The notes below the pieces were generated by a model that was not told where the DNA came from, did not search any database, and was given only the letters and a program-made list of their open reading frames with translations. A DNA stretch of 54,153 bases, from positions 1 through 54,153 of the forward strand of contig PAPR01000014.1 of the NCBI GenBank assembly GCA_002709085.1. Direction: 5' to 3'. The number at the start of each line of letters is the position of its first letter. Positions within the stretch are counted from its first letter, which is position 1. Below, one piece after another: positions 1 through 54,153 of this stretch. A program made the position numbers and the translations under genes. Source of the DNA: Pseudooceanicola sp. Its GTDB lineage: Bacteria > Pseudomonadota > Alphaproteobacteria > Rhodobacterales > Rhodobacteraceae.

Positions 1-287
1 CTAAGGGCATGCGCTTCTCGTTGCCCAACAGCCGAATCATGGTCCACCAGCCCTCGGGCGGCTACCAGGGCCAGGCGACGGATATCATGATCCACGCCCG
101 CCACACAGAGCGGCTGAAGGAACGGCTTAACAAGATATACGTCAAGCACACCGGCCAAAGTTACGAGGCGGTTGTCGAAGCGCTGGAACGCGATAACTTC
201 ATGACTGCGGAAGAGGCGAAAGACTGGGGCCTGATCGACGAGATCTTTGAAAACCGGCCCAAATCAGAAGACGAAGACAAGACGTAA
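1..287 (+). CDS. clpP: ATP-dependent Clp protease proteolytic subunit, C-terminal part
   Basis: The 5' end lies outside the window; the open frame runs from base 3 to the TAA at 285-287. ClpP is the serine peptidase that forms the double heptameric chamber fed by ClpX or ClpA. The visible part carries the segment [17 protein letters not shown], with the catalytic His in VHQP, and later [17 protein letters not shown], with the catalytic Asp. The Ser motif is upstream of the window. The acidic, lysine-containing tail after GLIDEIF is normal for the family. clpX follows on the same strand after about 177 bp, the usual clpP-clpX arrangement. Identification is secure; only the N-terminus is missing. 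Confidence 0.95.
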
Positions 288-464
288 CGGACCAGTCATC
301 CCCCGGTCAGCAAGCGGTTCACGATCGGGGTATGACGTATTTTTGACATTGTGGATGACCGGGGGCTGCCCTAGTCTGGTCTGCAACGGTCCCGCCCAGT
401 CGTTTGCCCTGACGGTTGATCGGCGGGATCAAATACTGCCCTGTCCGGGGGCGAAAGGTGTGAA

Positions 465-1733
465 ATGGCGAACAATTCTGGCGGTGATAGCAAGAACACG
501 CTCTACTGCAGCTTTTGCGGCAAGAGCCAGCACGAGGTGCGCAAGCTGATTGCCGGCCCGACCGTGTTCATCTGTGACGAATGCGTCGAGCTTTGCATGG
601 ATATCATCCGTGAAGAGACCAAGGCGACGGGCCTCAAAAGCTCCGAAGGGGTGCCGACCCCGCAGGAAATCTGCGACGTTCTGGACGATTACGTGATCGG
701 TCAGAAGATCGCCAAGCGGGTTCTGTCGGTCGCGGTGCACAATCACTACAAACGGCTGAACCACTCTGCCAAGGGCGGCGACATCGAGTTGGCGAAATCC
801 AACATCCTGCTGATCGGCCCCACGGGCTGCGGCAAGACCTTGCTGGCCCAGACGCTGGCACGGATCCTCGATGTGCCCTTCACCATGGCCGATGCGACAA
901 CATTGACCGAGGCTGGCTATGTCGGGGAGGATGTCGAGAACATCATTCTCAAGCTGCTTCAGGCCAGCGAATACAACGTCGAGAAGGCGCAGCGCGGCAT
1001 CGTCTATATCGACGAGGTCGACAAGATCACGCGCAAGTCGGAAAACCCTTCGATCACCCGCGACGTGTCGGGCGAGGGCGTGCAACAGGCGCTGTTGAAG
1101 CTGATGGAAGGCACGGTCGCCTCCGTTCCGCCGCAGGGGGGGCGCAAACATCCGCAGCAGGAATTCCTGCAGGTGGATACGACCAACATCCTGTTCATCT
1201 GCGGCGGTGCCTTTGCCGGGCTGGACCGGATCATCGCGCAGCGGGGCAAGGGCTCGGCCATGGGCTTTGGGGCCGAAGTGCGCGACAACGACAGCCGCGG
1301 TGTGGGAGAGATTTTCCAGGATCTGGAACCCGAAGACCTGCTGAAGTTCGGTCTGATCCCGGAATTCGTCGGTCGTCTGCCGGTTCTGGCCACGCTTGAG
1401 GATCTGGACGAGGACGCCCTCGTCACCATCCTGACGCAGCCCAAGAACGCCCTGGTCAAGCAATACCAGCGCCTGTTCGAGATTGAGGATGCAGAGCTGA
1501 CCTTTACCGATGACGCGCTGTCCTCGATCGCCAAGCGCGCCATTGCACGCAAGACCGGCGCGCGCGGCCTGCGCTCCATCCTCGAAGACATCCTGCTGGA
1601 CACGATGTTCGACCTGCCGGGCATGGAAAACGTCAGCGAAGTGGTGGTGAACGAAGAGGCCGTGACCTCGGAAGCGAAACCGCTGATGATCTACGCAGAC
1701 GCCGCGAAGAAAGAAGGCGCGACGGCTAGTTAA
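465..1733 (+). CDS. clpX: ATP-dependent Clp protease ATP-binding subunit ClpX
   Basis: AAA+ unfoldase that recognises substrates and threads them into ClpP; in alphaproteobacteria ClpXP also removes CtrA and other cell-cycle proteins (family knowledge). The 422-aa length is typical. Residues 15-40 hold the C4 zinc-binding domain (C15, C18, C37, C40). Walker A is GPTGCGKT at 118-125 and Walker B is IVYIDEVDK at 179-187. The C-terminal small AAA+ domain includes the sensor-2 segment [12 protein letters not shown]. The ATG at 465 follows GAAAGGTGTGAA, an acceptable ribosome-binding site. A clear intrinsic terminator follows 23 bp after the stop, so the clpX transcript probably ends there. Confidence 0.97.
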
Positions 1734-1756
1734 CGCCGTTTGAGCAGCAAAGTGAC

Positions 1757-1783
1757 ATGGGCGGGTTGATCCCGCCCATTTTC
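1757..1783 (+). terminator. Intrinsic terminator of clpX
   Basis: A perfect 9-bp inverted repeat ATGGGCGGG / CCCGCCCAT surrounds the loop TTGAT and is followed directly by TTTTC. It lies 23 bp after the clpX stop and 17 bp before the next gene, so it should separate the clp transcript from the RidA-like gene. Confidence 0.8.
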
Positions 1784-1799
1784 GTGACAAGGGGGTCGC

Positions 1800-2159
1800 A
1801 TGACCATCAATCGCATCTCTTCCGGGGGCGAATTCGAGGCCAAGATAGGCTATTGCCGCGCTGTGGTCGCCGGCGGATTCGTGTATGTGTCGGGTACCGT
1901 CGGAGAGGGCGAAACCGTCGCGGATCAATGCCGCACAGCGCTCGGTACCATTTCGGATGCGTTGGATGAGGCGGGGTCGAGCCTCGCGCAGACGGTGCGT
2001 GTGGTTTACTATCTACCGGATCGCAAGGATTTCGAGGGTTGTTGGCCGATCCTCGCCGATGCCTTCGGGGACAACCCTCCGGCGGCGAGCATGGTGGAAT
2101 GCCGTTTGATCGACGACCGCTTTCGGATCGAGATCGAAGTCACCGCGCTGGCGGATTGA
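1800..2159 (+). CDS. RidA/YjgF/UK114 family protein, atypical active site
   Basis: A 119-aa single-domain protein. The segments VSGTVGEGETVADQCRTAL and RIEIEVTALAD match the RidA (reactive intermediate deaminase) fold. Archetypal RidA hydrolyses enamine/imine intermediates from PLP enzymes and uses an arginine in a P-A-R-S motif. Here the equivalent stretch reads P-P-A-A-S-M-V-E, so that Arg appears replaced by Ala. This places the protein outside the archetypal deaminase group, among Rid subfamilies of less clear function. It starts with ATG 17 bp after the clpX terminator. The fold assignment is firm; the substrate is unknown. Confidence 0.85.
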   Translation: MTINRISSGGEFEAKIGYCRAVVAGGFVYVSGTVGEGETVADQCRTALGTISDALDEAGSSLAQTVRVVYYLPDRKDFEGCWPILADAFGDNPPAASMVECRLIDDRFRIEIEVTALAD

Positions 2160-2250
2160 TCGGCGAAACGCGGCCATGCCAGCCGGGCTTGGGACTGGAC
2201 CTTTGCCCGGTGATGCGCCATTACAGTCCCAATACGATCCGGAGGCTTAG

Positions 2251-2634
2251 ATGGGCATTCTCAACACCCTGTTCCGCGCAACAACCTGGTGGCAGGGCGC
2301 AACGCTGAACACGCTGCTCTATACCCGCCGCAAGGGTGCCAAGGTCGGCGAGGACGAGTTCGGCAACACCTTCTTTTCCGCGCAGGACGGCAAGAAGCGT
2401 TGGGTGATCTACAATGGTGAGGTCGAGGCGAGCCGGATCGGCGCCAATTGGCACGGCTGGTTGCATCACACCTTTGACGAGCTTCCCTCCGAGGTTCCGC
2501 TGGCTCACAAGCCTTGGGAAAAGCCTCACCTACCGAACCTGACCGGCACCCCGTCTGCCTATGTGCCTGCGGGCTCGCTGCGCCGGGTCGATCCGGCCGT
2601 GCGGCAGGATTACGAGGCCTGGAGCCCGGAGTAA
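2251..2634 (+). CDS. NADH:ubiquinone oxidoreductase NDUFA12-family subunit (17.2 kDa-like)
   Basis: A 127-aa protein homologous to mitochondrial complex I subunit NDUFA12 (B17.2), an accessory subunit found in alphaproteobacterial complex I at the junction of the peripheral and membrane arms. Diagnostic features are the N-terminal [19 protein letters not shown] block, RRWVIY-like KKRWVIYNG, the W-x-G-W-L-H-H motif ([12 protein letters not shown]) and the proline-rich end with [15 protein letters not shown] and [10 protein letters not shown]. The start ATG is preceded by CCGGAGGCTTAG. mlaD begins 6 bp after its stop, so the two are probably co-transcribed. As is usual in this order, it sits away from the main nuo cluster. 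Confidence 0.93.
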
Positions 2635-2640
2635 GGGCGA

Positions 2641-3090
2641 ATGGCGCACAGCACCACCGAAGTCGTCGTGGGCGGCGCGGTTCTCGCGCTGGCCCTCGGG
2701 TTTGCCGTTTATGCAGGGCAGGTTGCCGGGCTGGGCGGCACCGGATCGGGGTATCCGCTCTCGGCCTCCTTCCGCTCTGCCCAGGGGGTGAACCTTGGGA
2801 CCGATGTGCGGCTGGCGGGGGTCAAGGTCGGGGCGGTCACGGGGATTGATCTGGACACCGAGAGTTTTCGCGCCAGAACCACCTTTACCCTGCGCGACAG
2901 CGTTACGATCCCCGACGACAGTTCGGTTGTGATCTCTTCCGAAGGGTTGCTGGGTGGTAACTACGTCGAGATTCTGCCCGGTGCCTCGGCGTTCAACTAT
3001 GAGGCCGGGGACGAGGTGCTGGATACGCAGGGCGCGGTCAGTCTGATCTCGCTCCTGATGAAATTCGTATCCGGCGACGGAGGGCAGTGA
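2641..3090 (+). CDS. mlaD: MlaD-like outer-membrane lipid asymmetry substrate-binding protein
   Basis: A 149-aa protein with an N-terminal membrane anchor (about residues 8-27, VVVGGAVLALALGFAVYAG) followed by one MCE/MlaD domain (about 38-118). Recognisable elements are SASFRSAQGVNLGTDVRLAGVKVG and the SSEGLLGGNYVEILPG segment. MlaD forms a periplasmic hexamer on the inner membrane and shuttles phospholipids for the MlaFEDB transporter (family knowledge). No mlaE, mlaF or mlaB is seen in the window, so partners must be encoded elsewhere. Its stop overlaps the next start by ATGA, indicating translational coupling with the DUF2155 gene. Confidence 0.9.
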   Translation: MAHSTTEVVVGGAVLALALGFAVYAGQVAGLGGTGSGYPLSASFRSAQGVNLGTDVRLAGVKVGAVTGIDLDTESFRARTTFTLRDSVTIPDDSSVVISSEGLLGGNYVEILPGASAFNYEAGDEVLDTQGAVSLISLLMKFVSGDGGQ

Positions 3091-3479
3091 TGAGACGGTC
3101 AATGAAATCGACATGGCATGCGGGCGCGGCTGCGCTTTTGGCTCTTGGCCTCGCAAGCGCCGCGCAGGCGCAGGATGACGTGAGCATCGGCACCGGTGCG
3201 GTTCTACGCGGTCTCGACAAGATCAACGGCGACACATTGGATGTGACGATTCCCTCCGGTTCCGCCGCGATGATCGGCAAGCTGTCGGTGACGATGTGGG
3301 AATGTCGCTATCCGCAGGGTGATGCCGCTGCGGATGCCTTCGCCTTCATGACGATCACTGAGCCGGCGAAAGCGCCCGATCCGATCTTTTCCGGCTGGAT
3401 GGTCGGATCGTCTCCCGCGATCAACGCGCTGGACCATTTCCGTTACGACGTCTGGGTGTTGAGCTGCACGACCGACTGA
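3087..3479 (+). CDS. Secreted DUF2155-domain protein
   Basis: A 130-aa protein with a signal peptide (about residues 1-28, ending ALGLASAAQAQ). DUF2155 forms most of the mature part: ATIPSGSAA-type start, VTMWECRYPQGD, FSGWMVGSSPAINALDHFRYDVWVLSC. Function is not established. The family is alphaproteobacterial, periplasmic, and usually lies next to aat or accBC, as here. Two conserved cysteines (MWEC and VLSC) may form a disulfide. It starts inside the mlaD stop (ATGA). Its last 37 bp overlap the convergent aat gene; both C-termini look native, so the overlap seems genuine. Confidence 0.85.
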   Translation: MMRRSMKSTWHAGAAALLALGLASAAQAQDDVSIGTGAVLRGLDKINGDTLDVTIPSGSAAMIGKLSVTMWECRYPQGDAAADAFAFMTITEPAKAPDPIFSGWMVGSSPAINALDHFRYDVWVLSCTTD

Positions 3480-4096
3480 CCGCTTGCGGGCAGGGTGGAG
3501 GCGCCGAATTCGGCGGAATGCGCCAGCGCCTCGGCCAGCAGGGAGCGGTATTCACCCCGGCTGATCTCAACCCCGCCGAGGCGGGCAAGGTGCGGTGTCA
3601 GGAACTGCGTGTCGAACAGCTGGAAACCCGCGTTGCGCAGATGCGCCACCAGCCAGGCCAGAGCGATCTTTGAAGCATCAGTCCGTCGGGAGAACATGCT
3701 TTCTCCAAAGAACGCACCGCCCAGCGTGACGCCATAGACGCCGCCGATCAAATCCGCCCCGCTGCGAACCTCCAGCGAATGGGCGCGGCCACGGTCATGC
3801 AGTTGCAGGTAAAGGTCCGCAATACGACCGCTGATCCAGGTCTCTTCGCGATCCGCGCAGCCCTCCAGCACGCCGACAAAGTCCTGATCCAGCGTGACGG
3901 TGTAGTCATCGCGACGCAGGCTGCGGGCGAGGGAACGGGAAATCCGGAACCCGTCGAGGGGGATAATGCCGCGGCGGCGCGGCTCGACCCAGAAAACCTC
4001 GGGGTCGTCGCGATGGTCTGACATTGGGAAAATTCCCGAGGTATAGGCATGCAGCAGCAGTTCCGCCGTCAAATCACCTGTATCGTGGTCTTTCAT
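3443..4096 (-). CDS. aat: Leucyl/phenylalanyl-tRNA-protein transferase
   Basis: Transfers Leu or Phe from charged tRNA to N-terminal Arg/Lys of proteins, creating an N-degron read by ClpS-ClpAP. The 217-aa form begins MKDHDTGDLTAELLLHAYTSG; an upstream in-frame extension of 26 residues has no family similarity and was dropped. Family blocks are YTSGIFPMSD, FWVEPRRRGIIPLD, EETWISGRIADLYLQLH, AHSLEVR, GGVYGVTLGGAFFGESMFS and FQLFDTQFLTPHLARLGG. The gene converges on DUF2155 with a 37-bp tail overlap. In related genomes aat often lies directly downstream of accBC; here an SMR gene on the other strand and a 0.3-kb spacer intervene. Confidence 0.94.
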   Translation of the reverse strand: MKDHDTGDLTAELLLHAYTSGIFPMSDHRDDPEVFWVEPRRRGIIPLDGFRISRSLARSLRRDDYTVTLDQDFVGVLEGCADREETWISGRIADLYLQLHDRGRAHSLEVRSGADLIGGVYGVTLGGAFFGESMFSRRTDASKIALAWLVAHLRNAGFQLFDTQFLTPHLARLGGVEISRGEYRSLLAEALAHSAEFGASTLPASGQSVVQLNTQTS

Positions 4097-4424
4097 CTGA
4101 TGCCCGTGCTTCCCTCGCCTCGCGCACATTTTGCCATGCAACTGCACAAATGGCGAGGGGTGCAGCGGCGACACCGTGATGATGCGGGCGCGGCGGTGTG
4201 GACCTCTTGCATTGACCGCGCGCCCGGCGCTGCCGCGTCACCCATTGAACCTTCCAGCGGGGTGAGGCACATAATATCCGCCGAGAAGAGTGCGGCGTGT
4301 TGGTGGCCATCGCTGTTGTCCGCCGACGCAGGGCCTTTGCAGTCAAGGTGTCGGCCTGCGTGAATGAAACGGCGTTCGACCAGTCGAAGTGACCCCTTGC
4401 AATTGTTAAAGAGAACGGATCGGT
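4097..4424. other. Intergenic region between divergent aat and SMR exporter gene
   Basis: A 328-bp spacer. Open frames here lack plausible starts or family resemblance. No RNA gene or IS end is evident. It must hold both divergent promoters. The only clear structure is the inverted repeat at 4375-4388, listed separately. Confidence 0.5.
4375..4388. promoter_or_regulatory. Inverted repeat, possible operator ahead of the SMR gene
   Basis: TTCGAC-CA-GTCGAA is a perfect 6-bp inverted repeat with a 2-bp spacer, 37 bp upstream of the SMR start. Its size and place suit a TetR- or MarR-type operator, but no regulator gene lies next to it. Confidence 0.3.
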
Positions 4425-4766
4425 ATGCCCGGAATAAATGTCTCCTACCTTGCCCTTGGCGGCGCCATCCTTTGCGAAGTCATGGGTTCGTCGCTCTTGC
4501 TGAAATCTGAACAGTTCACCAAGGTCGGCCCGGCGATTGGCATGGCGGCCTGCTATGCGGTCTCGCTGTATCTGCTGTCGATCGCGCTAAAGGCGCTGTC
4601 CCTCGGCGTCGCTTACGCGATCTGGAGCGGGCTGGGCATTGTCTTGACGGCGGTGGTCAGCGTGCTCGTGTTCCGCCAGACACTTGACGCCATCACCATG
4701 CTGGGGATTGCGATGATTGTCGGCGGCGTTGTCGTGATGAACCTCACCTCGAACGCTCCGCATTAA
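4425..4766 (+). CDS. SMR-family small multidrug/guanidinium-type exporter (EmrE-like)
   Basis: A 113-aa integral membrane protein with four predicted helices. It aligns along its whole length with EmrE/QacE: LGGAILCEVMGSSLLLKSE contains the essential membrane Glu (E18, equivalent to EmrE E14), AYAIWSGLGIVL is the diagnostic helix-3 motif, and IVGGVVVMNL forms helix 4. Members act as antiparallel dimers exchanging protons for cationic drugs or, in the Gdx/SugE branch, guanidinium. The motif and the EmrE-like N-terminus favour a quaternary-cation exporter, but the substrate is inferred. It stands alone, on the strand opposite accBC and aat. A weak hairpin (CCGCAT/ATGCGG) straddles its stop. Confidence 0.92.
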   Translation: MPGINVSYLALGGAILCEVMGSSLLLKSEQFTKVGPAIGMAACYAVSLYLLSIALKALSLGVAYAIWSGLGIVLTAVVSVLVFRQTLDAITMLGIAMIVGGVVVMNLTSNAPH

Positions 4767-4813
4767 GGCGATGCGGGGCTTAAGCGGGCAGGCGTGGGAA
4801 CTCTGTCGGTGAA

Positions 4814-4975
4814 TTAACGCCCCGGCGCGCAGCAGGTGCCCGCGCTCTGAGCGGCGACCACCTCCGGCGACTTGCCCCTGTCAGACCCCGGCATAGCCCA
4901 AACCGCCTCAACATTCGTCAGACAGGCGAAAGGCCCCGCCGCCACCACATCAGGCAGGGGGCGAACGCGGATCAA
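4814..4975 (-). CDS. Unrecognised 53-aa ORF coupled to the accC stop (TTG start)
   Basis: Not recognised. The frame reads [20 protein letters not shown] at the start and ends with [13 protein letters not shown], with a vicinal Cys pair near the C-terminus. A TTG codon at 4975-4973 overlaps the accC TGA (4974-4972) as TTGA, the same geometry as ATGA coupling. Codon choice is GC-rich at third positions like its neighbours. There is no ATG before residue 29. It could be a genuine small accC-coupled gene, or the tail of a gene left behind when the SMR gene arrived between accC and aat. Confidence 0.3.
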
Positions 4976-6321
4976 CCCAGTTTGCCCAGCTTAAGCCAAT
5001 CTTCCAACCAGTGGATGTTGTAATTCCCCGACTGGACGTCGGGCTCCTCGAGCAGGGCGGCGAACAACGGAACGGTGTTTTCGACGCCGTCCACGATCAA
5101 CTCGCCAAGCGCGCGGCTGAGCCGGGCCAGCGCCTCGTTTCGGTCGCGGCCATGCACGATCAATTTGCCGATCAGGCTGTCGTAATAGGGCGGGATCGAA
5201 TAACCGTCGTAAAGCGCACTATCCATCCGCACGCCCAGCCCGCCGGGGGCGTGGTAGGCGGTGATCTTGCCGGGGCGGGGCGCGAAGTCGGGCAGTTTCT
5301 CTGCGTTGATGCGCACCTCGATGGCATGGCCGTTGATGACGAGGTCATCCTGAGCAAAGGACATCGGCAGCCCCTCGGCGACGCGGATCTGTTCGCGCAC
5401 GAGGTCGACGCCAAAGATCGCCTCGGTCACCGGATGTTCGACCTGAAGGCGGGTGTTCATCTCGATGAAAAAGAACTCGCCCTTTTCATAGAGGAACTCG
5501 ATGGTTCCCGCACCGGCGTAGTTGATCTTGGCCACGGCGTCGGCGCAGACCTTGCCGATGCGCGTGCGCTCCTCTTCGGTGATACAGGGGCCGGGGGCTT
5601 CCTCGAAGACCTTTTGGTGACGCCTTTGCAGGGAACAATCACGTTCGCCCAGATGCACAGCACCACCCTTGCCGTCGCCAAAGACCTGAATTTCGATGTG
5701 GCGCGGTGTGGTCAGGTATTTCTCGATATAGACTTCGTCGTTGCCAAAGGCGGCCTTGGCTTCGGAGCGCGCGGAGTGAAAGGCGTTCTCCATGCCGGCC
5801 TCGGACTCGGCGACCTTCATGCCGCGACCACCGCCGCCGGCGGTCGCCTTGATGATGACGGGATAGCCGAATTCCGCGCCGATGGCCTTGGCTGCGGCCA
5901 GATCAGGCACGCCACCGTCCGAGCCGGGAACGCAGGGCACGCCGAGCGCTTTCATCGTGTCCTTGGCGGTGATCTTATCGCCCATGACGCGGATGTGTTC
6001 GGCGGTCGGGCCGATGAAGGTCAGGCCGTGATCCTCGACAATCTGCACAAAGGCGGCGTTTTCGGACAGGAAACCATAACCGGGATGGATCGCCTGCGCG
6101 CCTGTAACTTCGGCGGCGGCGATGATCGAGGGGATGTGCAGATAGCTTTCGGCACCGGAGGGCGGGCCGATGCAAACGGATTCGTCCGCCATGCGCACAT
6201 GCATGGCATCGGCATCGGCGGTGGAATGCACGGCAACGCTGCGGATGCCCATTTCACGCGCGGCACGGATGACACGCAGGGCGATCTCGCCACGGTTGGC
6301 TATGAGGATTTTGTCGAACAT
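4972..6321 (-). CDS. accC: Acetyl-CoA carboxylase, biotin carboxylase subunit
   Basis: ATP-dependent carboxylation of biotin on AccB, the first half-reaction of malonyl-CoA synthesis. The 449-aa length is standard. The N-terminal Rossmann-like domain starts [16 protein letters not shown]. The ATP-grasp domain shows K116 and K158, the glycine-rich loop GGGGRGMKV at 162-170, and the catalytic block [14 protein letters not shown] near 290-303. The biotin carboxylase C-terminal domain includes [11 protein letters not shown]. It lies 11 bp downstream of accB on the same strand, forming the accBC operon. Confidence 0.97.
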
Positions 6322-6332
6322 GGGCTGTCGCT

Positions 6333-6836
6333 CTATTCGATGATCATCAGGGGGGCGCCGTATTCGACGGCGGCCTTGTCCTCGACGAGGATCCGCTTCA
6401 CCACACCCGACCGGGGCGAGGGAATCTGGTTCATGGTTTTCATCGCCTCGACGATCAGCAGGGTGTCGCCTTCCTGAACCTTGTCACCGACCTTGACGAA
6501 GGCGGGGGCCGTGGGTTCGGCCTGCATGTAGACGGTGCCGACCATGGGTGAAACCACGGCACCGGGATGTTGTGCGGGATCGTCCTCTTGCGAGGGGAGG
6601 GCCGCAGCAGGCTGCGCCGTCGCGGCAGAGGGGGCGTGCGACGGGGCATGGGCTGCCATCGGCGCGTGCATCTGCATCGGCGCGGCCATCTCGACCTTTT
6701 TCGAGACACGGACATTCAGACTGTCGTCTTCGCCGTAGTCGCGCTTGACCTCGATCTCGGTCAGTTCGTTTTCACGCAGCAATTCTGCCAGCGCCTTGAT
6801 GAAGGCCACGTCGGCTTCGGTCGTCTTATTGGTCAT
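6333..6836 (-). CDS. accB: Acetyl-CoA carboxylase biotin carboxyl carrier protein
   Basis: Carries biotin between the carboxylase and transferase sites. The 167-aa chain has an N-terminal segment (1-48), a flexible Ala/Pro/His/Met-rich linker (about 50-92) and a biotinyl domain (about 93-167). Biotin attaches to K133 in EAMKTMNQI. The domain begins [15 protein letters not shown], including the thumb region typical of AccB rather than of other biotinyl proteins. The start ATG is preceded by GCGAGGACCCAT. The 268 bp upstream probably hold the accBC promoter; no other gene is evident there. Confidence 0.96.
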
Positions 6837-7104
6837 ATGGGTCCTCGCCAGAGGTTACGGGCCATCTTATGCGGCGTCTCGTTTCCAAACTGGCCCGCTT
6901 ATAGGGCATGTCGTGGGGGGAGGAAAGCAGAGAGGGCGCGCCCGGTGTTTCCCCGCCCGCGCAACCCTGCGCGCGATTGTCTTGTCACACGCAGAGTCAC
7001 ATGCAAACGCGCCGCCCCCAGTGGGGACGGCGCATTCACTGACCGAAAACCGCATGCACGCAAGGCTTTCGGTGTTGCAGGATTCAATAGGTCGGTCAGA
7101 TAGA

Positions 7105-7863
7105 TCAGGAATTACCCAAGGTGACGATGTCATCGCCCGACAGTGATGTGCCGTGGCTGGACTGATACCGGCGCATCGATTCCAGTTGCGAGCTGGTATA
7201 GCCCATGGCGGCGATGCTCTGGTCGCGCATCATCAGTTCCGTCGCGGGCAGCAGAATGGAGCGTTCGCCAATTCCAAAAAACCCGCCGACGCCGATCACG
7301 ACCATAGTCTCGCCGTTGATGTCCACAAATCCATCGATCCGACCAACCCTCTCACCAGAAGAGCTGGCGACGCTGGCGCCGATCAGGGCCTGGACTTCCG
7401 TCTGGTTCGAACGGAGCTGCGGTGCGTTGTTGGGTGTTGAACTGACACTGCGTTTCGCCATGTCGACCGGATTACCCTTGGCCGAGATGACACCGGATTT
7501 CATAGAGGCCTTGGCCGCGGTGCGTGCATTTTCGCCTGCGGAGTTGGAAGAGCTTGCTGCGTTGGACGCCCCTGCCGAACCTCCTGCGCCATTGTCCGAA
7601 GCCGAAGCCGAGCCGCCGCCAGAGGCTGAACCGGTTTCCCCACCGGATGCCCCAGCAGAGCCACTGCCCCCGTCATCGGAGGCACCGCTCGCGGTCCCAG
7701 ACCCGTCGGAAACGCCGACGCTGACCGAGACGCCATCGCCGGACACCGAGACACTTGCACTGACCCCGCCAGAGGCAGCGCCTCCGACCGACTGACTGAC
7801 GGCGGATGTCGCGAGCGCAAGGAGCGCAACTCCGGAAAGCATCAGCGATTTCAGGGGTAGCAT
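7105..7863 (-). CDS. Secreted Ser/Gly-rich protein with C-terminal PRC-barrel-like domain
   Basis: A 252-aa protein with a signal peptide (residues 1-23, LMLSGVALLALATSAVS, cleavage before QS). Residues about 25-115 are extremely low in complexity: SVSVSGDGVSVSVGVSDGS-type alternating Ser/Val, then Gly/Ser/Ala blocks with scattered Asp/Glu. A basic linker follows. Residues about 155-215 look like a PRC-barrel (VQALIGASVASSSGERVGRIDGFVD, then IGERSILLPATELMM). PRC-barrels are small beta-barrels found in RNA-binding, photosynthetic and secreted proteins; the secreted alphaproteobacterial kind is not well characterised. CGGAGACCTCG supplies a good ribosome-binding site. The repeat-like part suggests a cell-surface or matrix role, by inference. 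Confidence 0.75.
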   Translation of the reverse strand: MLPLKSLMLSGVALLALATSAVSQSVGGAASGGVSASVSVSGDGVSVSVGVSDGSGTASGASDDGGSGSAGASGGETGSASGGGSASASDNGAGGSAGASNAASSSNSAGENARTAAKASMKSGVISAKGNPVDMAKRSVSSTPNNAPQLRSNQTEVQALIGASVASSSGERVGRIDGFVDINGETMVVIGVGGFFGIGERSILLPATELMMRDQSIAAMGYTSSQLESMRRYQSSHGTSLSGDDIVTLGNS

Positions 7864-7992
7864 CGAGGTCTCCGTAAAAGCTAGTGACCGATTAACAACG
7901 CGCGGCAGGAGTTCGTTCCACCCTCCGGACCACTATAACGTGACGTCGACGAGTCTTTGCCGGTTGCGGTGTCGGGACTCGTCAAACAGATA

Positions 7993-8015
7993 TACGCCCC
8001 GTTGATAGGGGCGTA
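7993..8015 (-). terminator. acs: Hairpin terminator downstream of acs
   Basis: A perfect 8-bp inverted repeat TACGCCCC / GGGGCGTA with loop GTTGATA, 41 bp past the acs stop. On the minus strand it is followed by TATCTGTTTG, a weak U-rich tail. It is the only strong stem between acs and the preceding secreted-protein gene. Confidence 0.6.
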
Positions 8016-8056
8016 CCATTTTGTGCACTAAACATGAAATCCATGTAAATCGCAAA

Positions 8057-10006
8057 TTAACGATTAACTCGGTTTTCGATCAGCTCGTCCACCACCGAGG
8101 GATCGGCGAGTGTCGAGGTATCGCCAAGCGCGCCAAAGTCGTTTTCCGCGATCTTGCGCAGGATCCGGCGCATGATCTTGCCCGAGCGTGTCTTGGGCAG
8201 GCCCGGCGCCCATTGGATCAGGTCGGGTGAGGCGATCGGCCCGATGTCGTTGCGCACCCAGGCGCGCAGTTCCTTCATCAGCTCGTCCGAGGGCGCGACC
8301 CCGTTCATAAGGGTGATGTAGCAATAGATGCCCTGGCCCTTGACGTCGTGCGGGTAGCCAACAACGGCAGCCTCCGCGACGCTGGGATGGGCGACGAGGG
8401 CGGATTCGACCTCGGCCGTGCCCATGCGATGACCCGAGACGTTGATGACGTCATCGACCCGGCCGGTGATCCAGTAATAGCCGTCCGAATCGCGGCGGCA
8501 GCCGTCCCCGGCAAAGTAGTAACCCTTGTAGTCGGCGAAATAGGTCTTTTCGAACCGCGCGTGATCGCCCCAGACAGTGCGCATCTGACCGGGCCAGCTG
8601 TCCTTGATCGCCAGCACGCCTTCGGCCTTGATGTCGCTGATCTCCTTGCCGCTGGTGGCATCCAACACCACCGGCACGACGCCAAAGAACGGCTTGGTGG
8701 CCGAGCCGGGCTTGGTCGCGATCGCGCCGGGCAGGGGGGTGATCATATGGCCGCCGGTCTCGGTCTGCCACCAGGTGTCCACGATCGGGAGTTTCCCCTT
8801 GCCGATGTTATCGTTGTACCAGCTCCAGGCCTCGGGGTTGATCGGCTCACCCACGGTGCCCAGCACCTTGAGCGAGGACAGATCGTGCCCTTCGGTGTAG
8901 CTGGTGCCCTGTCCCATCAGCGCGCGGATTGCGGTCGGGGCGGTGTAGAACTGGTTGACCTTGTGCTTGTCGATGACGTCCCAGAACCGGCCTGCGTCAG
9001 GCCAGGTCGGCACCCCTTCGAACATCAGCGTGGTCGCGCCGTTCGCGAGCGGGCCGTAGATGATATAGGTGTGCCCCGTGACCCAGCCGACATCCGCGCC
9101 GCACCAGAAGACGTCGCCGTCGTGGTAATCAAAGGTGATCTGATGGGTCATCGCCGCGTAGAGCAGATAGCCGCCCGAGGTATGCACGACGCCCTTGGGC
9201 TTGCCGGTCGAACCCGAGGTGTAGAGGACGAACAGCGGGTCCTCGGCGTTCATGGTTTCCGGCGCGCAGTCGGCTGAGGCCTCGGCCATCGCGGCCCCGA
9301 CGTCGATATCGCGGCCCTCGATCCAGGTGGTCTGATCGCCGGTATGCTTGACCACCAGGCATTTCACCCTGTCGGAACAATGCAGCAAGGCCGCGTCGGC
9401 GTTGGATTTCAACGCCGTCCGCTTGCCGCCGCGCGGTGCGGTGTCGGCGGTGATCAGCACCTTGGCGTCGGAATCGTTGATCCGGTTGGCCAGCGCGTCG
9501 GGCGAGAACCCGGCAAAGACGATGGAATGAATCGCTCCGATGCGGGCACAGGCGAGCATGGCAAAGGCCGCTTCGGGGATCATCGGCAGGTAGATCACCA
9601 CCCGGTCGCCCTTTGCCACGCCCTGCGATTTCAGCACATTGGCAAAGCGGCAGACGTTTTCGTGCAACTCGCGGTAGCTGATGTGGCGGGCCGGATCCTC
9701 GGGGTTGTCGGGTTCGAAGAGGATCGCCGTTTGATCGCCGCGCATGGCCAGATGGCGGTCGATGCAATTGGCGGCGACGTTCAGCTCACCATCCTCGAAC
9801 CATTTGATCGAGACCTGGCCGAGAGTGAAATCGGTGTTCTTGACCTTGGTGAACGGCGTGATCCAGTCGAGCCGCTCTCGCGCCTGGTCGGCCCAGAACG
9901 ATTCGGGGTCGCTGACCGAGGCTGAATACATTGTCTCGTAGGTCTCTGCGTCGACATGGGCGTTTTTCGCCATCTCGGCTGAGGGGGGGTAGGTCTGATC
10001 GGTCAT
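8057..10006 (-). CDS. acs: Acetyl-CoA synthetase (AMP-forming acetate-CoA ligase)
   Basis: Activates acetate to acetyl-CoA through acetyl-AMP. The 649-aa length is typical. The adenylate-forming P-loop [17 protein letters not shown] lies near residue 260. [20 protein letters not shown] follows in the order expected for Acs. The C-terminal domain contains [17 protein letters not shown] near residue 610; the Lys in SGK is the catalytic lysine regulated by acetylation in this family. The ATG is preceded by GAAGGAGCGCGATC, an excellent ribosome-binding site. It is monocistronic as far as visible. Confidence 0.97.
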
Positions 10007-10299
10007 GATCGCGCTCCTTCACTCGTCTGTCGGATACCGGCCGTGGTCTTGACGGCCTGTTGTGTCTGGCCCGGTGTTTCGGGTCCGGTGATTGTCGGGC
10101 CCACCATCCGGGGGGCTGTTCGCTGGCGCTTATAACACCGTCTCGCCGGGTGTTGCACCACGTGAGTGACGATCGCGCGGTCGGGGATGCGGGCGCCAGT
10201 GATGGGCGCGCCAGACCGGGCGAGGCCCAAGCGCGCGGTGGGCCGGGGCCGGACCGTGCAGCGGGCTGATGCACGGCCTTCCTGCTTTTGAACGTTTTG
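10007..10299. other. acs: Intergenic region upstream of acs
   Basis: This 293-bp stretch must hold the acs promoter. It contains short frames but none with a good start and recognisable product. It adjoins the IS256 relic and may include more decayed IS sequence that is no longer recognisable. Confidence 0.4.
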
Positions 10300-10486
10300 C
10301 ACCATTTAGACCGGGAACAGAACGATGAGTGGGCCGTCGCCCGCCGCGACATGCCGGTGGAAAAGCTGAAAGCGATGTGAAACGATCCCGAGGCGGGGAC
10401 GATGATCCCCGCATAGTGAACGAGCGACATCAGCTATGAAGACTGAGGTGGACGACTGTTCCTACGCCACTTTTGGCGACACTGCC
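10300..10486 (+). mobile_element. Relic of the right end of an IS256-family insertion sequence
   Basis: In the frame of base 10309 the plus strand reads REQNDEWAVARRDMPVEKLK and then a TGA at 10378-10380. Reading on gives NDPEAGTMIPA and a TAG at 10414-10416. The EQNDEWAVARR-M-x-x-E segment followed by ND-P is the characteristic C-terminus of IS256-family (MULE-like) transposases. About 45 bp later, TACGCCACTTTTGGCGACAC (10463-10482) resembles the terminal inverted repeat of that family, which typically reads TACACCACTT...GGGACAC. Only the transposase tail and right end remain, with in-frame stops, so this is a dead fragment. Identified from memory of family sequences. Confidence 0.65.
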
Positions 10487-10573
10487 GGACTACCCCTCTC
10501 TAACTGGCGCGAACGCGAAAACGGGGCTGGGCATCGCGCCGGGTCGGTGATTGACTAGCCTTACGGAGGGTCC

Positions 10574-11134
10574 ATGCCCAGTCTCAATCGTATCGTGATG
10601 CGGCGCAGCAGCCGTAGTTGGATAAAGGCACTTACACCGCACAGTCTGCGGGTGGCGGAGATCAGCGGAAGGTGGGGCGAATCCTTCAACTTTCGCAGCT
10701 ACGACCAGTTTCGCTATCCAGAGTACGACATCTGCACCGGCCCGTTCAGAGGTGTGGATGGCCGTCCGCTGAAATTCGATCTGATCATCGCCGATCAGGT
10801 CTGGGAACATCTCGACCGGCCATATGGCGCGCTCAAGAACGTGGTTAAAATGCTGCGCAAGGGCGGGCATTTCTATATCGCGACGCCGTTTTTCATTCCC
10901 TATCACGGCGCGCCGATCGACTGTTCGCGCTGGTCCGCGCGTGGCCTGCGCAACTTGTTGATCGAGGGCGGCTTTGCGCCGGAGGGGATCCGCGCCGAGC
11001 AATGGGGTAATCGGGCAGCCGCGCAGCGGAATCTGGAAAAGCCATGGCCGCCGCAGTATGACGAGACGCGCGACGATTTGACCGACGATCCGGACTTTCC
11101 GCTGACAGCATGGGCCATTGCGCAGAAACTCTAG
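10574..11134 (+). CDS. Small class I SAM-dependent methyltransferase-like protein
   Basis: A 186-aa protein with Methyltransf_11/23-type features. ADQVWEHLDRPYGALKNVV followed by MLRKGGHFYIATPF corresponds to motifs II-III of class I SAM-binding folds, and a C-terminal segment (GLRNLLIEGGFAPEGIRAE) has the usual late beta-strand region. The N-terminal Gly-rich motif I is shortened (LRVAEISGRWGESF) and atypical, so the domain may lack a full SAM site or bind it differently. The substrate is unknown. It lies next to an IS relic, with the SOS gene uvrA downstream. The start ATG follows TTACGGAGGGTCC, a strong ribosome-binding site. Confidence 0.75.
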   Translation: MPSLNRIVMRRSSRSWIKALTPHSLRVAEISGRWGESFNFRSYDQFRYPEYDICTGPFRGVDGRPLKFDLIIADQVWEHLDRPYGALKNVVKMLRKGGHFYIATPFFIPYHGAPIDCSRWSARGLRNLLIEGGFAPEGIRAEQWGNRAAAQRNLEKPWPPQYDETRDDLTDDPDFPLTAWAIAQKL

Positions 11135-11204
11135 GGGTCTGACAGCGTCGGGTCTGATCGGATCCTGTGCCGCTACCGGCATATTTTGGCTGCGTCGCGT
11201 CAAA

Positions 11205-11219
11205 GTTCGCGGTATGTTC
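11205..11219 (+). promoter_or_regulatory. uvrA: LexA (SOS) box upstream of uvrA
   Basis: GTTCGCGGTATGTTC is an exact GTTC-N7-GTTC direct repeat, the LexA-binding consensus of alphaproteobacteria. It lies 65 bp upstream of the uvrA ATG, where a repressor would block the promoter. Confidence 0.8.
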
Positions 11220-11284
11220 CTCATTAACCCTTGGAAGCGGGGGCCGCGTCACCTACTTCTTACCCATTCACTGCCGGGGGGCAC

Positions 11285-14146
11285 ATGGCCGAGCTGAAGA
11301 ACATCGAGGTGCGCGGCGCGCGCGAGCACAACCTCAAGAACATCGACGTCGATATTCCTCGCAACGAACTTGTGGTGATCACGGGCTTGTCCGGGTCGGG
11401 CAAGTCGTCGCTGGCGTTCGACACGATCTATGCCGAGGGTCAGCGTCGTTACGTGGAATCGCTGTCGGCCTATGCGCGGCAGTTCCTCGACATGATGGAA
11501 AAGCCGGACGTCGATCATATCTCGGGCCTCAGCCCCGCGATTTCCATCGAACAAAAGACGACGTCAAAGAACCCGCGCTCGACCGTCGGCACGGTGACGG
11601 AGATCTATGACTACCTGCGCTTGCTGTTTGCCCGCGCCGGCACGCCCTATTCCCCCGCCACCGGACTGCCGATCGAGGCGCAGCAGGTTCAGGATATGGT
11701 CGACCGTGTCATGGGCATGGAAGAGGGCACGCGCGGCTATCTGCTGGCCCCGATGATCCGTGACCGCAAGGGTGAATACCGCAAGGAATTTCAAGAGTTA
11801 AAGAAGCAGGGATTCCAGCGGGTCAAGGTCGATGGCGCCTTTTACGAGATCGAGGATGTGCCGAGCCTCGACAAGAAGCTGCGCCATGACATCGACGTGG
11901 TGGTCGACCGTATCGTCGTGCGTGAGGGGATGGAGACGCGGCTGGCGGATTCCTTCCGCACCGCGCTGGATCTGGCGGACGGGATTGCGATCCTTGAAAC
12001 CGCGCCGAGCGATGGCGGGGCGAGCGAACGTTTCACCTTTTCCGAGAAATTCGCCTGCCCGGTCAGCGGGTTCACCATATCCGAGATCGAGCCACGCTTG
12101 TTCTCGTTCAACGCGCCGTTCGGGGCCTGTCCCGACTGCGGCGGCCTGGGGGTCGAGCTGTTCTTTGACGAACGGCTCGTCGTACCGGACGCCACGCTTC
12201 GGATCGCCGATGGCGCGCTGGCCCCGTGGCGGAAAGGCAAGTCGCCCTACTTCCTCCAGACCATCGAAGCCATTGCGAAACATTACGAATTTGACAAGAA
12301 GGCCCGCTGGAAGGATGTCCCGGCACATGTCCAAAAGGTGTTCCTGCACGGCTCGGGACGAGACGAGATCAAGTTCCGCTATGATGAGGGGGGCCGCGTC
12401 TATCAGGTCTCGCGCACCTTTGAGGGCGTCATCCCGAACATGGAGCGGCGCTACCGCGAGACCGACAGCAGTTGGGTGCGTGAGGAGTTCGAGCAATATC
12501 AGAACAACCGCCCCTGTGGCAGTTGCGACGGCTACCGGCTGAAGCAAGAGGCCTTGGCGGTCAAGATTGCCTCGCTCCACATCGGTCAGGTCGTGCAGAT
12601 GTCGATCCGCGAGGCAGCGGATTGGTGCGAGACGGTGCCGGAGTCGCTCAGCAACCAGAAGAACGAGATCGCGCGCGCCATTCTCAAGGAGATCCGCGAG
12701 CGGCTCGGTTTTCTTAACAACGTCGGGCTGGAGTACCTGACGCTGGCGCGAAACTCCGGCACGCTTTCGGGCGGGGAAAGCCAGCGCATCCGGCTCGCCA
12801 GCCAGATCGGGTCGGGGCTGACGGGCGTGCTTTACGTGCTCGACGAACCCTCCATCGGGTTGCACCAGCGCGATAACGGACGGCTGCTGACGACGCTGAA
12901 AAACCTTCGTGATCAAGGCAATACGGTGATCGTGGTCGAACACGACGAAGAAGCGATCCGCGAGGCGGACTACGTCTTTGACATCGGACCGGGTGCGGGG
13001 ATTCATGGCGGTGAGGTCATAGCGAAGGGCACGCCCGACCAGATCATCAAGAACCGCGACAGCCTGACGGGCCAATACCTCGCCGGGACGCGCGAAATCA
13101 CCGTGCCGGCGAAGCGGCGCAAGGGCAACGGCAAGGCGCTGACGGTGGTCAAGGCGGTGGGCAACAACCTCAAGGAGGTGACGGCGGACTATCCGCTTGG
13201 CCAGTTCGTCTGCGTCACCGGTGTCTCGGGCGGCGGCAAGTCGACGCTGACAATCGAGACGTTGTTCAAGACCGCCTCCATGCGGCTGAACGGGGCCCGC
13301 CAGACGCCCGCGCCTTGCGAGACGATCAAGGGGTTGGAACATCTCGACAAGGTCATCGACATCGACCAGCGCGCGATCGGGCGCACGCCGCGGTCGAACC
13401 CTGCGACCTACACCGGCGCTTTCACCCCGATCCGGGACTGGTTCGCCGGTCTGCCGGAGGCCAAGGCGCGCGGCTACAAGGCCGGTCGCTTCAGCTTCAA
13501 CGTCAAGGGCGGGCGCTGTGAGGCCTGTCAGGGCGATGGCCTGATCAAGATCGAAATGCACTTCCTGCCGGACGTTTATGTCACCTGCGAAACCTGCAAC
13601 GGCGCGCGCTACAACCGCGAGACGCTGGAGATCAAGTTCAAGGGCAAGTCCATCGCCGACGTGCTGGACATGACGGTGGAGGATGCGCAGAGCTTTTTCA
13701 CCGCCGTGCCGTCGATCCGTGAGAAGATGGATGCGCTGGTGCGGGTTGGTCTCGGCTACATCAAGGTCGGCCAGCAGGCGACGACCCTTTCGGGCGGTGA
13801 GGCGCAGCGCGTCAAACTATCCAAGGAGTTGGCGAAACGCTCCACCGGGCGCACGCTATATATTCTCGACGAACCCACCACAGGGCTGCATTTTGAAGAT
13901 GTGCGCAAGCTTTTGGAAGTGCTGCACGAATTGGTGGATCAAGGCAATTCCGTTGTGGTGATCGAACACAACCTCGACGTCATCAAGACGGCGGATTGGC
14001 TGATCGACATCGGCCCCGAGGGGGGAGATGGCGGCGGGCAGATCGTCGCCACCGGCACGCCGGAAGATGTCGCGAAGGTCGAGGGGAGCCACACGGGGCA
14101 CTACCTCGGTCCGATGTTGAATGCGGGGCAGGTCGCAGCGGAATAG
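11285..14146 (+). CDS. uvrA: Excinuclease ABC subunit A
   Basis: ATP-dependent damage sensor of nucleotide excision repair; loads UvrB at lesions. The 953-aa product starts [20 protein letters not shown]. An in-frame TTG extension upstream was rejected because the ATG at 11285 has a GGGGGG-containing ribosome-binding site and the family start. The first ABC module has Walker [10 protein letters not shown] at 34-42 and signature [14 protein letters not shown]; the second has Walker [10 protein letters not shown] and [15 protein letters not shown]. Zinc-binding cysteines are visible in CPDCGGLG and the [18 protein letters not shown] block. It is preceded by a LexA box, so DNA-damage induction is expected. 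Confidence 0.97.
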
Positions 14147-14170
14147 CGCCACCCCTCGCGCCTCACGCAG

Positions 14171-14746
14171 TCAGTAGCGGTTGATATGCGGGTTGACGTA
14201 GGTGAGCACTTCGCGCGTGCGCAGATCCGCGCGGTATATGGCGCGACCCAGGGAAAAATAGGTCCAGCCGTCCTGTGGCAGGGGCAACCCGTACCGCGAG
14301 GGGTTCATCAGGATCAAACCTTCGGGCGGCACAACGGCCCCCGGTTCTAGGATCGGACGGGCCGGTTTTGGCGCGGGCTGACGCGCGACAACCTGCCGTC
14401 CGCGCGTTGTCAGACGTGGTGAACCCGAGCGATCTGGCGCCGTCACGAACCGCGCGCTGATGTCCGCGCGCCCTGTCTCGAGCCTAGTCTCAATCCGGCG
14501 GATATTTGCACGTGCAGTCCGTTCGGGGCGGGCATCCTCGCGCTGTTGGTCTATGCGCTCGCGCCGCCGCGTCGCCGTTTCGGACACGATAGTCGAGACT
14601 TGCGGGGGCGCTTGGCCCTGCGTGTTAAGCTCCTCTGGCGGACCCACCCGAATGCACCGCACGTCAAGGCCCGCCGTGGCGCAGGCCGCGACGGCAGGTC
14701 CAGCAAGGCCCGACAGGATCAGGCCTATGGCGGTCAGGCGAAACAT
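14171..14746 (-). CDS. Secreted hypothetical protein, RcnB-like C-terminal segment
   Basis: A 191-aa protein beginning MFRLTAIGLILSGLAGPAVA with a signal peptide; an 11-residue upstream extension was rejected because the signal peptide starts at this Met. The mature part has two Cys near the N-terminus (AACATAGLDVRC), an Arg/Glu-rich segment likely to be helical (TRRRERIDQQREDARPERTA) and a C-terminal block GLPLPQDGWTYFSLGRAIYR followed by ADLRTREVLTYV. That last block resembles the short beta-rich ending of RcnB-like periplasmic proteins and of its neighbour at 14829-15383. No function can be assigned. Transcribed toward uvrA. Confidence 0.7.
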   Translation of the reverse strand: MFRLTAIGLILSGLAGPAVAACATAGLDVRCIRVGPPEELNTQGQAPPQVSTIVSETATRRRERIDQQREDARPERTARANIRRIETRLETGRADISARFVTAPDRSGSPRLTTRGRQVVARQPAPKPARPILEPGAVVPPEGLILMNPSRYGLPLPQDGWTYFSLGRAIYRADLRTREVLTYVNPHINRY

Positions 14747-14828
14747 GGTGAACCCTTCAAGGTCATGTTGCAGTCTCACATTTCATAAAGAGGACGACAC
14801 GAAAATCGCACCGAGAGCAAGGAAACAA

Positions 14829-15383
14829 TCAGTTGAGCACCCGTGACACCGATCCGATCAACGCAAGCACCGTCTGTGTCGTGCGATCAACTTGAAACAC
14901 CTGGCCGTCGATCCGGTAATATGTGCCATAGGGGTCCAACCCATAGTATCCGGGGTCGCGCACCAGGATATAGCGGGAAAGGAAGCCATCCTCCTCAAGG
15001 ACGTCGCCGACCTCGGGGTGGGCGGTCTTTGCCAGACCCGGCGGAACACAAGCAGGGGACTTCTTGGCCAGCCCCGGCGGGCAGCTCCGCACAACGTCGA
15101 TGTGATCTTGGGATGCGTAATCTGTCGTGGACTTGTAGGATGACTTTACCGAGGATTTGATCGATCCGCTGGCGCCCTTATGCTCAAGCTTGGTCTTGGA
15201 TTTCAGTGCGACAGAAGCGTTGCCATGACCCTTTGTCTTAATCTTGGTCTGGCTCTTCATCTTCACTTTTGCATTGCCCTCGGTCTTGGCCTCAGCCGCC
15301 GTGGGGGCCGTCGCAACAAGGGTTACGCCAAGGGCCGGTGCGGCCATCAGGGCCACGGTGAACGGGATCATGAAACGGGTCAT
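14829..15383 (-). CDS. Secreted Lys-rich protein with CPPGLAKK motifs (RcnB-like)
   Basis: A 184-aa protein with a signal peptide (about 1-32, ending PTAAEAKTE). Residues about 33-90 are a Lys/Ser/Thr/Gly-rich stretch with imperfect K-x-K repeats. Then comes CPPGLAKKSPACVPPGLAK, a motif of many proteobacterial secreted proteins. The C-terminal domain reads YILVRDPGYYGLDPYGTYYR and then IDGQVFQVDRTTQTVLALIG, as in RcnB-like proteins. Such proteins have been mislabelled 'excinuclease ABC subunit A' in databases; this one is unrelated to the neighbouring uvrA. The ribosome-binding site is ACAGGAGAGTCCG. Its function is unknown; the DPYGxYYR block suggests a cell-envelope role. Confidence 0.75.
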   Translation of the reverse strand: MTRFMIPFTVALMAAPALGVTLVATAPTAAEAKTEGNAKVKMKSQTKIKTKGHGNASVALKSKTKLEHKGASGSIKSSVKSSYKSTTDYASQDHIDVVRSCPPGLAKKSPACVPPGLAKTAHPEVGDVLEEDGFLSRYILVRDPGYYGLDPYGTYYRIDGQVFQVDRTTQTVLALIGSVSRVLN

Positions 15384-15562
15384 CGGACTCTCCTGTGTTA
15401 CGAGAACAATTCAGAGAGAGCGGGCAAAGTTCCGAATGCTGGCGACGACCGGCACGCAGCCGCCGCCTGTTGGCGGCGGGCAGGGCGCGTGTCAGTCGTG
15501 GTCTGCGATGCTATCGGTAGGCTGTCGGCACGCTGTCGCAAAGGCCGCCGGGAAGCGTCTGT

Positions 15563-16435
15563 TCAGCCCCGCGAGCGTTTTTCGAAACGGGGCAGCATGG
15601 CGCTAAAGTCCTGACCCGAACCGCCCTCGCTTTCGACAAAGCTGGTGTAGAGGTCCATCGCGGCCTTGCCCAGGGGCGTGTCGGCATCGGCGGATTCCGC
15701 GGCCTGCTGGGACAGGCGAAGGTCCTTGAGCATCAGATCGGCGGCGAACCCCGGCGTGTAGTCGTTGTCCGCAGGCGAGGTCGGTCCAATGCCGGGGGCC
15801 GGGCAATAGGCGTTCATTGACCAGCTATAGCCCGAGGAGGTCGAGACCACGTCGAACATCGCCTGCCGGTCCAACCCCAGCTTGTCCGCCAGCGCAAAGG
15901 ACTCGCAGGTTGCGATCATGGTCACGCCGAGGATCATGTTGTTGCAGATCTTGGCCGCCTGCCCATTGCCGGACGGTCCGCAATGCACGGCCTTTTGGCC
16001 CATGATCTCAAACAGCGGGGCGGCCTTGTTAAAGGCGGCATCGCTCCCCCCCACCATAAAGGTCAGCGTGCCGCCCTGTGCGCCGCCGACACCGCCCGAA
16101 ACAGGCGCATCCATCGGCAGCACGTCCGCCTTGTCCGCCGTTTCCGCGACGGCGCGTGCGCTGTCCACATCCACAGTAGAGCAATCGACAAAGACACTGC
16201 CGGCCCGCATCGCAGGCACGATTTCCTCGGCCACGCTGCGCAGGATGTTGCCGTTTGGCAGCATGGTGATGACGACGTCCTGGTCCTTGGCGGCTTCGGC
16301 AGCTGATCCCGCCAGCGACACGCCTTCGATCGAGACAGAGGCTGTGTCAAAGCCGGTCACGACGTGTCCGGCGCGCGCGAGGTTGGCCGCCATCGGCCCC
16401 CCCATGTTGCCGAGGCCAATAAATCCGATGTTCAT
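15563..16435 (-). CDS. mmsB: 3-hydroxyisobutyrate dehydrogenase
   Basis: NAD-dependent oxidation of 3-hydroxyisobutyrate to methylmalonate semialdehyde in valine breakdown. The 290-aa length fits. The N-terminal Rossmann motif is FIGLGNMGGPMAANLARAGH. The substrate-binding segment is DAPVSGGVGGAQGGTLTFMV and the catalytic Lys lies in GNGQAAKICNNMILG. The start overlaps the stop of the 3-hydroxyisobutyryl-CoA hydrolase gene by ATGA, so the two enzymes catalysing consecutive steps are translationally coupled. Last gene of the catabolic operon. Confidence 0.93.
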   Translation of the reverse strand: MNIGFIGLGNMGGPMAANLARAGHVVTGFDTASVSIEGVSLAGSAAEAAKDQDVVITMLPNGNILRSVAEEIVPAMRAGSVFVDCSTVDVDSARAVAETADKADVLPMDAPVSGGVGGAQGGTLTFMVGGSDAAFNKAAPLFEIMGQKAVHCGPSGNGQAAKICNNMILGVTMIATCESFALADKLGLDRQAMFDVVSTSSGYSWSMNAYCPAPGIGPTSPADNDYTPGFAADLMLKDLRLSQQAAESADADTPLGKAAMDLYTSFVESEGGSGQDFSAMLPRFEKRSRG

Positions 16436-17472
16436 GACAATTCCTCCTCGAATGTCAGTTCTGTCTCGCCGAGCGGGGCCAACATGGCCATGACGTCGGC
16501 TTGGGGCACGTCATCCAGTCCGTGCCGCCAGTGCGGGTTGCGGTCACGGTCGATGATCTGGGCACGGATGCCCTCCAGAAAATCGCCGTGCTCCATCGCC
16601 CGCGCGGTAAAGCGGTACTCTTGCCGCAGGGCGTCATGGATGTCGGCCCCGTCGCGCAGCCTCTCCAGCATGACCAGCGTGACGGCCATCGCAAGCGGAG
16701 AGTTCCGTGCCACCGACTTTGCCGCTGTTTCCGCCAGTTTGCCGTCCGCCGATGCGAGACGGCTCTGGATCGCGTTGAGGTCGCCCTCGAACAGGCGGTC
16801 GATCTCGGGCTGCCGGGCTTTCATTGGCGAGTCGGATGGCCGCGCCGCGGCGGCGAGGATCGAGACATCGCCGTCGCGTTCCAGCGCGGCCAACAGGTCA
16901 CCCCATTGCTCCTGCGGGATGAACATGTCGGCAAATCCCGCATGGATCGCATCGCCCCCATTCATCCGCGCCGCCGTCAGACCGAGATAGGCACCGATGC
17001 GCCCCGGTGCGCGGGCCAGCAATAGGGAGCCGCCGACATCCGGCACCAGACCGATCCCACATTCCGGCATGGCGATCTGGGTGCTTTCGCCGACGATGCG
17101 ATGCGACAGATGGCATCCGACGCCGACCCCTCCGCCCATGACGAAGCCTTGCATGAAGCTGACGATAGGCTTGCCGTAATGCGCAAGTCTGGCGTTCAGG
17201 CGATATTCATCGCGCCAGAAGCGCTGCCCGAACGCGTAATCGCCCGCACGTCCGTGATCGTAAAGCTGCTGGATGTCACCGCCTGCGCAGAAGGCCTTGT
17301 CTCCGGCCGCGTCGATCACCACCGCCGTCATGGTGTCGTCGTCCGCCCAGTCGCGCAACGCGGCGTCGATTGCCATCGCCATGTCATAGGTCAGCGCGTT
17401 GAGGGCCTTGGGCCGGGACAGTGTGATCCGGCCCACGGGGCCAACACGGCGAATGTTGATCTCGTCACTCAT
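16432..17472 (-). CDS. 3-hydroxyisobutyryl-CoA hydrolase (enoyl-CoA hydratase/isomerase family)
   Basis: Releases free 3-hydroxyisobutyrate from its CoA thioester in valine catabolism. The 346-aa crotonase-fold protein has the HIBCH-type oxyanion segments AFCAGGDIQQLYDHG and FVMGGGVGVGCHLSHRI, and PECGIGLVPDVGGS with the catalytic Glu and Asp typical of this subgroup. Length also fits the hydrolase rather than a 260-aa hydratase. Two starts are possible: 17496 (ATGA overlap with the upstream stop) and 17472. The latter has GGAGGCGAGACA at ideal spacing and was chosen. Its neighbours supply the substrate and consume the product. Confidence 0.88.
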   Translation of the reverse strand: MSDEINIRRVGPVGRITLSRPKALNALTYDMAMAIDAALRDWADDDTMTAVVIDAAGDKAFCAGGDIQQLYDHGRAGDYAFGQRFWRDEYRLNARLAHYGKPIVSFMQGFVMGGGVGVGCHLSHRIVGESTQIAMPECGIGLVPDVGGSLLLARAPGRIGAYLGLTAARMNGGDAIHAGFADMFIPQEQWGDLLAALERDGDVSILAAAARPSDSPMKARQPEIDRLFEGDLNAIQSRLASADGKLAETAAKSVARNSPLAMAVTLVMLERLRDGADIHDALRQEYRFTARAMEHGDFLEGIRAQIIDRDRNPHWRHGLDDVPQADVMAMLAPLGETELTFEEELS

Positions 17473-17492
17473 TGTCTCGCCTCCGTCGTCGC

Positions 17493-18632
17493 TCATGCCG
17501 TCACCATCTGACGCGCCACGATCAGGCGCATGATCTCGTTCGTCCCTTCGAGAATCTCATGCACGCGCAGATCACGCACCAGCTTTTCGATGCCGTAGTC
17601 CGCGAGATAGCCGTAGCCGCCGTGCAGTTGCAGACATTGGTTGACCACCTTCGATCCGGTCTCGGTGACAAAAGCCTTGGCCATGGCGCAGAACTTGGTG
17701 GCATCAGGTGCGCCTTGGTCCAGCTTCCAGGCGGCCTGACGCAGGAATGTCCGCGCGGCCTGTAGCTCTATCTCCATGTCAGCCAGTTTGAATTGCAGCG
17801 CCTGGAACTGGTTGATCGATTGTCCAAAGGCCTGGCGTTCCGCCATATAAGTCAGCGTCTGGGTCAGTGCCGATTGCGCCGCGCCCAGCGAACAGGCCGA
17901 GATGTTCAATCGGCCTCCATCCAACCCCATCATCGCATAAGTGAAACCTTTACCCTCTTCGCCGATGAGATTCCCGGCCAAAACATCGCAATCGTCAAAT
18001 TGGACCTGGCGTGTCGGCTGGCTTTTCCACCCCATCTTTTCCTCCAGGGCGCCAAAGGACAGGCCGGGGCTCTTGTCCTCGACGTAGATCGTGGAGACGC
18101 CCTTGGGCCCCGCGTCGCCGCTGCGCGCCATGACCACATATCCGTCCGAATATCCGCCGCCCGAGATGAATGCCTTGGTCCCGTTCAGCCGGTAGCCGTC
18201 ATTCGTACGCTCGGCACGGGTCTTCAACGCAGCCGCGTCCGATCCAGCGCCCGGTTCCGTCAGGCAGTAGGACAGGACGGTCCGCAGGGACGCCGCGCCG
18301 GGCAGGACCCGGTCGCGCAACTCCGGACTGGCAAAGCTGTCGATCATCTTGGCGCACATATTGTGGATCGACAAAAAGGCCGCGACCGAGGGGCAGGCCA
18401 TGGACAGGGCCTCGAACACCAGCGTCGCGTCCAGCCGACCGAGGCCCGCGCCGCCGTTCTCTTCGCTGACGTAAAGCCCGCCGAACCCCAGTTCGCCGAC
18501 GGCGAGCCACAGGTCCTTGGGGATCAACCCTTCGGCCTCCCAGGTGCGGGCGTGGGGCGCGATCTGCTCCTGGCCAAAGTTATGCGCCAGGTCAAAAATG
18601 GCCCGTTGTTCTTCGCTTAGGGCAAAATCCAT
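17493..18632 (-). CDS. Isobutyryl-CoA dehydrogenase-type acyl-CoA dehydrogenase
   Basis: FAD-dependent acyl-CoA dehydrogenase of 379 aa, predicted to turn isobutyryl-CoA into methacrylyl-CoA. It starts MDFALSEEQRAIFDLAHNFG after GAGGAGGCGAAC; the 27-residue upstream extension was rejected. Family motifs are CLTEPGAGSDAAALKTRAER, LNGTKAFISGGGYSDGY, LQLHGGYGYLADYGIEKLVR and HEILEGTNEIMR, where the Glu after LEG aligns with the region of the catalytic base in short-chain ACADs. Assignment to isobutyryl-CoA rests mainly on the operon with HIBCH and mmsB. 2-Methylbutyryl-CoA is an alternative substrate. Confidence 0.88.
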   Translation of the reverse strand: MDFALSEEQRAIFDLAHNFGQEQIAPHARTWEAEGLIPKDLWLAVGELGFGGLYVSEENGGAGLGRLDATLVFEALSMACPSVAAFLSIHNMCAKMIDSFASPELRDRVLPGAASLRTVLSYCLTEPGAGSDAAALKTRAERTNDGYRLNGTKAFISGGGYSDGYVVMARSGDAGPKGVSTIYVEDKSPGLSFGALEEKMGWKSQPTRQVQFDDCDVLAGNLIGEEGKGFTYAMMGLDGGRLNISACSLGAAQSALTQTLTYMAERQAFGQSINQFQALQFKLADMEIELQAARTFLRQAAWKLDQGAPDATKFCAMAKAFVTETGSKVVNQCLQLHGGYGYLADYGIEKLVRDLRVHEILEGTNEIMRLIVARQMVTA

Positions 18633-18794
18633 GTTCGCCTCCTCAATGTCATGATATCTGCCGCACGGGATGGCGCATTTGTGCCATGGCGGCGTGTCCC
18701 GCTGTGTCTGCAACGGCCGGGGCTGCGTGCTTGCCTGTCGCCGGTTTTGCGACGCCTGCTCCTAGCGCGAGGCCTACCTTTGTTGCGACGCCTC

Positions 18795-19211
18795 TCAGGC
18801 GGTGATCGGCAGGTCGACAATGCGCCGATGGCTGAGACCAAGCATGTGCAGCGCCTGTTCTTCGTCCTGCGTGACCCGTGCGACAACCGCATCCAGACCG
18901 TCCCAAGATTTCAGGACGATCTGAGCCATCATCAGGCCGACCTTTGTCGGCGCGTAATAGACCATCATCGTCTTGTCGAGACCGGCAGAGAAGGACGCGG
19001 CCTTGTGGGCCTGCGCCTTCATCAGCTCGACAAAATTCCGCTCGTAGTCGTCGATCTCCGAGAGGTCGACCAGATGCTTTTGATCGAACCGGAATCCCGG
19101 GTCGGCCGCATAGCTGGCAACGGCGCTGAGCGTTTCTTCCAACCGGACGACCCCGCGATATCGGACATAGACAAGGCCGAGATCGTTCATGATCGTAAAG
19201 GTCACAGGCAT
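18795..19211 (-). CDS. Conserved hypothetical protein, 138 aa
   Basis: Not recognised as a named family. The protein starts MPVTFTIMNDLGLVYVRYRG; an 18-residue in-frame extension has no matching character. It is soluble, with no signal peptide or membrane helix. The pattern of an early beta-strand (GLVYVRYRG), a helix (LEETLSAVASYA), then HLVDLSEIDDYERN and a late VDLPI is reminiscent of SpoIIAA/STAS-like alpha-beta proteins, but this is only an impression. It lies between the acyl-CoA dehydrogenase and mmsA, on the same strand. It may be a passenger or a regulator within the valine cluster. Confidence 0.6.
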   Translation of the reverse strand: MPVTFTIMNDLGLVYVRYRGVVRLEETLSAVASYAADPGFRFDQKHLVDLSEIDDYERNFVELMKAQAHKAASFSAGLDKTMMVYYAPTKVGLMMAQIVLKSWDGLDAVVARVTQDEEQALHMLGLSHRRIVDLPITA

Positions 19212-19322
19212 TAAATAAGGGTCCCTGAGGAGGTGCCGCGGGCGGCGTTCTCCTACAGTGATCATATTTGCGACTTTCGATCAACATGCTGGGTATACAG
19301 GATTACTTTAGTTTACCTAAGG

Positions 19323-20822
19323 TCAATCCATCGCCTTGAAGTGGAACTCTCCGCCATCCTTCAGTCCCGAGGGCCAGCGCGCGGTCACAGTCTTGGTTCG
19401 CGTGTAGAACTTGAAGGCGTCGGGGCCGTGCTGGTTGAGATCGCCAAAGGCCGATTTCTTCCAGCCGCCAAAGGTGTGATAGGCCAGCGGCACCGGGATC
19501 GGCACGTTCACCCCGATCATGCCCACGTTGATACGGTTCGCGAAATCGCGTGCCGTGTCGCCATCGCGGGTGAAGATGGCGGTGCCGTTGCCGTATTCAT
19601 GATCCATCGCGTAGCCGAGCGCCTCTTCGTAGCTTTGCGCGCGGACGGTTGACAGCACAGGGCCAAAGATCTCGGTCTTGTAGATGTCCATGTCGGTGGT
19701 CACATTGTCGAAAAGATGCGCGCCGACGAAAAAGCCGTCCTCATAGCCCTGCAGATTGAAGTCCCGGCCATCGACGACCAGCTTCGCACCCTGGTCGACG
19801 CCGCTCTGCACGAGACGCAGGATGTTTTCCTTGGCGGCCTTGGTCACGACGGGGCCGTAGTCGACGTCATTGCCGGCGGTGTAGGGGCCGACCTTAAGCT
19901 TTTCGATCCGGGGGACCAGCTTTTCGATCAGCCGGTCGGCGGTTTCATCACCGACGGGCACCGCGACCGAAATCGCCATGCAACGTTCACCAGCCGCGCC
20001 GTAGCCAGCGCCGACCAGTGCATCCGCCGCCTGATCCATATCGGCGTCCGGCATGATGATCATGTGGTTCTTTGCGCCGCCAAAGCATTGCACGCGCTTG
20101 CCGTTCGCACAGCCCCGACCGTAGATGTATTCCGCGATCGGAGTCGAGCCGACGAAGCCGATCGACTGGATCACCGGATGATCGAGGATCGCATCGACCG
20201 CGCCCTTGTCGCCGTTCACGACCTGCAAGATACCTTTGGGCAGGCCAGCCTCTTCGAAGAGCTCTGCCAGCATCAGCGGGACCGAAGGATCACGCTCGGA
20301 CGGTTTGAGGATAAAGGCGTTGCCGCAGGCGATGGCGGGGGCGAACATCCACATCGGGATCATCGCGGGAAAGTTGAACGGAGTGATTCCGGCGGTGACG
20401 CCAAGCGCCTGCCGCATGGAATAGAGGTCGATGCCCGGCCCGGCGCTGTCGGTATATTCACCTTTCAGCAACTGGGGCGCGCCAATGCAGTATTCCACGA
20501 CTTCGAGGCCGCGCTGCACGTCACCGGCGGCATCGGGAAGGGTTTTGCCGTGCTCGCGGCTGAGCGCTTCGGCCAGCTTGTCCATATCCCGGTTCAGGAG
20601 GTCGACGAACTTCATCAACACGCGCGCGCGGCGCTGCGGGTTGACGGCGGCCCATGCGGGCTGTGCCTTGGCCGCGACGTCGACCGCGCGGTTCAATTCC
20701 TCAACAGAGGCAAGCGGGGCGCGCGCCTGCACTTCGCCTGTTGCAGGGTTCATCACATCGGCAAAACGGCCAGAGATGCCGGCGACATGTTCGCCGTTGA
20801 TATAGTGGGTCAGGTCTTGCAT
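19323..20822 (-). CDS. mmsA: Methylmalonate-semialdehyde dehydrogenase (CoA-acylating)
   Basis: NAD- and CoA-dependent aldehyde dehydrogenase that converts methylmalonate semialdehyde to propionyl-CoA, the last step of the valine path encoded here. The 499-aa chain begins MQDLTHYINGEHVAG after CCGGAGGATCCCGCA; the 37-residue upstream extension was rejected. Hallmarks are GITPFNFPAMIPMWMFAPAI, FVGSTPIAEYIYGRG (NAD site) and GYGAAGERCMAISVAVPVG with the catalytic Cys. The ERCMA context and the N-terminal NGEHV segment are typical of MmsA. Divergent from a LysR gene with a 105-bp shared control region. Confidence 0.95.
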   Translation of the reverse strand: MQDLTHYINGEHVAGISGRFADVMNPATGEVQARAPLASVEELNRAVDVAAKAQPAWAAVNPQRRARVLMKFVDLLNRDMDKLAEALSREHGKTLPDAAGDVQRGLEVVEYCIGAPQLLKGEYTDSAGPGIDLYSMRQALGVTAGITPFNFPAMIPMWMFAPAIACGNAFILKPSERDPSVPLMLAELFEEAGLPKGILQVVNGDKGAVDAILDHPVIQSIGFVGSTPIAEYIYGRGCANGKRVQCFGGAKNHMIIMPDADMDQAADALVGAGYGAAGERCMAISVAVPVGDETADRLIEKLVPRIEKLKVGPYTAGNDVDYGPVVTKAAKENILRLVQSGVDQGAKLVVDGRDFNLQGYEDGFFVGAHLFDNVTTDMDIYKTEIFGPVLSTVRAQSYEEALGYAMDHEYGNGTAIFTRDGDTARDFANRINVGMIGVNVPIPVPLAYHTFGGWKKSAFGDLNQHGPDAFKFYTRTKTVTARWPSGLKDGGEFHFKAMD

Positions 20823-20899
20823 TGCGGGATCCTCCGGTTGCTTGCGCGCAGGATAGCGTTGCGGTTTTGCGCCTGAAAGGGGAAATAGGGCAAAGAGGT

Positions 20900-20915
20900 T
20901 TTGCAAAAATGCAAA
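20900..20915. promoter_or_regulatory. Inverted repeat, candidate LysR operator between mmsA and its regulator
   Basis: TTTGC-AAAAAT-GCAAA is a perfect 5-bp inverted repeat with a 6-bp AT-rich centre, of the T-Nx-A type bound by LysR regulators. It lies 78 bp upstream of mmsA and 13 bp before the LysR ATG, so it could serve both autoregulation and mmsA control. Confidence 0.45.
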
Positions 20916-20927
20916 GGGGGCGCTGCG

Positions 20928-21878
20928 ATGCAATGGGATGACCTGCGAATTTTTCTGTCAGTGGCGCGCGAGGAAAGCCTGTCGGCGGCGGGTCGCGAGT
21001 TGAGGGTCGACCCGGCGACGGTCGGGCGGCGCGTTGCCCGGCTGGAAGAACAGATCGGCGCCGCGCTCTTTGCGAAATCGCCGCAAGGCTATGCGCTGAC
21101 CGATGCCGGGCAGCGTCTGCTGGATCACGCGATCCGGGCGGAACAGGCGGTTCTGGCCGCGCGCGAGGATATCGCGGGGCAGGCGGGTCGCTTGTCCGGG
21201 CAAATCCGGATCGGGGCGCCGGACGGGGTGGCGAATTTCCTCTTGCCCCAGGTCTGTGCCGCTATTCTGGATGCCAACCCCGATCTCGATGTGCAAATTG
21301 TGGCCCTGCCGCGCCTGTTCAACCTGACCCGACGCGAAGCCGATCTTGCCGTGACAGTCAGCCCACCGACCGCCGGCCGGTTGCTGGTTCACAAGATCAG
21401 CGACTATCACCTGCATCTTGCCGCTTCGACGGCCTATCTGGCGCGGCGGCCCGACCTGCGCAGGTTGCGGGACCTTCGGGATCATAGGGTCATCGGCTAT
21501 ATTCCCGACATGATCTTTGACAAGGAGCTCGACTACCTCGGCGAGATTCACGAAGGCCGGGTCTCCCTGGCCTCAAACTCGGTCCTCGTGCAGCTGAACT
21601 GGCTGCGACAGGGGGCAGGGGTGGGCATCGTTCATGATTTCGCTCTGCCCGCCGCGCCAGAGCTACGCCGCGTTCTCACCGAACAGATCTCGCTGACCCG
21701 TGGTTTCTATCTCGTGCGGCATCAGGATGACGCCCGGCTGGAGCGTATGAACCGTTTTGCCGCTTTGTTAAGCGACGGTGTCCGCCAAGAAGTCGCCCGG
21801 CTTGAAGGCAAACTTGACAAAATGTCGCAGTCGGCGGACGCTGAAGGGCAGAAAAGCCAGAAGGAAGACCGGCGATGA
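20928..21878 (+). CDS. LysR-family transcriptional regulator of the mms region
   Basis: A 316-aa protein with a winged helix-turn-helix (about residues 4-62: QWDDLRIFLSVAREESLSA, then RELRVDPATVGRRVARLEEQ) and a LysR substrate domain (about 90-295). The ATG at 20928 gives the family start MQWDDLRIFL; an upstream start adding nine residues was rejected. Its divergence from mmsA suggests control of methylmalonate-semialdehyde dehydrogenase or the whole valine set, by context only. The acidic, Gln/Lys-rich tail after residue 298 is dispensable-looking. Its stop overlaps the CBS gene (ATGA), so the two are co-translated. Confidence 0.88.
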   Translation: MQWDDLRIFLSVAREESLSAAGRELRVDPATVGRRVARLEEQIGAALFAKSPQGYALTDAGQRLLDHAIRAEQAVLAAREDIAGQAGRLSGQIRIGAPDGVANFLLPQVCAAILDANPDLDVQIVALPRLFNLTRREADLAVTVSPPTAGRLLVHKISDYHLHLAASTAYLARRPDLRRLRDLRDHRVIGYIPDMIFDKELDYLGEIHEGRVSLASNSVLVQLNWLRQGAGVGIVHDFALPAAPELRRVLTEQISLTRGFYLVRHQDDARLERMNRFAALLSDGVRQEVARLEGKLDKMSQSADAEGQKSQKEDRR

Positions 21879-22309
21879 TCGTTCAGCAAATCCTCACCTC
21901 CAAGGGCAACGACAACGTAGTGACAGTGTCACCCGACCTCTCGATCACCGAGGTTGCCAAGATATTGACGCAGAACCGGATCGGGGGGGTGGTCGTTTCA
22001 TCGGGCGGGGATACCGCTGAGGGGATCCTGTCCGAGCGGGACATCGTCCGCGCATTGGCCAATCGCGGACCCGATATCATGCAGGAGAATGCGAATGCTC
22101 TGATGACCCGCGATCCGACCTGCTGTCAGCGCCGCGACACGGCTGATCAAGTGCTGCGCAAGATGACAGACGGGCGATTCCGTCATATGCCGGTCGTCGA
22201 GGACGGCAAGCTGATCGGCATCGTCACCATCGGGGATGTGGTCAAGGCGCGATTGAACGAACTCTCCATGGAGCGCGACGCCTTGGAGGGAATGATCGCA
22301 GGCCATTGA
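21875..22309 (+). CDS. CBS-domain pair protein
   Basis: A 144-aa stand-alone Bateman module with two CBS domains (about 8-65 and 78-135). Recognisable elements are VTVSPDLSITEVAKILTQNR, GGVVVSSGGDTAEGILSERD and RHMPVVEDGKLIGIVTIGDV. Such modules bind adenosyl ligands (AMP, ATP, SAM) and either regulate partner proteins or sense energy state. The partner is not evident. It is coupled to the LysR gene through an ATGA overlap, so expression of sensor and regulator is linked. Confidence 0.9.
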   Translation: MIVQQILTSKGNDNVVTVSPDLSITEVAKILTQNRIGGVVVSSGGDTAEGILSERDIVRALANRGPDIMQENANALMTRDPTCCQRRDTADQVLRKMTDGRFRHMPVVEDGKLIGIVTIGDVVKARLNELSMERDALEGMIAGH

Positions 22310-22400
22310 GAGGGCTCCGGCCCCTTGGGACCTCTTGCGACACCGGGACCGAAAACTCCGCTCATTCGGACACAAATGTATTGAATCCGCGCAATTACGA

Positions 22401-22430
22401 TTGTGGCCTTGCATTCAGGCGCGCGATAAT
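22401..22430 (+). promoter_or_regulatory. coaD: Candidate sigma-70 promoter of coaD
   Basis: TTGTGG (22401-22406) and GATAAT (22425-22430) are separated by 18 bp and end 37 bp before the coaD ATG. The -10 match is 5 of 6 with TATAAT. Confidence 0.35.
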
Positions 22431-22467
22431 GTTGCGTGCGCCGAACCCGCGATGACGAGAGGACGCC

Positions 22468-22962
22468 ATGCGCATCGGACTATACCCCGGCACATTTGAC
22501 CCGATCACCCTTGGACATGTTGACATCATCCGTCGCGCCTCCGCTCTTGTGGACAGGCTCGTGATCGGTGTGGCAATCAACCGCGACAAGGGTCCGCTGT
22601 TCAATCTCGAAGAGCGCGTCGAGATGATCGAGGTGGAATGCGCCAAGCTTTCCGAGGAAACTGGGACTGAAATTGTTGTCCATCCCTTTGAAAATCTGCT
22701 GATCCATTGTGCCCGCGATGTCGGCGCCAATCTGATTGTGCGGGGCCTGCGCGCCGTGGCTGATTTCGAATACGAATATCAGATGGTCGGCATGAACCGG
22801 TCCCTCGACAATTCAGTCGAGACCGTCTTTCTGATGGCCGATGCCAAGCATCAGGCCATCGCCTCCAAGCTGGTCAAGGAAATCTGTCGGCTGGATGGGG
22901 ATGTGCGCAAGTTCGTCCCGCCTGCGGTCAACGATAAACTTCGGGCGAAGCTCGGGAAATAA
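22468..22962 (+). CDS. coaD: Phosphopantetheine adenylyltransferase
   Basis: Adds AMP to 4'-phosphopantetheine, giving dephospho-CoA in CoA synthesis. The 164-aa length is typical. The nucleotidyltransferase motif YPGTFDPITLGHVDIIRRA has the T/HxGH signature. IVRGLRAVADFEYEYQM is the conserved CoaD block, and the usual late motif appears here as AIASKLVKEI. The start follows GACGAGAGGACGCC. Its last 35 bp overlap the tail of the convergent alpha/beta hydrolase gene. Confidence 0.95.
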   Translation: MRIGLYPGTFDPITLGHVDIIRRASALVDRLVIGVAINRDKGPLFNLEERVEMIEVECAKLSEETGTEIVVHPFENLLIHCARDVGANLIVRGLRAVADFEYEYQMVGMNRSLDNSVETVFLMADAKHQAIASKLVKEICRLDGDVRKFVPPAVNDKLRAKLGK

Positions 22963-23929
22963 ACTTCCGGTCCTTCATCGCCTCGGCGGCGCGGCGAATA
23001 AAGGTCGCGCTGTCGTCAACCTGTGTCACGGGCAGCATGTGTCCGCCTTCGACAGTGGTCAGGCCGATTTGCGGATAGCGACGCACCAGTACATCGCCGT
23101 GAAGCTCAGGGTCGAGGATCCGGTCGTCGCGACCGAACAGGACCCGCACAGGTACCGCCAGTTTAGCGTAATCGCGTGCCATTCCCGCCAGATCATCGCC
23201 CGAGGCCACGAAATCCCGGCTGGCGTTGTAAAACGCCTGAGGGCGCAGCGTCAGCAACCCCCCGCCACGCACAGCGAATTCCGGCGGAATCTCGTCCGGG
23301 CCGAAAACCTCCTGAGTGACGGGTTCGGGGTGGCGGATCATGTGCGGCACGGCCACCGTCCAACTGATCAGCCGTCGGTAGATGTCGGCATTGATTCGAT
23401 AATCGGCAAAGAGCGCCGGTCCATCGTCCTTCAACGGCAAGGCGAGCGGAGCCAGCAGGGCCAGTCCACGCAGCAAGTCCGGTTTGTCCAGTGCCAGGGC
23501 CAGCGCCACCGCGCCGCCGAGCGAATGACCGACGACCAGCGGGTTCTCGATCTCCAGCTTTTCAATGGCTTCGGCGATCTGGCGGGCCTGGGCACGCACA
23601 TTGGCGGGCGCAATGGCGGGGCGGTCGGAATAGCCTGACCCTGGCCTGTCGATGGCGATGACCCGGAAATCGCGGGCCAGATCGTCGATCAAACCGCAGT
23701 CGAAATTTGCCAGATTACCGCCCAGCCCGTGAATCAGCACGATGGCGGGACCTGTCCCGCAATCCAGGTAATGCAAGCGCCCGGTTGATATCGCGGTAAA
23801 GGCGCCGCGCGGCGGCACGATCTCCTCCACCCGCCGCATCTGGCGATAGGTGAAGATCACGTGTCCGGCGACGACCAGAAGGGCGAGCAGGACAAGAAGG
23901 AGGAGGAATGAGGTCAATAGGTCTGGCAT
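22928..23929 (-). CDS. Membrane-anchored alpha/beta hydrolase
   Basis: A 333-aa protein with an N-terminal membrane segment (about residues 5-27, TSFLLLLVLLALLVVAGHVIF) and an alpha/beta hydrolase domain (about 60-325). The oxyanion motif is IVLIHGLGGNLANFD. The nucleophile elbow is VVGHSLGGAVALA, with Ser in GHSLGG. The acid is in LFGRDDRILDP, and the His is in EGGHMLPV, so the triad is complete. The substrate cannot be predicted; esterase or lipase activity facing the cytoplasm or periplasm is plausible. A 51-residue ORF extension was rejected in favour of MPDLLTSFLLLL. It converges on coaD with overlapping ends. Confidence 0.85.
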   Translation of the reverse strand: MPDLLTSFLLLLVLLALLVVAGHVIFTYRQMRRVEEIVPPRGAFTAISTGRLHYLDCGTGPAIVLIHGLGGNLANFDCGLIDDLARDFRVIAIDRPGSGYSDRPAIAPANVRAQARQIAEAIEKLEIENPLVVGHSLGGAVALALALDKPDLLRGLALLAPLALPLKDDGPALFADYRINADIYRRLISWTVAVPHMIRHPEPVTQEVFGPDEIPPEFAVRGGGLLTLRPQAFYNASRDFVASGDDLAGMARDYAKLAVPVRVLFGRDDRILDPELHGDVLVRRYPQIGLTTVEGGHMLPVTQVDDSATFIRRAAEAMKDRKFISRASPEVYR

Positions 23930-23957
23930 GATGCTCTTTGCAATGTCAGCCCCTGCC

Positions 23958-24101
23958 TTAGCGCCAAAAGGCGACCCATTCCAGCAGTTCGGCGAATTTC
24001 TGGGCAAGAAACAGGCTGTTGGTCCAGTCGAACATCTGCCAGTCCAGCACCAGCAGTCCCGCCATGATCGCTGCCAGCGCAAAAGCGATGGAGTTCGTCA
24101 T
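23958..24101 (-). CDS. Small single-pass membrane protein, 47 aa
   Basis: The product starts MTNSIAFALAAIMAGLLVLD, forming one transmembrane helix (about residues 4-20), followed by an amphipathic segment FLAQKFAELLEWVAFWR. The start at 24101 follows GAGGGGCATCTG; 28 upstream in-frame residues were rejected as unlike a leader. Proteins with this layout occur next to gap in related organisms as far as I recall, but no function is known. It lies between the hydrolase and gap on the same strand, 28 bp before the hydrolase start. Confidence 0.6.
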   Translation of the reverse strand: MTNSIAFALAAIMAGLLVLDWQMFDWTNSLFLAQKFAELLEWVAFWR

Positions 24102-24218
24102 CAGATGCCCCTCAACTGCCCGACCCCGAGGAACGGTCCCGCGTGTCAGCCCATCGCCTATGCCCGAGAGGCTGGCAGGGATCAAGCCCCGGTGCCGGGC
24201 GCGCGCCAGCCCGACGCC

Positions 24219-25223
24219 TTAGGCGACCAACCGACCCATGGCGGCGGCGACATCGGCCATCCGCGCGGAAAAGCCCCATTCGTTGTCATACCAGGCGAGA
24301 ACGCGAACCAGCCGCTTGCCTGTCACCTTGGTCTGGTCGGGTGCAAAGATCGAGGATTGCTCCGTATGGGTGAAATCAATCGAGACCTTGGGCTCGGGAT
24401 CATAGGACATCACCGCGCCCATCTGTCCGGCGACGGCGGCCTGCACCGCTTCGTTCACATCCGCGACGGTGACGTCCTTCTTGGCGATGAAGGTGAGGTC
24501 TACGGCCGAGACATTCGGGGTCGGCACACGGATCGCGGAGCCGTCCAGTTTGCCCTTGAGGTCCGGCAGCACTTCGCCAAGGGCCAGCGCCGCACCGGTT
24601 GAGGTCGGGATCATCGACATCGCTGCGGCGCGCGCGCGGTAAAGGTCCGAGTGGCGGCGATCCAGCGTCGGCTGATCTCCAGTGTAGGAATGGATCGTTG
24701 TCATGATACCGCTTTCGATCCCGATCGCCTCATTCAGCACCATGGCCAACGGCGCGAGGCAGTTGGTGGTGCAGGACCCGTTGGAGATCATCACGTCATC
24801 GGCCACCAGATCGCGGTGGTTCACCCCGTAAACCACGGTTTTCTGCACGTTCTTGGCCGGGGCGGAAATCAGCACCTTCTTGGCGCCGCGCGACAGGTGG
24901 ACCTTGGCCTTGTCGCCGTCGTTGAACTTGCCGGTGCATTCCAGCACCACGTCACAGCCCGACCAGTCCAGCTCTTCGGGATTATAGGTCGAAAAGACCT
25001 CCATCGGGCCGCGTCCGATGTCCATCGTGTTGCCCGAGACCTTTACTTCGCCGCCGAAACGGCCGTGGACTGAATCGTACCGCAGGAGATGCGCATTGGT
25101 CTCGATCGGGCCGGTCGCGTTCAGTTTGACCACCTGCACGTCGTTGCGCGCCTTCTCCGCGATATGGGCGAGGGTGCAGCGACCGATGCGGCCAAAGCCA
25201 TTAATCCCGAGCGTGACGGTCAT
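24219..25223 (-). CDS. gap: Type I glyceraldehyde-3-phosphate dehydrogenase
   Basis: NAD-dependent oxidation and phosphorylation of glyceraldehyde-3-phosphate, reversible in gluconeogenesis. The 334-aa chain begins TVTLGINGFGRIGRCTLAHI, the NAD-binding Rossmann fold. The catalytic Cys is in SNGSCTTNCLAPLA and the base His in TTIHSYTGDQ. Typical late motifs are IPTSTGAALALGEVLPDLKG and WYDNEWGFSARM. Upstream, before tkt, lie three sites resembling the CceR palindrome, suggesting that gap responds to carbon supply. Confidence 0.96.
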   Translation of the reverse strand: MTVTLGINGFGRIGRCTLAHIAEKARNDVQVVKLNATGPIETNAHLLRYDSVHGRFGGEVKVSGNTMDIGRGPMEVFSTYNPEELDWSGCDVVLECTGKFNDGDKAKVHLSRGAKKVLISAPAKNVQKTVVYGVNHRDLVADDVMISNGSCTTNCLAPLAMVLNEAIGIESGIMTTIHSYTGDQPTLDRRHSDLYRARAAAMSMIPTSTGAALALGEVLPDLKGKLDGSAIRVPTPNVSAVDLTFIAKKDVTVADVNEAVQAAVAGQMGAVMSYDPEPKVSIDFTHTEQSSIFAPDQTKVTGKRLVRVLAWYDNEWGFSARMADVAAAMGRLVA

Positions 25224-25306
25224 GAAGGCAACTCCTGTTTGATTACGCCCGGTCTATAGCGCGAAGCCACCCAAATCTTAAGGGGAAAAGCCATTTCCGC
25301 CCAATG

Positions 25307-25383
25307 TGTTAGCGTTAACTTTCTGAGTTTGCCCTGCGCGGCCGGGATGATGGCGCTAACCCGAAATGACGGTGGCGCTAACA
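25307..25383. promoter_or_regulatory. Three TGTTAGCGCTAACA-like sites between gap and tkt (candidate CceR operators)
   Basis: Three 14-bp sites share a GC-rich core flanked by TAAC. Site 1 at 25307-25320 is TGTTAGCGTTAACT (12 of 14 against the palindrome TGTTAGCGCTAACA). Site 2 at 25348-25361 is TGATGGCGCTAACC (11 of 14). Site 3 at 25370-25383 is CGGTGGCGCTAACA (11 of 14). The palindrome is that reported for CceR, a LacI-family regulator of central carbon metabolism in Rhodobacter-type bacteria. They lie 84-160 bp upstream of the gap start and downstream of tkt. No LacI-type gene is in the window. Confidence 0.6.
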
Positions 25384-25443
25384 TGCTGCGCGGCGGCATT
25401 GCGGGGGAATCACTCGCGCATCGGCGCGAAGAGCGTCGCACCG

Positions 25444-25474
25444 CCGGCCCGCAGTCGTTCAGACCACGGGCCGG
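25444..25474 (-). terminator. tkt: Hairpin just downstream of tkt
   Basis: A perfect 8-bp repeat CCGGCCCG / CGGGCCGG separated by 15 bp, 13 bp after the tkt stop. There is no T-tract on either strand, so termination may need Rho; it may instead protect the mRNA 3' end. Confidence 0.35.
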
Positions 25475-25487
25475 AGTTTGGATTGCC

Positions 25488-27506
25488 TCAGAGCAGGGCC
25501 TTGGCCTTGGCCACGACATTGGCGGCGGTGATGCCAAAGTGCTCGAACAGCTCCTCCGCCGGGGCCGAGGCGCCAAAGGAAGACATGCCGACGAAATCGG
25601 CCTTGGCCTCGCGACCACGCTCCCCGAGAAGCCAGCGATCCCAGCCCATGCGCATCCCGGCCTCGACGCCGACACGCACCGGACCGGCGGGAAGGACCCG
25701 CTTGCGATAGCTTTCTTCCTGTGCGGCGAACAGCTCCATGCAGGGCATGGAGACGACGCGGGTGCCGATGCCCTCGGCCTCCAGCGCTTCGCGTGCCTCC
25801 ATCGCCAGACCGACTTCGGAGCCGGTGGCGATCAGGATCACTTGCCGCTTGCCCGCGCTCGCATCCGCCAGCACATAGCCGCCCTGTTCACTCAGGTTGC
25901 GCGTCTTGTGCTCCAGCCGGACGGCGGGGACGTTCTGACGGGTCAGCGACAGGACCGAAGGCGTGCCGCTCTGCGTCAGGGCGATTTCCCAGGCCTCTGC
26001 GGTTTCGACCACATCTGCGGGGCGGAACACCAGCGTGTTCGGCGTCGCGCGGCTGATTGCCAGATGTTCGACCGGCTGGTGCGTCGGGCCGTCTTCGCCC
26101 AACCCGATGGAATCATGCGTCATCACGTAGACCACCGGCTGTTGCATCAGCGCCGACAGACGCATCGCGGGGCGGGCGTAGTCGGTGAAACACATGAAGG
26201 TGCCCGAATAGGGCCGGATGCCGCCATGCAGCGCCATGCCGTTCATCGCCGCCGCCATGCCGTGTTCACGGATGCCGTAATGCACGAAACGTCCGTCGCG
26301 ATTGTCGATGTCAAAGACGCCCAGATCGCCGGTCTTGGTGTTGTTCGACCCGGTCAGGTCGGCCGATCCACCGACGGTCTCGGGCATCACCGGGTTCACG
26401 ACCTCGAGCACCATCTCGGAGGCCTTGCGCGTGGCGACCGACTGGCGCGCCTCGCTCGCCTGTTTCTTGAGCGCGCGAATGACCGAAGACAGCTTTTTCG
26501 GCGCATCACCGGCCATGGTGCGGGCGAATTCGTCTTGTTTGCGTTCGGAGATTTCGCTCAGACGACCCTCCCATGCAAAACGATCTTCGGTGCCGCGACG
26601 GCCGATCTCTTCCCAGGCGGATTTGACATCCGCAGGCACTTCGAAGGGGCCGGTGGTCCAGCCGTAGGACTCTTTCGCCGCGGCCATCTGTTCGGCGTCG
26701 GTCAGCGCGCCGTGACCCTTGGAGGTGTCCTGCGCCGCATGGCCAAGGGCGATATGCGTCTTGCAGGCGATCATCTGGGGGCGTTTGCCTTTGCGTGCCT
26801 GCGTCAACGCGGCGTCGATGGCATCGGGATCATGCCCGTCGATTTCCTGCACGTCCCAGCCGCAGGCGCGGAAGCGCGCGGCCTGATCGGTGCGGTCGGC
26901 CAGATCGACCTCGCCGTCGATGGTGATATTGTTGTTGTCCCACATCACGATCAGCTTGGAGAGTTCCTGACGCCCCGCCAGGGTGATCGCCTCCTGACTG
27001 ATGCCCTCCATCAGGCAGCCGTCTCCGGCGATGACATAAGTGTGGTGATCGACGAGCTTCTTGCCGAAACGTGCGCGCAGGATTTCCTCGGCCATGGCAA
27101 AACCGACGCCGTTGGCGATACCCTGACCAAGCGGGCCTGTGGTCGTCTCGATCCCCTGCGCGAGGAAGTTTTCCGGGTGCCCGGCGGTTTTCGCGCCCAA
27201 CTGACGGAAGTTCTTGATCTGCTCCAGGGGAAAATCCTCGTACCCCGTTAGGTGAAGCAGCGAATAAAGCAGCATGGACCCGTGGCCCGCCGACAGGATG
27301 AAGCGGTCGCGATCATGCCAAAGCGGGGCGGAGGCGTCGAATTTCAGGTGCTTGGCGAATAGCACCGTGGCGACATCGGCCATGCCCATGGGCATGCCGG
27401 AATGGCCGGAATTCGCGGCGGCGACGGCATCCAGCGTCAGGGCGCGAATGGCGGTCGCCTTTGACCAATGGTCGGGATGGGCGGAACGAAGGGCTGCGAT
27501 ATCCAC
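25488..27506 (-). CDS. tkt: Transketolase
   Basis: Thiamine-diphosphate enzyme moving two-carbon units in the pentose phosphate pathway. The chosen start is a GTG at 27506 giving (M)[20 protein letters not shown] and 672 aa, the normal size. A much longer in-frame ORF runs upstream through the promoter and antisense to the next gene; it is spurious. AAAGGAGCCGTTTTTCC is a good ribosome-binding site. Motifs include [18 protein letters not shown], the ThDP fold motif [18 protein letters not shown] ending in [10 protein letters not shown], and [20 protein letters not shown] in the pyrimidine domain. It is on the gap strand, 264 bp upstream. Confidence 0.95.
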
Positions 27507-27547
27507 GGAAAAACGGCTCCTTTGGCGGAATTTGGCGACGATAGCGC

Positions 27548-27575
27548 TCAATAGCAGTCGCGAGGCGAGTTGCAA
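27548..27575 (-). promoter_or_regulatory. tkt: Candidate tkt promoter
   Basis: On the minus strand TTGCAA (27575-27570) and TATTGA (27553-27548) are 16 bp apart, about 42 bp before the GTG start. A GCGC core (27544-27547) flanking the -10 region gives a weak 9-of-14 match to the CceR palindrome. Confidence 0.35.
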
Positions 27576-27702
27576 GTAACGCATTGCCCGCGTAGCCGTG
27601 CACCTGCGCGCCAGGCGCAACGCCGACCAGAGAATTATCCCATGGTTCCAGACAGCTTTGGGCAATCCTTCATGTTTTGGATAGAGTTGGGCAATATTGC
27701 GC

Positions 27703-27749
27703 CGGACCAGTGATTCGCTGGTCCGCACCACGCGGTCCACCGATGGACC
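27703..27749 (+). promoter_or_regulatory. Two tandem stem-loops in the leader of the coiled-coil/zapA operon
   Basis: Hairpin 1 is CGGACCAG-TGATTCG-CTGGTCCG (27703-27725, 8-bp perfect stem). Hairpin 2 is GGTCCA-CCGA-TGGACC (27734-27749, 6-bp perfect stem). Both lie within 80 bp of the start at 27782. They could be an mRNA leader structure or paired operator half-sites; no T-tract follows, so a terminator is unlikely. Confidence 0.4.
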
Positions 27750-27781
27750 CGAGACATGCGACGAAAAGGGCGGCCCCGACG

Positions 27782-28324
27782 ATGAGTGAAATTGACGATC
27801 TGCAACGGCGGTTGACGGCCGCGCTGGACCGGATCGCCGCGGGTGTCGCGGAGTTGCCTCAACCGACATCGACCCCGTCGAGCCCGGATTCGGATGAGGC
27901 GGTGAACCGGGAAGAGCGCGACGCAGCCGTGACAGCGAAAACCCGGATTGAAGCCCGCCTCGTCGAGATGGAGCGCGACCTGACTCGCCTGCGTCAAAGC
28001 AATGACCAGCTGCGCGAGACAAGCCAGGCCCTGCGGGACGCAAACGAGGCCCGCGTCGGCGATTCCCAATTGATCAACGCCGCTCTGGCCGCCGAACTCG
28101 AAGCGCTGCGCACGACCCACGCCGCTGGCCAGACCGAAGTGCGCGCGATCCTCGACGCTTTGGCGCCGCTGGTGGGTCCGGCGCAATCCGACCGCCCGCT
28201 TGCCCCTTCGGGGGGCATCGGTGAGACGGGCTCCAACGAGACGGGCTCCGGCAGCCCGATGTCCAACACGCTGACCACCCCCGGATCCTCAGACCGGCAT
28301 TCTATCGACAAGGAGGACCTCTGA
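27782..28324 (+). CDS. Coiled-coil protein upstream of zapA
   Basis: A 180-aa protein starting [20 protein letters not shown]; a longer in-frame upstream start was rejected because this Met begins the helical heptad pattern. A short N-terminal coiled coil (about 1-25), a Pro/Ser-rich linker ([12 protein letters not shown]) and a long coiled coil (about 45-125, [20 protein letters not shown]...) precede a disordered Gly/Ser/Thr-rich tail. No family name is certain. Its stop shares one base with the zapA start (TGATG), so the two are translationally coupled. A role with ZapA at the division ring is inferred from this coupling only. Confidence 0.75.
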
Positions 28325-28743
28325 TGCCCGAACTGGAAATCCTGATCGGCGGACGTGCCTTCGAGGTGGCCTGCCAGGAGGGCGAGGAGCACTATCTTCA
28401 GACCGCCGCCGAAATGCTCAACATCGAGGCCCAGACCCTGATTGCGCAGACCGGACGCATCCCCGAGGCGCGGATGTTGCTGATGTCGGGCTTGATGCTG
28501 GCGGATCGCACCGCCGGGGTCGAGGACCGGCTCAAGCTGATGGAGGACGAATCCGACGGGCTGCGCGCTGAGATCGACCGCTTGACCACGGCGTTGAAAC
28601 GTTCGGAGAGCCTGGCCTCCTCAGCACAGAGGGTCGAGGTCCCGGTAATCCCGGTCGCGGTCACGCAGACACTGACCACGCTGGCGGATCAGGCCGAAGC
28701 GCTGGCGTCTGAGGTCGAGGCGAAAAGCAAAAAGGCCGGGTAA
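28324..28743 (+). CDS. zapA: Cell division protein ZapA
   Basis: FtsZ-binding protein that stabilises the Z ring. The 139-aa chain has the ZapA N-terminal domain (about 1-60: ELEILIGGRAFEVACQEGEE, then AAEMLNIEAQTLIAQ) and a coiled-coil C-terminal half. The segment ARMLLMSGLMLADRTAGVED fits the family helix before the coil. The ribosome-binding site AAGGAGGACCTCTG lies within the upstream gene. The TAA stop sits in the loop of a stem-loop shared with the convergent grxD transcript. Confidence 0.88.
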   Translation: MPELEILIGGRAFEVACQEGEEHYLQTAAEMLNIEAQTLIAQTGRIPEARMLLMSGLMLADRTAGVEDRLKLMEDESDGLRAEIDRLTTALKRSESLASSAQRVEVPVIPVAVTQTLTTLADQAEALASEVEAKSKKAG

Positions 28744-28752
28744 TCCCGGCCT
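28733..28752. terminator. Bidirectional terminator between zapA and grxD
   Basis: AGGCCGGG-TAAT-CCCGGCCT is a perfect 8-bp stem whose loop is the zapA stop codon. On the minus strand it is followed by TTTTGCTTTT, a good U-tract for the grxD operon; on the plus strand CTGCTCTCG follows, so zapA termination is weaker. Confidence 0.7.
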
Positions 28753-28780
28753 CTGCTCTCGCTGCGATCTTCTGCAGGGA

Positions 28781-29143
28781 TCAGGCGTTCGCTGCCCGAA
28801 TTTTCTCTGCCGCGTCCTTGTCGTAGGTGACGCCGCTAGTTTCCAGCAATGTGTCCAGCTCACCGGACATCGTCATTTCGGTGATGATGTCGCATCCGCC
28901 GACGAACTCGCCCTTGATGTAAAGCTGCGGGATCGTCGGCCAGTCGGAATATTCCTTGATACCCTGCCGGATGCCGTCATCGGCCAGCACGTTCACATCG
29001 GCGAAATCCACGCCCATGTAGGTCAAAACGCCCGCCACACGGCTGGAAAAGCCGCATTGGGGCATGGATTTCGTCCCCTTCATGAACAGCACCACGTCAC
29101 TGGATTTGACGGCCTCATCGATGGTGGTCTTTGCGTCGGTCAT
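28781..29143 (-). CDS. grxD: Monothiol glutaredoxin Grx4/Grx5 type
   Basis: A 120-aa CGFS glutaredoxin that holds a glutathione-ligated [2Fe-2S] cluster and passes it on, partnering with BolA. The active site is C30-G-F-S; MKGTK (about 21-25) and WPTIPQLYIKGEFVGGCDI bind glutathione. The start at 29143 follows AAGAGGACAAACC; the ORF's 29 upstream residues belong to the overlapping small ORF region and were dropped. It overlaps that ORF by ATGA and ends the bolA operon. Confidence 0.94.
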   Translation of the reverse strand: MTDAKTTIDEAVKSSDVVLFMKGTKSMPQCGFSSRVAGVLTYMGVDFADVNVLADDGIRQGIKEYSDWPTIPQLYIKGEFVGGCDIITEMTMSGELDTLLETSGVTYDKDAAEKIRAANA

Positions 29144-29280
29144 CTGGTTTGTCCTCTTGTTGCGCGAGCCGCGGCGCGCGGCAGCGCTTTGGCCATCTGG
29201 CCACGCGAAGGGCGCGCGGCAGCGAAGCATGTCATCAGGCTGATCGTCAGGGCGATCAGAAGGGGCAGGGTCATTGTCAT
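29140..29280 (-). CDS. 46-aa ORF between bolA and grxD
   Basis: The ATG at 29280 lies 2 bp after the bolA stop, and the TGA (29142-29140) overlaps the grxD ATG as ATGA. The product begins MTMTLPLLIALTISLMTCFA, a hydrophobic helix or signal-like segment, and ends with an Arg/Ala-rich basic tail (SRGQMAKALPRAAARATRG). There is no family match I can name. The exact packing between two functionally linked genes argues for a real, translated small gene; coding by chance remains possible since it is short. It would be inner-membrane inserted, or exported. Confidence 0.5.
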   Translation of the reverse strand: MTMTLPLLIALTISLMTCFAAARPSRGQMAKALPRAAARATRGQTR

Positions 29281-29282
29281 CG

Positions 29283-29516
29283 TCAGGGTGCCCGCGTCGT
29301 CAGGGCAAGGGCGTGCAACTCACCGGCGGGGCCGTCCATCTTGCCCTTCAGCGCGGCATAGACGGCGCGTTGCTGCTGGACCCGGTTCTGCCCGCGAAAG
29401 CTTTCGTCGACCACGGTGGCCGCGAAATGCTGCCCGTCGTCGCCCTGTACTTCGATCTGGGCATTGGGGAAGCTCTCCCGGATCAAGTTTTCGATGTCGC
29501 CAGCCTGAATGGGCAT
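29283..29516 (-). CDS. BolA-family protein
   Basis: A 77-aa BolA/IbaG-like protein, partner of CGFS glutaredoxins in iron-sulfur trafficking and iron sensing. Family features are the first helix (DIENLIRESFPNAQIEV), GQHFAATVVDESFRGQNRVQ and the C-terminal GELHALALTTRAP, with H68 as a likely cluster ligand. The H often found in the RxxRHR segment is Gln here (RVQQQR). First gene of the bolA / small ORF / grxD operon. Confidence 0.9.
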   Translation of the reverse strand: MPIQAGDIENLIRESFPNAQIEVQGDDGQHFAATVVDESFRGQNRVQQQRAVYAALKGKMDGPAGELHALALTTRAP

Positions 29517-29611
29517 GAAAATCCTCGTTTAGTGGTGCGCTCTAGATGTAGGCCCGCCCCCGCCATGATGCAAGATGGTCGGGCCGGAGGGGGCGCGCGT
29601 CGCGCCATCCC

Positions 29612-31771
29612 TCAGGCCAGGGTCGTGCCGAAGGTGGTGCGATAAATCGTGGACAATTCCGACAGAGGTGCGTCGCTGCCGCCCAGGCTGACCTTGTCGC
29701 CGTGAAACCGCCCGACGCTGCGCAGGGCCACACCGGATTTGCCAGCCTCGACCATCAGCGCCTCGGCGGCGTCGAAACTGCATGCGATCAGGTAGCGTCC
29801 CTGATCCTCGCCGAACAATTGCGCCTGATCACTATCCTCAAGCGTGACGCCGACGCCCGATGCCTCGGCCATCTCGAATGCGGCGAGCGCAAGGCCACCG
29901 TCGGACAGGTCGGTGCAGGAGCGGATCAGCGCCTTGTTGGCGAGGATGAAATCACCGTTCCTGCGCTCTGCCGCCAGATCGACATGCGGCGCGTCGCCCT
30001 CGATGCGGTTGAAGACCTCGGCCAGAAGGGCGGATTGACCCAGATGGCCCTCTGTCTCACCGACCAGCAGCGCCACGTGACCATCGCGCGCCAGACCCGT
30101 CAGCGCCTCATCGGCATTCTCGATCAGGCCGACTGCGCCGATGGTCGGCGTCGGCAGGATGCCCTGACCGTCGGTCTCGTTGTAGAGCGAGACGTTGCCC
30201 GACACGATCGGCATATCAAGCGCGCGGCAGGCCTCACCGATGCCCTGGATCGCGCCGATAAATTGGCCCATGATCTCGGGCTTTTCCGGGTTGCCGAAGT
30301 TGAGGTTGTCTGTCGAGGCCAGAGGTGTCGCGCCCGAGGAGACCAGATTGCGGAAGGCTTCGGCCACCGCCTGCCGCCCGCCTTCGACCGGATTGGCCTT
30401 CACGTAGCGCGGGGTCACGTCACTGGTAAAAGCCAGCGCCTTTTTCGTTCCATGCACCCGGATAATGCCCGCGCCAAAGCCGGGGATCCGCATGGTGTCG
30501 GCCATGACCTGGCTGTCGTATTGCTCGTAAACCCATTGGCGGGAACAGTAATTCACCGCCCCGATCAGCGCGCGCACCCCATCCATGGGATCAACGGCGG
30601 GGATGTCGCTCAGTGGTTCGGCGGCGGGCGTCGGCTCATGCGGGCGGTCGTATTCCGGCGCCATGGAAGAGAGCTTGGAGAGGGGAAGATCGGCAAAGAC
30701 CTTGCCACCGTGGATGATCTCAAAACGGTCCTCGGCGATCGTCTCGCCCACGATGGCGAAATCGAGGTCCCATTTGTCGAACACCGCCTTGGCCTCGGCC
30801 TCCTTTTCGGGGCGCAGCACCATCAGCATGCGTTCCTGGGATTCCGACAGCATCATCTCGTAGGCCGTCATATGCTTTTCGCGACAGGGGACGTCGTCGA
30901 GGTTCAGCCGAACGCCCAAGCCGCCCTTGTCGCCCATCTCCACCGCCGAGCAGGTCAGACCCGCCGCGCCCATGTCCTGGATGGAGATGACGGCACCGGT
31001 CTGCATCAGCTCCAGCGTCGCTTCCATCAGGCGCTTTTCGGTGAAGGGATCGCCCACTTGCACAGTTGGGCGCTTTTCCTCGATCGTCTCGTCGAATTCG
31101 GCCGAGGCCATGGTCGCGCCGCCAACCCCGTCGCGCCCGGTCTTGGCCCCGAGGTAGACCACCGGCATGCCGACACCGGAGGCGGCCGAGTAAAAAATCT
31201 GGTTTGTATCGGCCAGACCGGCGGCAAAGGCGTTCACCAAGCAGTTGCCGTTATAGGCGGGATCGAACCGGATTTCACCGCCGACCGTGGGAACGCCAAA
31301 GCAATTGCCGTAGCCGCCGACACCCTCGACGACGCCATGAACGAGCTGTCGGGTCTTTGGGTGCGCCACCTCGCCAAAGGACAGGGCGTTCATTGCCGCC
31401 ACGGGACGCGCGCCCATGGTAAAGACGTCGCGCAGGATGCCGCCGACGCCGGTCGCCGCGCCCTGGTAGGGTTCGATGTAGGAGGGGTGGTTGTGGCTTT
31501 CCATCTTGAAGACGACGCATTGGCCATCGCCGATATCGACGATGCCCGCGTTTTCGCCGGGGCCGCAGATTACCTGTGGCCCGTCGGTCGGCAGGCTGCG
31601 GAGCCATTTCTTTGACGATTTGTAGGAGCAATGCTCGTTCCACATGGCCGAGAATATGCCCAGTTCGGTAAACGAAGGCTCCCGGTTCAGAATGCGCAGG
31701 ATCTCGGCGTATTCGTCAGGCTTGATCCCGTGGCTTGCAATCAGCTCTTCGGTAATGGCCGGTTCCTGCAT
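29612..31771 (-). CDS. purL: Phosphoribosylformylglycinamidine synthase subunit PurL (small type)
   Basis: Purine biosynthesis step 4, with PurS and PurQ as partners. The 719-aa length fits the small PurL that needs separate PurQ/PurS, neither of which is in the window. The start gives [20 protein letters not shown]; the 71-residue in-frame extension is non-coding. Motifs include [31 protein letters not shown]-like [56 protein letters not shown] and the C-terminal AIRM-like [12 protein letters not shown]. Confidence 0.96.
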
Positions 31772-32103
31772 GGTATCCCCCGTCTGGCGTGCGCCTCCCT
31801 TTACGATACCGCGGTTGTGGGGGAAAGGGGCGGCGGGAGGAAATGGGTTGAGCGGGTCGGAGCGGGGATTTTTCTCGACGTGCTCAGCGGCGGGAGGGAT
31901 ACCGCCACGCGCTTGGCGCTCTGAGGCACTTAGCGCGGTCAGATATGGTCGATCAGGGCCGCCAGCGCACGGCCAACAGTGCACGGATCAAATAATCGGG
32001 CGGCGGCAAAGCTTTGCTTCCAAATCAGGCACCGTCACCGGTCCTGGAAAGAACGGTCCTTCGGCGCCTGTTTGCCTCGATTGCAAACGGTCAGACGGTG
32101 CCC
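31772..32103. other. purL: Intergenic region upstream of purL
   Basis: A 332-bp stretch that should hold the purL promoter. Frames crossing it are extensions of purL or antisense shadows. No riboswitch or IS end was recognised. A candidate small RNA lies immediately beyond it (32104-32186). Confidence 0.45.
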
Positions 32104-32186
32104 AAAAAAAAAGGCCGGACATAAAGTCCGGCCAAGTCCAACAGGGAGGTGAAGATGATGACGCCAGGGGCGGCACCATCGTCATG
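32104..32186 (-). ncRNA. Candidate trans-acting small RNA with anti-Shine-Dalgarno region
   Basis: Read on the minus strand, the element has a 5' hairpin (ATGACG / CGTCAT stem, 32185-32158), an unpaired linker containing CACCTCCC (32151-32144), and a strong terminator: GGCCGGAC-TTTAT-GTCCGGCC followed by nine T (32133-32104). CACCUCCC is complementary to GGGAGGUG-type ribosome-binding sites. A promoter-like pair lies upstream. The layout (5' stem-loop, exposed C/U-rich anti-SD segment, intrinsic terminator) matches riboregulators of alphaproteobacteria. An alternative is the 3' UTR and terminator of the LysR gene that ends at 32270. A plus-strand 10-codon ORF with a perfect SD is the mirror image of the anti-SD and is probably fortuitous. 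Confidence 0.5.
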
Positions 32187-32191
32187 ATTGG

Positions 32192-32220
32192 ACTTAGGTA
32201 GCGCTATTGAGTCGTTCAAG
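32192..32220 (-). promoter_or_regulatory. Candidate promoter of the small RNA
   Basis: On the minus strand CTTGAA (32220-32215) and CTAAGT (32197-32192) are 17 bp apart, near the alphaproteobacterial CTTGAC-N17-CTATAT pattern. The start would fall near 32185, exactly at the base of the 5' hairpin. Confidence 0.35.
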
Positions 32221-32269
32221 TTGCAAATGACACCTGTATGACATTCCAGCTATGCGTTTGACGCATGGC

Positions 32270-33193
32270 TTACCGCCTGTCGGCAACTTCGTCGGGGCGT
32301 TGTTCGCGCAAACGGCGGCGGTGCGTAATGATCTCTTCCTGCACGAAATCGCGGAAGGCGGCGATGCGTTTGGAATGGCGCAGCTCTTCGGGGAAGGCGA
32401 GAAACACAGGAACCTCCTCGGATTCCACCTCGGGCAAAACGCGTTCGAGTGTCGAGAAATCCTCGACGAGGTAATCCGGTAGCACGCCGATGCCGAGACC
32501 GTTGATGACCGCCTGCAAGACCCCGAAATAGCTGTTCACGGTCAGTGAGGATGACACATCGTTGCTGAGCAGATCTTGCACCAGACGCGCGCCGGCGGCG
32601 ACCTGCGCGGCAGCGGGACTTTGACAGATCAGGCGATGGCGCGAGACATCCTCGATCGAGCTTAACCGCCCCTGCCGGTCCAGATATTCGGGGCTGGCAT
32701 ACATCCGCATGCGAACGGACATCAGGCGCTTGCGGATGAGGTCGGCCTGGCTGGGTTCCTTCATGCGGATGGCGACATCGGCCTCGCGCATGGGCAGGTC
32801 CAGCACGCGTTCCTCTAGCATCAGGTCGATCCTCAGATCGGGGTATTTCTCGTAGAATTTCGGCAGGCGCGGCGCCAGCCACAGGGACCCGAAACCCGTC
32901 GTGGTGGTGACGCGCAATTCGCCAAACACCTCTTCCTCGCTGTCGCGGATCCGCGCGGTCGCTGTTTCCAGCCGTTTCATCATCGCACGCGTGGCGTCAA
33001 ACAGCAGCTCACCCTGTTCCGTGAGAATCAGCCCGCGCGCATGGCGATGAAAGAGCGTGGTGTTCAGCGATTCTTCCAGCCCGCGCACCTGGCGCGAGAC
33101 GGCGGATTGCGACAGGTGCAATGCATCCCCCGCATGGGTCAGGCTGCCGGCATCCGCGACCGCGTGAAATATTCTGAGCTTGTCCCAGTCCAT
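32270..33193 (-). CDS. LysR-family transcriptional regulator
   Basis: A 307-aa regulator with an N-terminal helix-turn-helix (MDWDKLRIFHAVADAGSLTH, DALHLSQSAVSRQVRGLEES) and a LysR effector domain (about 90-290). The ATG at 33193 was preferred to a GTG three codons upstream. Two neighbours could be targets: the divergent indolepyruvate ferredoxin oxidoreductase gene with a 155-bp shared region, or distant genes. Homologues in this order often lie next to trxB, which is absent here. The basic tail THRRRLREQRPDEVADRR is unusual but short. Confidence 0.87.
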   Translation of the reverse strand: MDWDKLRIFHAVADAGSLTHAGDALHLSQSAVSRQVRGLEESLNTTLFHRHARGLILTEQGELLFDATRAMMKRLETATARIRDSEEEVFGELRVTTTTGFGSLWLAPRLPKFYEKYPDLRIDLMLEERVLDLPMREADVAIRMKEPSQADLIRKRLMSVRMRMYASPEYLDRQGRLSSIEDVSRHRLICQSPAAAQVAAGARLVQDLLSNDVSSSLTVNSYFGVLQAVINGLGIGVLPDYLVEDFSTLERVLPEVESEEVPVFLAFPEELRHSKRIAAFRDFVQEEIITHRRRLREQRPDEVADRR

Positions 33194-33348
33194 GAAACTC
33201 ACTTTCCGTTATAATTGATCGCTGCCCCGAAATTATCCGTCACATAATCTGGATGAGGCGTTGAAGTAAGGCTAACAGGTCAAATATTCTTTATTGGTCA
33301 TATACTGTGACCTACTTTTAATCTATGGTGGCGTTCAGGGAGACCATT

Positions 33349-36300
33349 ATGACCAAACACGATATTTCGCTGTCCGATCGCTTTGACGTGGAAAAAAGCC
33401 CGGTGCTGCTAAATGGCACGCAGGCGCTGGTACGCCTGATGCTGATGCAAAAGGCGCGCGACAAGGCCGCTGGTCTGAACACCGCGGGTTTTGTCACCGG
33501 ATATCGTGGATCGCCCTTGGGCGCTGTCGACATGCAGATGAACCGCGCGGCCAAGCAGTTGGTCGCAGCGGATGTGAAATTTCAGGAAGGTCTGAACGAG
33601 GACCTCGCCACCACCGCCCTATGGGGCGCGCAACAGGCCGAATTGCGCGGCGAGGGCAAGTTCGACGGCGTCTTCGGTCTTTGGTACGGCAAGGGGCCGG
33701 GGGTCGATCGCTCCGGCGATGCGATGCGTCACGCCAACATGGCAGGAACCAGCCGCAACGGCGGGGTCCTGATGGCGATGGGCGACGATCACACCGGTGA
33801 AAGTTCGACCGTTCTGCACCAGTCCGAATGGGCGTTGGTGGATGCCTACATGCCGATTGTCAGCCCCGCGGGCGTACAGGAAATCCTCGATCTGGGTCTC
33901 TATGGCTATGCCTTGTCGCGGTATTCCGGCCTCTGGGTCGGGTTGAAATCGATGAAGGACACTGTCGAGGCCACCTCGGTGGTCGATGGTCGGATCGACC
34001 GGATGAAGCTGATCATGCCGGAGGATTTCGCGATGCCTGAGGGCGGGCTGAACATCCGTCTGGGCGACAGCCCGCCGGAGCAGGAAACGCGGATGATCGA
34101 CTACAAGCGATTTGCCGCAGAGGCTTTTGCGCGGGCCAATCGCATCGATAAACGGGTCTGGGGCAAACCCGGTGCTCGGATCGGTTTCGTTGCGGCGGGA
34201 AAGAATTGGCTCGACCTGCAACACGCCATGGCGCTTCTCGGCATCGACGCGGCCGAGGCCGAGCGTCTGGGCATCACCACCTATAAGGTCGCACAGGTCT
34301 GGCCGCTGGACGTGCAGGGCTTTCACGAATGGGCCGAAGGACTGGACCTGATCGTGGTGGTCGAGGAAAAGCGCAAGCTGATCGAAGTCCAGATCAAGGA
34401 GGCGCTGTTTGACGACAATCGCTTCCGGGTCTGGGGCTGGTACAAGGGCGGAGCGGGCGGGCTGCACCGCGAAGAACTCTTCCCGACGCGCGGTGCGCTC
34501 GATCCGATCTGGATCGCGCAAAAGCTGGGCGATATCCTGATCGATGAGGGGCGGGAGACCGACCGCATCCGCGCCGGACTTTCATCCCTTGCGGACGCCA
34601 AGCGTAACGACAACGCGCCTGAAATCGCGGCCCGCCTGCCGTATTTCTGCTCCGGTTGTCCGCATAATACTTCGACCAAGGTGCCGGATGGATCGCGTGC
34701 CTACGCCGGGATCGGCTGTCACTATATGGTGCAGTGGATGGATCGCGACACCAGCGGATTTACCCATATGGGGGCCGAGGGCGCGAACTGGATCGGCGAG
34801 GCGCCGTTTTCGACCACGGAGCACATTTTCCAGAACCTCGGCGACGGCACTTACAACCACTCCGGCGTGCAGGCGATCCGCGCCGCACTCGCCAGCGGTG
34901 TGAACATCACCTACAAAATTCTTTACAACGACGCGGTCGCCATGACCGGCGGGCAAAAGAACGAGGGCGGGCTGACCGCCGACCGGATCGCCAATGAGCT
35001 GAAAGCCATGGGCGTCGGCAAGATCGCCGTGGTCTTTGACGAAAAGGAAGAGCCCGCGCGCGAGGATTTCCCAAAGGACGTCACCTGGAATGAACGCGCC
35101 GACATGGAGACCGTGCAGGAGGCGATGCGGCAGGAAAAGGGCGTCTCGGCGATTATCTACATACAGACCTGCGCCGCCGAAAAGCGTCGTCGTCGCAAGC
35201 GCGGCCAATTCCCGGACCCGGACAAGCGGGTCTTTATCAACACCGATGTCTGCGAAGGCTGCGGCGATTGCGGGGTGCAGTCGAATTGCGTCTCCATCGT
35301 GCCAATGGACACCGAACTTGGGCGGAAACGCGCGATCGACCAGTCTTCCTGCAACAAGGATTATTCCTGCCTCAAGGGGTTCTGCCCGTCGTTCGTCACG
35401 CTGGAAGGCGCGCAGCTCAAGAAAGCCTCGGGGCAGGGGATCGCGCTGCCTGATCTGCGCGAACCGGTTCTGCCGGCAATCCACGGCACACATAATATCG
35501 TCATAACCGGGGTTGGGGGCACCGGCGTCGTCACCATCGGCGCGCTGCTGACCCAGGCGGCGCAGGTCGATGGCAAGGGCGCGGGCATGATGGAAATGGC
35601 CGGTCTCGCCCAGAAGGGCGGCGCGGTGCACATCCACGTCCGCCTGGCCGAGAAACCCGACGACATCAGCGCGATCCGCGTCGCCACTGGCGAGGCACAT
35701 GCGTTGATCGGTGGCGATATGGTGGTCAGTGCCGGGTCTAAGACACTGGGTCTGACAAAGCCGGGCCAGACCGGCGCCGTGGTCAATTCGCATCAGATCA
35801 TCACGGGCGATTTCACTCGTGACACCGAATTCCGTATCCCTTTTGACCGTCTGGAAATGCAATTGCAGGCGCGGCTGAAGGATCGGATTTCGCTGTTCGA
35901 TGCCTCGGAGCTGGCCCGCGTCTTGATGGGCGACTCGATCTTTTCCAACATGATGGTGCTGGGGGCCGCCTGGCAAAACGGGCTGCTGCCTCTGTCGCTC
36001 GAGTCGATCGAGGAGGCCATACGCCTGAACGGTGCGGCCATCGAAAAGAACCGCGAGGCCTTTGCCATCGGTCGATGGGCCGTGCTTTATCCCGAGGACG
36101 CCGCGCGCCGGATCACATCCGAGACCGTCGTCGACAAGCCGCGCAGCATCGAGGAACAGATCGACTACCGCGCCGACCGGCTGGTGGAGTATCAGGGCAA
36201 GCGGCTGGCCAGGCGGTTTCGCAAGCTGGTCGATCACGCGGGTGAGGCGACCGGAGATGAGGCGATGCGGCTGGCCGTCGCCAAGGGTTATCACAAGGTG

Positions 36301-36780
36301 CTGGCCTACAAGGACGAATACGAGACCGCGCGATTGCTGCTATCGACCCGCAAAAAGGCCGAGGCCGAGTTTGAGGGCGATTTCCGGATGTCGTTCCATA
36401 TGGCGCCGCCGGTGCTCAGTCGTACCGGGCCTGATGGTCGCCCGCAAAAACGCCGGTTTGGTGAATGGATGAAGCTGCCGTTCGGTGTGCTCGCTCGTCT
36501 CAAGGGACTGCGCGGGACGCCGCTCGACCCCTTCGGGCGAAGCGAAGAGCGTCGGATGGAGCGTGCGCTCATCACCCAGTACGAGGCCGATATGGCCGAG
36601 GTTCTGCCCAACATGACCGACGCCACCCGCGACATCGCGATTGCGCTGGCCGAGCTGCCGCTGAAGATTCGCGGCTTCGGTCCGGTCAAGGCCGCGAACG
36701 AGGCGAAGGCGGCGAAAGAGCGTGAAGGCCTGCTGTCCGCGTTCCGTGCCGGGGGCGGGATGAAACACGCGGCGGAATGA
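33349..36780 (+). CDS. Indolepyruvate ferredoxin oxidoreductase family protein (fused alpha-beta)
   Basis: A single 1143-aa chain joining the thiamine-diphosphate, ferredoxin and gamma-type domains. Such enzymes oxidise aryl or branched 2-oxo acids to acyl-CoA. Order: pyrimidine-binding-like domain (YRGSPLGAVDMQMN, MGDDHTGESSTVLHQSEWA), ThDP domain with CSGCPHNTSTKVPDGSRAYA and the acidic ThDP motif in GAEGANWIGEAPF, then a [4Fe-4S] segment CEGCGDCGVQSNCVSI with a further Cys cluster (SSCNKDYSCLKGFC), and a C-terminal gamma domain starting ITGVGGTGVVTIGALLTQAA. The ATG at 33349 follows CAGGGAGACCATT; eight upstream residues were dropped. Divergent from a LysR gene. Confidence 0.9.
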   Translation: MTKHDISLSDRFDVEKSPVLLNGTQALVRLMLMQKARDKAAGLNTAGFVTGYRGSPLGAVDMQMNRAAKQLVAADVKFQEGLNEDLATTALWGAQQAELRGEGKFDGVFGLWYGKGPGVDRSGDAMRHANMAGTSRNGGVLMAMGDDHTGESSTVLHQSEWALVDAYMPIVSPAGVQEILDLGLYGYALSRYSGLWVGLKSMKDTVEATSVVDGRIDRMKLIMPEDFAMPEGGLNIRLGDSPPEQETRMIDYKRFAAEAFARANRIDKRVWGKPGARIGFVAAGKNWLDLQHAMALLGIDAAEAERLGITTYKVAQVWPLDVQGFHEWAEGLDLIVVVEEKRKLIEVQIKEALFDDNRFRVWGWYKGGAGGLHREELFPTRGALDPIWIAQKLGDILIDEGRETDRIRAGLSSLADAKRNDNAPEIAARLPYFCSGCPHNTSTKVPDGSRAYAGIGCHYMVQWMDRDTSGFTHMGAEGANWIGEAPFSTTEHIFQNLGDGTYNHSGVQAIRAALASGVNITYKILYNDAVAMTGGQKNEGGLTADRIANELKAMGVGKIAVVFDEKEEPAREDFPKDVTWNERADMETVQEAMRQEKGVSAIIYIQTCAAEKRRRRKRGQFPDPDKRVFINTDVCEGCGDCGVQSNCVSIVPMDTELGRKRAIDQSSCNKDYSCLKGFCPSFVTLEGAQLKKASGQGIALPDLREPVLPAIHGTHNIVITGVGGTGVVTIGALLTQAAQVDGKGAGMMEMAGLAQKGGAVHIHVRLAEKPDDISAIRVATGEAHALIGGDMVVSAGSKTLGLTKPGQTGAVVNSHQIITGDFTRDTEFRIPFDRLEMQLQARLKDRISLFDASELARVLMGDSIFSNMMVLGAAWQNGLLPLSLESIEEAIRLNGAAIEKNREAFAIGRWAVLYPEDAARRITSETVVDKPRSIEEQIDYRADRLVEYQGKRLARRFRKLVDHAGEATGDEAMRLAVAKGYHKVLAYKDEYETARLLLSTRKKAEAEFEGDFRMSFHMAPPVLSRTGPDGRPQKRRFGEWMKLPFGVLARLKGLRGTPLDPFGRSEERRMERALITQYEADMAEVLPNMTDATRDIAIALAELPLKIRGFGPVKAANEAKAAKEREGLLSAFRAGGGMKHAAE

Positions 36781-36812
36781 CCCTATGCGCGGTTCCGGCT
36801 GCCGAGCCGGGG

Positions 36813-36830
36813 CCGCACTGGTCGGTGCGG
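36813..36830 (+). terminator. Weak hairpin after the IOR gene
   Basis: CCGCAC-TGGTCG-GTGCGG, a 6-bp perfect stem 32 bp after the stop, followed by TGTTTCTGGG. It may end the 3.4-kb transcript; the T-tract is poor. Confidence 0.3.
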
Positions 36831-37016
36831 TGTTTCTGGGTTTGCAGGTGTGCTCGGCATCGGGACGGGCGCTAATGCGGCGCGTGAGGATGAGCTGGCC
36901 TTTGGTCAGACCCGCCCGGACCTCGCCCGCATCGGCCCATCGCAATTTGCGCCGCTCACTTTGCCAAATGCCCCATTTTGCCAAATGGCCCGTCGAAACT
37001 CCGGCACCGGAAATTC

Positions 37017-37928
37017 TCAGTCCCTGCGGGATGCCTTGCGGCTGGAAGGAGGGGTGACGACGGCGACATCCACGCTTTGCTCTGACGTCGAGGTGCCCGC
37101 GCCCCGCATGGAGCCGCGCACAGGCGCGATATCGTCGTAGTCGCGGCCATATCCAATCGCGATGTAGTCGATGCCGGCAACCTGATTGTTGGTTGGGTCG
37201 AATTCGACCCAGCCCAGCTCAGGCCCGACCCAGGCCCGCACCCAGGCGTGCATGGCGTCCACGCCGATCAGTCGGTCCTGACCTGGCGGCGGGTAGGTGC
37301 GCAGAAACCCCGAGACATAGCCCGCCGGAATCCCCACCCCACGCAGACAGGCGATCATGATGTGCGAAAAATCCTGACAGACACCGGCACGGGCGGCAAA
37401 GGCATCCGACGCTTCGGTATCGACGTCCGTGGCATCGACCGCATATGTCATTTCGCTGTGAATCGCCGCCCCGATCGCGCGGACCGCGTCCAGCGCCGTG
37501 CCGCCGGGGCGAATGTGGTCGCGCGCAAAGGCGGTCATTTCGTAATTGACCGGCGCGCGGCGGGTGGTGGCGGTGAAATGCAGGGGCGATTGAGGGGTCG
37601 CATCGCGGTTGGCGCTCAGCACCGCGGGCAGCCGGCGCATCGAGGTGGCCAGTGACAATCGTGGCGCATCCGCATGTCGGTGGACGCGAAAGGAGAGCGC
37701 AATCTTTACCTCCTCGACCGGGCGATGCCAGACGGCGGAGGTCACGTTGTTGCCAAAGTAATCGGTGAAATGGCCTTGCTCGGAGGGGGGGGAGGTCAGG
37801 GTCAGCGACCAATCCTCGATCCGTTGCACTTCCGCGATGTCGCGCGGCAGCAGACGCAGCAGGTTCCGGGTCTGATCCGTCGGCTGCGAATAGGTGTAGT
37901 TGATGTTGAGCGTGACGTCGTAAAGCAT
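37017..37928 (-). CDS. Transglutaminase-like cysteine protease family protein
   Basis: A 303-aa protein with a bacterial transglutaminase N-terminal domain (about 1-110, YDVTLNINYTYSQPTDQTRN, then RLLPRD) and a transglutaminase core (about 140-260). The catalytic triad is intact: C184 in AGVCQDFSHI, H227 in DAMHAWVRAW, D244 in VEFDPTNNQ. Such domains cleave or form amide bonds in peptides. It starts 4 bp after the stop of the ATP-grasp/alpha-E gene and is the last gene of the cluster. In many bacteria the Anbu peptidase gene would follow here; instead there is a spacer and a convergent IOR gene. The start was chosen at MLYDVTLNIN; 22 upstream residues belong to the overlapping frame. Confidence 0.88.
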   Translation of the reverse strand: MLYDVTLNINYTYSQPTDQTRNLLRLLPRDIAEVQRIEDWSLTLTSPPSEQGHFTDYFGNNVTSAVWHRPVEEVKIALSFRVHRHADAPRLSLATSMRRLPAVLSANRDATPQSPLHFTATTRRAPVNYEMTAFARDHIRPGGTALDAVRAIGAAIHSEMTYAVDATDVDTEASDAFAARAGVCQDFSHIMIACLRGVGIPAGYVSGFLRTYPPPGQDRLIGVDAMHAWVRAWVGPELGWVEFDPTNNQVAGIDYIAIGYGRDYDDIAPVRGSMRGAGTSTSEQSVDVAVVTPPSSRKASRRD

Positions 37929-37932
37929 GGGA

Positions 37933-40344
37933 TTACCGCAAATGCGCCTCCGCCAGCAGGTCGGACATGCCCGAGAGGGCGAGGCGCAGATCACCCAAGG
38001 CCTCGGTCGTCATGTCAGCGGCTTGACCCACCTCGAGCTGGGTCCGGATCGGCAGAAGCTGGCGCACCAGCACACCGGGTCGGGCAGAGAGGGCGGCACC
38101 GGGCAGCGCCTCTGCGAGCGTCTGCACTTCGCGCACCTGATAAAGGACCGACCGGGGGTTGCCGGCGTCATGTGCCAGAAGGTCGACAACGGTCTCCCGG
38201 GTGGCGCCGAGCGCGTAGCGGCGGCGGTGCGCCATGCGTCCGTCCGCGACCTCCAGCGCGATGTCCAGCGCGCCTTCGGGGGCCTCGGGATCGGCGTAGG
38301 TTTCGAGCACCGCGGCCAAGCTATCTGCGCGCTCCAACGCCCGCCCGATGGTCAGGAACCGCCAGCCGAAAAAGCGATACATGTTGTCATTCACCATGCC
38401 CGAGAACCCGGCGGTCTTGCGCAACAGGACGCTCATCGCGCGTGCCGCATCATCGCCGGGCTGCGCCGAAGCGGCCATCTCGCGTGTCGTTGTGATCAAA
38501 TCGCTCAGCGCGTACCATCCATCTGTGGAAAAGCGGTCGCGCACCTTGGCGGCACAATTATGCGCGGCCTGAAGCCGGTTCAGCAGACCGTCCGGGACCG
38601 GTTGATCCACGTCGATGCCAAGCGGGGCGAGATCCTCGGCGATGTAATCCAGCAATTTGTCATCGGCCCGGTCGCTGGTCGCGAGGCGCAGATGATAGGC
38701 GCGCAGCAATCGCGCGACGTCCTCAAAGCGCACGATGTAGCGGCCCAGCCAAAAGAGGTTATCCGCGGCGCGCGCCGGTAGGGCGCCGGCCTCGGTCTGC
38801 GCTGCATGCTCGCCATCGAGGTCCGGCGTCGGCAGCACACTTTTGGGATCGGGGACGCGGTCGTCCGACAGGATCAGCACATCCGCAACGCTGCCGCCGC
38901 GCTGCATGGCCAGGGCGGTGGCGTCGCCCTCGGGGCCGATGCGCGCGTAACCGCCCTGCATGAAGGTCCAGCCCTTGGCCGTGCGCGCGGCAAAGACCCG
39001 CACGGTCATCGGCCCCGGCGTCACGCGCGGGCCCTTGTCGGTCTCGCGCCATGTCGGGGTGGTCGAGAGGGTCACGGCCTCCTGACCGATGAGGTCCGGC
39101 GCATCGTGGTCCAGGAGTTGCACGATCTCGGGCTCGACTCCGCGCACCGTTTCGGAATTGCTGTCAAAGGGCAGATCGACAGACATGGCGGGCGCGATCA
39201 GCAGCTGGTGCACGTTTTCGCGCACAAAGGCGCGCGCGGCCTCGTCTCCGCACCACCATGTCGCGATGTTGGACATATGCAGGGGCCGACCCGTCAGAAC
39301 CTCGCTGATGCGCGGCAGGAAGGCCATCAACGCCCGCGTTTCCAGCACGCCCGAGCCGAGCGCATTGACCATCGCGAGAGAGCCGGAGCGCACCGCATCC
39401 ATCAGCCCCGGTACCCCGATGCGCGAGTCCGGGTGGAAATCCAGCGGATCGGAAAAATTCGCGTCGATCCGGCGCCACAACAGGCCGAGCGGTTCCGGCC
39501 CCTCGATCGTGCGGACCATGGCCTGGCCGTTCTGGACCACGATGTCCTCGCCCTCCAGCAGCAGAAGGCCGAGGTAGCGGGCGATGTAGAGATGTTCGAA
39601 AAAGCCGTCGTTGGCCCGACCGGGCGTCAGCAGGCCGTAGGCGTGTGGTTCACTTCGGTTCGCGGTGGCAAGGCTGTGCAGGGTTTCGCGGAACGCCTCG
39701 AAAAAGCCGGACAGCCGCAGGGTATGCGCGTTCGGGTAATCCTCGGGAAACACCCGGCGCATGGCCATGCGGTTTTCCAGCGCGAAACCTGCCCCCGAGG
39801 GCGCCTGCGTGCGGTCGCCGAGCACTAGCCATGACCCATCCGGTGAGCGTCCGATCTCAAACGCGAGGTAGTGCAAATAATGCCCGCCGCGCGGCTCCAC
39901 CCCGACCATGGGACGTTTCCAATGGGCGTTTTCGGTGACCAGACGCGGGGGCAGGTGCCCTTCACTCAGCAGCCGGGCGGGCCCGTAAAGGTCGGCCATC
40001 ACCATTTCCAGCAGATCGGCACGCTGGCTGAGACCGGCACAGATGTCGGCCCATTCGGTTTCGTGCAGCAGGACGGGGAGGTTGGACAGGGGCCAGTCAC
40101 GTTCGTTTAACGGGTCTTCGGAATACTGGCGGAAATAGACGCCCGCGTCGCGCAGGTACTGGCGGCCCCGCTCGAACTTGGCGCGCAGCGCATCCTCGGG
40201 CAGGGCCGAGAGCATCTCGATAAACGGTTTCCAGACAGGACGCATGACACCGTCGCGGTCGAACAATTCGTCCGCCACGCCATCGGTCGGCGCGTAAGCC
40301 TCAAGAAGCGGGCTTTTCGCGCCGGATCTGGTCGGTGTGTCCAT
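37933..40344 (-). CDS. Circularly permuted ATP-grasp type 2 / alpha-E fusion protein
   Basis: An 803-aa fusion. The first two-thirds (about residues 60-480) form a circularly permuted ATP-grasp domain (DUF404/DUF407, CP_ATPgrasp_2): FRQYSEDPLNERDWPLSNLP region, GLLTPGRANDGFFEHLYIAR, LGLLWRRIDANFSDPLDFHP. The last third (about 528-800) is the alpha-helical alpha-E domain, starting ARAADNLFWLGRYIVRFEDV. ATP-grasp amidoligases join carboxylates to amines, so this enzyme is predicted to build a peptide or isopeptide; alpha-E is thought to assist. Many genomes encode the two domains separately, as adjacent genes; here they are fused. The gene ends 4 bp before the transglutaminase start and begins 18 bp after the DUF2126 gene. 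Confidence 0.88.
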   Translation of the reverse strand: MDTPTRSGAKSPLLEAYAPTDGVADELFDRDGVMRPVWKPFIEMLSALPEDALRAKFERGRQYLRDAGVYFRQYSEDPLNERDWPLSNLPVLLHETEWADICAGLSQRADLLEMVMADLYGPARLLSEGHLPPRLVTENAHWKRPMVGVEPRGGHYLHYLAFEIGRSPDGSWLVLGDRTQAPSGAGFALENRMAMRRVFPEDYPNAHTLRLSGFFEAFRETLHSLATANRSEPHAYGLLTPGRANDGFFEHLYIARYLGLLLLEGEDIVVQNGQAMVRTIEGPEPLGLLWRRIDANFSDPLDFHPDSRIGVPGLMDAVRSGSLAMVNALGSGVLETRALMAFLPRISEVLTGRPLHMSNIATWWCGDEAARAFVRENVHQLLIAPAMSVDLPFDSNSETVRGVEPEIVQLLDHDAPDLIGQEAVTLSTTPTWRETDKGPRVTPGPMTVRVFAARTAKGWTFMQGGYARIGPEGDATALAMQRGGSVADVLILSDDRVPDPKSVLPTPDLDGEHAAQTEAGALPARAADNLFWLGRYIVRFEDVARLLRAYHLRLATSDRADDKLLDYIAEDLAPLGIDVDQPVPDGLLNRLQAAHNCAAKVRDRFSTDGWYALSDLITTTREMAASAQPGDDAARAMSVLLRKTAGFSGMVNDNMYRFFGWRFLTIGRALERADSLAAVLETYADPEAPEGALDIALEVADGRMAHRRRYALGATRETVVDLLAHDAGNPRSVLYQVREVQTLAEALPGAALSARPGVLVRQLLPIRTQLEVGQAADMTTEALGDLRLALSGMSDLLAEAHLR

Positions 40345-40362
40345 GACCTCCTCCGGGGATGG

Positions 40363-43300
40363 TTACATCAATCCGGGTGGGCGTCTGAGGTCAAGCGTCA
40401 TCCGGAACTCGGGGTGCGGAGTTTCGGGCTGTGGCCGGTAGGGCGCAGGGGTGTGGCCGTTCGGTTCGAACCGGGCAAGGCGACGGGCCTCGGCCTCGTA
40501 ACCATTGATCGGGAAGGTATCGTAGTTGCGCCCGCCCGGATGCGCGACGTGATAGGTGCAACCCGCCAGCGCATGGCCCGTCCAGTCGTCGTAAATATCG
40601 AACAGGAGCGGCGCACTGACCGGCAGGGTCGGATGCAGCGCCTCTGCCGGTTGCCATGCCTTGAAGCGGACACCGGCGACCGACACGCCCGAGGTCTGGG
40701 TGCGGGTCATCGGCACCGGGCGACCGTTGCACATGATGCGGTAGCGATCCTGATGCAGCGAGGTCATCTTGACCTGCATCCGTTCGACCGAACTATCGGT
40801 GTAGCGCACCGTGCCACCGATCGCGCCGGTTTCGCCCAGCACATGCCAAGGCTCCAGCGCCTGCCTGACCTCCAGATGCACACCCTCGGCCTCTATCTGT
40901 CCGCAGAACGGGAAGCGGAACTCGGCCTGCGCCTCGAACCACTGGGGATCGAGGTCAAAGCCGTGATCGCGCAGATCGTTCAGCAGGCTGGTGAAATCCT
41001 CCCACAGGTAGTGCGGCAGCATGAAGCGGTCATGCAGCACCGTGCCCCATCTGACCGGGCGGCCGATGACGGGGTTTTCCCAGCACCGGGCGATGATAGC
41101 GCGCAGCAGGACCTGCTGGGCCAGAGACATCCGGGGGTCCGGCGGCATCTCAAAACCGCGGAACTCCACGAGGCCAAGCCGACCTGTCGGCCCATCCGGC
41201 GAGAACAGTTTGTCGATGCAGATTTCGGCGCGGTGCGTGTTGCCGGTCACATCCGTCAGCATGTTGCGCAACAGCCGGTCGACCAGCCATGGGGGCGGGA
41301 CCTCGCCGGCCTTGGGCGCGTTGATCTGCGATAGCGCGATTTCCAGCTCGTAGAGTGTGTCGTGCCGCGCCTCGTCGATCCGGGGGGCCTGCGAGGTCGG
41401 GCCGATGAACAGCCCGGAAAACAGGTAGGACAGCGACGGGTGACGCTGCCAGATCAGGATCAGCGATTTCAGCAGATCGGGGCGGCGCAGGAAGGGCGAG
41501 TCATTCGTCGTCGCGCCGCCGACCACGACGTGGTTGCCGCCGCCGGTGCCGGTGTGACGCCCGTCGATCATGAACTTGTCCGCGCCGAGGCGAGAGGTCC
41601 GGGCCTCCTCATAGATCGCCTCGGTCGTGGCGACGCAGTCATCCCAACTGTGCGCGGGGTGAATGTTGACCTCGATCACGCCGGGGTCGGGGGCGACGCG
41701 AATGACGTTGAGACGCGGATCGCTCGGCGGGGAATAGCCCTCGATATGGATCGGCAGATTGAGTTCGGCGGCGGTTTCCTCGGCTGCGGCGATCAGTTCG
41801 AGGTAGTCCTCCAGCCGGTCGCAGGGCGGCATGAACAGGCACAGACGACCATCGCGCGGCTCAATGGCGATGGCGGTGCGGACCGCGCCGATCGACGGAT
41901 CATCAGGGTCGGAAAGGGCGTCCTGTTCCACGCGGGACTGACGATCGTCGTCGCCTTCAAGCGGCACGGCACGGGATTTCTGCCGCCTCTCGGCGCTTTC
42001 CTCGGGCATCAGGCGCGCGCGCTCACCGGCTTCTTCGGCTTCGAGGTCGGCGATCTCAGCATCGACGGCGCGGCGACGTCTGGCGATCTCTTCGTGGTAA
42101 TCGGGCAGGGGGGCGCGATCCTCGGTGGTGTCGGCGGGATAAGAATAGGGATAGCTCGACGGGGGGATATGCTTGAGCGCGCCAAGAGGCAGGCGGAACC
42201 CGACAGGGCTGTCGCCGGGGACGAGAAACAGCTTTCCGCGCCGGGGTTTCCAGAGTTCGGATTTCCACTTGGACGCCTTGCCCTGCCAGCGCTGGATCGG
42301 CAAGACGTAGCCCGCCGCCTCGGTCAGCCCGCGATTGAAGACGCGGGCGTATCTGGCGCGGTCCTCGGGGTTCTTCAGCTTGGCGTTTTCGGGGGTGACG
42401 TTGGAGGGCAGGTTGGCCTCTTTCAGGATCCATTCCGCCGGGTCCTCAAAGGCAGGTTGGGCGAAATCCGCTTCCAGCCCTAGCGCCTCGGCGAAGCGAC
42501 CCATAAACGCGCCGGCCTCTTCGGCGCCGGCCTTCGTGTCGTCCTTTTCCTGCGCGATGAGGTCCGTGTCACGCCAGACCGGCTGGCCGTCCTGACGCCA
42601 GTAAAGCGAGAAGGTCCAGCGCGGCAGGCTCTCGCCCGGATACCATTTGCCTTGTCCGTAGTGCAGGAAACCACCGGGGGCAAAGCGATCCTTCAGCTTG
42701 CGGATCAACGTGTCGGCCAGCGCGCGTTTCTGCGGACCGACGGCCTCGGTGTTCCATTCGGGTGATTCAAAATCGTCGACCGAAACAAACGTCGGCTCCC
42801 CCCCCATGGTCAGACGCACATCGCCTGCGGTCAGGCGTTCGTCGACGTGATGGCCAAGCGCGTTTAACCTGTCCCAAGCCTCGTCGGAGAAGGGTTTGGT
42901 GATGCGCGGATGCTCGGCCACCCGGTTGATCTGCATGTCGAAATCGAAGGTGACCTCGGGCTGGCCGGAGGCCTGAAATCCCCCTGCAATCGGCGCGGCG
43001 TTGCGGTAGTGGGGCGTGGCGGCCAGCGGAATATGGCTCTCCCCCGTCATCAGGCCGGAGGTCGGATCAAAGCCGATCCAGCCCGCACCGGGCAGGTAGA
43101 CCTCGCACCAGGCGTGCAGGTCGGTGAAATCGTGATCGGTGCCGGAGGGGCCATCGAGAGCTTCGAGATCCGGTTTCAACTGGATGAGATAGCCCGACAC
43201 AAAGCGCGCCGCAAAGCCGAGGTGCCGCAGCGCCTGCACCAGAAGCCACGAGGAATCGCGGCAGGAACCCGAACCGATGGTCAGCGTCTCCTCAGGCTCG

Positions 43301-43800
43301 TAAACGCCGGGCTCCATGCGGATGGTGTAGTCGACCGCTTCGGAGACGAGGCGGTTGATCTCAACGAGGAAATCGACCGTGCGCGCCTCATCACGCGGGA
43401 TGGTCGCCATGAAGTCCGCGAGGCGAGGCGTCATCGCCTCGGGCGTACGATAGATCGAGAGGTCCTCGATCAGCTCTTCGGGATAGTCGAAGGGCCAGAC
43501 CTCTGCCGTGTCATCGACAAAGAAATCGAACGGGTTGTAGACGGTCATATCCGCGACCAGATCGACCTCGATCTTGAATTCGCGCACCGGCTCGGGAAAG
43601 ACGAAGCGGGCCAGCCAGTTGCCGTATGGGTCCTGCTGGTGGTTCACGAAGTGCCCGCCGGGGCTAACCTTTAACGAATGAGAGATCACGCGGGTCCGCG
43701 AATGCGGCGCGGGACGCAACCGGATGATCTGCGGGCCAAGCGTAACTGGCCGGTCATATTTGTAATGGGTCAGGTGATAGATGCTTGCGTGGATTGCCAT
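40363..43800 (-). CDS. Transglutaminase-DUF2126 protein
   Basis: A 1145-aa protein. The N-terminus (1-110) is the bacterial transglutaminase N-domain ([20 protein letters not shown]). The transglutaminase core follows with a complete triad: C180 in [13 protein letters not shown]229 in [12 protein letters not shown]245 in [11 protein letters not shown]. Residues about 310-1120 are DUF2126, a large domain with segments such as [20 protein letters not shown] and [17 protein letters not shown]2126 has been related to the glutamine-synthetase-like amidoligase fold, so the protein may both make and cut amide bonds (prediction). A charged low-complexity insert (about 590-660) separates parts of it. 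First gene of the ATP-grasp/transglutaminase operon. Confidence 0.88.
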
Positions 43801-43971
43801 GGGTCGCCCGTATTATCGCGCCGGGGTCATGCCCGACGGGGATGAGACTGCGGTAAGCCCGCGCGGGATGATACGCACGCCGCCCTCGTGACGATACAAG
43901 TCCCGGAAATCTTTGCAACCGTGCCACTTTATTCGGCACCTCGGATCGCGGGACAGGCGGCGCCCCGCTGA

Positions 43972-44937
43972 TCAGGCGGCGGGTGAAATCCTCAGGTGCC
44001 CATGCGCAAAGGCGAATTTGCGCCGCACCCCTTCGGGCAGGATGAACGGGTAGACATCCGGCAGGTCCAGCGCCCGATTGACGTGGTTCACCGCGATCGA
44101 AATGGCGACGGCCTGACTGACCACCGTTTCGGTATCGCGATCACCATAGGCGTCGTAGCCGGGCATCGGCCCGCCGGGAAGCGAGAGGTTGGTCGCAGAG
44201 GCACTGTCGATCAGGTCGACGAGGTGCAAAAGATGCGCGATGGTTTCCGCCCAGTCCTCATGCGGGTGAGCCGTGGCGTAACTGGTGATATGGTCATCAT
44301 CCGCCGGGCGCGGTGCCTCGTAGTGCCGCTTGAGCGCCTCGCCGTAGTCGGCAGTCTCGTCGCCGAACATCGCGCGAAAATCAGCGAGGAATTGCGGATC
44401 GCTAGACAGACGCAAATGCAGGAAATGCGCGATTTCATGGCGCATATGGCCGATCATGGTGCGGTAGAGTTCGCCCAGGTTTTCCTGACGATGCGCGAGC
44501 ACGGCGTCCGAAGCTTCGGTGACGTTGATCGTGATGAGCCCGTCGTCGTGGCCCATGGTGACCTTTTCCTGACCCTGCTGGGTCTGTTCCGACAGCATCT
44601 TGAAAGTGGGGCGGTCGCCGGTATCGGAGTGGGTGAACCATCCCCATTTGCCCAGGTTGGCGATCACCCATCGTTTCGCCAGCTCGCTATGCTCCCACAA
44701 CGGCAGGTTGTCGGGTTCGCGCAGGTCCGGCACGACCTCGGTCATCGCGCAGGACCGGCAGAGGCCATCGGTCTCGGCCAGCCAGTTGCAGCCGATCTCG
44801 TCCCGGTTTTGGCAGAAGGGGCCGTCGCTCTGCATGACCTGACGTTCCGCGTCAAAGGCAACGGCCTGACCGCAGGTACAGGCGAGGTTGTGGAAATAGA
44901 CGGGGGACGAACAGGTGGGACATTGAAAGATTTGCAT
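43972..44937 (-). CDS. Zinc-ribbon putative zinc-binding metallopeptidase (Peptidase_Mx-like)
   Basis: A 321-aa protein. Residues 1-65 form a zinc-ribbon-like region with many cysteines (C6, C9, C20, C22, C42, C50, C60, C63). The rest (about 70-315) has the HExxH zinc-peptidase motif H167-E-I-A-H171 in MRHEIAHFLHLRL, with a downstream Glu/Asp-rich segment (FGDETADYGEALKRHYEAP; EDWAETIAHLLHLVDLI) giving likely third ligands. The start was set at MQIFQCPTCSSPVYFHNLAC; the long in-frame extension upstream is non-coding. It is 171 bp upstream of the DUF2126 gene on the same strand. The family is often found with ATP-grasp/alpha-E/transglutaminase genes, where it may remove peptide tags, by inference. 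Confidence 0.83.
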   Translation of the reverse strand: MQIFQCPTCSSPVYFHNLACTCGQAVAFDAERQVMQSDGPFCQNRDEIGCNWLAETDGLCRSCAMTEVVPDLREPDNLPLWEHSELAKRWVIANLGKWGWFTHSDTGDRPTFKMLSEQTQQGQEKVTMGHDDGLITINVTEASDAVLAHRQENLGELYRTMIGHMRHEIAHFLHLRLSSDPQFLADFRAMFGDETADYGEALKRHYEAPRPADDDHITSYATAHPHEDWAETIAHLLHLVDLIDSASATNLSLPGGPMPGYDAYGDRDTETVVSQAVAISIAVNHVNRALDLPDVYPFILPEGVRRKFAFAHGHLRISPAA

Positions 44938-45109
44938 CTGGGCGATCCTTGTGCGCGAAGCTGAGCTTAACCCGGCGCGCGCCATTGGGTTCCCACCCGG
45001 CGAAAAGTTTGTCAATTGCCGTGGCGGCAACTCTGAGTCACCCTTGCGTGACAGTGCGGTCGGGGTGGGTGAGGGATGCGGCCTCGGCTCGACAGCCGGT
45101 GCGGAACGC

Positions 45110-45697
45110 TCAGGCAGGTGTGTCGCACATCTCCTGACGCCAGTGGCGACGGCATAGGGAGACGTAGGTTTCGTTGCCCCCGACCTGCACCTGCGCGCCC
45201 TCACGTAGCGCTTTACCGTCCGGGCCGCGACGGACGACCATTGTCGCTTTCTTGCCGCAGTGGCAGATCGTGCGCACCTCGCGCATTTCGTCCGCCAGTG
45301 CCAAAAGCGCGGCAGAGCCTTCGAACAACTCACCCAGGAAATCGACGCGCAGGCCAAAGCACATGATCGGCACGTTGAGATCATCGACCGCGCGCGCCAG
45401 TTGCCAGACCTGACTGCGCGTCAGAAACTGGGCCTCATCGACAAAGACACAGGCGCAGGGGCCGTTCTGCAACCGCTTTTTGACCCGGGCGAACAGATCG
45501 TCGGTGGTACGGAAGGTGTCGGCCACCGCGCCGATGCCGATGCGGCTGGCGATCCTCGCTTCACCCGCACGGGTGTCGAGATGGGCCGTCAGCAGATAAG
45601 TCTGCATGCCGCGTTCGATATAATTGTGCGAGGCTTGCAGAAGCACGGTCGATTTGCCGGCGTTCATCGTGGAATAATTGAAGTAGAGCTTGGCCAT
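45110..45697 (-). CDS. tdk: Thymidine kinase
   Basis: Phosphorylates thymidine in the salvage route. The 195-aa length fits type II Tdk. The P-loop is STMNAGKST (9-17). The Walker B/catalytic segment is CVFVDEAQFL, with Glu as the base. A lasso and zinc site includes the ICHCGKKA cysteines and SLCRRHW. The start at MAKLYFNYST was chosen over a 49-residue upstream extension. It precedes the zinc-peptidase gene on the same strand with a 172-bp gap, so they are probably separate units. Confidence 0.95.
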   Translation of the reverse strand: MAKLYFNYSTMNAGKSTVLLQASHNYIERGMQTYLLTAHLDTRAGEARIASRIGIGAVADTFRTTDDLFARVKKRLQNGPCACVFVDEAQFLTRSQVWQLARAVDDLNVPIMCFGLRVDFLGELFEGSAALLALADEMREVRTICHCGKKATMVVRRGPDGKALREGAQVQVGGNETYVSLCRRHWRQEMCDTPA

Positions 45698-45793
45698 GGG
45701 GCGAGATAGTCGCGGATCGCCCCGTCTGTCCAGAGCGGTGCCGGGTTGCGCGCCGATGCCGCGGCGGTATGGCGAGGCCGTCACGCGGAGGGC

Positions 45794-45904
45794 GAAAGCG
45801 GCGCGGTCGCGTCGCGTATCGACCGCTGGCGCGGCCGCGTCCAATTTTGACCGCTGGCGCGGAGATGTCCAATTTTGACCGCTGGCGCGGTCGGGGCTGT
45901 TTTT
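45794..45904. repeat. Tandem 28-bp repeats (about four units) upstream of arsH and tdk
   Basis: Unit 2 (45821-45848) and unit 3 (45849-45876) share GACCGCTGGCGCGG and the end TCCAATTTT. Unit 4 (45877-45904) keeps the start and ends CTGTTTTT. Unit 1 (45794-45820) is degenerate. Each unit contains the small inverted repeat CCGC-TGG-CGCGG. Read on the other strand, GTCAAAATTGGAC recurs; multiple-terminal-repeat ends of IS21-family elements look similar, but no istA/istB sequence is present. It lies in the divergent tdk/arsH control region. Confidence 0.7.
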
Positions 45905-45962
45905 TAATCGCCTGAGCGGTTAGGGAGCGCCAAAGAGAGCCGCGACGAAAGTATCCGACCCC

Positions 45963-46685
45963 ATGTCCCAATCCGACTCATCCGCCGACCTGCCCGCCCT
46001 GAGTGTCGCGCAATTGCCCGCGATCGACGTTGATCAGCTCGCCGCGCCCGGTGATCCAGGCCATCCGCCACGTATCCTGCTGCTCTACGGGGCGCTGCGT
46101 CCGCAAAGCTATTCGCGCAAGACCGCGCTGGAGGCCGAGCGCATCCTGCAGCATCTGGGCTGTGAAACCCGCGTCTTCGACCCGGCGGGCCTGCCGCTTT
46201 ACGACCCCGACGCGGCGGATCATCCCAAGGTCAAAGAGCTGCGAGATCTGGCCATCTGGTCCGAGGGGATGGTCTGGTCCTCGCCCGAACAACACGGCAC
46301 CATGACCGGCGTGATGAAGCTGCAGATCGACTGGCTGCCGCTGAACATGGGCGGGGTGCGGCCCACGCAGGGAAAGACCCTTGCGCTGATGCAGGTCACG
46401 GGCGGCTCGCAGAGCTTTAACGCGCTGAACCAGATGCGCGTCCTGGGGCGGTGGATGCGGATGCTGACGATTCCGAACCAATCGTCGATCCCGCGTGCCT
46501 TTCTGGAATACGAGGACGGCGACCGCCTGCCGGAAGGGCCGTTCTATTCGCGCGTTTTGGATGTGATGGAAGAACTGGTGAAGTTCACCTGGCTGGTCCG
46601 TGGCCGCGCCGGCTATCTGGTGGATCGCTATTCCGAGCGTGTGGAATCGGCGGAAGAGGTCTCCCGCCGCGTGAACAATAAATAA
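45963..46685 (+). CDS. arsH: ArsH-type NADPH-dependent FMN reductase
   Basis: A 240-aa flavodoxin-like protein. It contains the FMN phosphate loop [27 protein letters not shown] and [17 protein letters not shown], the set typical of ArsH. Characterised members are NADPH:FMN oxidoreductases and some oxidise trivalent organoarsenicals. No arsR, arsB or arsC is adjacent, so it is an orphan here; a general quinone/azo or stress-reductase role is also possible. The N-terminal 35 residues (Ser/Asp/Pro-rich) are variable in the family. Convergent with carB across an 80-bp spacer. Confidence 0.87.
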
Positions 46686-46765
46686 AATCTGCGTTTCATT
46701 TCCTGAGCAAGGCACCGCATTCGGCAGAGTGTGATGCCCCCCTCCTGCGTTGCGCAGCGGGCCGC

Positions 46766-49700
46766 TCAGGCCTGGGCGAGTTCCTGCAGGGAGGTCACGG
46801 TCATGCTGTCGGCATCGCGGGACGCGATGGCCTGAACCGCGGCCTGCGCGCCAGCGGCGGTCGTGAAATAGGGGATCTTGTCATAAAGCGCGACCGAACG
46901 GATTTCCCGGCTATCCTCGATGGATTGCTGACCTTCGGTGGTGTTGAGAACCAGCGCGATCTGGCCGTCCTTCAACTGATCGACGATGTTCGGACGTCCC
47001 TCGTAGACCTTGTTGACGATCTCGCAGGGGACCTCCTGGGTCTTGAGCCAAGCCGCCGTGCCGCGTGTCGCGACAAGTGACAGGCCGAGGCTCGCGAGGG
47101 TCTTGGCCGCCTCCATCATTGCGGCGGTCTTGTCCTCATCGCGGATCGACAGGAACACGCGACCGGCGGTCGGCAGATCGGTGCCCGCGCCCAGTTGCGC
47201 CTTGAGAAACGCGCGCGCGAATGTGGTGTCGGAGCCCATGACTTCGCCGGTGGAGCGCATCTCGGGGCCAAGGAGTGTGTCGACACCGGGGAAGCGGGCA
47301 AAAGGCAGCACAGCCTCCTTAACGGCGAAACGGTCGATCTGCGGGTCGATCAGGTCGAAATTGCTCAGCGGTTCGCCGGCCATGACGCGCGCGGCAATGG
47401 AGGCGATCGGCGAGTTCACCGCCTTGGCAACGAATGGCACGGTGCGCGAGGCGCGTGGATTGACCTCGATCAGGTAGACCTCACCGTTCTTGACCGCGAA
47501 TTGCACGTTCATCAGGCCGACGACGCCCAGTTCCAGCGCCAGCGCGCGTGTCTGGTCCTTCACGATAGCGAGGATGTCGGGCGCGAGCGAGTAGGGCGGG
47601 AGCGAACAGGCGCTGTCGCCCGAGTGGACGCCGGCCTCTTCGATATGTTGCATGATGCCGGCGACGTGGACGTCCGTGCCATCGCAGAGCGCGTCGACGT
47701 CCAGTTCCACCGCATTCGACAGGTAGCTGTCGAGCAGCACGGGGCTGTCGCCCGAAACCACGACCGCATCCCGGATGTAGCGTTTGAGGTTATCCATGTC
47801 GCGCACGATCTCCATCGCGCGGCCACCCAGCACATAAGAGGGGCGGATCACCAGCGGGAAGCCGATGCTTTCGGCGATCTCCATCGCTTCGGCATCCGAG
47901 TGGGCGATGCCGTTGCGCGGCTGCTTCAGCCCGAGGCGATTGACGAGGTCCTGAAACCGCTCGCGATCCTCGGCGAGGTCAATGGCGTCCGGAGTGGTGC
48001 CGAGGATCGGGATCCCGGCCTCTTCCAGTGCATTGGCGAGCTTCAGCGGTGTCTGTCCGCCGAACTGGACGATCACGCCGTGCAGGGTGCCGTTTGTCTG
48101 TTCGACGCGCAGGATTTCCATCACATGCTCGAAGGTCAGCGGTTCGAAATAGAGCCGGTCGGAGGTGTCGTAATCGGTCGAGACCGTCTCGGGGTTACAA
48201 TTGACCATGATCGTCTCGTACCCCGCGTCAGTCAGCGCGAAACAGGCATGACAGCAGCAATAGTCGAACTCGATCCCCTGGCCGATCCGGTTTGGACCAC
48301 CGCCGAGGATCACCACCTTTTTGCGATCCGAGGGGCGGGATTCGTCCTCGACCTCGCCCATCATCGGCTCTTCGTAGGTGGAATACATGTAGGGGGTCTG
48401 GGCTTCGAATTCCGCCGCACAGGTATCGATCCGTTTGAACACCGCCGTGACGCCGAGGTTCTGTCGCGCGCGGCGCACCTGATCCTCGTCGCGCGCGGAA
48501 AGCTGCGCGAGGCGGGCATCGGAAAAACCCATGGTCTTGTAGTGCCGCAGGCCGTTTTCGGTGACGGGCAGGCCATTTGCCTTGATCTCGGCCTCGGCAT
48601 CTACGATCTCGCGGATCCGGGCGAGGAACCAGGGATCGAAAGAGGTCACGCCGTGGATGTCGTCATCCGAAAGCCCGTGCCGCATCGCCTGGGCGATCAC
48701 GCGGATACGGTCGGGCGTCTGGAGGGCCAGCGCCTTGGTGATGGCGGCCTTGTCCGGTGCGCCTTCGATTTCGATATCGTCGAGACCCGAGAGGCCGGTC
48801 TCCATCGAGGCCAGCGCCTTTTGCAGCGACTCGTGAAAGGACCGTCCGATCGCCATGACCTCGCCCACGGATTTCATCGCGGTGGTGAGGTGCGGCTTGG
48901 AGCCGGGGAATTTCTCGAAGGCGAAGCGCGGGATCTTGGTGACAACGTAGTCGATGGTCGGTTCGAACGAGGCCGGGGTGACGCGGGTGATGTCGTTGTC
49001 GAGTTCGTCCAGCGTGTAACCGATCGCCAGCTTGGCCGCGATCTTGGCAATCGGGAAGCCCGTTGCCTTGGACGCCAAGGCCGAGGACCGCGACACCCGC
49101 GGGTTCATCTCGATCACCACCATGCGGCCGTCGTCGGGGTTCACCGCCCATTGCACGTTGGAGCCGCCGGTTTCGACACCGATCTCGCGCAGCACGGCGA
49201 TGGAGGCCGCGCGCATCGCCTGGTATTCCTTGTCCGTCAGGGTCAGGGCAGGGGCGACGGTGATGGAATCGCCCGTATGGACGCCCATGGGATCGACGTT
49301 CTCGATGGCGCAGACGATGATGGCGTTGTCGGCCTTGTCGCGCACGACCTCCATCTCGAATTCCTTCCATCCGAGAAGGGATTCATCGACGAGGATCTGC
49401 CCCGCCGGCGACGCCTCAAGCCCCGTGCGGCAATAATGCTCGTAATCCGTGCGGTTATAAGCGACCCCGCCGCCCGTACCGCCCAAGGTAAAGGCGGGGC
49501 GGATGATCGCGGGCAGGCCGACATATTCAATGGCGTCCATCGCTTCGGCAAGGCCGGCCTTGATGTCGAACTTGCCGTTCGACGTCTTGGGGGCGGAAAC
49601 GATGGTGGCCTTGGGATTCTCCAGCCCGATGCGATCCATGGCTTCGCGGAACAGCTTGCGATCCTCGGCCATCTCGATGGCTTCGCGATTGGCACCGATC

Positions 49701-50044
49701 AGCTCGACGTTGAACTTGTCGAGCACGCCCATGTCGGCCAGCGCGAGAGAGGTATTCAGCCCGGTCTGCCCGCCCATGGTCGGCAACAACGCGTCGGGGC
49801 GCTCCTTCTCGATGATTTTGGCGACGACCTCGGGGGTGATGGGTTCGATATAGGTGGCATCGGCTAACCCGGGATCGGTCATGATCGTCGCGGGGTTGGA
49901 GTTCACCAGGATGACGCGGTAACCTTCCTCGCGCAGGGCCTTGCAGGCCTGTGCGCCGGAATAGTCGAACTCGCAGGCCTGTCCGATGATGATGGGACCT
50001 GCGCCGATGATCATGACGGAATTGATGTCGGTTCTCTTCGGCAT
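46766..50044 (-). CDS. carB: Carbamoyl-phosphate synthase large subunit
   Basis: Makes carbamoyl phosphate for pyrimidines and arginine, with CarA (not in the window). The 1092-aa chain has two homologous ATP-grasp halves. The first starts [22 protein letters not shown]; the second begins near [20 protein letters not shown]. Both halves hold the N-terminal pre-ATP-grasp motif and ATP-binding blocks, e.g. [17 protein letters not shown] and [15 protein letters not shown]. The C-terminal MGS-like allosteric domain (about 945-1080) ends with [10 protein letters not shown] and [14 protein letters not shown]. The family length is about 1070-1100. Divergent from gcrA. Confidence 0.97.
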
Positions 50045-50317
50045 GGTCGTCCCCTGGGCAGCGCAAATTGAAGCGGGTTATAGCTACGCGCGGCCCCGGC
50101 GCAAGGGCCTCGGGGGTGGTTTCTTTGACCCGTGAGCGGCCCTCCGGGGCAGAGGGGGCGAATCACTCCCTTGTATCTCCGTTCAGGGTGATTAGAATAT
50201 CTCCCGACGACAGGGGCGGTACGTGATACGTGCCGCCTTTGATAATAGGTGCCCCTTGCCCCGAGGGCGGGACCCGTTTACCGGGGCACATCACGAGATG
50301 AATAAAGGAAGCCGGCG

Positions 50318-50911
50318 ATGTCCTGGACCGATGAACGTGTCGAGCTGCTCAAGAAGATGTGGACCGAAGGCCAGTCCGCCAGCCAGATCGCCAAGGAGTT
50401 GGGCGGCGTGACCCGCAACGCGGTGATCGGCAAGGTGCATCGGCTGGGCCTGTCCAATCGCTCTGGCGCGCAGGCGCCCGCTGCACCGGCGGCGACAGCG
50501 GCCCCGAAGCCGGAGCCCAAGCCCAAACCCGTCCACAAGCCGACGCCGGAGCCCGTGAAGGCCGACGTCGAGGAGGACGATGACGACGAGCCGCGCACAA
50601 CGTCGGCCGCGCCCGCCGGCGTGCCCTCGCGCAAGGCGATTGTCCCGGCAGGACAGCCCCTGCCGCCGCAGCCCTCCGCGAACGAGATCAGCCCCGAGGC
50701 GCTTGCCAAGGTCAATGCGGTCGAGAAGAAAGCCAAAAAGCTGTCGCTGATGGAATTGACCGAACGGACATGCAAATGGCCCGTGGGTGATCCGGCAACT
50801 GAAAAGTTCTGGTTTTGTGGCCTGCCGGTTCAGGCCGGCAAACCCTATTGCGAAGCCCATGTCGGCGTCGCCTTCCAGCCCATGTCCTCGCGGCGCGACC
50901 GCCGCCGCTGA
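50318..50911 (+). CDS. gcrA: GcrA cell cycle regulator
   Basis: Alphaproteobacterial sigma-70 cofactor that activates promoters methylated by CcrM at GANTC. The 197-aa chain has the GcrA N-terminal DNA-binding domain (MSWTDERVELLKKMWTEGQS, then GGVTRNAVIGKVHRLGLSNR), a Pro/Ala/Lys-rich linker (about 50-125) and the C-terminal sigma-binding domain (LSLMELTERTCKWPVGDPAT, FCGLP, PYCEAHVGVAFQP). The linker is long. A GAATC site (50160-50164) lies in the 273-bp divergent region with carB, a possible CcrM target. The ATG follows AAAGGAAGCCGGCG. Confidence 0.95.
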   Translation: MSWTDERVELLKKMWTEGQSASQIAKELGGVTRNAVIGKVHRLGLSNRSGAQAPAAPAATAAPKPEPKPKPVHKPTPEPVKADVEEDDDDEPRTTSAAPAGVPSRKAIVPAGQPLPPQPSANEISPEALAKVNAVEKKAKKLSLMELTERTCKWPVGDPATEKFWFCGLPVQAGKPYCEAHVGVAFQPMSSRRDRRR

Positions 50912-51121
50912 AGGGCGCCGCCGAATCCTGATGAGGCCCTGAAGGTATGTAATCCGGCGCTACCGCTCCGGCTTCATCTCGTTAAAAATACTCAAATCAG
51001 CCAGCGTCGCCGGCCCCCGACCCATGGCGGGCGCGCGCCCCGCAACGACTGTGCCGCCGGCGCTCCGGCCATCCACGATGGCGCGCGGCTTGACCCGCCT
51101 GCGCCTTGGGCGTTAGACAGC
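50912..51121. other. Intergenic region downstream of gcrA
   Basis: This part of the 353-bp gcrA-metZ spacer contains short frames only. It includes GCTTCATCTCGTTAAAAATACTC near 50971-50993, a motif of the kind that recurs in this order's intergenic regions. It should also hold the metZ promoter. Confidence 0.4.
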
Positions 51122-51178
51122 GCGCGTGGCGATTTGTTGCCGGATTGCGGGCCACAGGAAAGATACCGCTAAAAGGCC
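51122..51178 (+). promoter_or_regulatory. SAM-II riboswitch upstream of metZ
   Basis: The sequence matches the SAM-II aptamer in order. P1 is GTGGC (51126-51130) paired with GCCAC (51151-51155). Loop 1 is GATTTGTTGCCGGATTGCGG, keeping GATTT...CCG.ATTGC. Then comes AGGAAAGATACC, and the 3' GCTAAAAGG (51168-51176) that closes the pseudoknot. It aligns with the structurally known SAM-II RNA without gaps in these blocks. The metZ start is about 90 bp downstream, and the family normally represses methionine genes when SAM is high. Confidence 0.85.
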
Positions 51179-51223
51179 AGTCGTCGGGGATCCCCACGCT
51201 TGGCCGCGCCCTGGGGGTTTATT

Positions 51224-51250
51224 GACCGACCCGCCCCGAAGCGGTCGGTC
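51224..51250 (+). promoter_or_regulatory. Hairpin just ahead of the metZ ribosome-binding site
   Basis: GACCGAC / GTCGGTC is a perfect 7-bp stem with a 13-base loop, ending 2 bp before GGAG. It may be the expression platform coupled to the upstream aptamer, since the SD is not inside the SAM-II fold. Confidence 0.45.
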
Positions 51251-51264
51251 GCGGAGAGATGACG

Positions 51265-52443
51265 ATGAGCGACTGGAAACAACGCACGACCCTGATCCAT
51301 GGCGGTACGCGCCGGTCTCAATACGGTGAAGTCAGCGAAGCGATTTTTCTGACGCAGGGCTTTGTTTACGACAGCGCCGAAGCGGCCGAGGCGCGGTTCA
51401 AATCCGCCGGGGACGATGAATTTATCTACGCCCGATACGGAAATCCGACCGTTCGGATGTTTGAAAACCGTCTCGCGCAGATCACCGGCTACGAGGACGG
51501 CTTTGCCTGCACCTCCGGGATGGCCGCCGTTACCGGCGCGATGTCCGCGCTGCTGAAAGCGGGGGACGAGGTGGTCGCAGCCCGCGCGCTCTTTGGCTCC
51601 TGCCTCTATGTGCTTGAGGACGTGCTGGGCCGATTTGGCGTGAAGATCACGCTGGTCGATGGCACCGACAACGCAGCCTGGAGCGAGGCCATCACCGAAA
51701 AGACGACCCTCGTTTTCCTGGAAAGCGTTTCCAACCCGACGCTCGAAGTCATCGATCTGGCCCATGTGGTGAAGGTCGCGCATGACAAGGGCGCGCTGGT
51801 CGTGGTGGACGATGCCATGTCGACGCCGATCTTTTCCTATTCGTCTCACCTGGGTGCCGATATCTGCGTGATTTCGACCACCAAGCATGTGGACGGGCAG
51901 GGGCGCACCCTCGGCGGCATGATTTGTGGCTCCAAAGAGCTGATCCGCGGCCCGATCGAAGCCTATATGAAACATACCGGTGGCGCGATGAATCCCTTCA
52001 CCGCCTGGGTCCAGCTTAAATCGCTCGATACCCTGGATTTGCGCGTAAGAGCGCAGGCGGGATCGGCGATGCAGATCGCCGAGACGCTGGAGGGCCATGC
52101 GAAATTGAGTCGCGTGCGCTATCCGCAACTGCCGAGCCATCCGCAGCACGAGATCGCCATGCGACAGGCGGCCTCGGGTGGGACGGTGATTTCCATTGAC
52201 GTGACGGGTGGCAAGGAAAGCTGCTTCAAATTCCTCAATTCACTTGAGGTTTTCACGATCTCCAACAACTTTGCCGACAGTAAATCCATCGTGACCCATC
52301 CTGCCACCACGACGCATCAACGCCTGCCGCAGGAGCAAAAGGATATCGTGGGAATCAGCGACGGGACGGTGCGGCTTTCCGTGGGACTGGAGGATCCGGT
52401 CGATCTTATTGGCGACCTGATGCAGGCGCTCGATAAAATCTGA
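51265..52443 (+). CDS. metZ: O-succinylhomoserine sulfhydrylase
   Basis: PLP enzyme that makes homocysteine from O-succinylhomoserine and sulfide. The 392-aa length fits. The PLP Lys is K207 in SVISTTK-type CVISTTKHVDGQGR. Other family blocks are FIYARYGNPTVRMFENRL, CTSGMAAVTGAMSALLKAGD and HTGGAMNPFTAWVQLKSLDT. The second of two in-frame ATGs (51265) was chosen because it is 8 bp after GGAG; the first (51259) is too close. O-acetylhomoserine as substrate cannot be excluded. SAM-II control upstream supports a methionine-pathway role. Confidence 0.93.
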   Translation: MSDWKQRTTLIHGGTRRSQYGEVSEAIFLTQGFVYDSAEAAEARFKSAGDDEFIYARYGNPTVRMFENRLAQITGYEDGFACTSGMAAVTGAMSALLKAGDEVVAARALFGSCLYVLEDVLGRFGVKITLVDGTDNAAWSEAITEKTTLVFLESVSNPTLEVIDLAHVVKVAHDKGALVVVDDAMSTPIFSYSSHLGADICVISTTKHVDGQGRTLGGMICGSKELIRGPIEAYMKHTGGAMNPFTAWVQLKSLDTLDLRVRAQAGSAMQIAETLEGHAKLSRVRYPQLPSHPQHEIAMRQAASGGTVISIDVTGGKESCFKFLNSLEVFTISNNFADSKSIVTHPATTTHQRLPQEQKDIVGISDGTVRLSVGLEDPVDLIGDLMQALDKI

Positions 52444-52549
52444 GCGTTTTACATCCGGATCCGGCTTTGTCCCGTATATCAGGTCAAGATTGGATTTTTC
52501 GCGCGGCCCTGCTTATATTGGCGAGGCTGGGACCGAAAAGGGGGACCCG

Positions 52550-53641
<1,092 letters not shown>

Positions 53642-53752
53642 GGTGATTAAAATTTAGGCATAGATGCGCCGGGCGGGCGATTTTCTTGCAGGTTGCGGCA
53701 TCGCTCCCTCGTGTGCGCGGATTAAGCCGCTAGTCTCTCCCGAACTGGAGGG

Positions 53753-54153
53753 ATGACCATCGACGCCGCAACCATTTCGACCCGGATCCCGGATGGATCA
53801 CCGCTGCCTGGCCCGGACACACAACCCCGTGCCCGAGGGCGGATGGAGGTGTCCTCGCGCCTGCGCGGCGGGGTGTCCCGGATCGGGGACCTGCATCAGT
53901 CCGGCTCTTACAAGGCGCTCTTCCCGCGGTCGAACTCACCGACCCTGCAGGCGGTGGTTTTGAACACCGCCGGGGGTGTCACTGGGGGGGATCGCCTGCA
54001 TCTGTCCGCAAGGGCGGAGACGGGATCGCACCTTGTCCTGACGACACAGGCGGCAGAGCGGATCTATCGCGCGCAACCGGGCGAGGTTGGCGACCTGCGC
54101 ACAAGCCTTAGTGTCGCGCCCGGCGCTCGCCTCGACTGGCTGCCGCAGGAAAC
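53753..54153 (+). CDS. ureD: Urease accessory protein UreD, N-terminal part
   Basis: The gene runs off the right edge; 133 codons are visible. The product starts MTIDAATISTRIPDGSPLPG and contains RIGDLHQSGSYKALFPR, VVLNTAGGVTGGDRLHLSAR and HLVLTTQAAERIYRAQPG, the characteristic UreD blocks. UreD (UreH) holds apo-urease for nickel insertion with UreF and UreG; it is usually the first gene of a ureDABC cluster. GGAGGG lies very close to the ATG (2-bp gap), so a start a little downstream (for instance Met31) cannot be excluded. No urease structural gene is visible yet. Confidence 0.88.
   Translation, partial: MTIDAATISTRIPDGSPLPGPDTQPRARGRMEVSSRLRGGVSRIGDLHQSGSYKALFPRSNSPTLQAVVLNTAGGVTGGDRLHLSARAETGSHLVLTTQAAERIYRAQPGEVGDLRTSLSVAPGARLDWLPQE

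Follow-up and report, generated by a model that had tools for sequence, protein, structure and literature searches.

A transglutaminase-DUF2126 gene cluster with a predicted ATP-grasp pseudoenzyme in Pseudooceanicola sp., in a genome that also encodes Anbu

Introduction

Which protein makes the bond in a gene cluster that combines an ATP-grasp/alpha-E fusion, two transglutaminase-like proteins and a zinc peptidase, and does such a cluster operate without the proteasome-like peptidase Anbu? These questions are raised by a locus of Pseudooceanicola sp. (assembly GCA_002709085.1, contig PAPR01000014.1) lying within a stretch of 54,153 nucleotides that was analyzed as a whole and is called the window here. 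A sequence-only reading of this DNA had described a peptide- or amide-bond system lacking Anbu, in which the ATP-grasp protein would be the ligase and the HExxH protein might substitute as the hydrolase. Our analyses of gene content, catalytic residues, predicted folds and co-occurrence across genomes support the first part of that interpretation, an amide-bond-type system, and speak against its other parts, namely the lack of Anbu, the substitute hydrolase and the ATP-grasp protein as ligase.

Results

Four co-directional genes occupy the minus strand between positions 37017 and 44937, all of their domains scoring above the Pfam cut-offs. Gene content and domains are therefore as first described, and so are the 236-bp spacer and the indolepyruvate oxidoreductase gene that follow:

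43972..44937, minus strand: Peptidase_Mx zinc metallopeptidase with an N-terminal zinc ribbon (Pfam PF15887, 241 bits; PF10005, Zn_ribbon_DZR_6, 35.6 bits)
40363..43800, minus strand: transglutaminase-like and DUF2126 protein (Pfam Bact_transglu_N, Transglut_core and DUF2126, the last with 1325 bits)
37933..40344, minus strand: fusion of circularly permuted ATP-grasp and alpha-E (Pfam CP_ATPgrasp_2, 405.5 bits; Alpha-E, 178.5 bits)
37017..37994 (ORF), minus strand: small transglutaminase-like protein (Pfam Bact_transglu_N, Transglut_core)
36781..37016: 236-bp spacer, outside the system (ORF coordinates)
33325-36780, plus strand: indolepyruvate oxidoreductase gene, convergent with the cluster (ORF coordinates)

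The Peptidase_Mx protein is 321 residues long if the ATG at 44937 is its start, the reading frame being open to 45384, and the small transglutaminase gene probably begins at the ATG at 37928, 4 bp beyond the fused ATP-grasp/alpha-E gene. Pfam places the transglutaminase-like domain of the DUF2126 protein at residues 6-246 and DUF2126 at 281-1139, and in the fused protein ATP-grasp at residues 90-469 and alpha-E at 522-801. The flanks look ordinary, with thymidine kinase, FMN reductase and a putative carB on one side and the indolepyruvate oxidoreductase on the other.

Comparison of the locus with its relatives, which the sequence-only reading had proposed, showed that a three-gene core recurs. 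DUF2126 is present in 29 of the 192 genomes of our class sample. The genes for DUF2126, the fused ATP-grasp/alpha-E and the small transglutaminase follow one another in this order on a single strand in 69 of the 80 named loci, and they do so in 23 of the 29 class-sample loci, the window counted in, a recurrence far beyond chance. Of the 11 exceptions among the named loci, six are truncated by a contig end, four lack the neighbours and one (L199) has all three genes and failed the order rule since its frames overlap. The module is also found on plasmid or second-replicon records of Burkholderia, Enterobacter and Granulicella. Fewer than 60 bp separate DUF2126 from the fused gene in 57 of the 72 gaps measured in the named relatives, so that the module looks like a single transcript. 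The top relatives of the window's DUF2126 protein include one from Thioclava marina (Rhodobacterales) and one from a metagenome-assembled genome (MAG) labelled Sphingomonadales, both at 79% identity. In the window all three genes are present in the fixed order on one strand.

We examined the catalytic residues of the cluster's proteins. The transglutaminase-like domain of the DUF2126 protein has the Cys-His-Asp triad C180/H229/D245, conserved in 64/64 proteins; the small transglutaminase has one as well, with C185 and H228 in 21/21 and D245 in 20/21 aligned proteins, two of these rows being of the Anbu-operon type. The Peptidase_Mx protein, whose Pfam matches exceed the cut-off, has both the HExxH motif and the zinc ribbon; in the alignment H167, H171, E227, E231 and H235 are conserved in 22/22 and E168 in 21/22. 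The set looks like the peptide- or amide-bond system first suggested, with catalytic residues intact in both transglutaminases and in the HExxH protein.

Pfam describes DUF2126 as a putative amidoligase, a prediction on which the sequence-only reading was silent. In the available text of PMC2588565, the transglutaminase-fused Rv2566 family is assigned to the carboxylate-amine ligase superfamily, treated alongside the Pup ligase and gamma-glutamylcysteine synthetases, and suggested to form peptides. Our literature searches returned no DUF2126 biochemistry. An AlphaFold model of the protein (pLDDT 83) matched the transglutaminase-like structure 3isr first and glutamine synthetase or GmaS (gamma-glutamylmethylamide synthetase) chains next, the latter over 265-298 columns with Foldseek probabilities of 0.66-0.96 and modest E-values of 0.011-0.076. 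Four class-sample proteins (L036, L039 with in-frame stops, L042 and L055) and 41 of the 80 DUF2126 proteins from named loci were excluded from the alignment used for modelling. When the DUF2126 alignment was searched against solved structures, only transglutaminase-like chains came up, and comparison with the genome's own glutamine-synthetase family gave a non-significant hhalign probability of 0.5-0.9%, with a small profile of 3-4 sequences that limits sensitivity. The fold search lends weak support to the glutamine synthetase-like fold predicted for DUF2126 in PMC2588565. Within the domain E687, E710, H757, E879 and R881 are invariant (64/64), as residues of a catalytic site would be.

Such a ligase could also serve in protein tagging of a pupylation-like kind, with the DUF2126 protein adding a tag of glutamate or of a short peptide to proteins, and the transglutaminases together with the peptidases taking it off again. 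The superfamily shared with the Pup ligase (PMC2588565) and the proteasome-like nature of Anbu are consistent with this idea, and tagging has already been hypothesised in print (PMC6376114). Yet a small Pup-like ORF is absent from these neighbourhoods according to the available part of PMC2588565, the short gaps leave little room for one between the DUF2126 and ATP-grasp genes, and the Anbu proteins tested showed no peptidase activity in the portion of PMC6376114 available to us. We consider tagging unlikely.

The fused ATP-grasp/alpha-E protein has the circularly permuted ATP-grasp fold, as seen from its Pfam match, from its similarity to 3n6x by sequence (E 3.1e-69) and from its model (pLDDT 91.8), which matches 3n6x (E 2.4e-29) and glutathione synthetases. 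Eukaryotic glutathione synthetase is among the best fold matches of the model. To examine the ATP site, 98 fused proteins were aligned with 14 rows of standalone ATP-grasps (12 complete proteins, plus a split Halomonas gene that contributes two rows, one for each half), in which every row spanning a site has the identical residue. Only 1/98 fused proteins (L165) retains the Glu of the L-E-D-N motif, the others having mostly G, A or S, and 0/98 retain the Asn (Arg in 92), compared with 13/14 standalone rows in each case. Similarly, the Lys before the glycine loop is found in 8/98 fused proteins versus 13/14 standalone rows and the K-SGGYG motif in 0/98 versus 13/14, an alignment-free count agreeing with the alignment. 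The strict motif is also missed by 6 of 30 standalone ATP-grasps, four with AGGYG and two with SGGKG or SGGAG, all of which keep E-D-N. The lost Glu, Asn, Lys and glycine-loop positions are those that we take to be the Mg/ATP ligands of eukaryotic glutathione synthetase.

A standalone family member of Yersinia bercovieri liberates phosphate when given ATP (PMC6376114). Considering this relative together with the retained fold and the lost ATP and Mg residues, we predict that the fused copy is a pseudoenzyme whose ATP-grasp part is inactive. The window protein itself lacks the Mg/ATP ligands and the glycine-rich loop; loss of ATP-binding residues was what the sequence-only reading had itself named as speaking against its choice of ligase, and judged on sequence that loss has occurred. 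With these residues gone from the fused protein, the DUF2126 domain is the likely ligase of this cluster.

It could be argued that the fused protein is still an active ligase with an altered site, in which the conserved new Arg and a neighbouring Asp take over. Its fold is retained with high confidence in the model, and R429, D282 and D468 (standalone reference numbering) are invariant in 98/98 fused proteins, indicating that the pocket is under constraint; the second Lys (K467) is kept in 26/98 and the first (K367) in 8/98, including Burkholderia, Enterobacter and Granulicella copies. However, Glu, Asn, Lys and the S-G-G-Y-G loop have been lost together and the former loop region varies in sequence, which makes continued activity improbable.

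Standalone ATP-grasps of the widespread ATP-grasp/alpha-E/Anbu family are present in 76 of the 192 class-sample genomes, and in that sample they occur in every genome with DUF2126 (29/29), Anbu (59/59) or a strong Peptidase_Mx match (14/14). Alpha-E lies beside the standalone ATP-grasp at 30/30 places, covering all 29 DUF2126 genomes. This co-occurrence was set down as a prediction and then tested on a phylum sample of 279 genomes, 161 of which have an ATP-grasp counted as standalone by its score only, with a best E of 1e-143 or better in every case. The standalone ATP-grasp accompanied DUF2126 in 86/86, Anbu in 107/109 and Peptidase_Mx in 50/51 phylum-sample genomes, and in 83/83, 96/98 and 48/49, respectively, of those outside the class sample. 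Weak or broken Peptidase_Mx matches in G349, G359 and G406 were left out of the phylum counts, as were six weak ones (G064, G078, G100, G139, G184 and G188), three of which exceed the Pfam cut-off, out of the class counts. Since shared ancestry inflates p-values, we relied on the counts; part of the co-occurrence may come from common descent and from genome size, and it falls short of proving dependence.

The fourth gene is less regularly part of the cluster. Peptidase_Mx is linked to DUF2126 in a minority of cases (9/80 named loci and 3/29 class loci) and lies at most 8 kb from it in 12 of the 51 phylum-sample genomes that have Peptidase_Mx. Among the 80 named loci, only a Loktanella MAG (L167) has four genes in exactly the order and on the strand seen in the window. 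Its Peptidase_Mx falls outside the well-supported three-member clade holding the window copy, which suggests that the four-gene arrangement arose more than once, though it may instead have been lost elsewhere.

Given this minority linkage, and the distance of the window protein from the other linked copies, Peptidase_Mx might be a chance neighbour in the window that stands outside the system. Two genomes of the same family (G417 and G442) have a similar Peptidase_Mx unlinked to DUF2126, about 430 kb away in the former and also far in the latter. But the linkage recurs, with the same order and strand in the Loktanella MAG, convergently in L156 and L303 and divergently in seven more named loci, and Peptidase_Mx is found beside Anbu in three genomes and beside ATP-grasp in L288. 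Furthermore, ATP-grasp is present in all but one of the 65 Peptidase_Mx genome entries (14 and 51 from samples that overlap), and among ATP-grasp genomes DUF2126 occurs in 39/50 with Peptidase_Mx versus 47/111 without it in the phylum sample, and in 9/14 versus 20/62 in the class sample. A chance association is, on these grounds, very doubtful.

The window contig carries no Anbu gene, but the window's own assembly (77% complete, 78 contigs) does. A search of this assembly retrieved two members of the proteasome family, one of which (L001) is taken to be HslV by score and length. The other is Anbu, located at G000:C52:15825-16556, where genes for ATP-grasp, alpha-E and a transglutaminase precede it (set L003), and matching solved Anbu structures with E-values of 1.2e-85 to 4.8e-65. 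The order of this set is that published for the Anbu operon (standalone ATP-grasp, alpha-E, transglutaminase, Anbu), and its ATP-grasp is standalone with an intact ATP-binding loop. The window cluster has neither an Anbu gene nor a standalone ATP-grasp with an intact loop, and the genome therefore holds both types of cluster. While the four genes and domains of the sequence-only reading stand, its absence of Anbu applies to the one contig, and a full set on another comes close to the finding that it had named as refuting it, an Anbu gene nearby in the complete genome.

Peptidase_Mx and Anbu are companions. Anbu is present in 12 of the 14 class-sample genomes with a strong Peptidase_Mx versus 47 of the 178 without a strong match, and, among the phylum-sample genomes with the core ATP-grasp, in 37/50 with Peptidase_Mx versus 70/111 without; within ATP-grasp genomes we detected no exclusion between the two (Fisher p 0.72 in the class and 0.21 in the phylum sample). 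In G280, G340 and G407 their matches lie 24-45 bp apart, with ATP-grasp and alpha-E adjoining. Replacement of Anbu by Peptidase_Mx as a general rule was rejected on co-occurrence in the two samples and on these neighbourhoods. An Anbu-less ATP-grasp ligase cluster with the HExxH protein as substitute hydrolase is accordingly very improbable, since the window's own genome carries Anbu in a full set and most genomes with Peptidase_Mx have Anbu too. In its favour, Peptidase_Mx takes the position of Anbu after ATP-grasp, alpha-E and transglutaminase genes in G140 (L117), a genome with two Anbu genes elsewhere, and it adjoins DUF2126 in the window and in two genomes of one family that have no Anbu, G003 and G120.

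Expression data in the literature connect related operons with nitrogen limitation (PMC5491218, PMC8050072). In Burkholderia cenocepacia H111 under nitrogen limitation, I35_5080-5083 changed by log2 -8.2, -9.4, -9.4 and -6.0 in an ntrC mutant, in which glnA changed by -4.8 and glnB by -6.5 (PMC5491218). These four genes are annotated there as DUF404/407, DUF403, transglutaminase-like and large transglutaminase-like. A locus of another B. cenocepacia strain (L203) has ATP-grasp, alpha-E, transglutaminase, DUF2126, fused ATP-grasp and small transglutaminase genes in a row; because this matches the order of I35_5080-5083, we infer that the large transglutaminase is the DUF2126 protein. The NtrC targets given in the available part of PMC5491218 do not include the fused gene or the small transglutaminase. 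In Pseudomonas putida grown on nitrate versus ammonium, Anbu was up by log2 4.44 and ATP-grasp by 3.99 (PMC8050072), and an Acidithiobacillus caldus cluster with two Anbu-like genes has ntrC and glnL within 5 kb.

The window itself gave no sign of nitrogen control in a simple consensus scan: no sigma54-like site stands out upstream of the cluster, the best matching 7/11 positions, and a sigma54/NtrC promoter there gained no support. A weak excess was seen among the relatives, 6/77 of which scored at least 9 for such a site compared with 2.6% of shuffles.

Discussion

Together, our analyses lead us to propose, tentatively but as a reading that may well be right, that the window cluster provides the known ATP-grasp/alpha-E amide-bond system with an optional accessory module acting in a setting of nitrogen stress. 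The core of that system, standalone ATP-grasp and alpha-E, here with a transglutaminase and Anbu, would be the set encoded elsewhere in the genome. DUF2126, as a ligase of the glutamine synthetase fold, would activate a glutamyl-type carboxylate at the expense of ATP and couple it with an amine, giving an amide or a gamma-glutamyl/isopeptide bond. The fused ATP-grasp/alpha-E protein, having the fold without ATP binding, would have no catalytic role and would instead bind substrate or serve for docking, possibly in a pair with the active standalone ATP-grasp/alpha-E. Both transglutaminase-like domains would form a Cys-thioester in order to hydrolyse such bonds or transfer them, and Peptidase_Mx would be a zinc peptidase trimming the product alongside Anbu, not in its stead. 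Nitrogen limitation would be the physiological setting.

A more far-reaching form of this proposal, rather unlikely as a whole, is that of an amide-bond machine for nitrogen starvation in which a glutamine synthetase-fold ligase replaced ATP-grasp catalysis and the dead copy became a scaffold pairing with the live ATP-grasp/alpha-E elsewhere. The product, which may be a polymer that stores nitrogen or a mark placed reversibly on proteins, would then be recycled by Peptidase_Mx and Anbu alike.

What makes the cluster of interest is the loss of the ATP-grasp site throughout a subfamily and the constant presence of a standalone ATP-grasp wherever DUF2126 occurs in the genomes sampled. The question of function becomes testable, as the likely ligase is a protein other than the ATP-grasp and the published NtrC data supply a condition, nitrogen limitation. 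Caution is advisable in annotation: the fused ATP-grasp should not be read as active, nor Peptidase_Mx as a stand-in for Anbu.

Several known systems resemble the cluster in part. Glutamine synthetase and gamma-glutamylmethylamide synthetase share with it the fold predicted for part of the DUF2126 model, although sequence comparison of DUF2126 with the members of that family encoded in this genome gave nothing significant. RimK/RimB and Rlo also combine an ATP-grasp with a protease, and Rlo has a transglutaminase-like protein as well; they differ in having an aspartic protease and an inactive membrane transglutaminase, and the available text of PMC12239564 mentions no DUF2126 or alpha-E (PMC12239564). 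The Anbu operon has homologous ATP-grasp, alpha-E and transglutaminase genes, whereas the window cluster has DUF2126, a degenerate ATP-grasp/alpha-E fusion and Peptidase_Mx, and no Anbu. We take Rv2566-Rv2569c of Mycobacterium tuberculosis to be the same four genes, Rv2569c presumably being the counterpart of the small transglutaminase. Rv2569c is described as a YebA-superfamily protease in PMC11081392. With the Rv2566-type transglutaminase-DUF2126 family the window shares the three-gene core, its order and its strand, and it adds a same-strand Peptidase_Mx gene directly upstream, as one of the 80 named loci (L167) does; it is a well-preserved representative of an already known kind of cluster.

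Genomic context of Anbu and DUF2126

Outside the window's class, some DUF2126 clusters do have Anbu as a neighbour, since at least 12 genomes of the phylum sample (for example, G256, G220 and G246) carry the two no more than 8 kb apart. Two Anbu-like genes are present in the DUF2126 cluster of an Acidithiobacillus caldus megaplasmid (L204, 1843-22166), which is located close to ntrC, glnL and an aliphatic amidase gene. DUF2126 is found there in two separate frames, ~1.1 kb apart, and may thus be interrupted. On a plasmid of Halomonas sp. PA16-9 (L206, 5514-15698), ATP-grasp and DUF2126 are each shared out among several frames, with decay or sequencing error as the source of the splits.

Distribution of ATP-grasp proteins

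Among the 109 Anbu-bearing genomes of the phylum sample, only two, both belonging to family f154, gave no match to the standalone ATP-grasp (G272 and G420, the latter the source of locus L304). Only one genome of the 51 with Peptidase_Mx in this sample (G265, locus L305) had no ATP-grasp match; its Peptidase_Mx scored 326 bits against that of the window. Long ATP-grasp frames of the fused type (798-879 aa) were retrieved from G010, G036, G046, G059 and G159, none of which had a DUF2126 match, suggesting that the fused protein may exist independently of DUF2126. A single island in another genome (L301, G233:C1:3280000-3298000) combines Peptidase_Mx, standalone alpha-E and ATP-grasp, DUF2126, the fused ATP-grasp/alpha-E and the small transglutaminase.

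Flanking genes and the position of Anbu

The flank of the cluster includes an indolepyruvate oxidoreductase of 1151 aa (33325-36780), with alpha- and beta-type parts on one single chain, and its neighbour:

32270-33202, LysR-type regulator, adjoining the indolepyruvate oxidoreductase gene

In locus L117 (G140:C1:589500-605500; region 7513-12139), ATP-grasp, alpha-E and transglutaminase are followed immediately by Peptidase_Mx, which occupies the slot that is normally Anbu's; two Anbu genes are found elsewhere in this genome, away from the locus.
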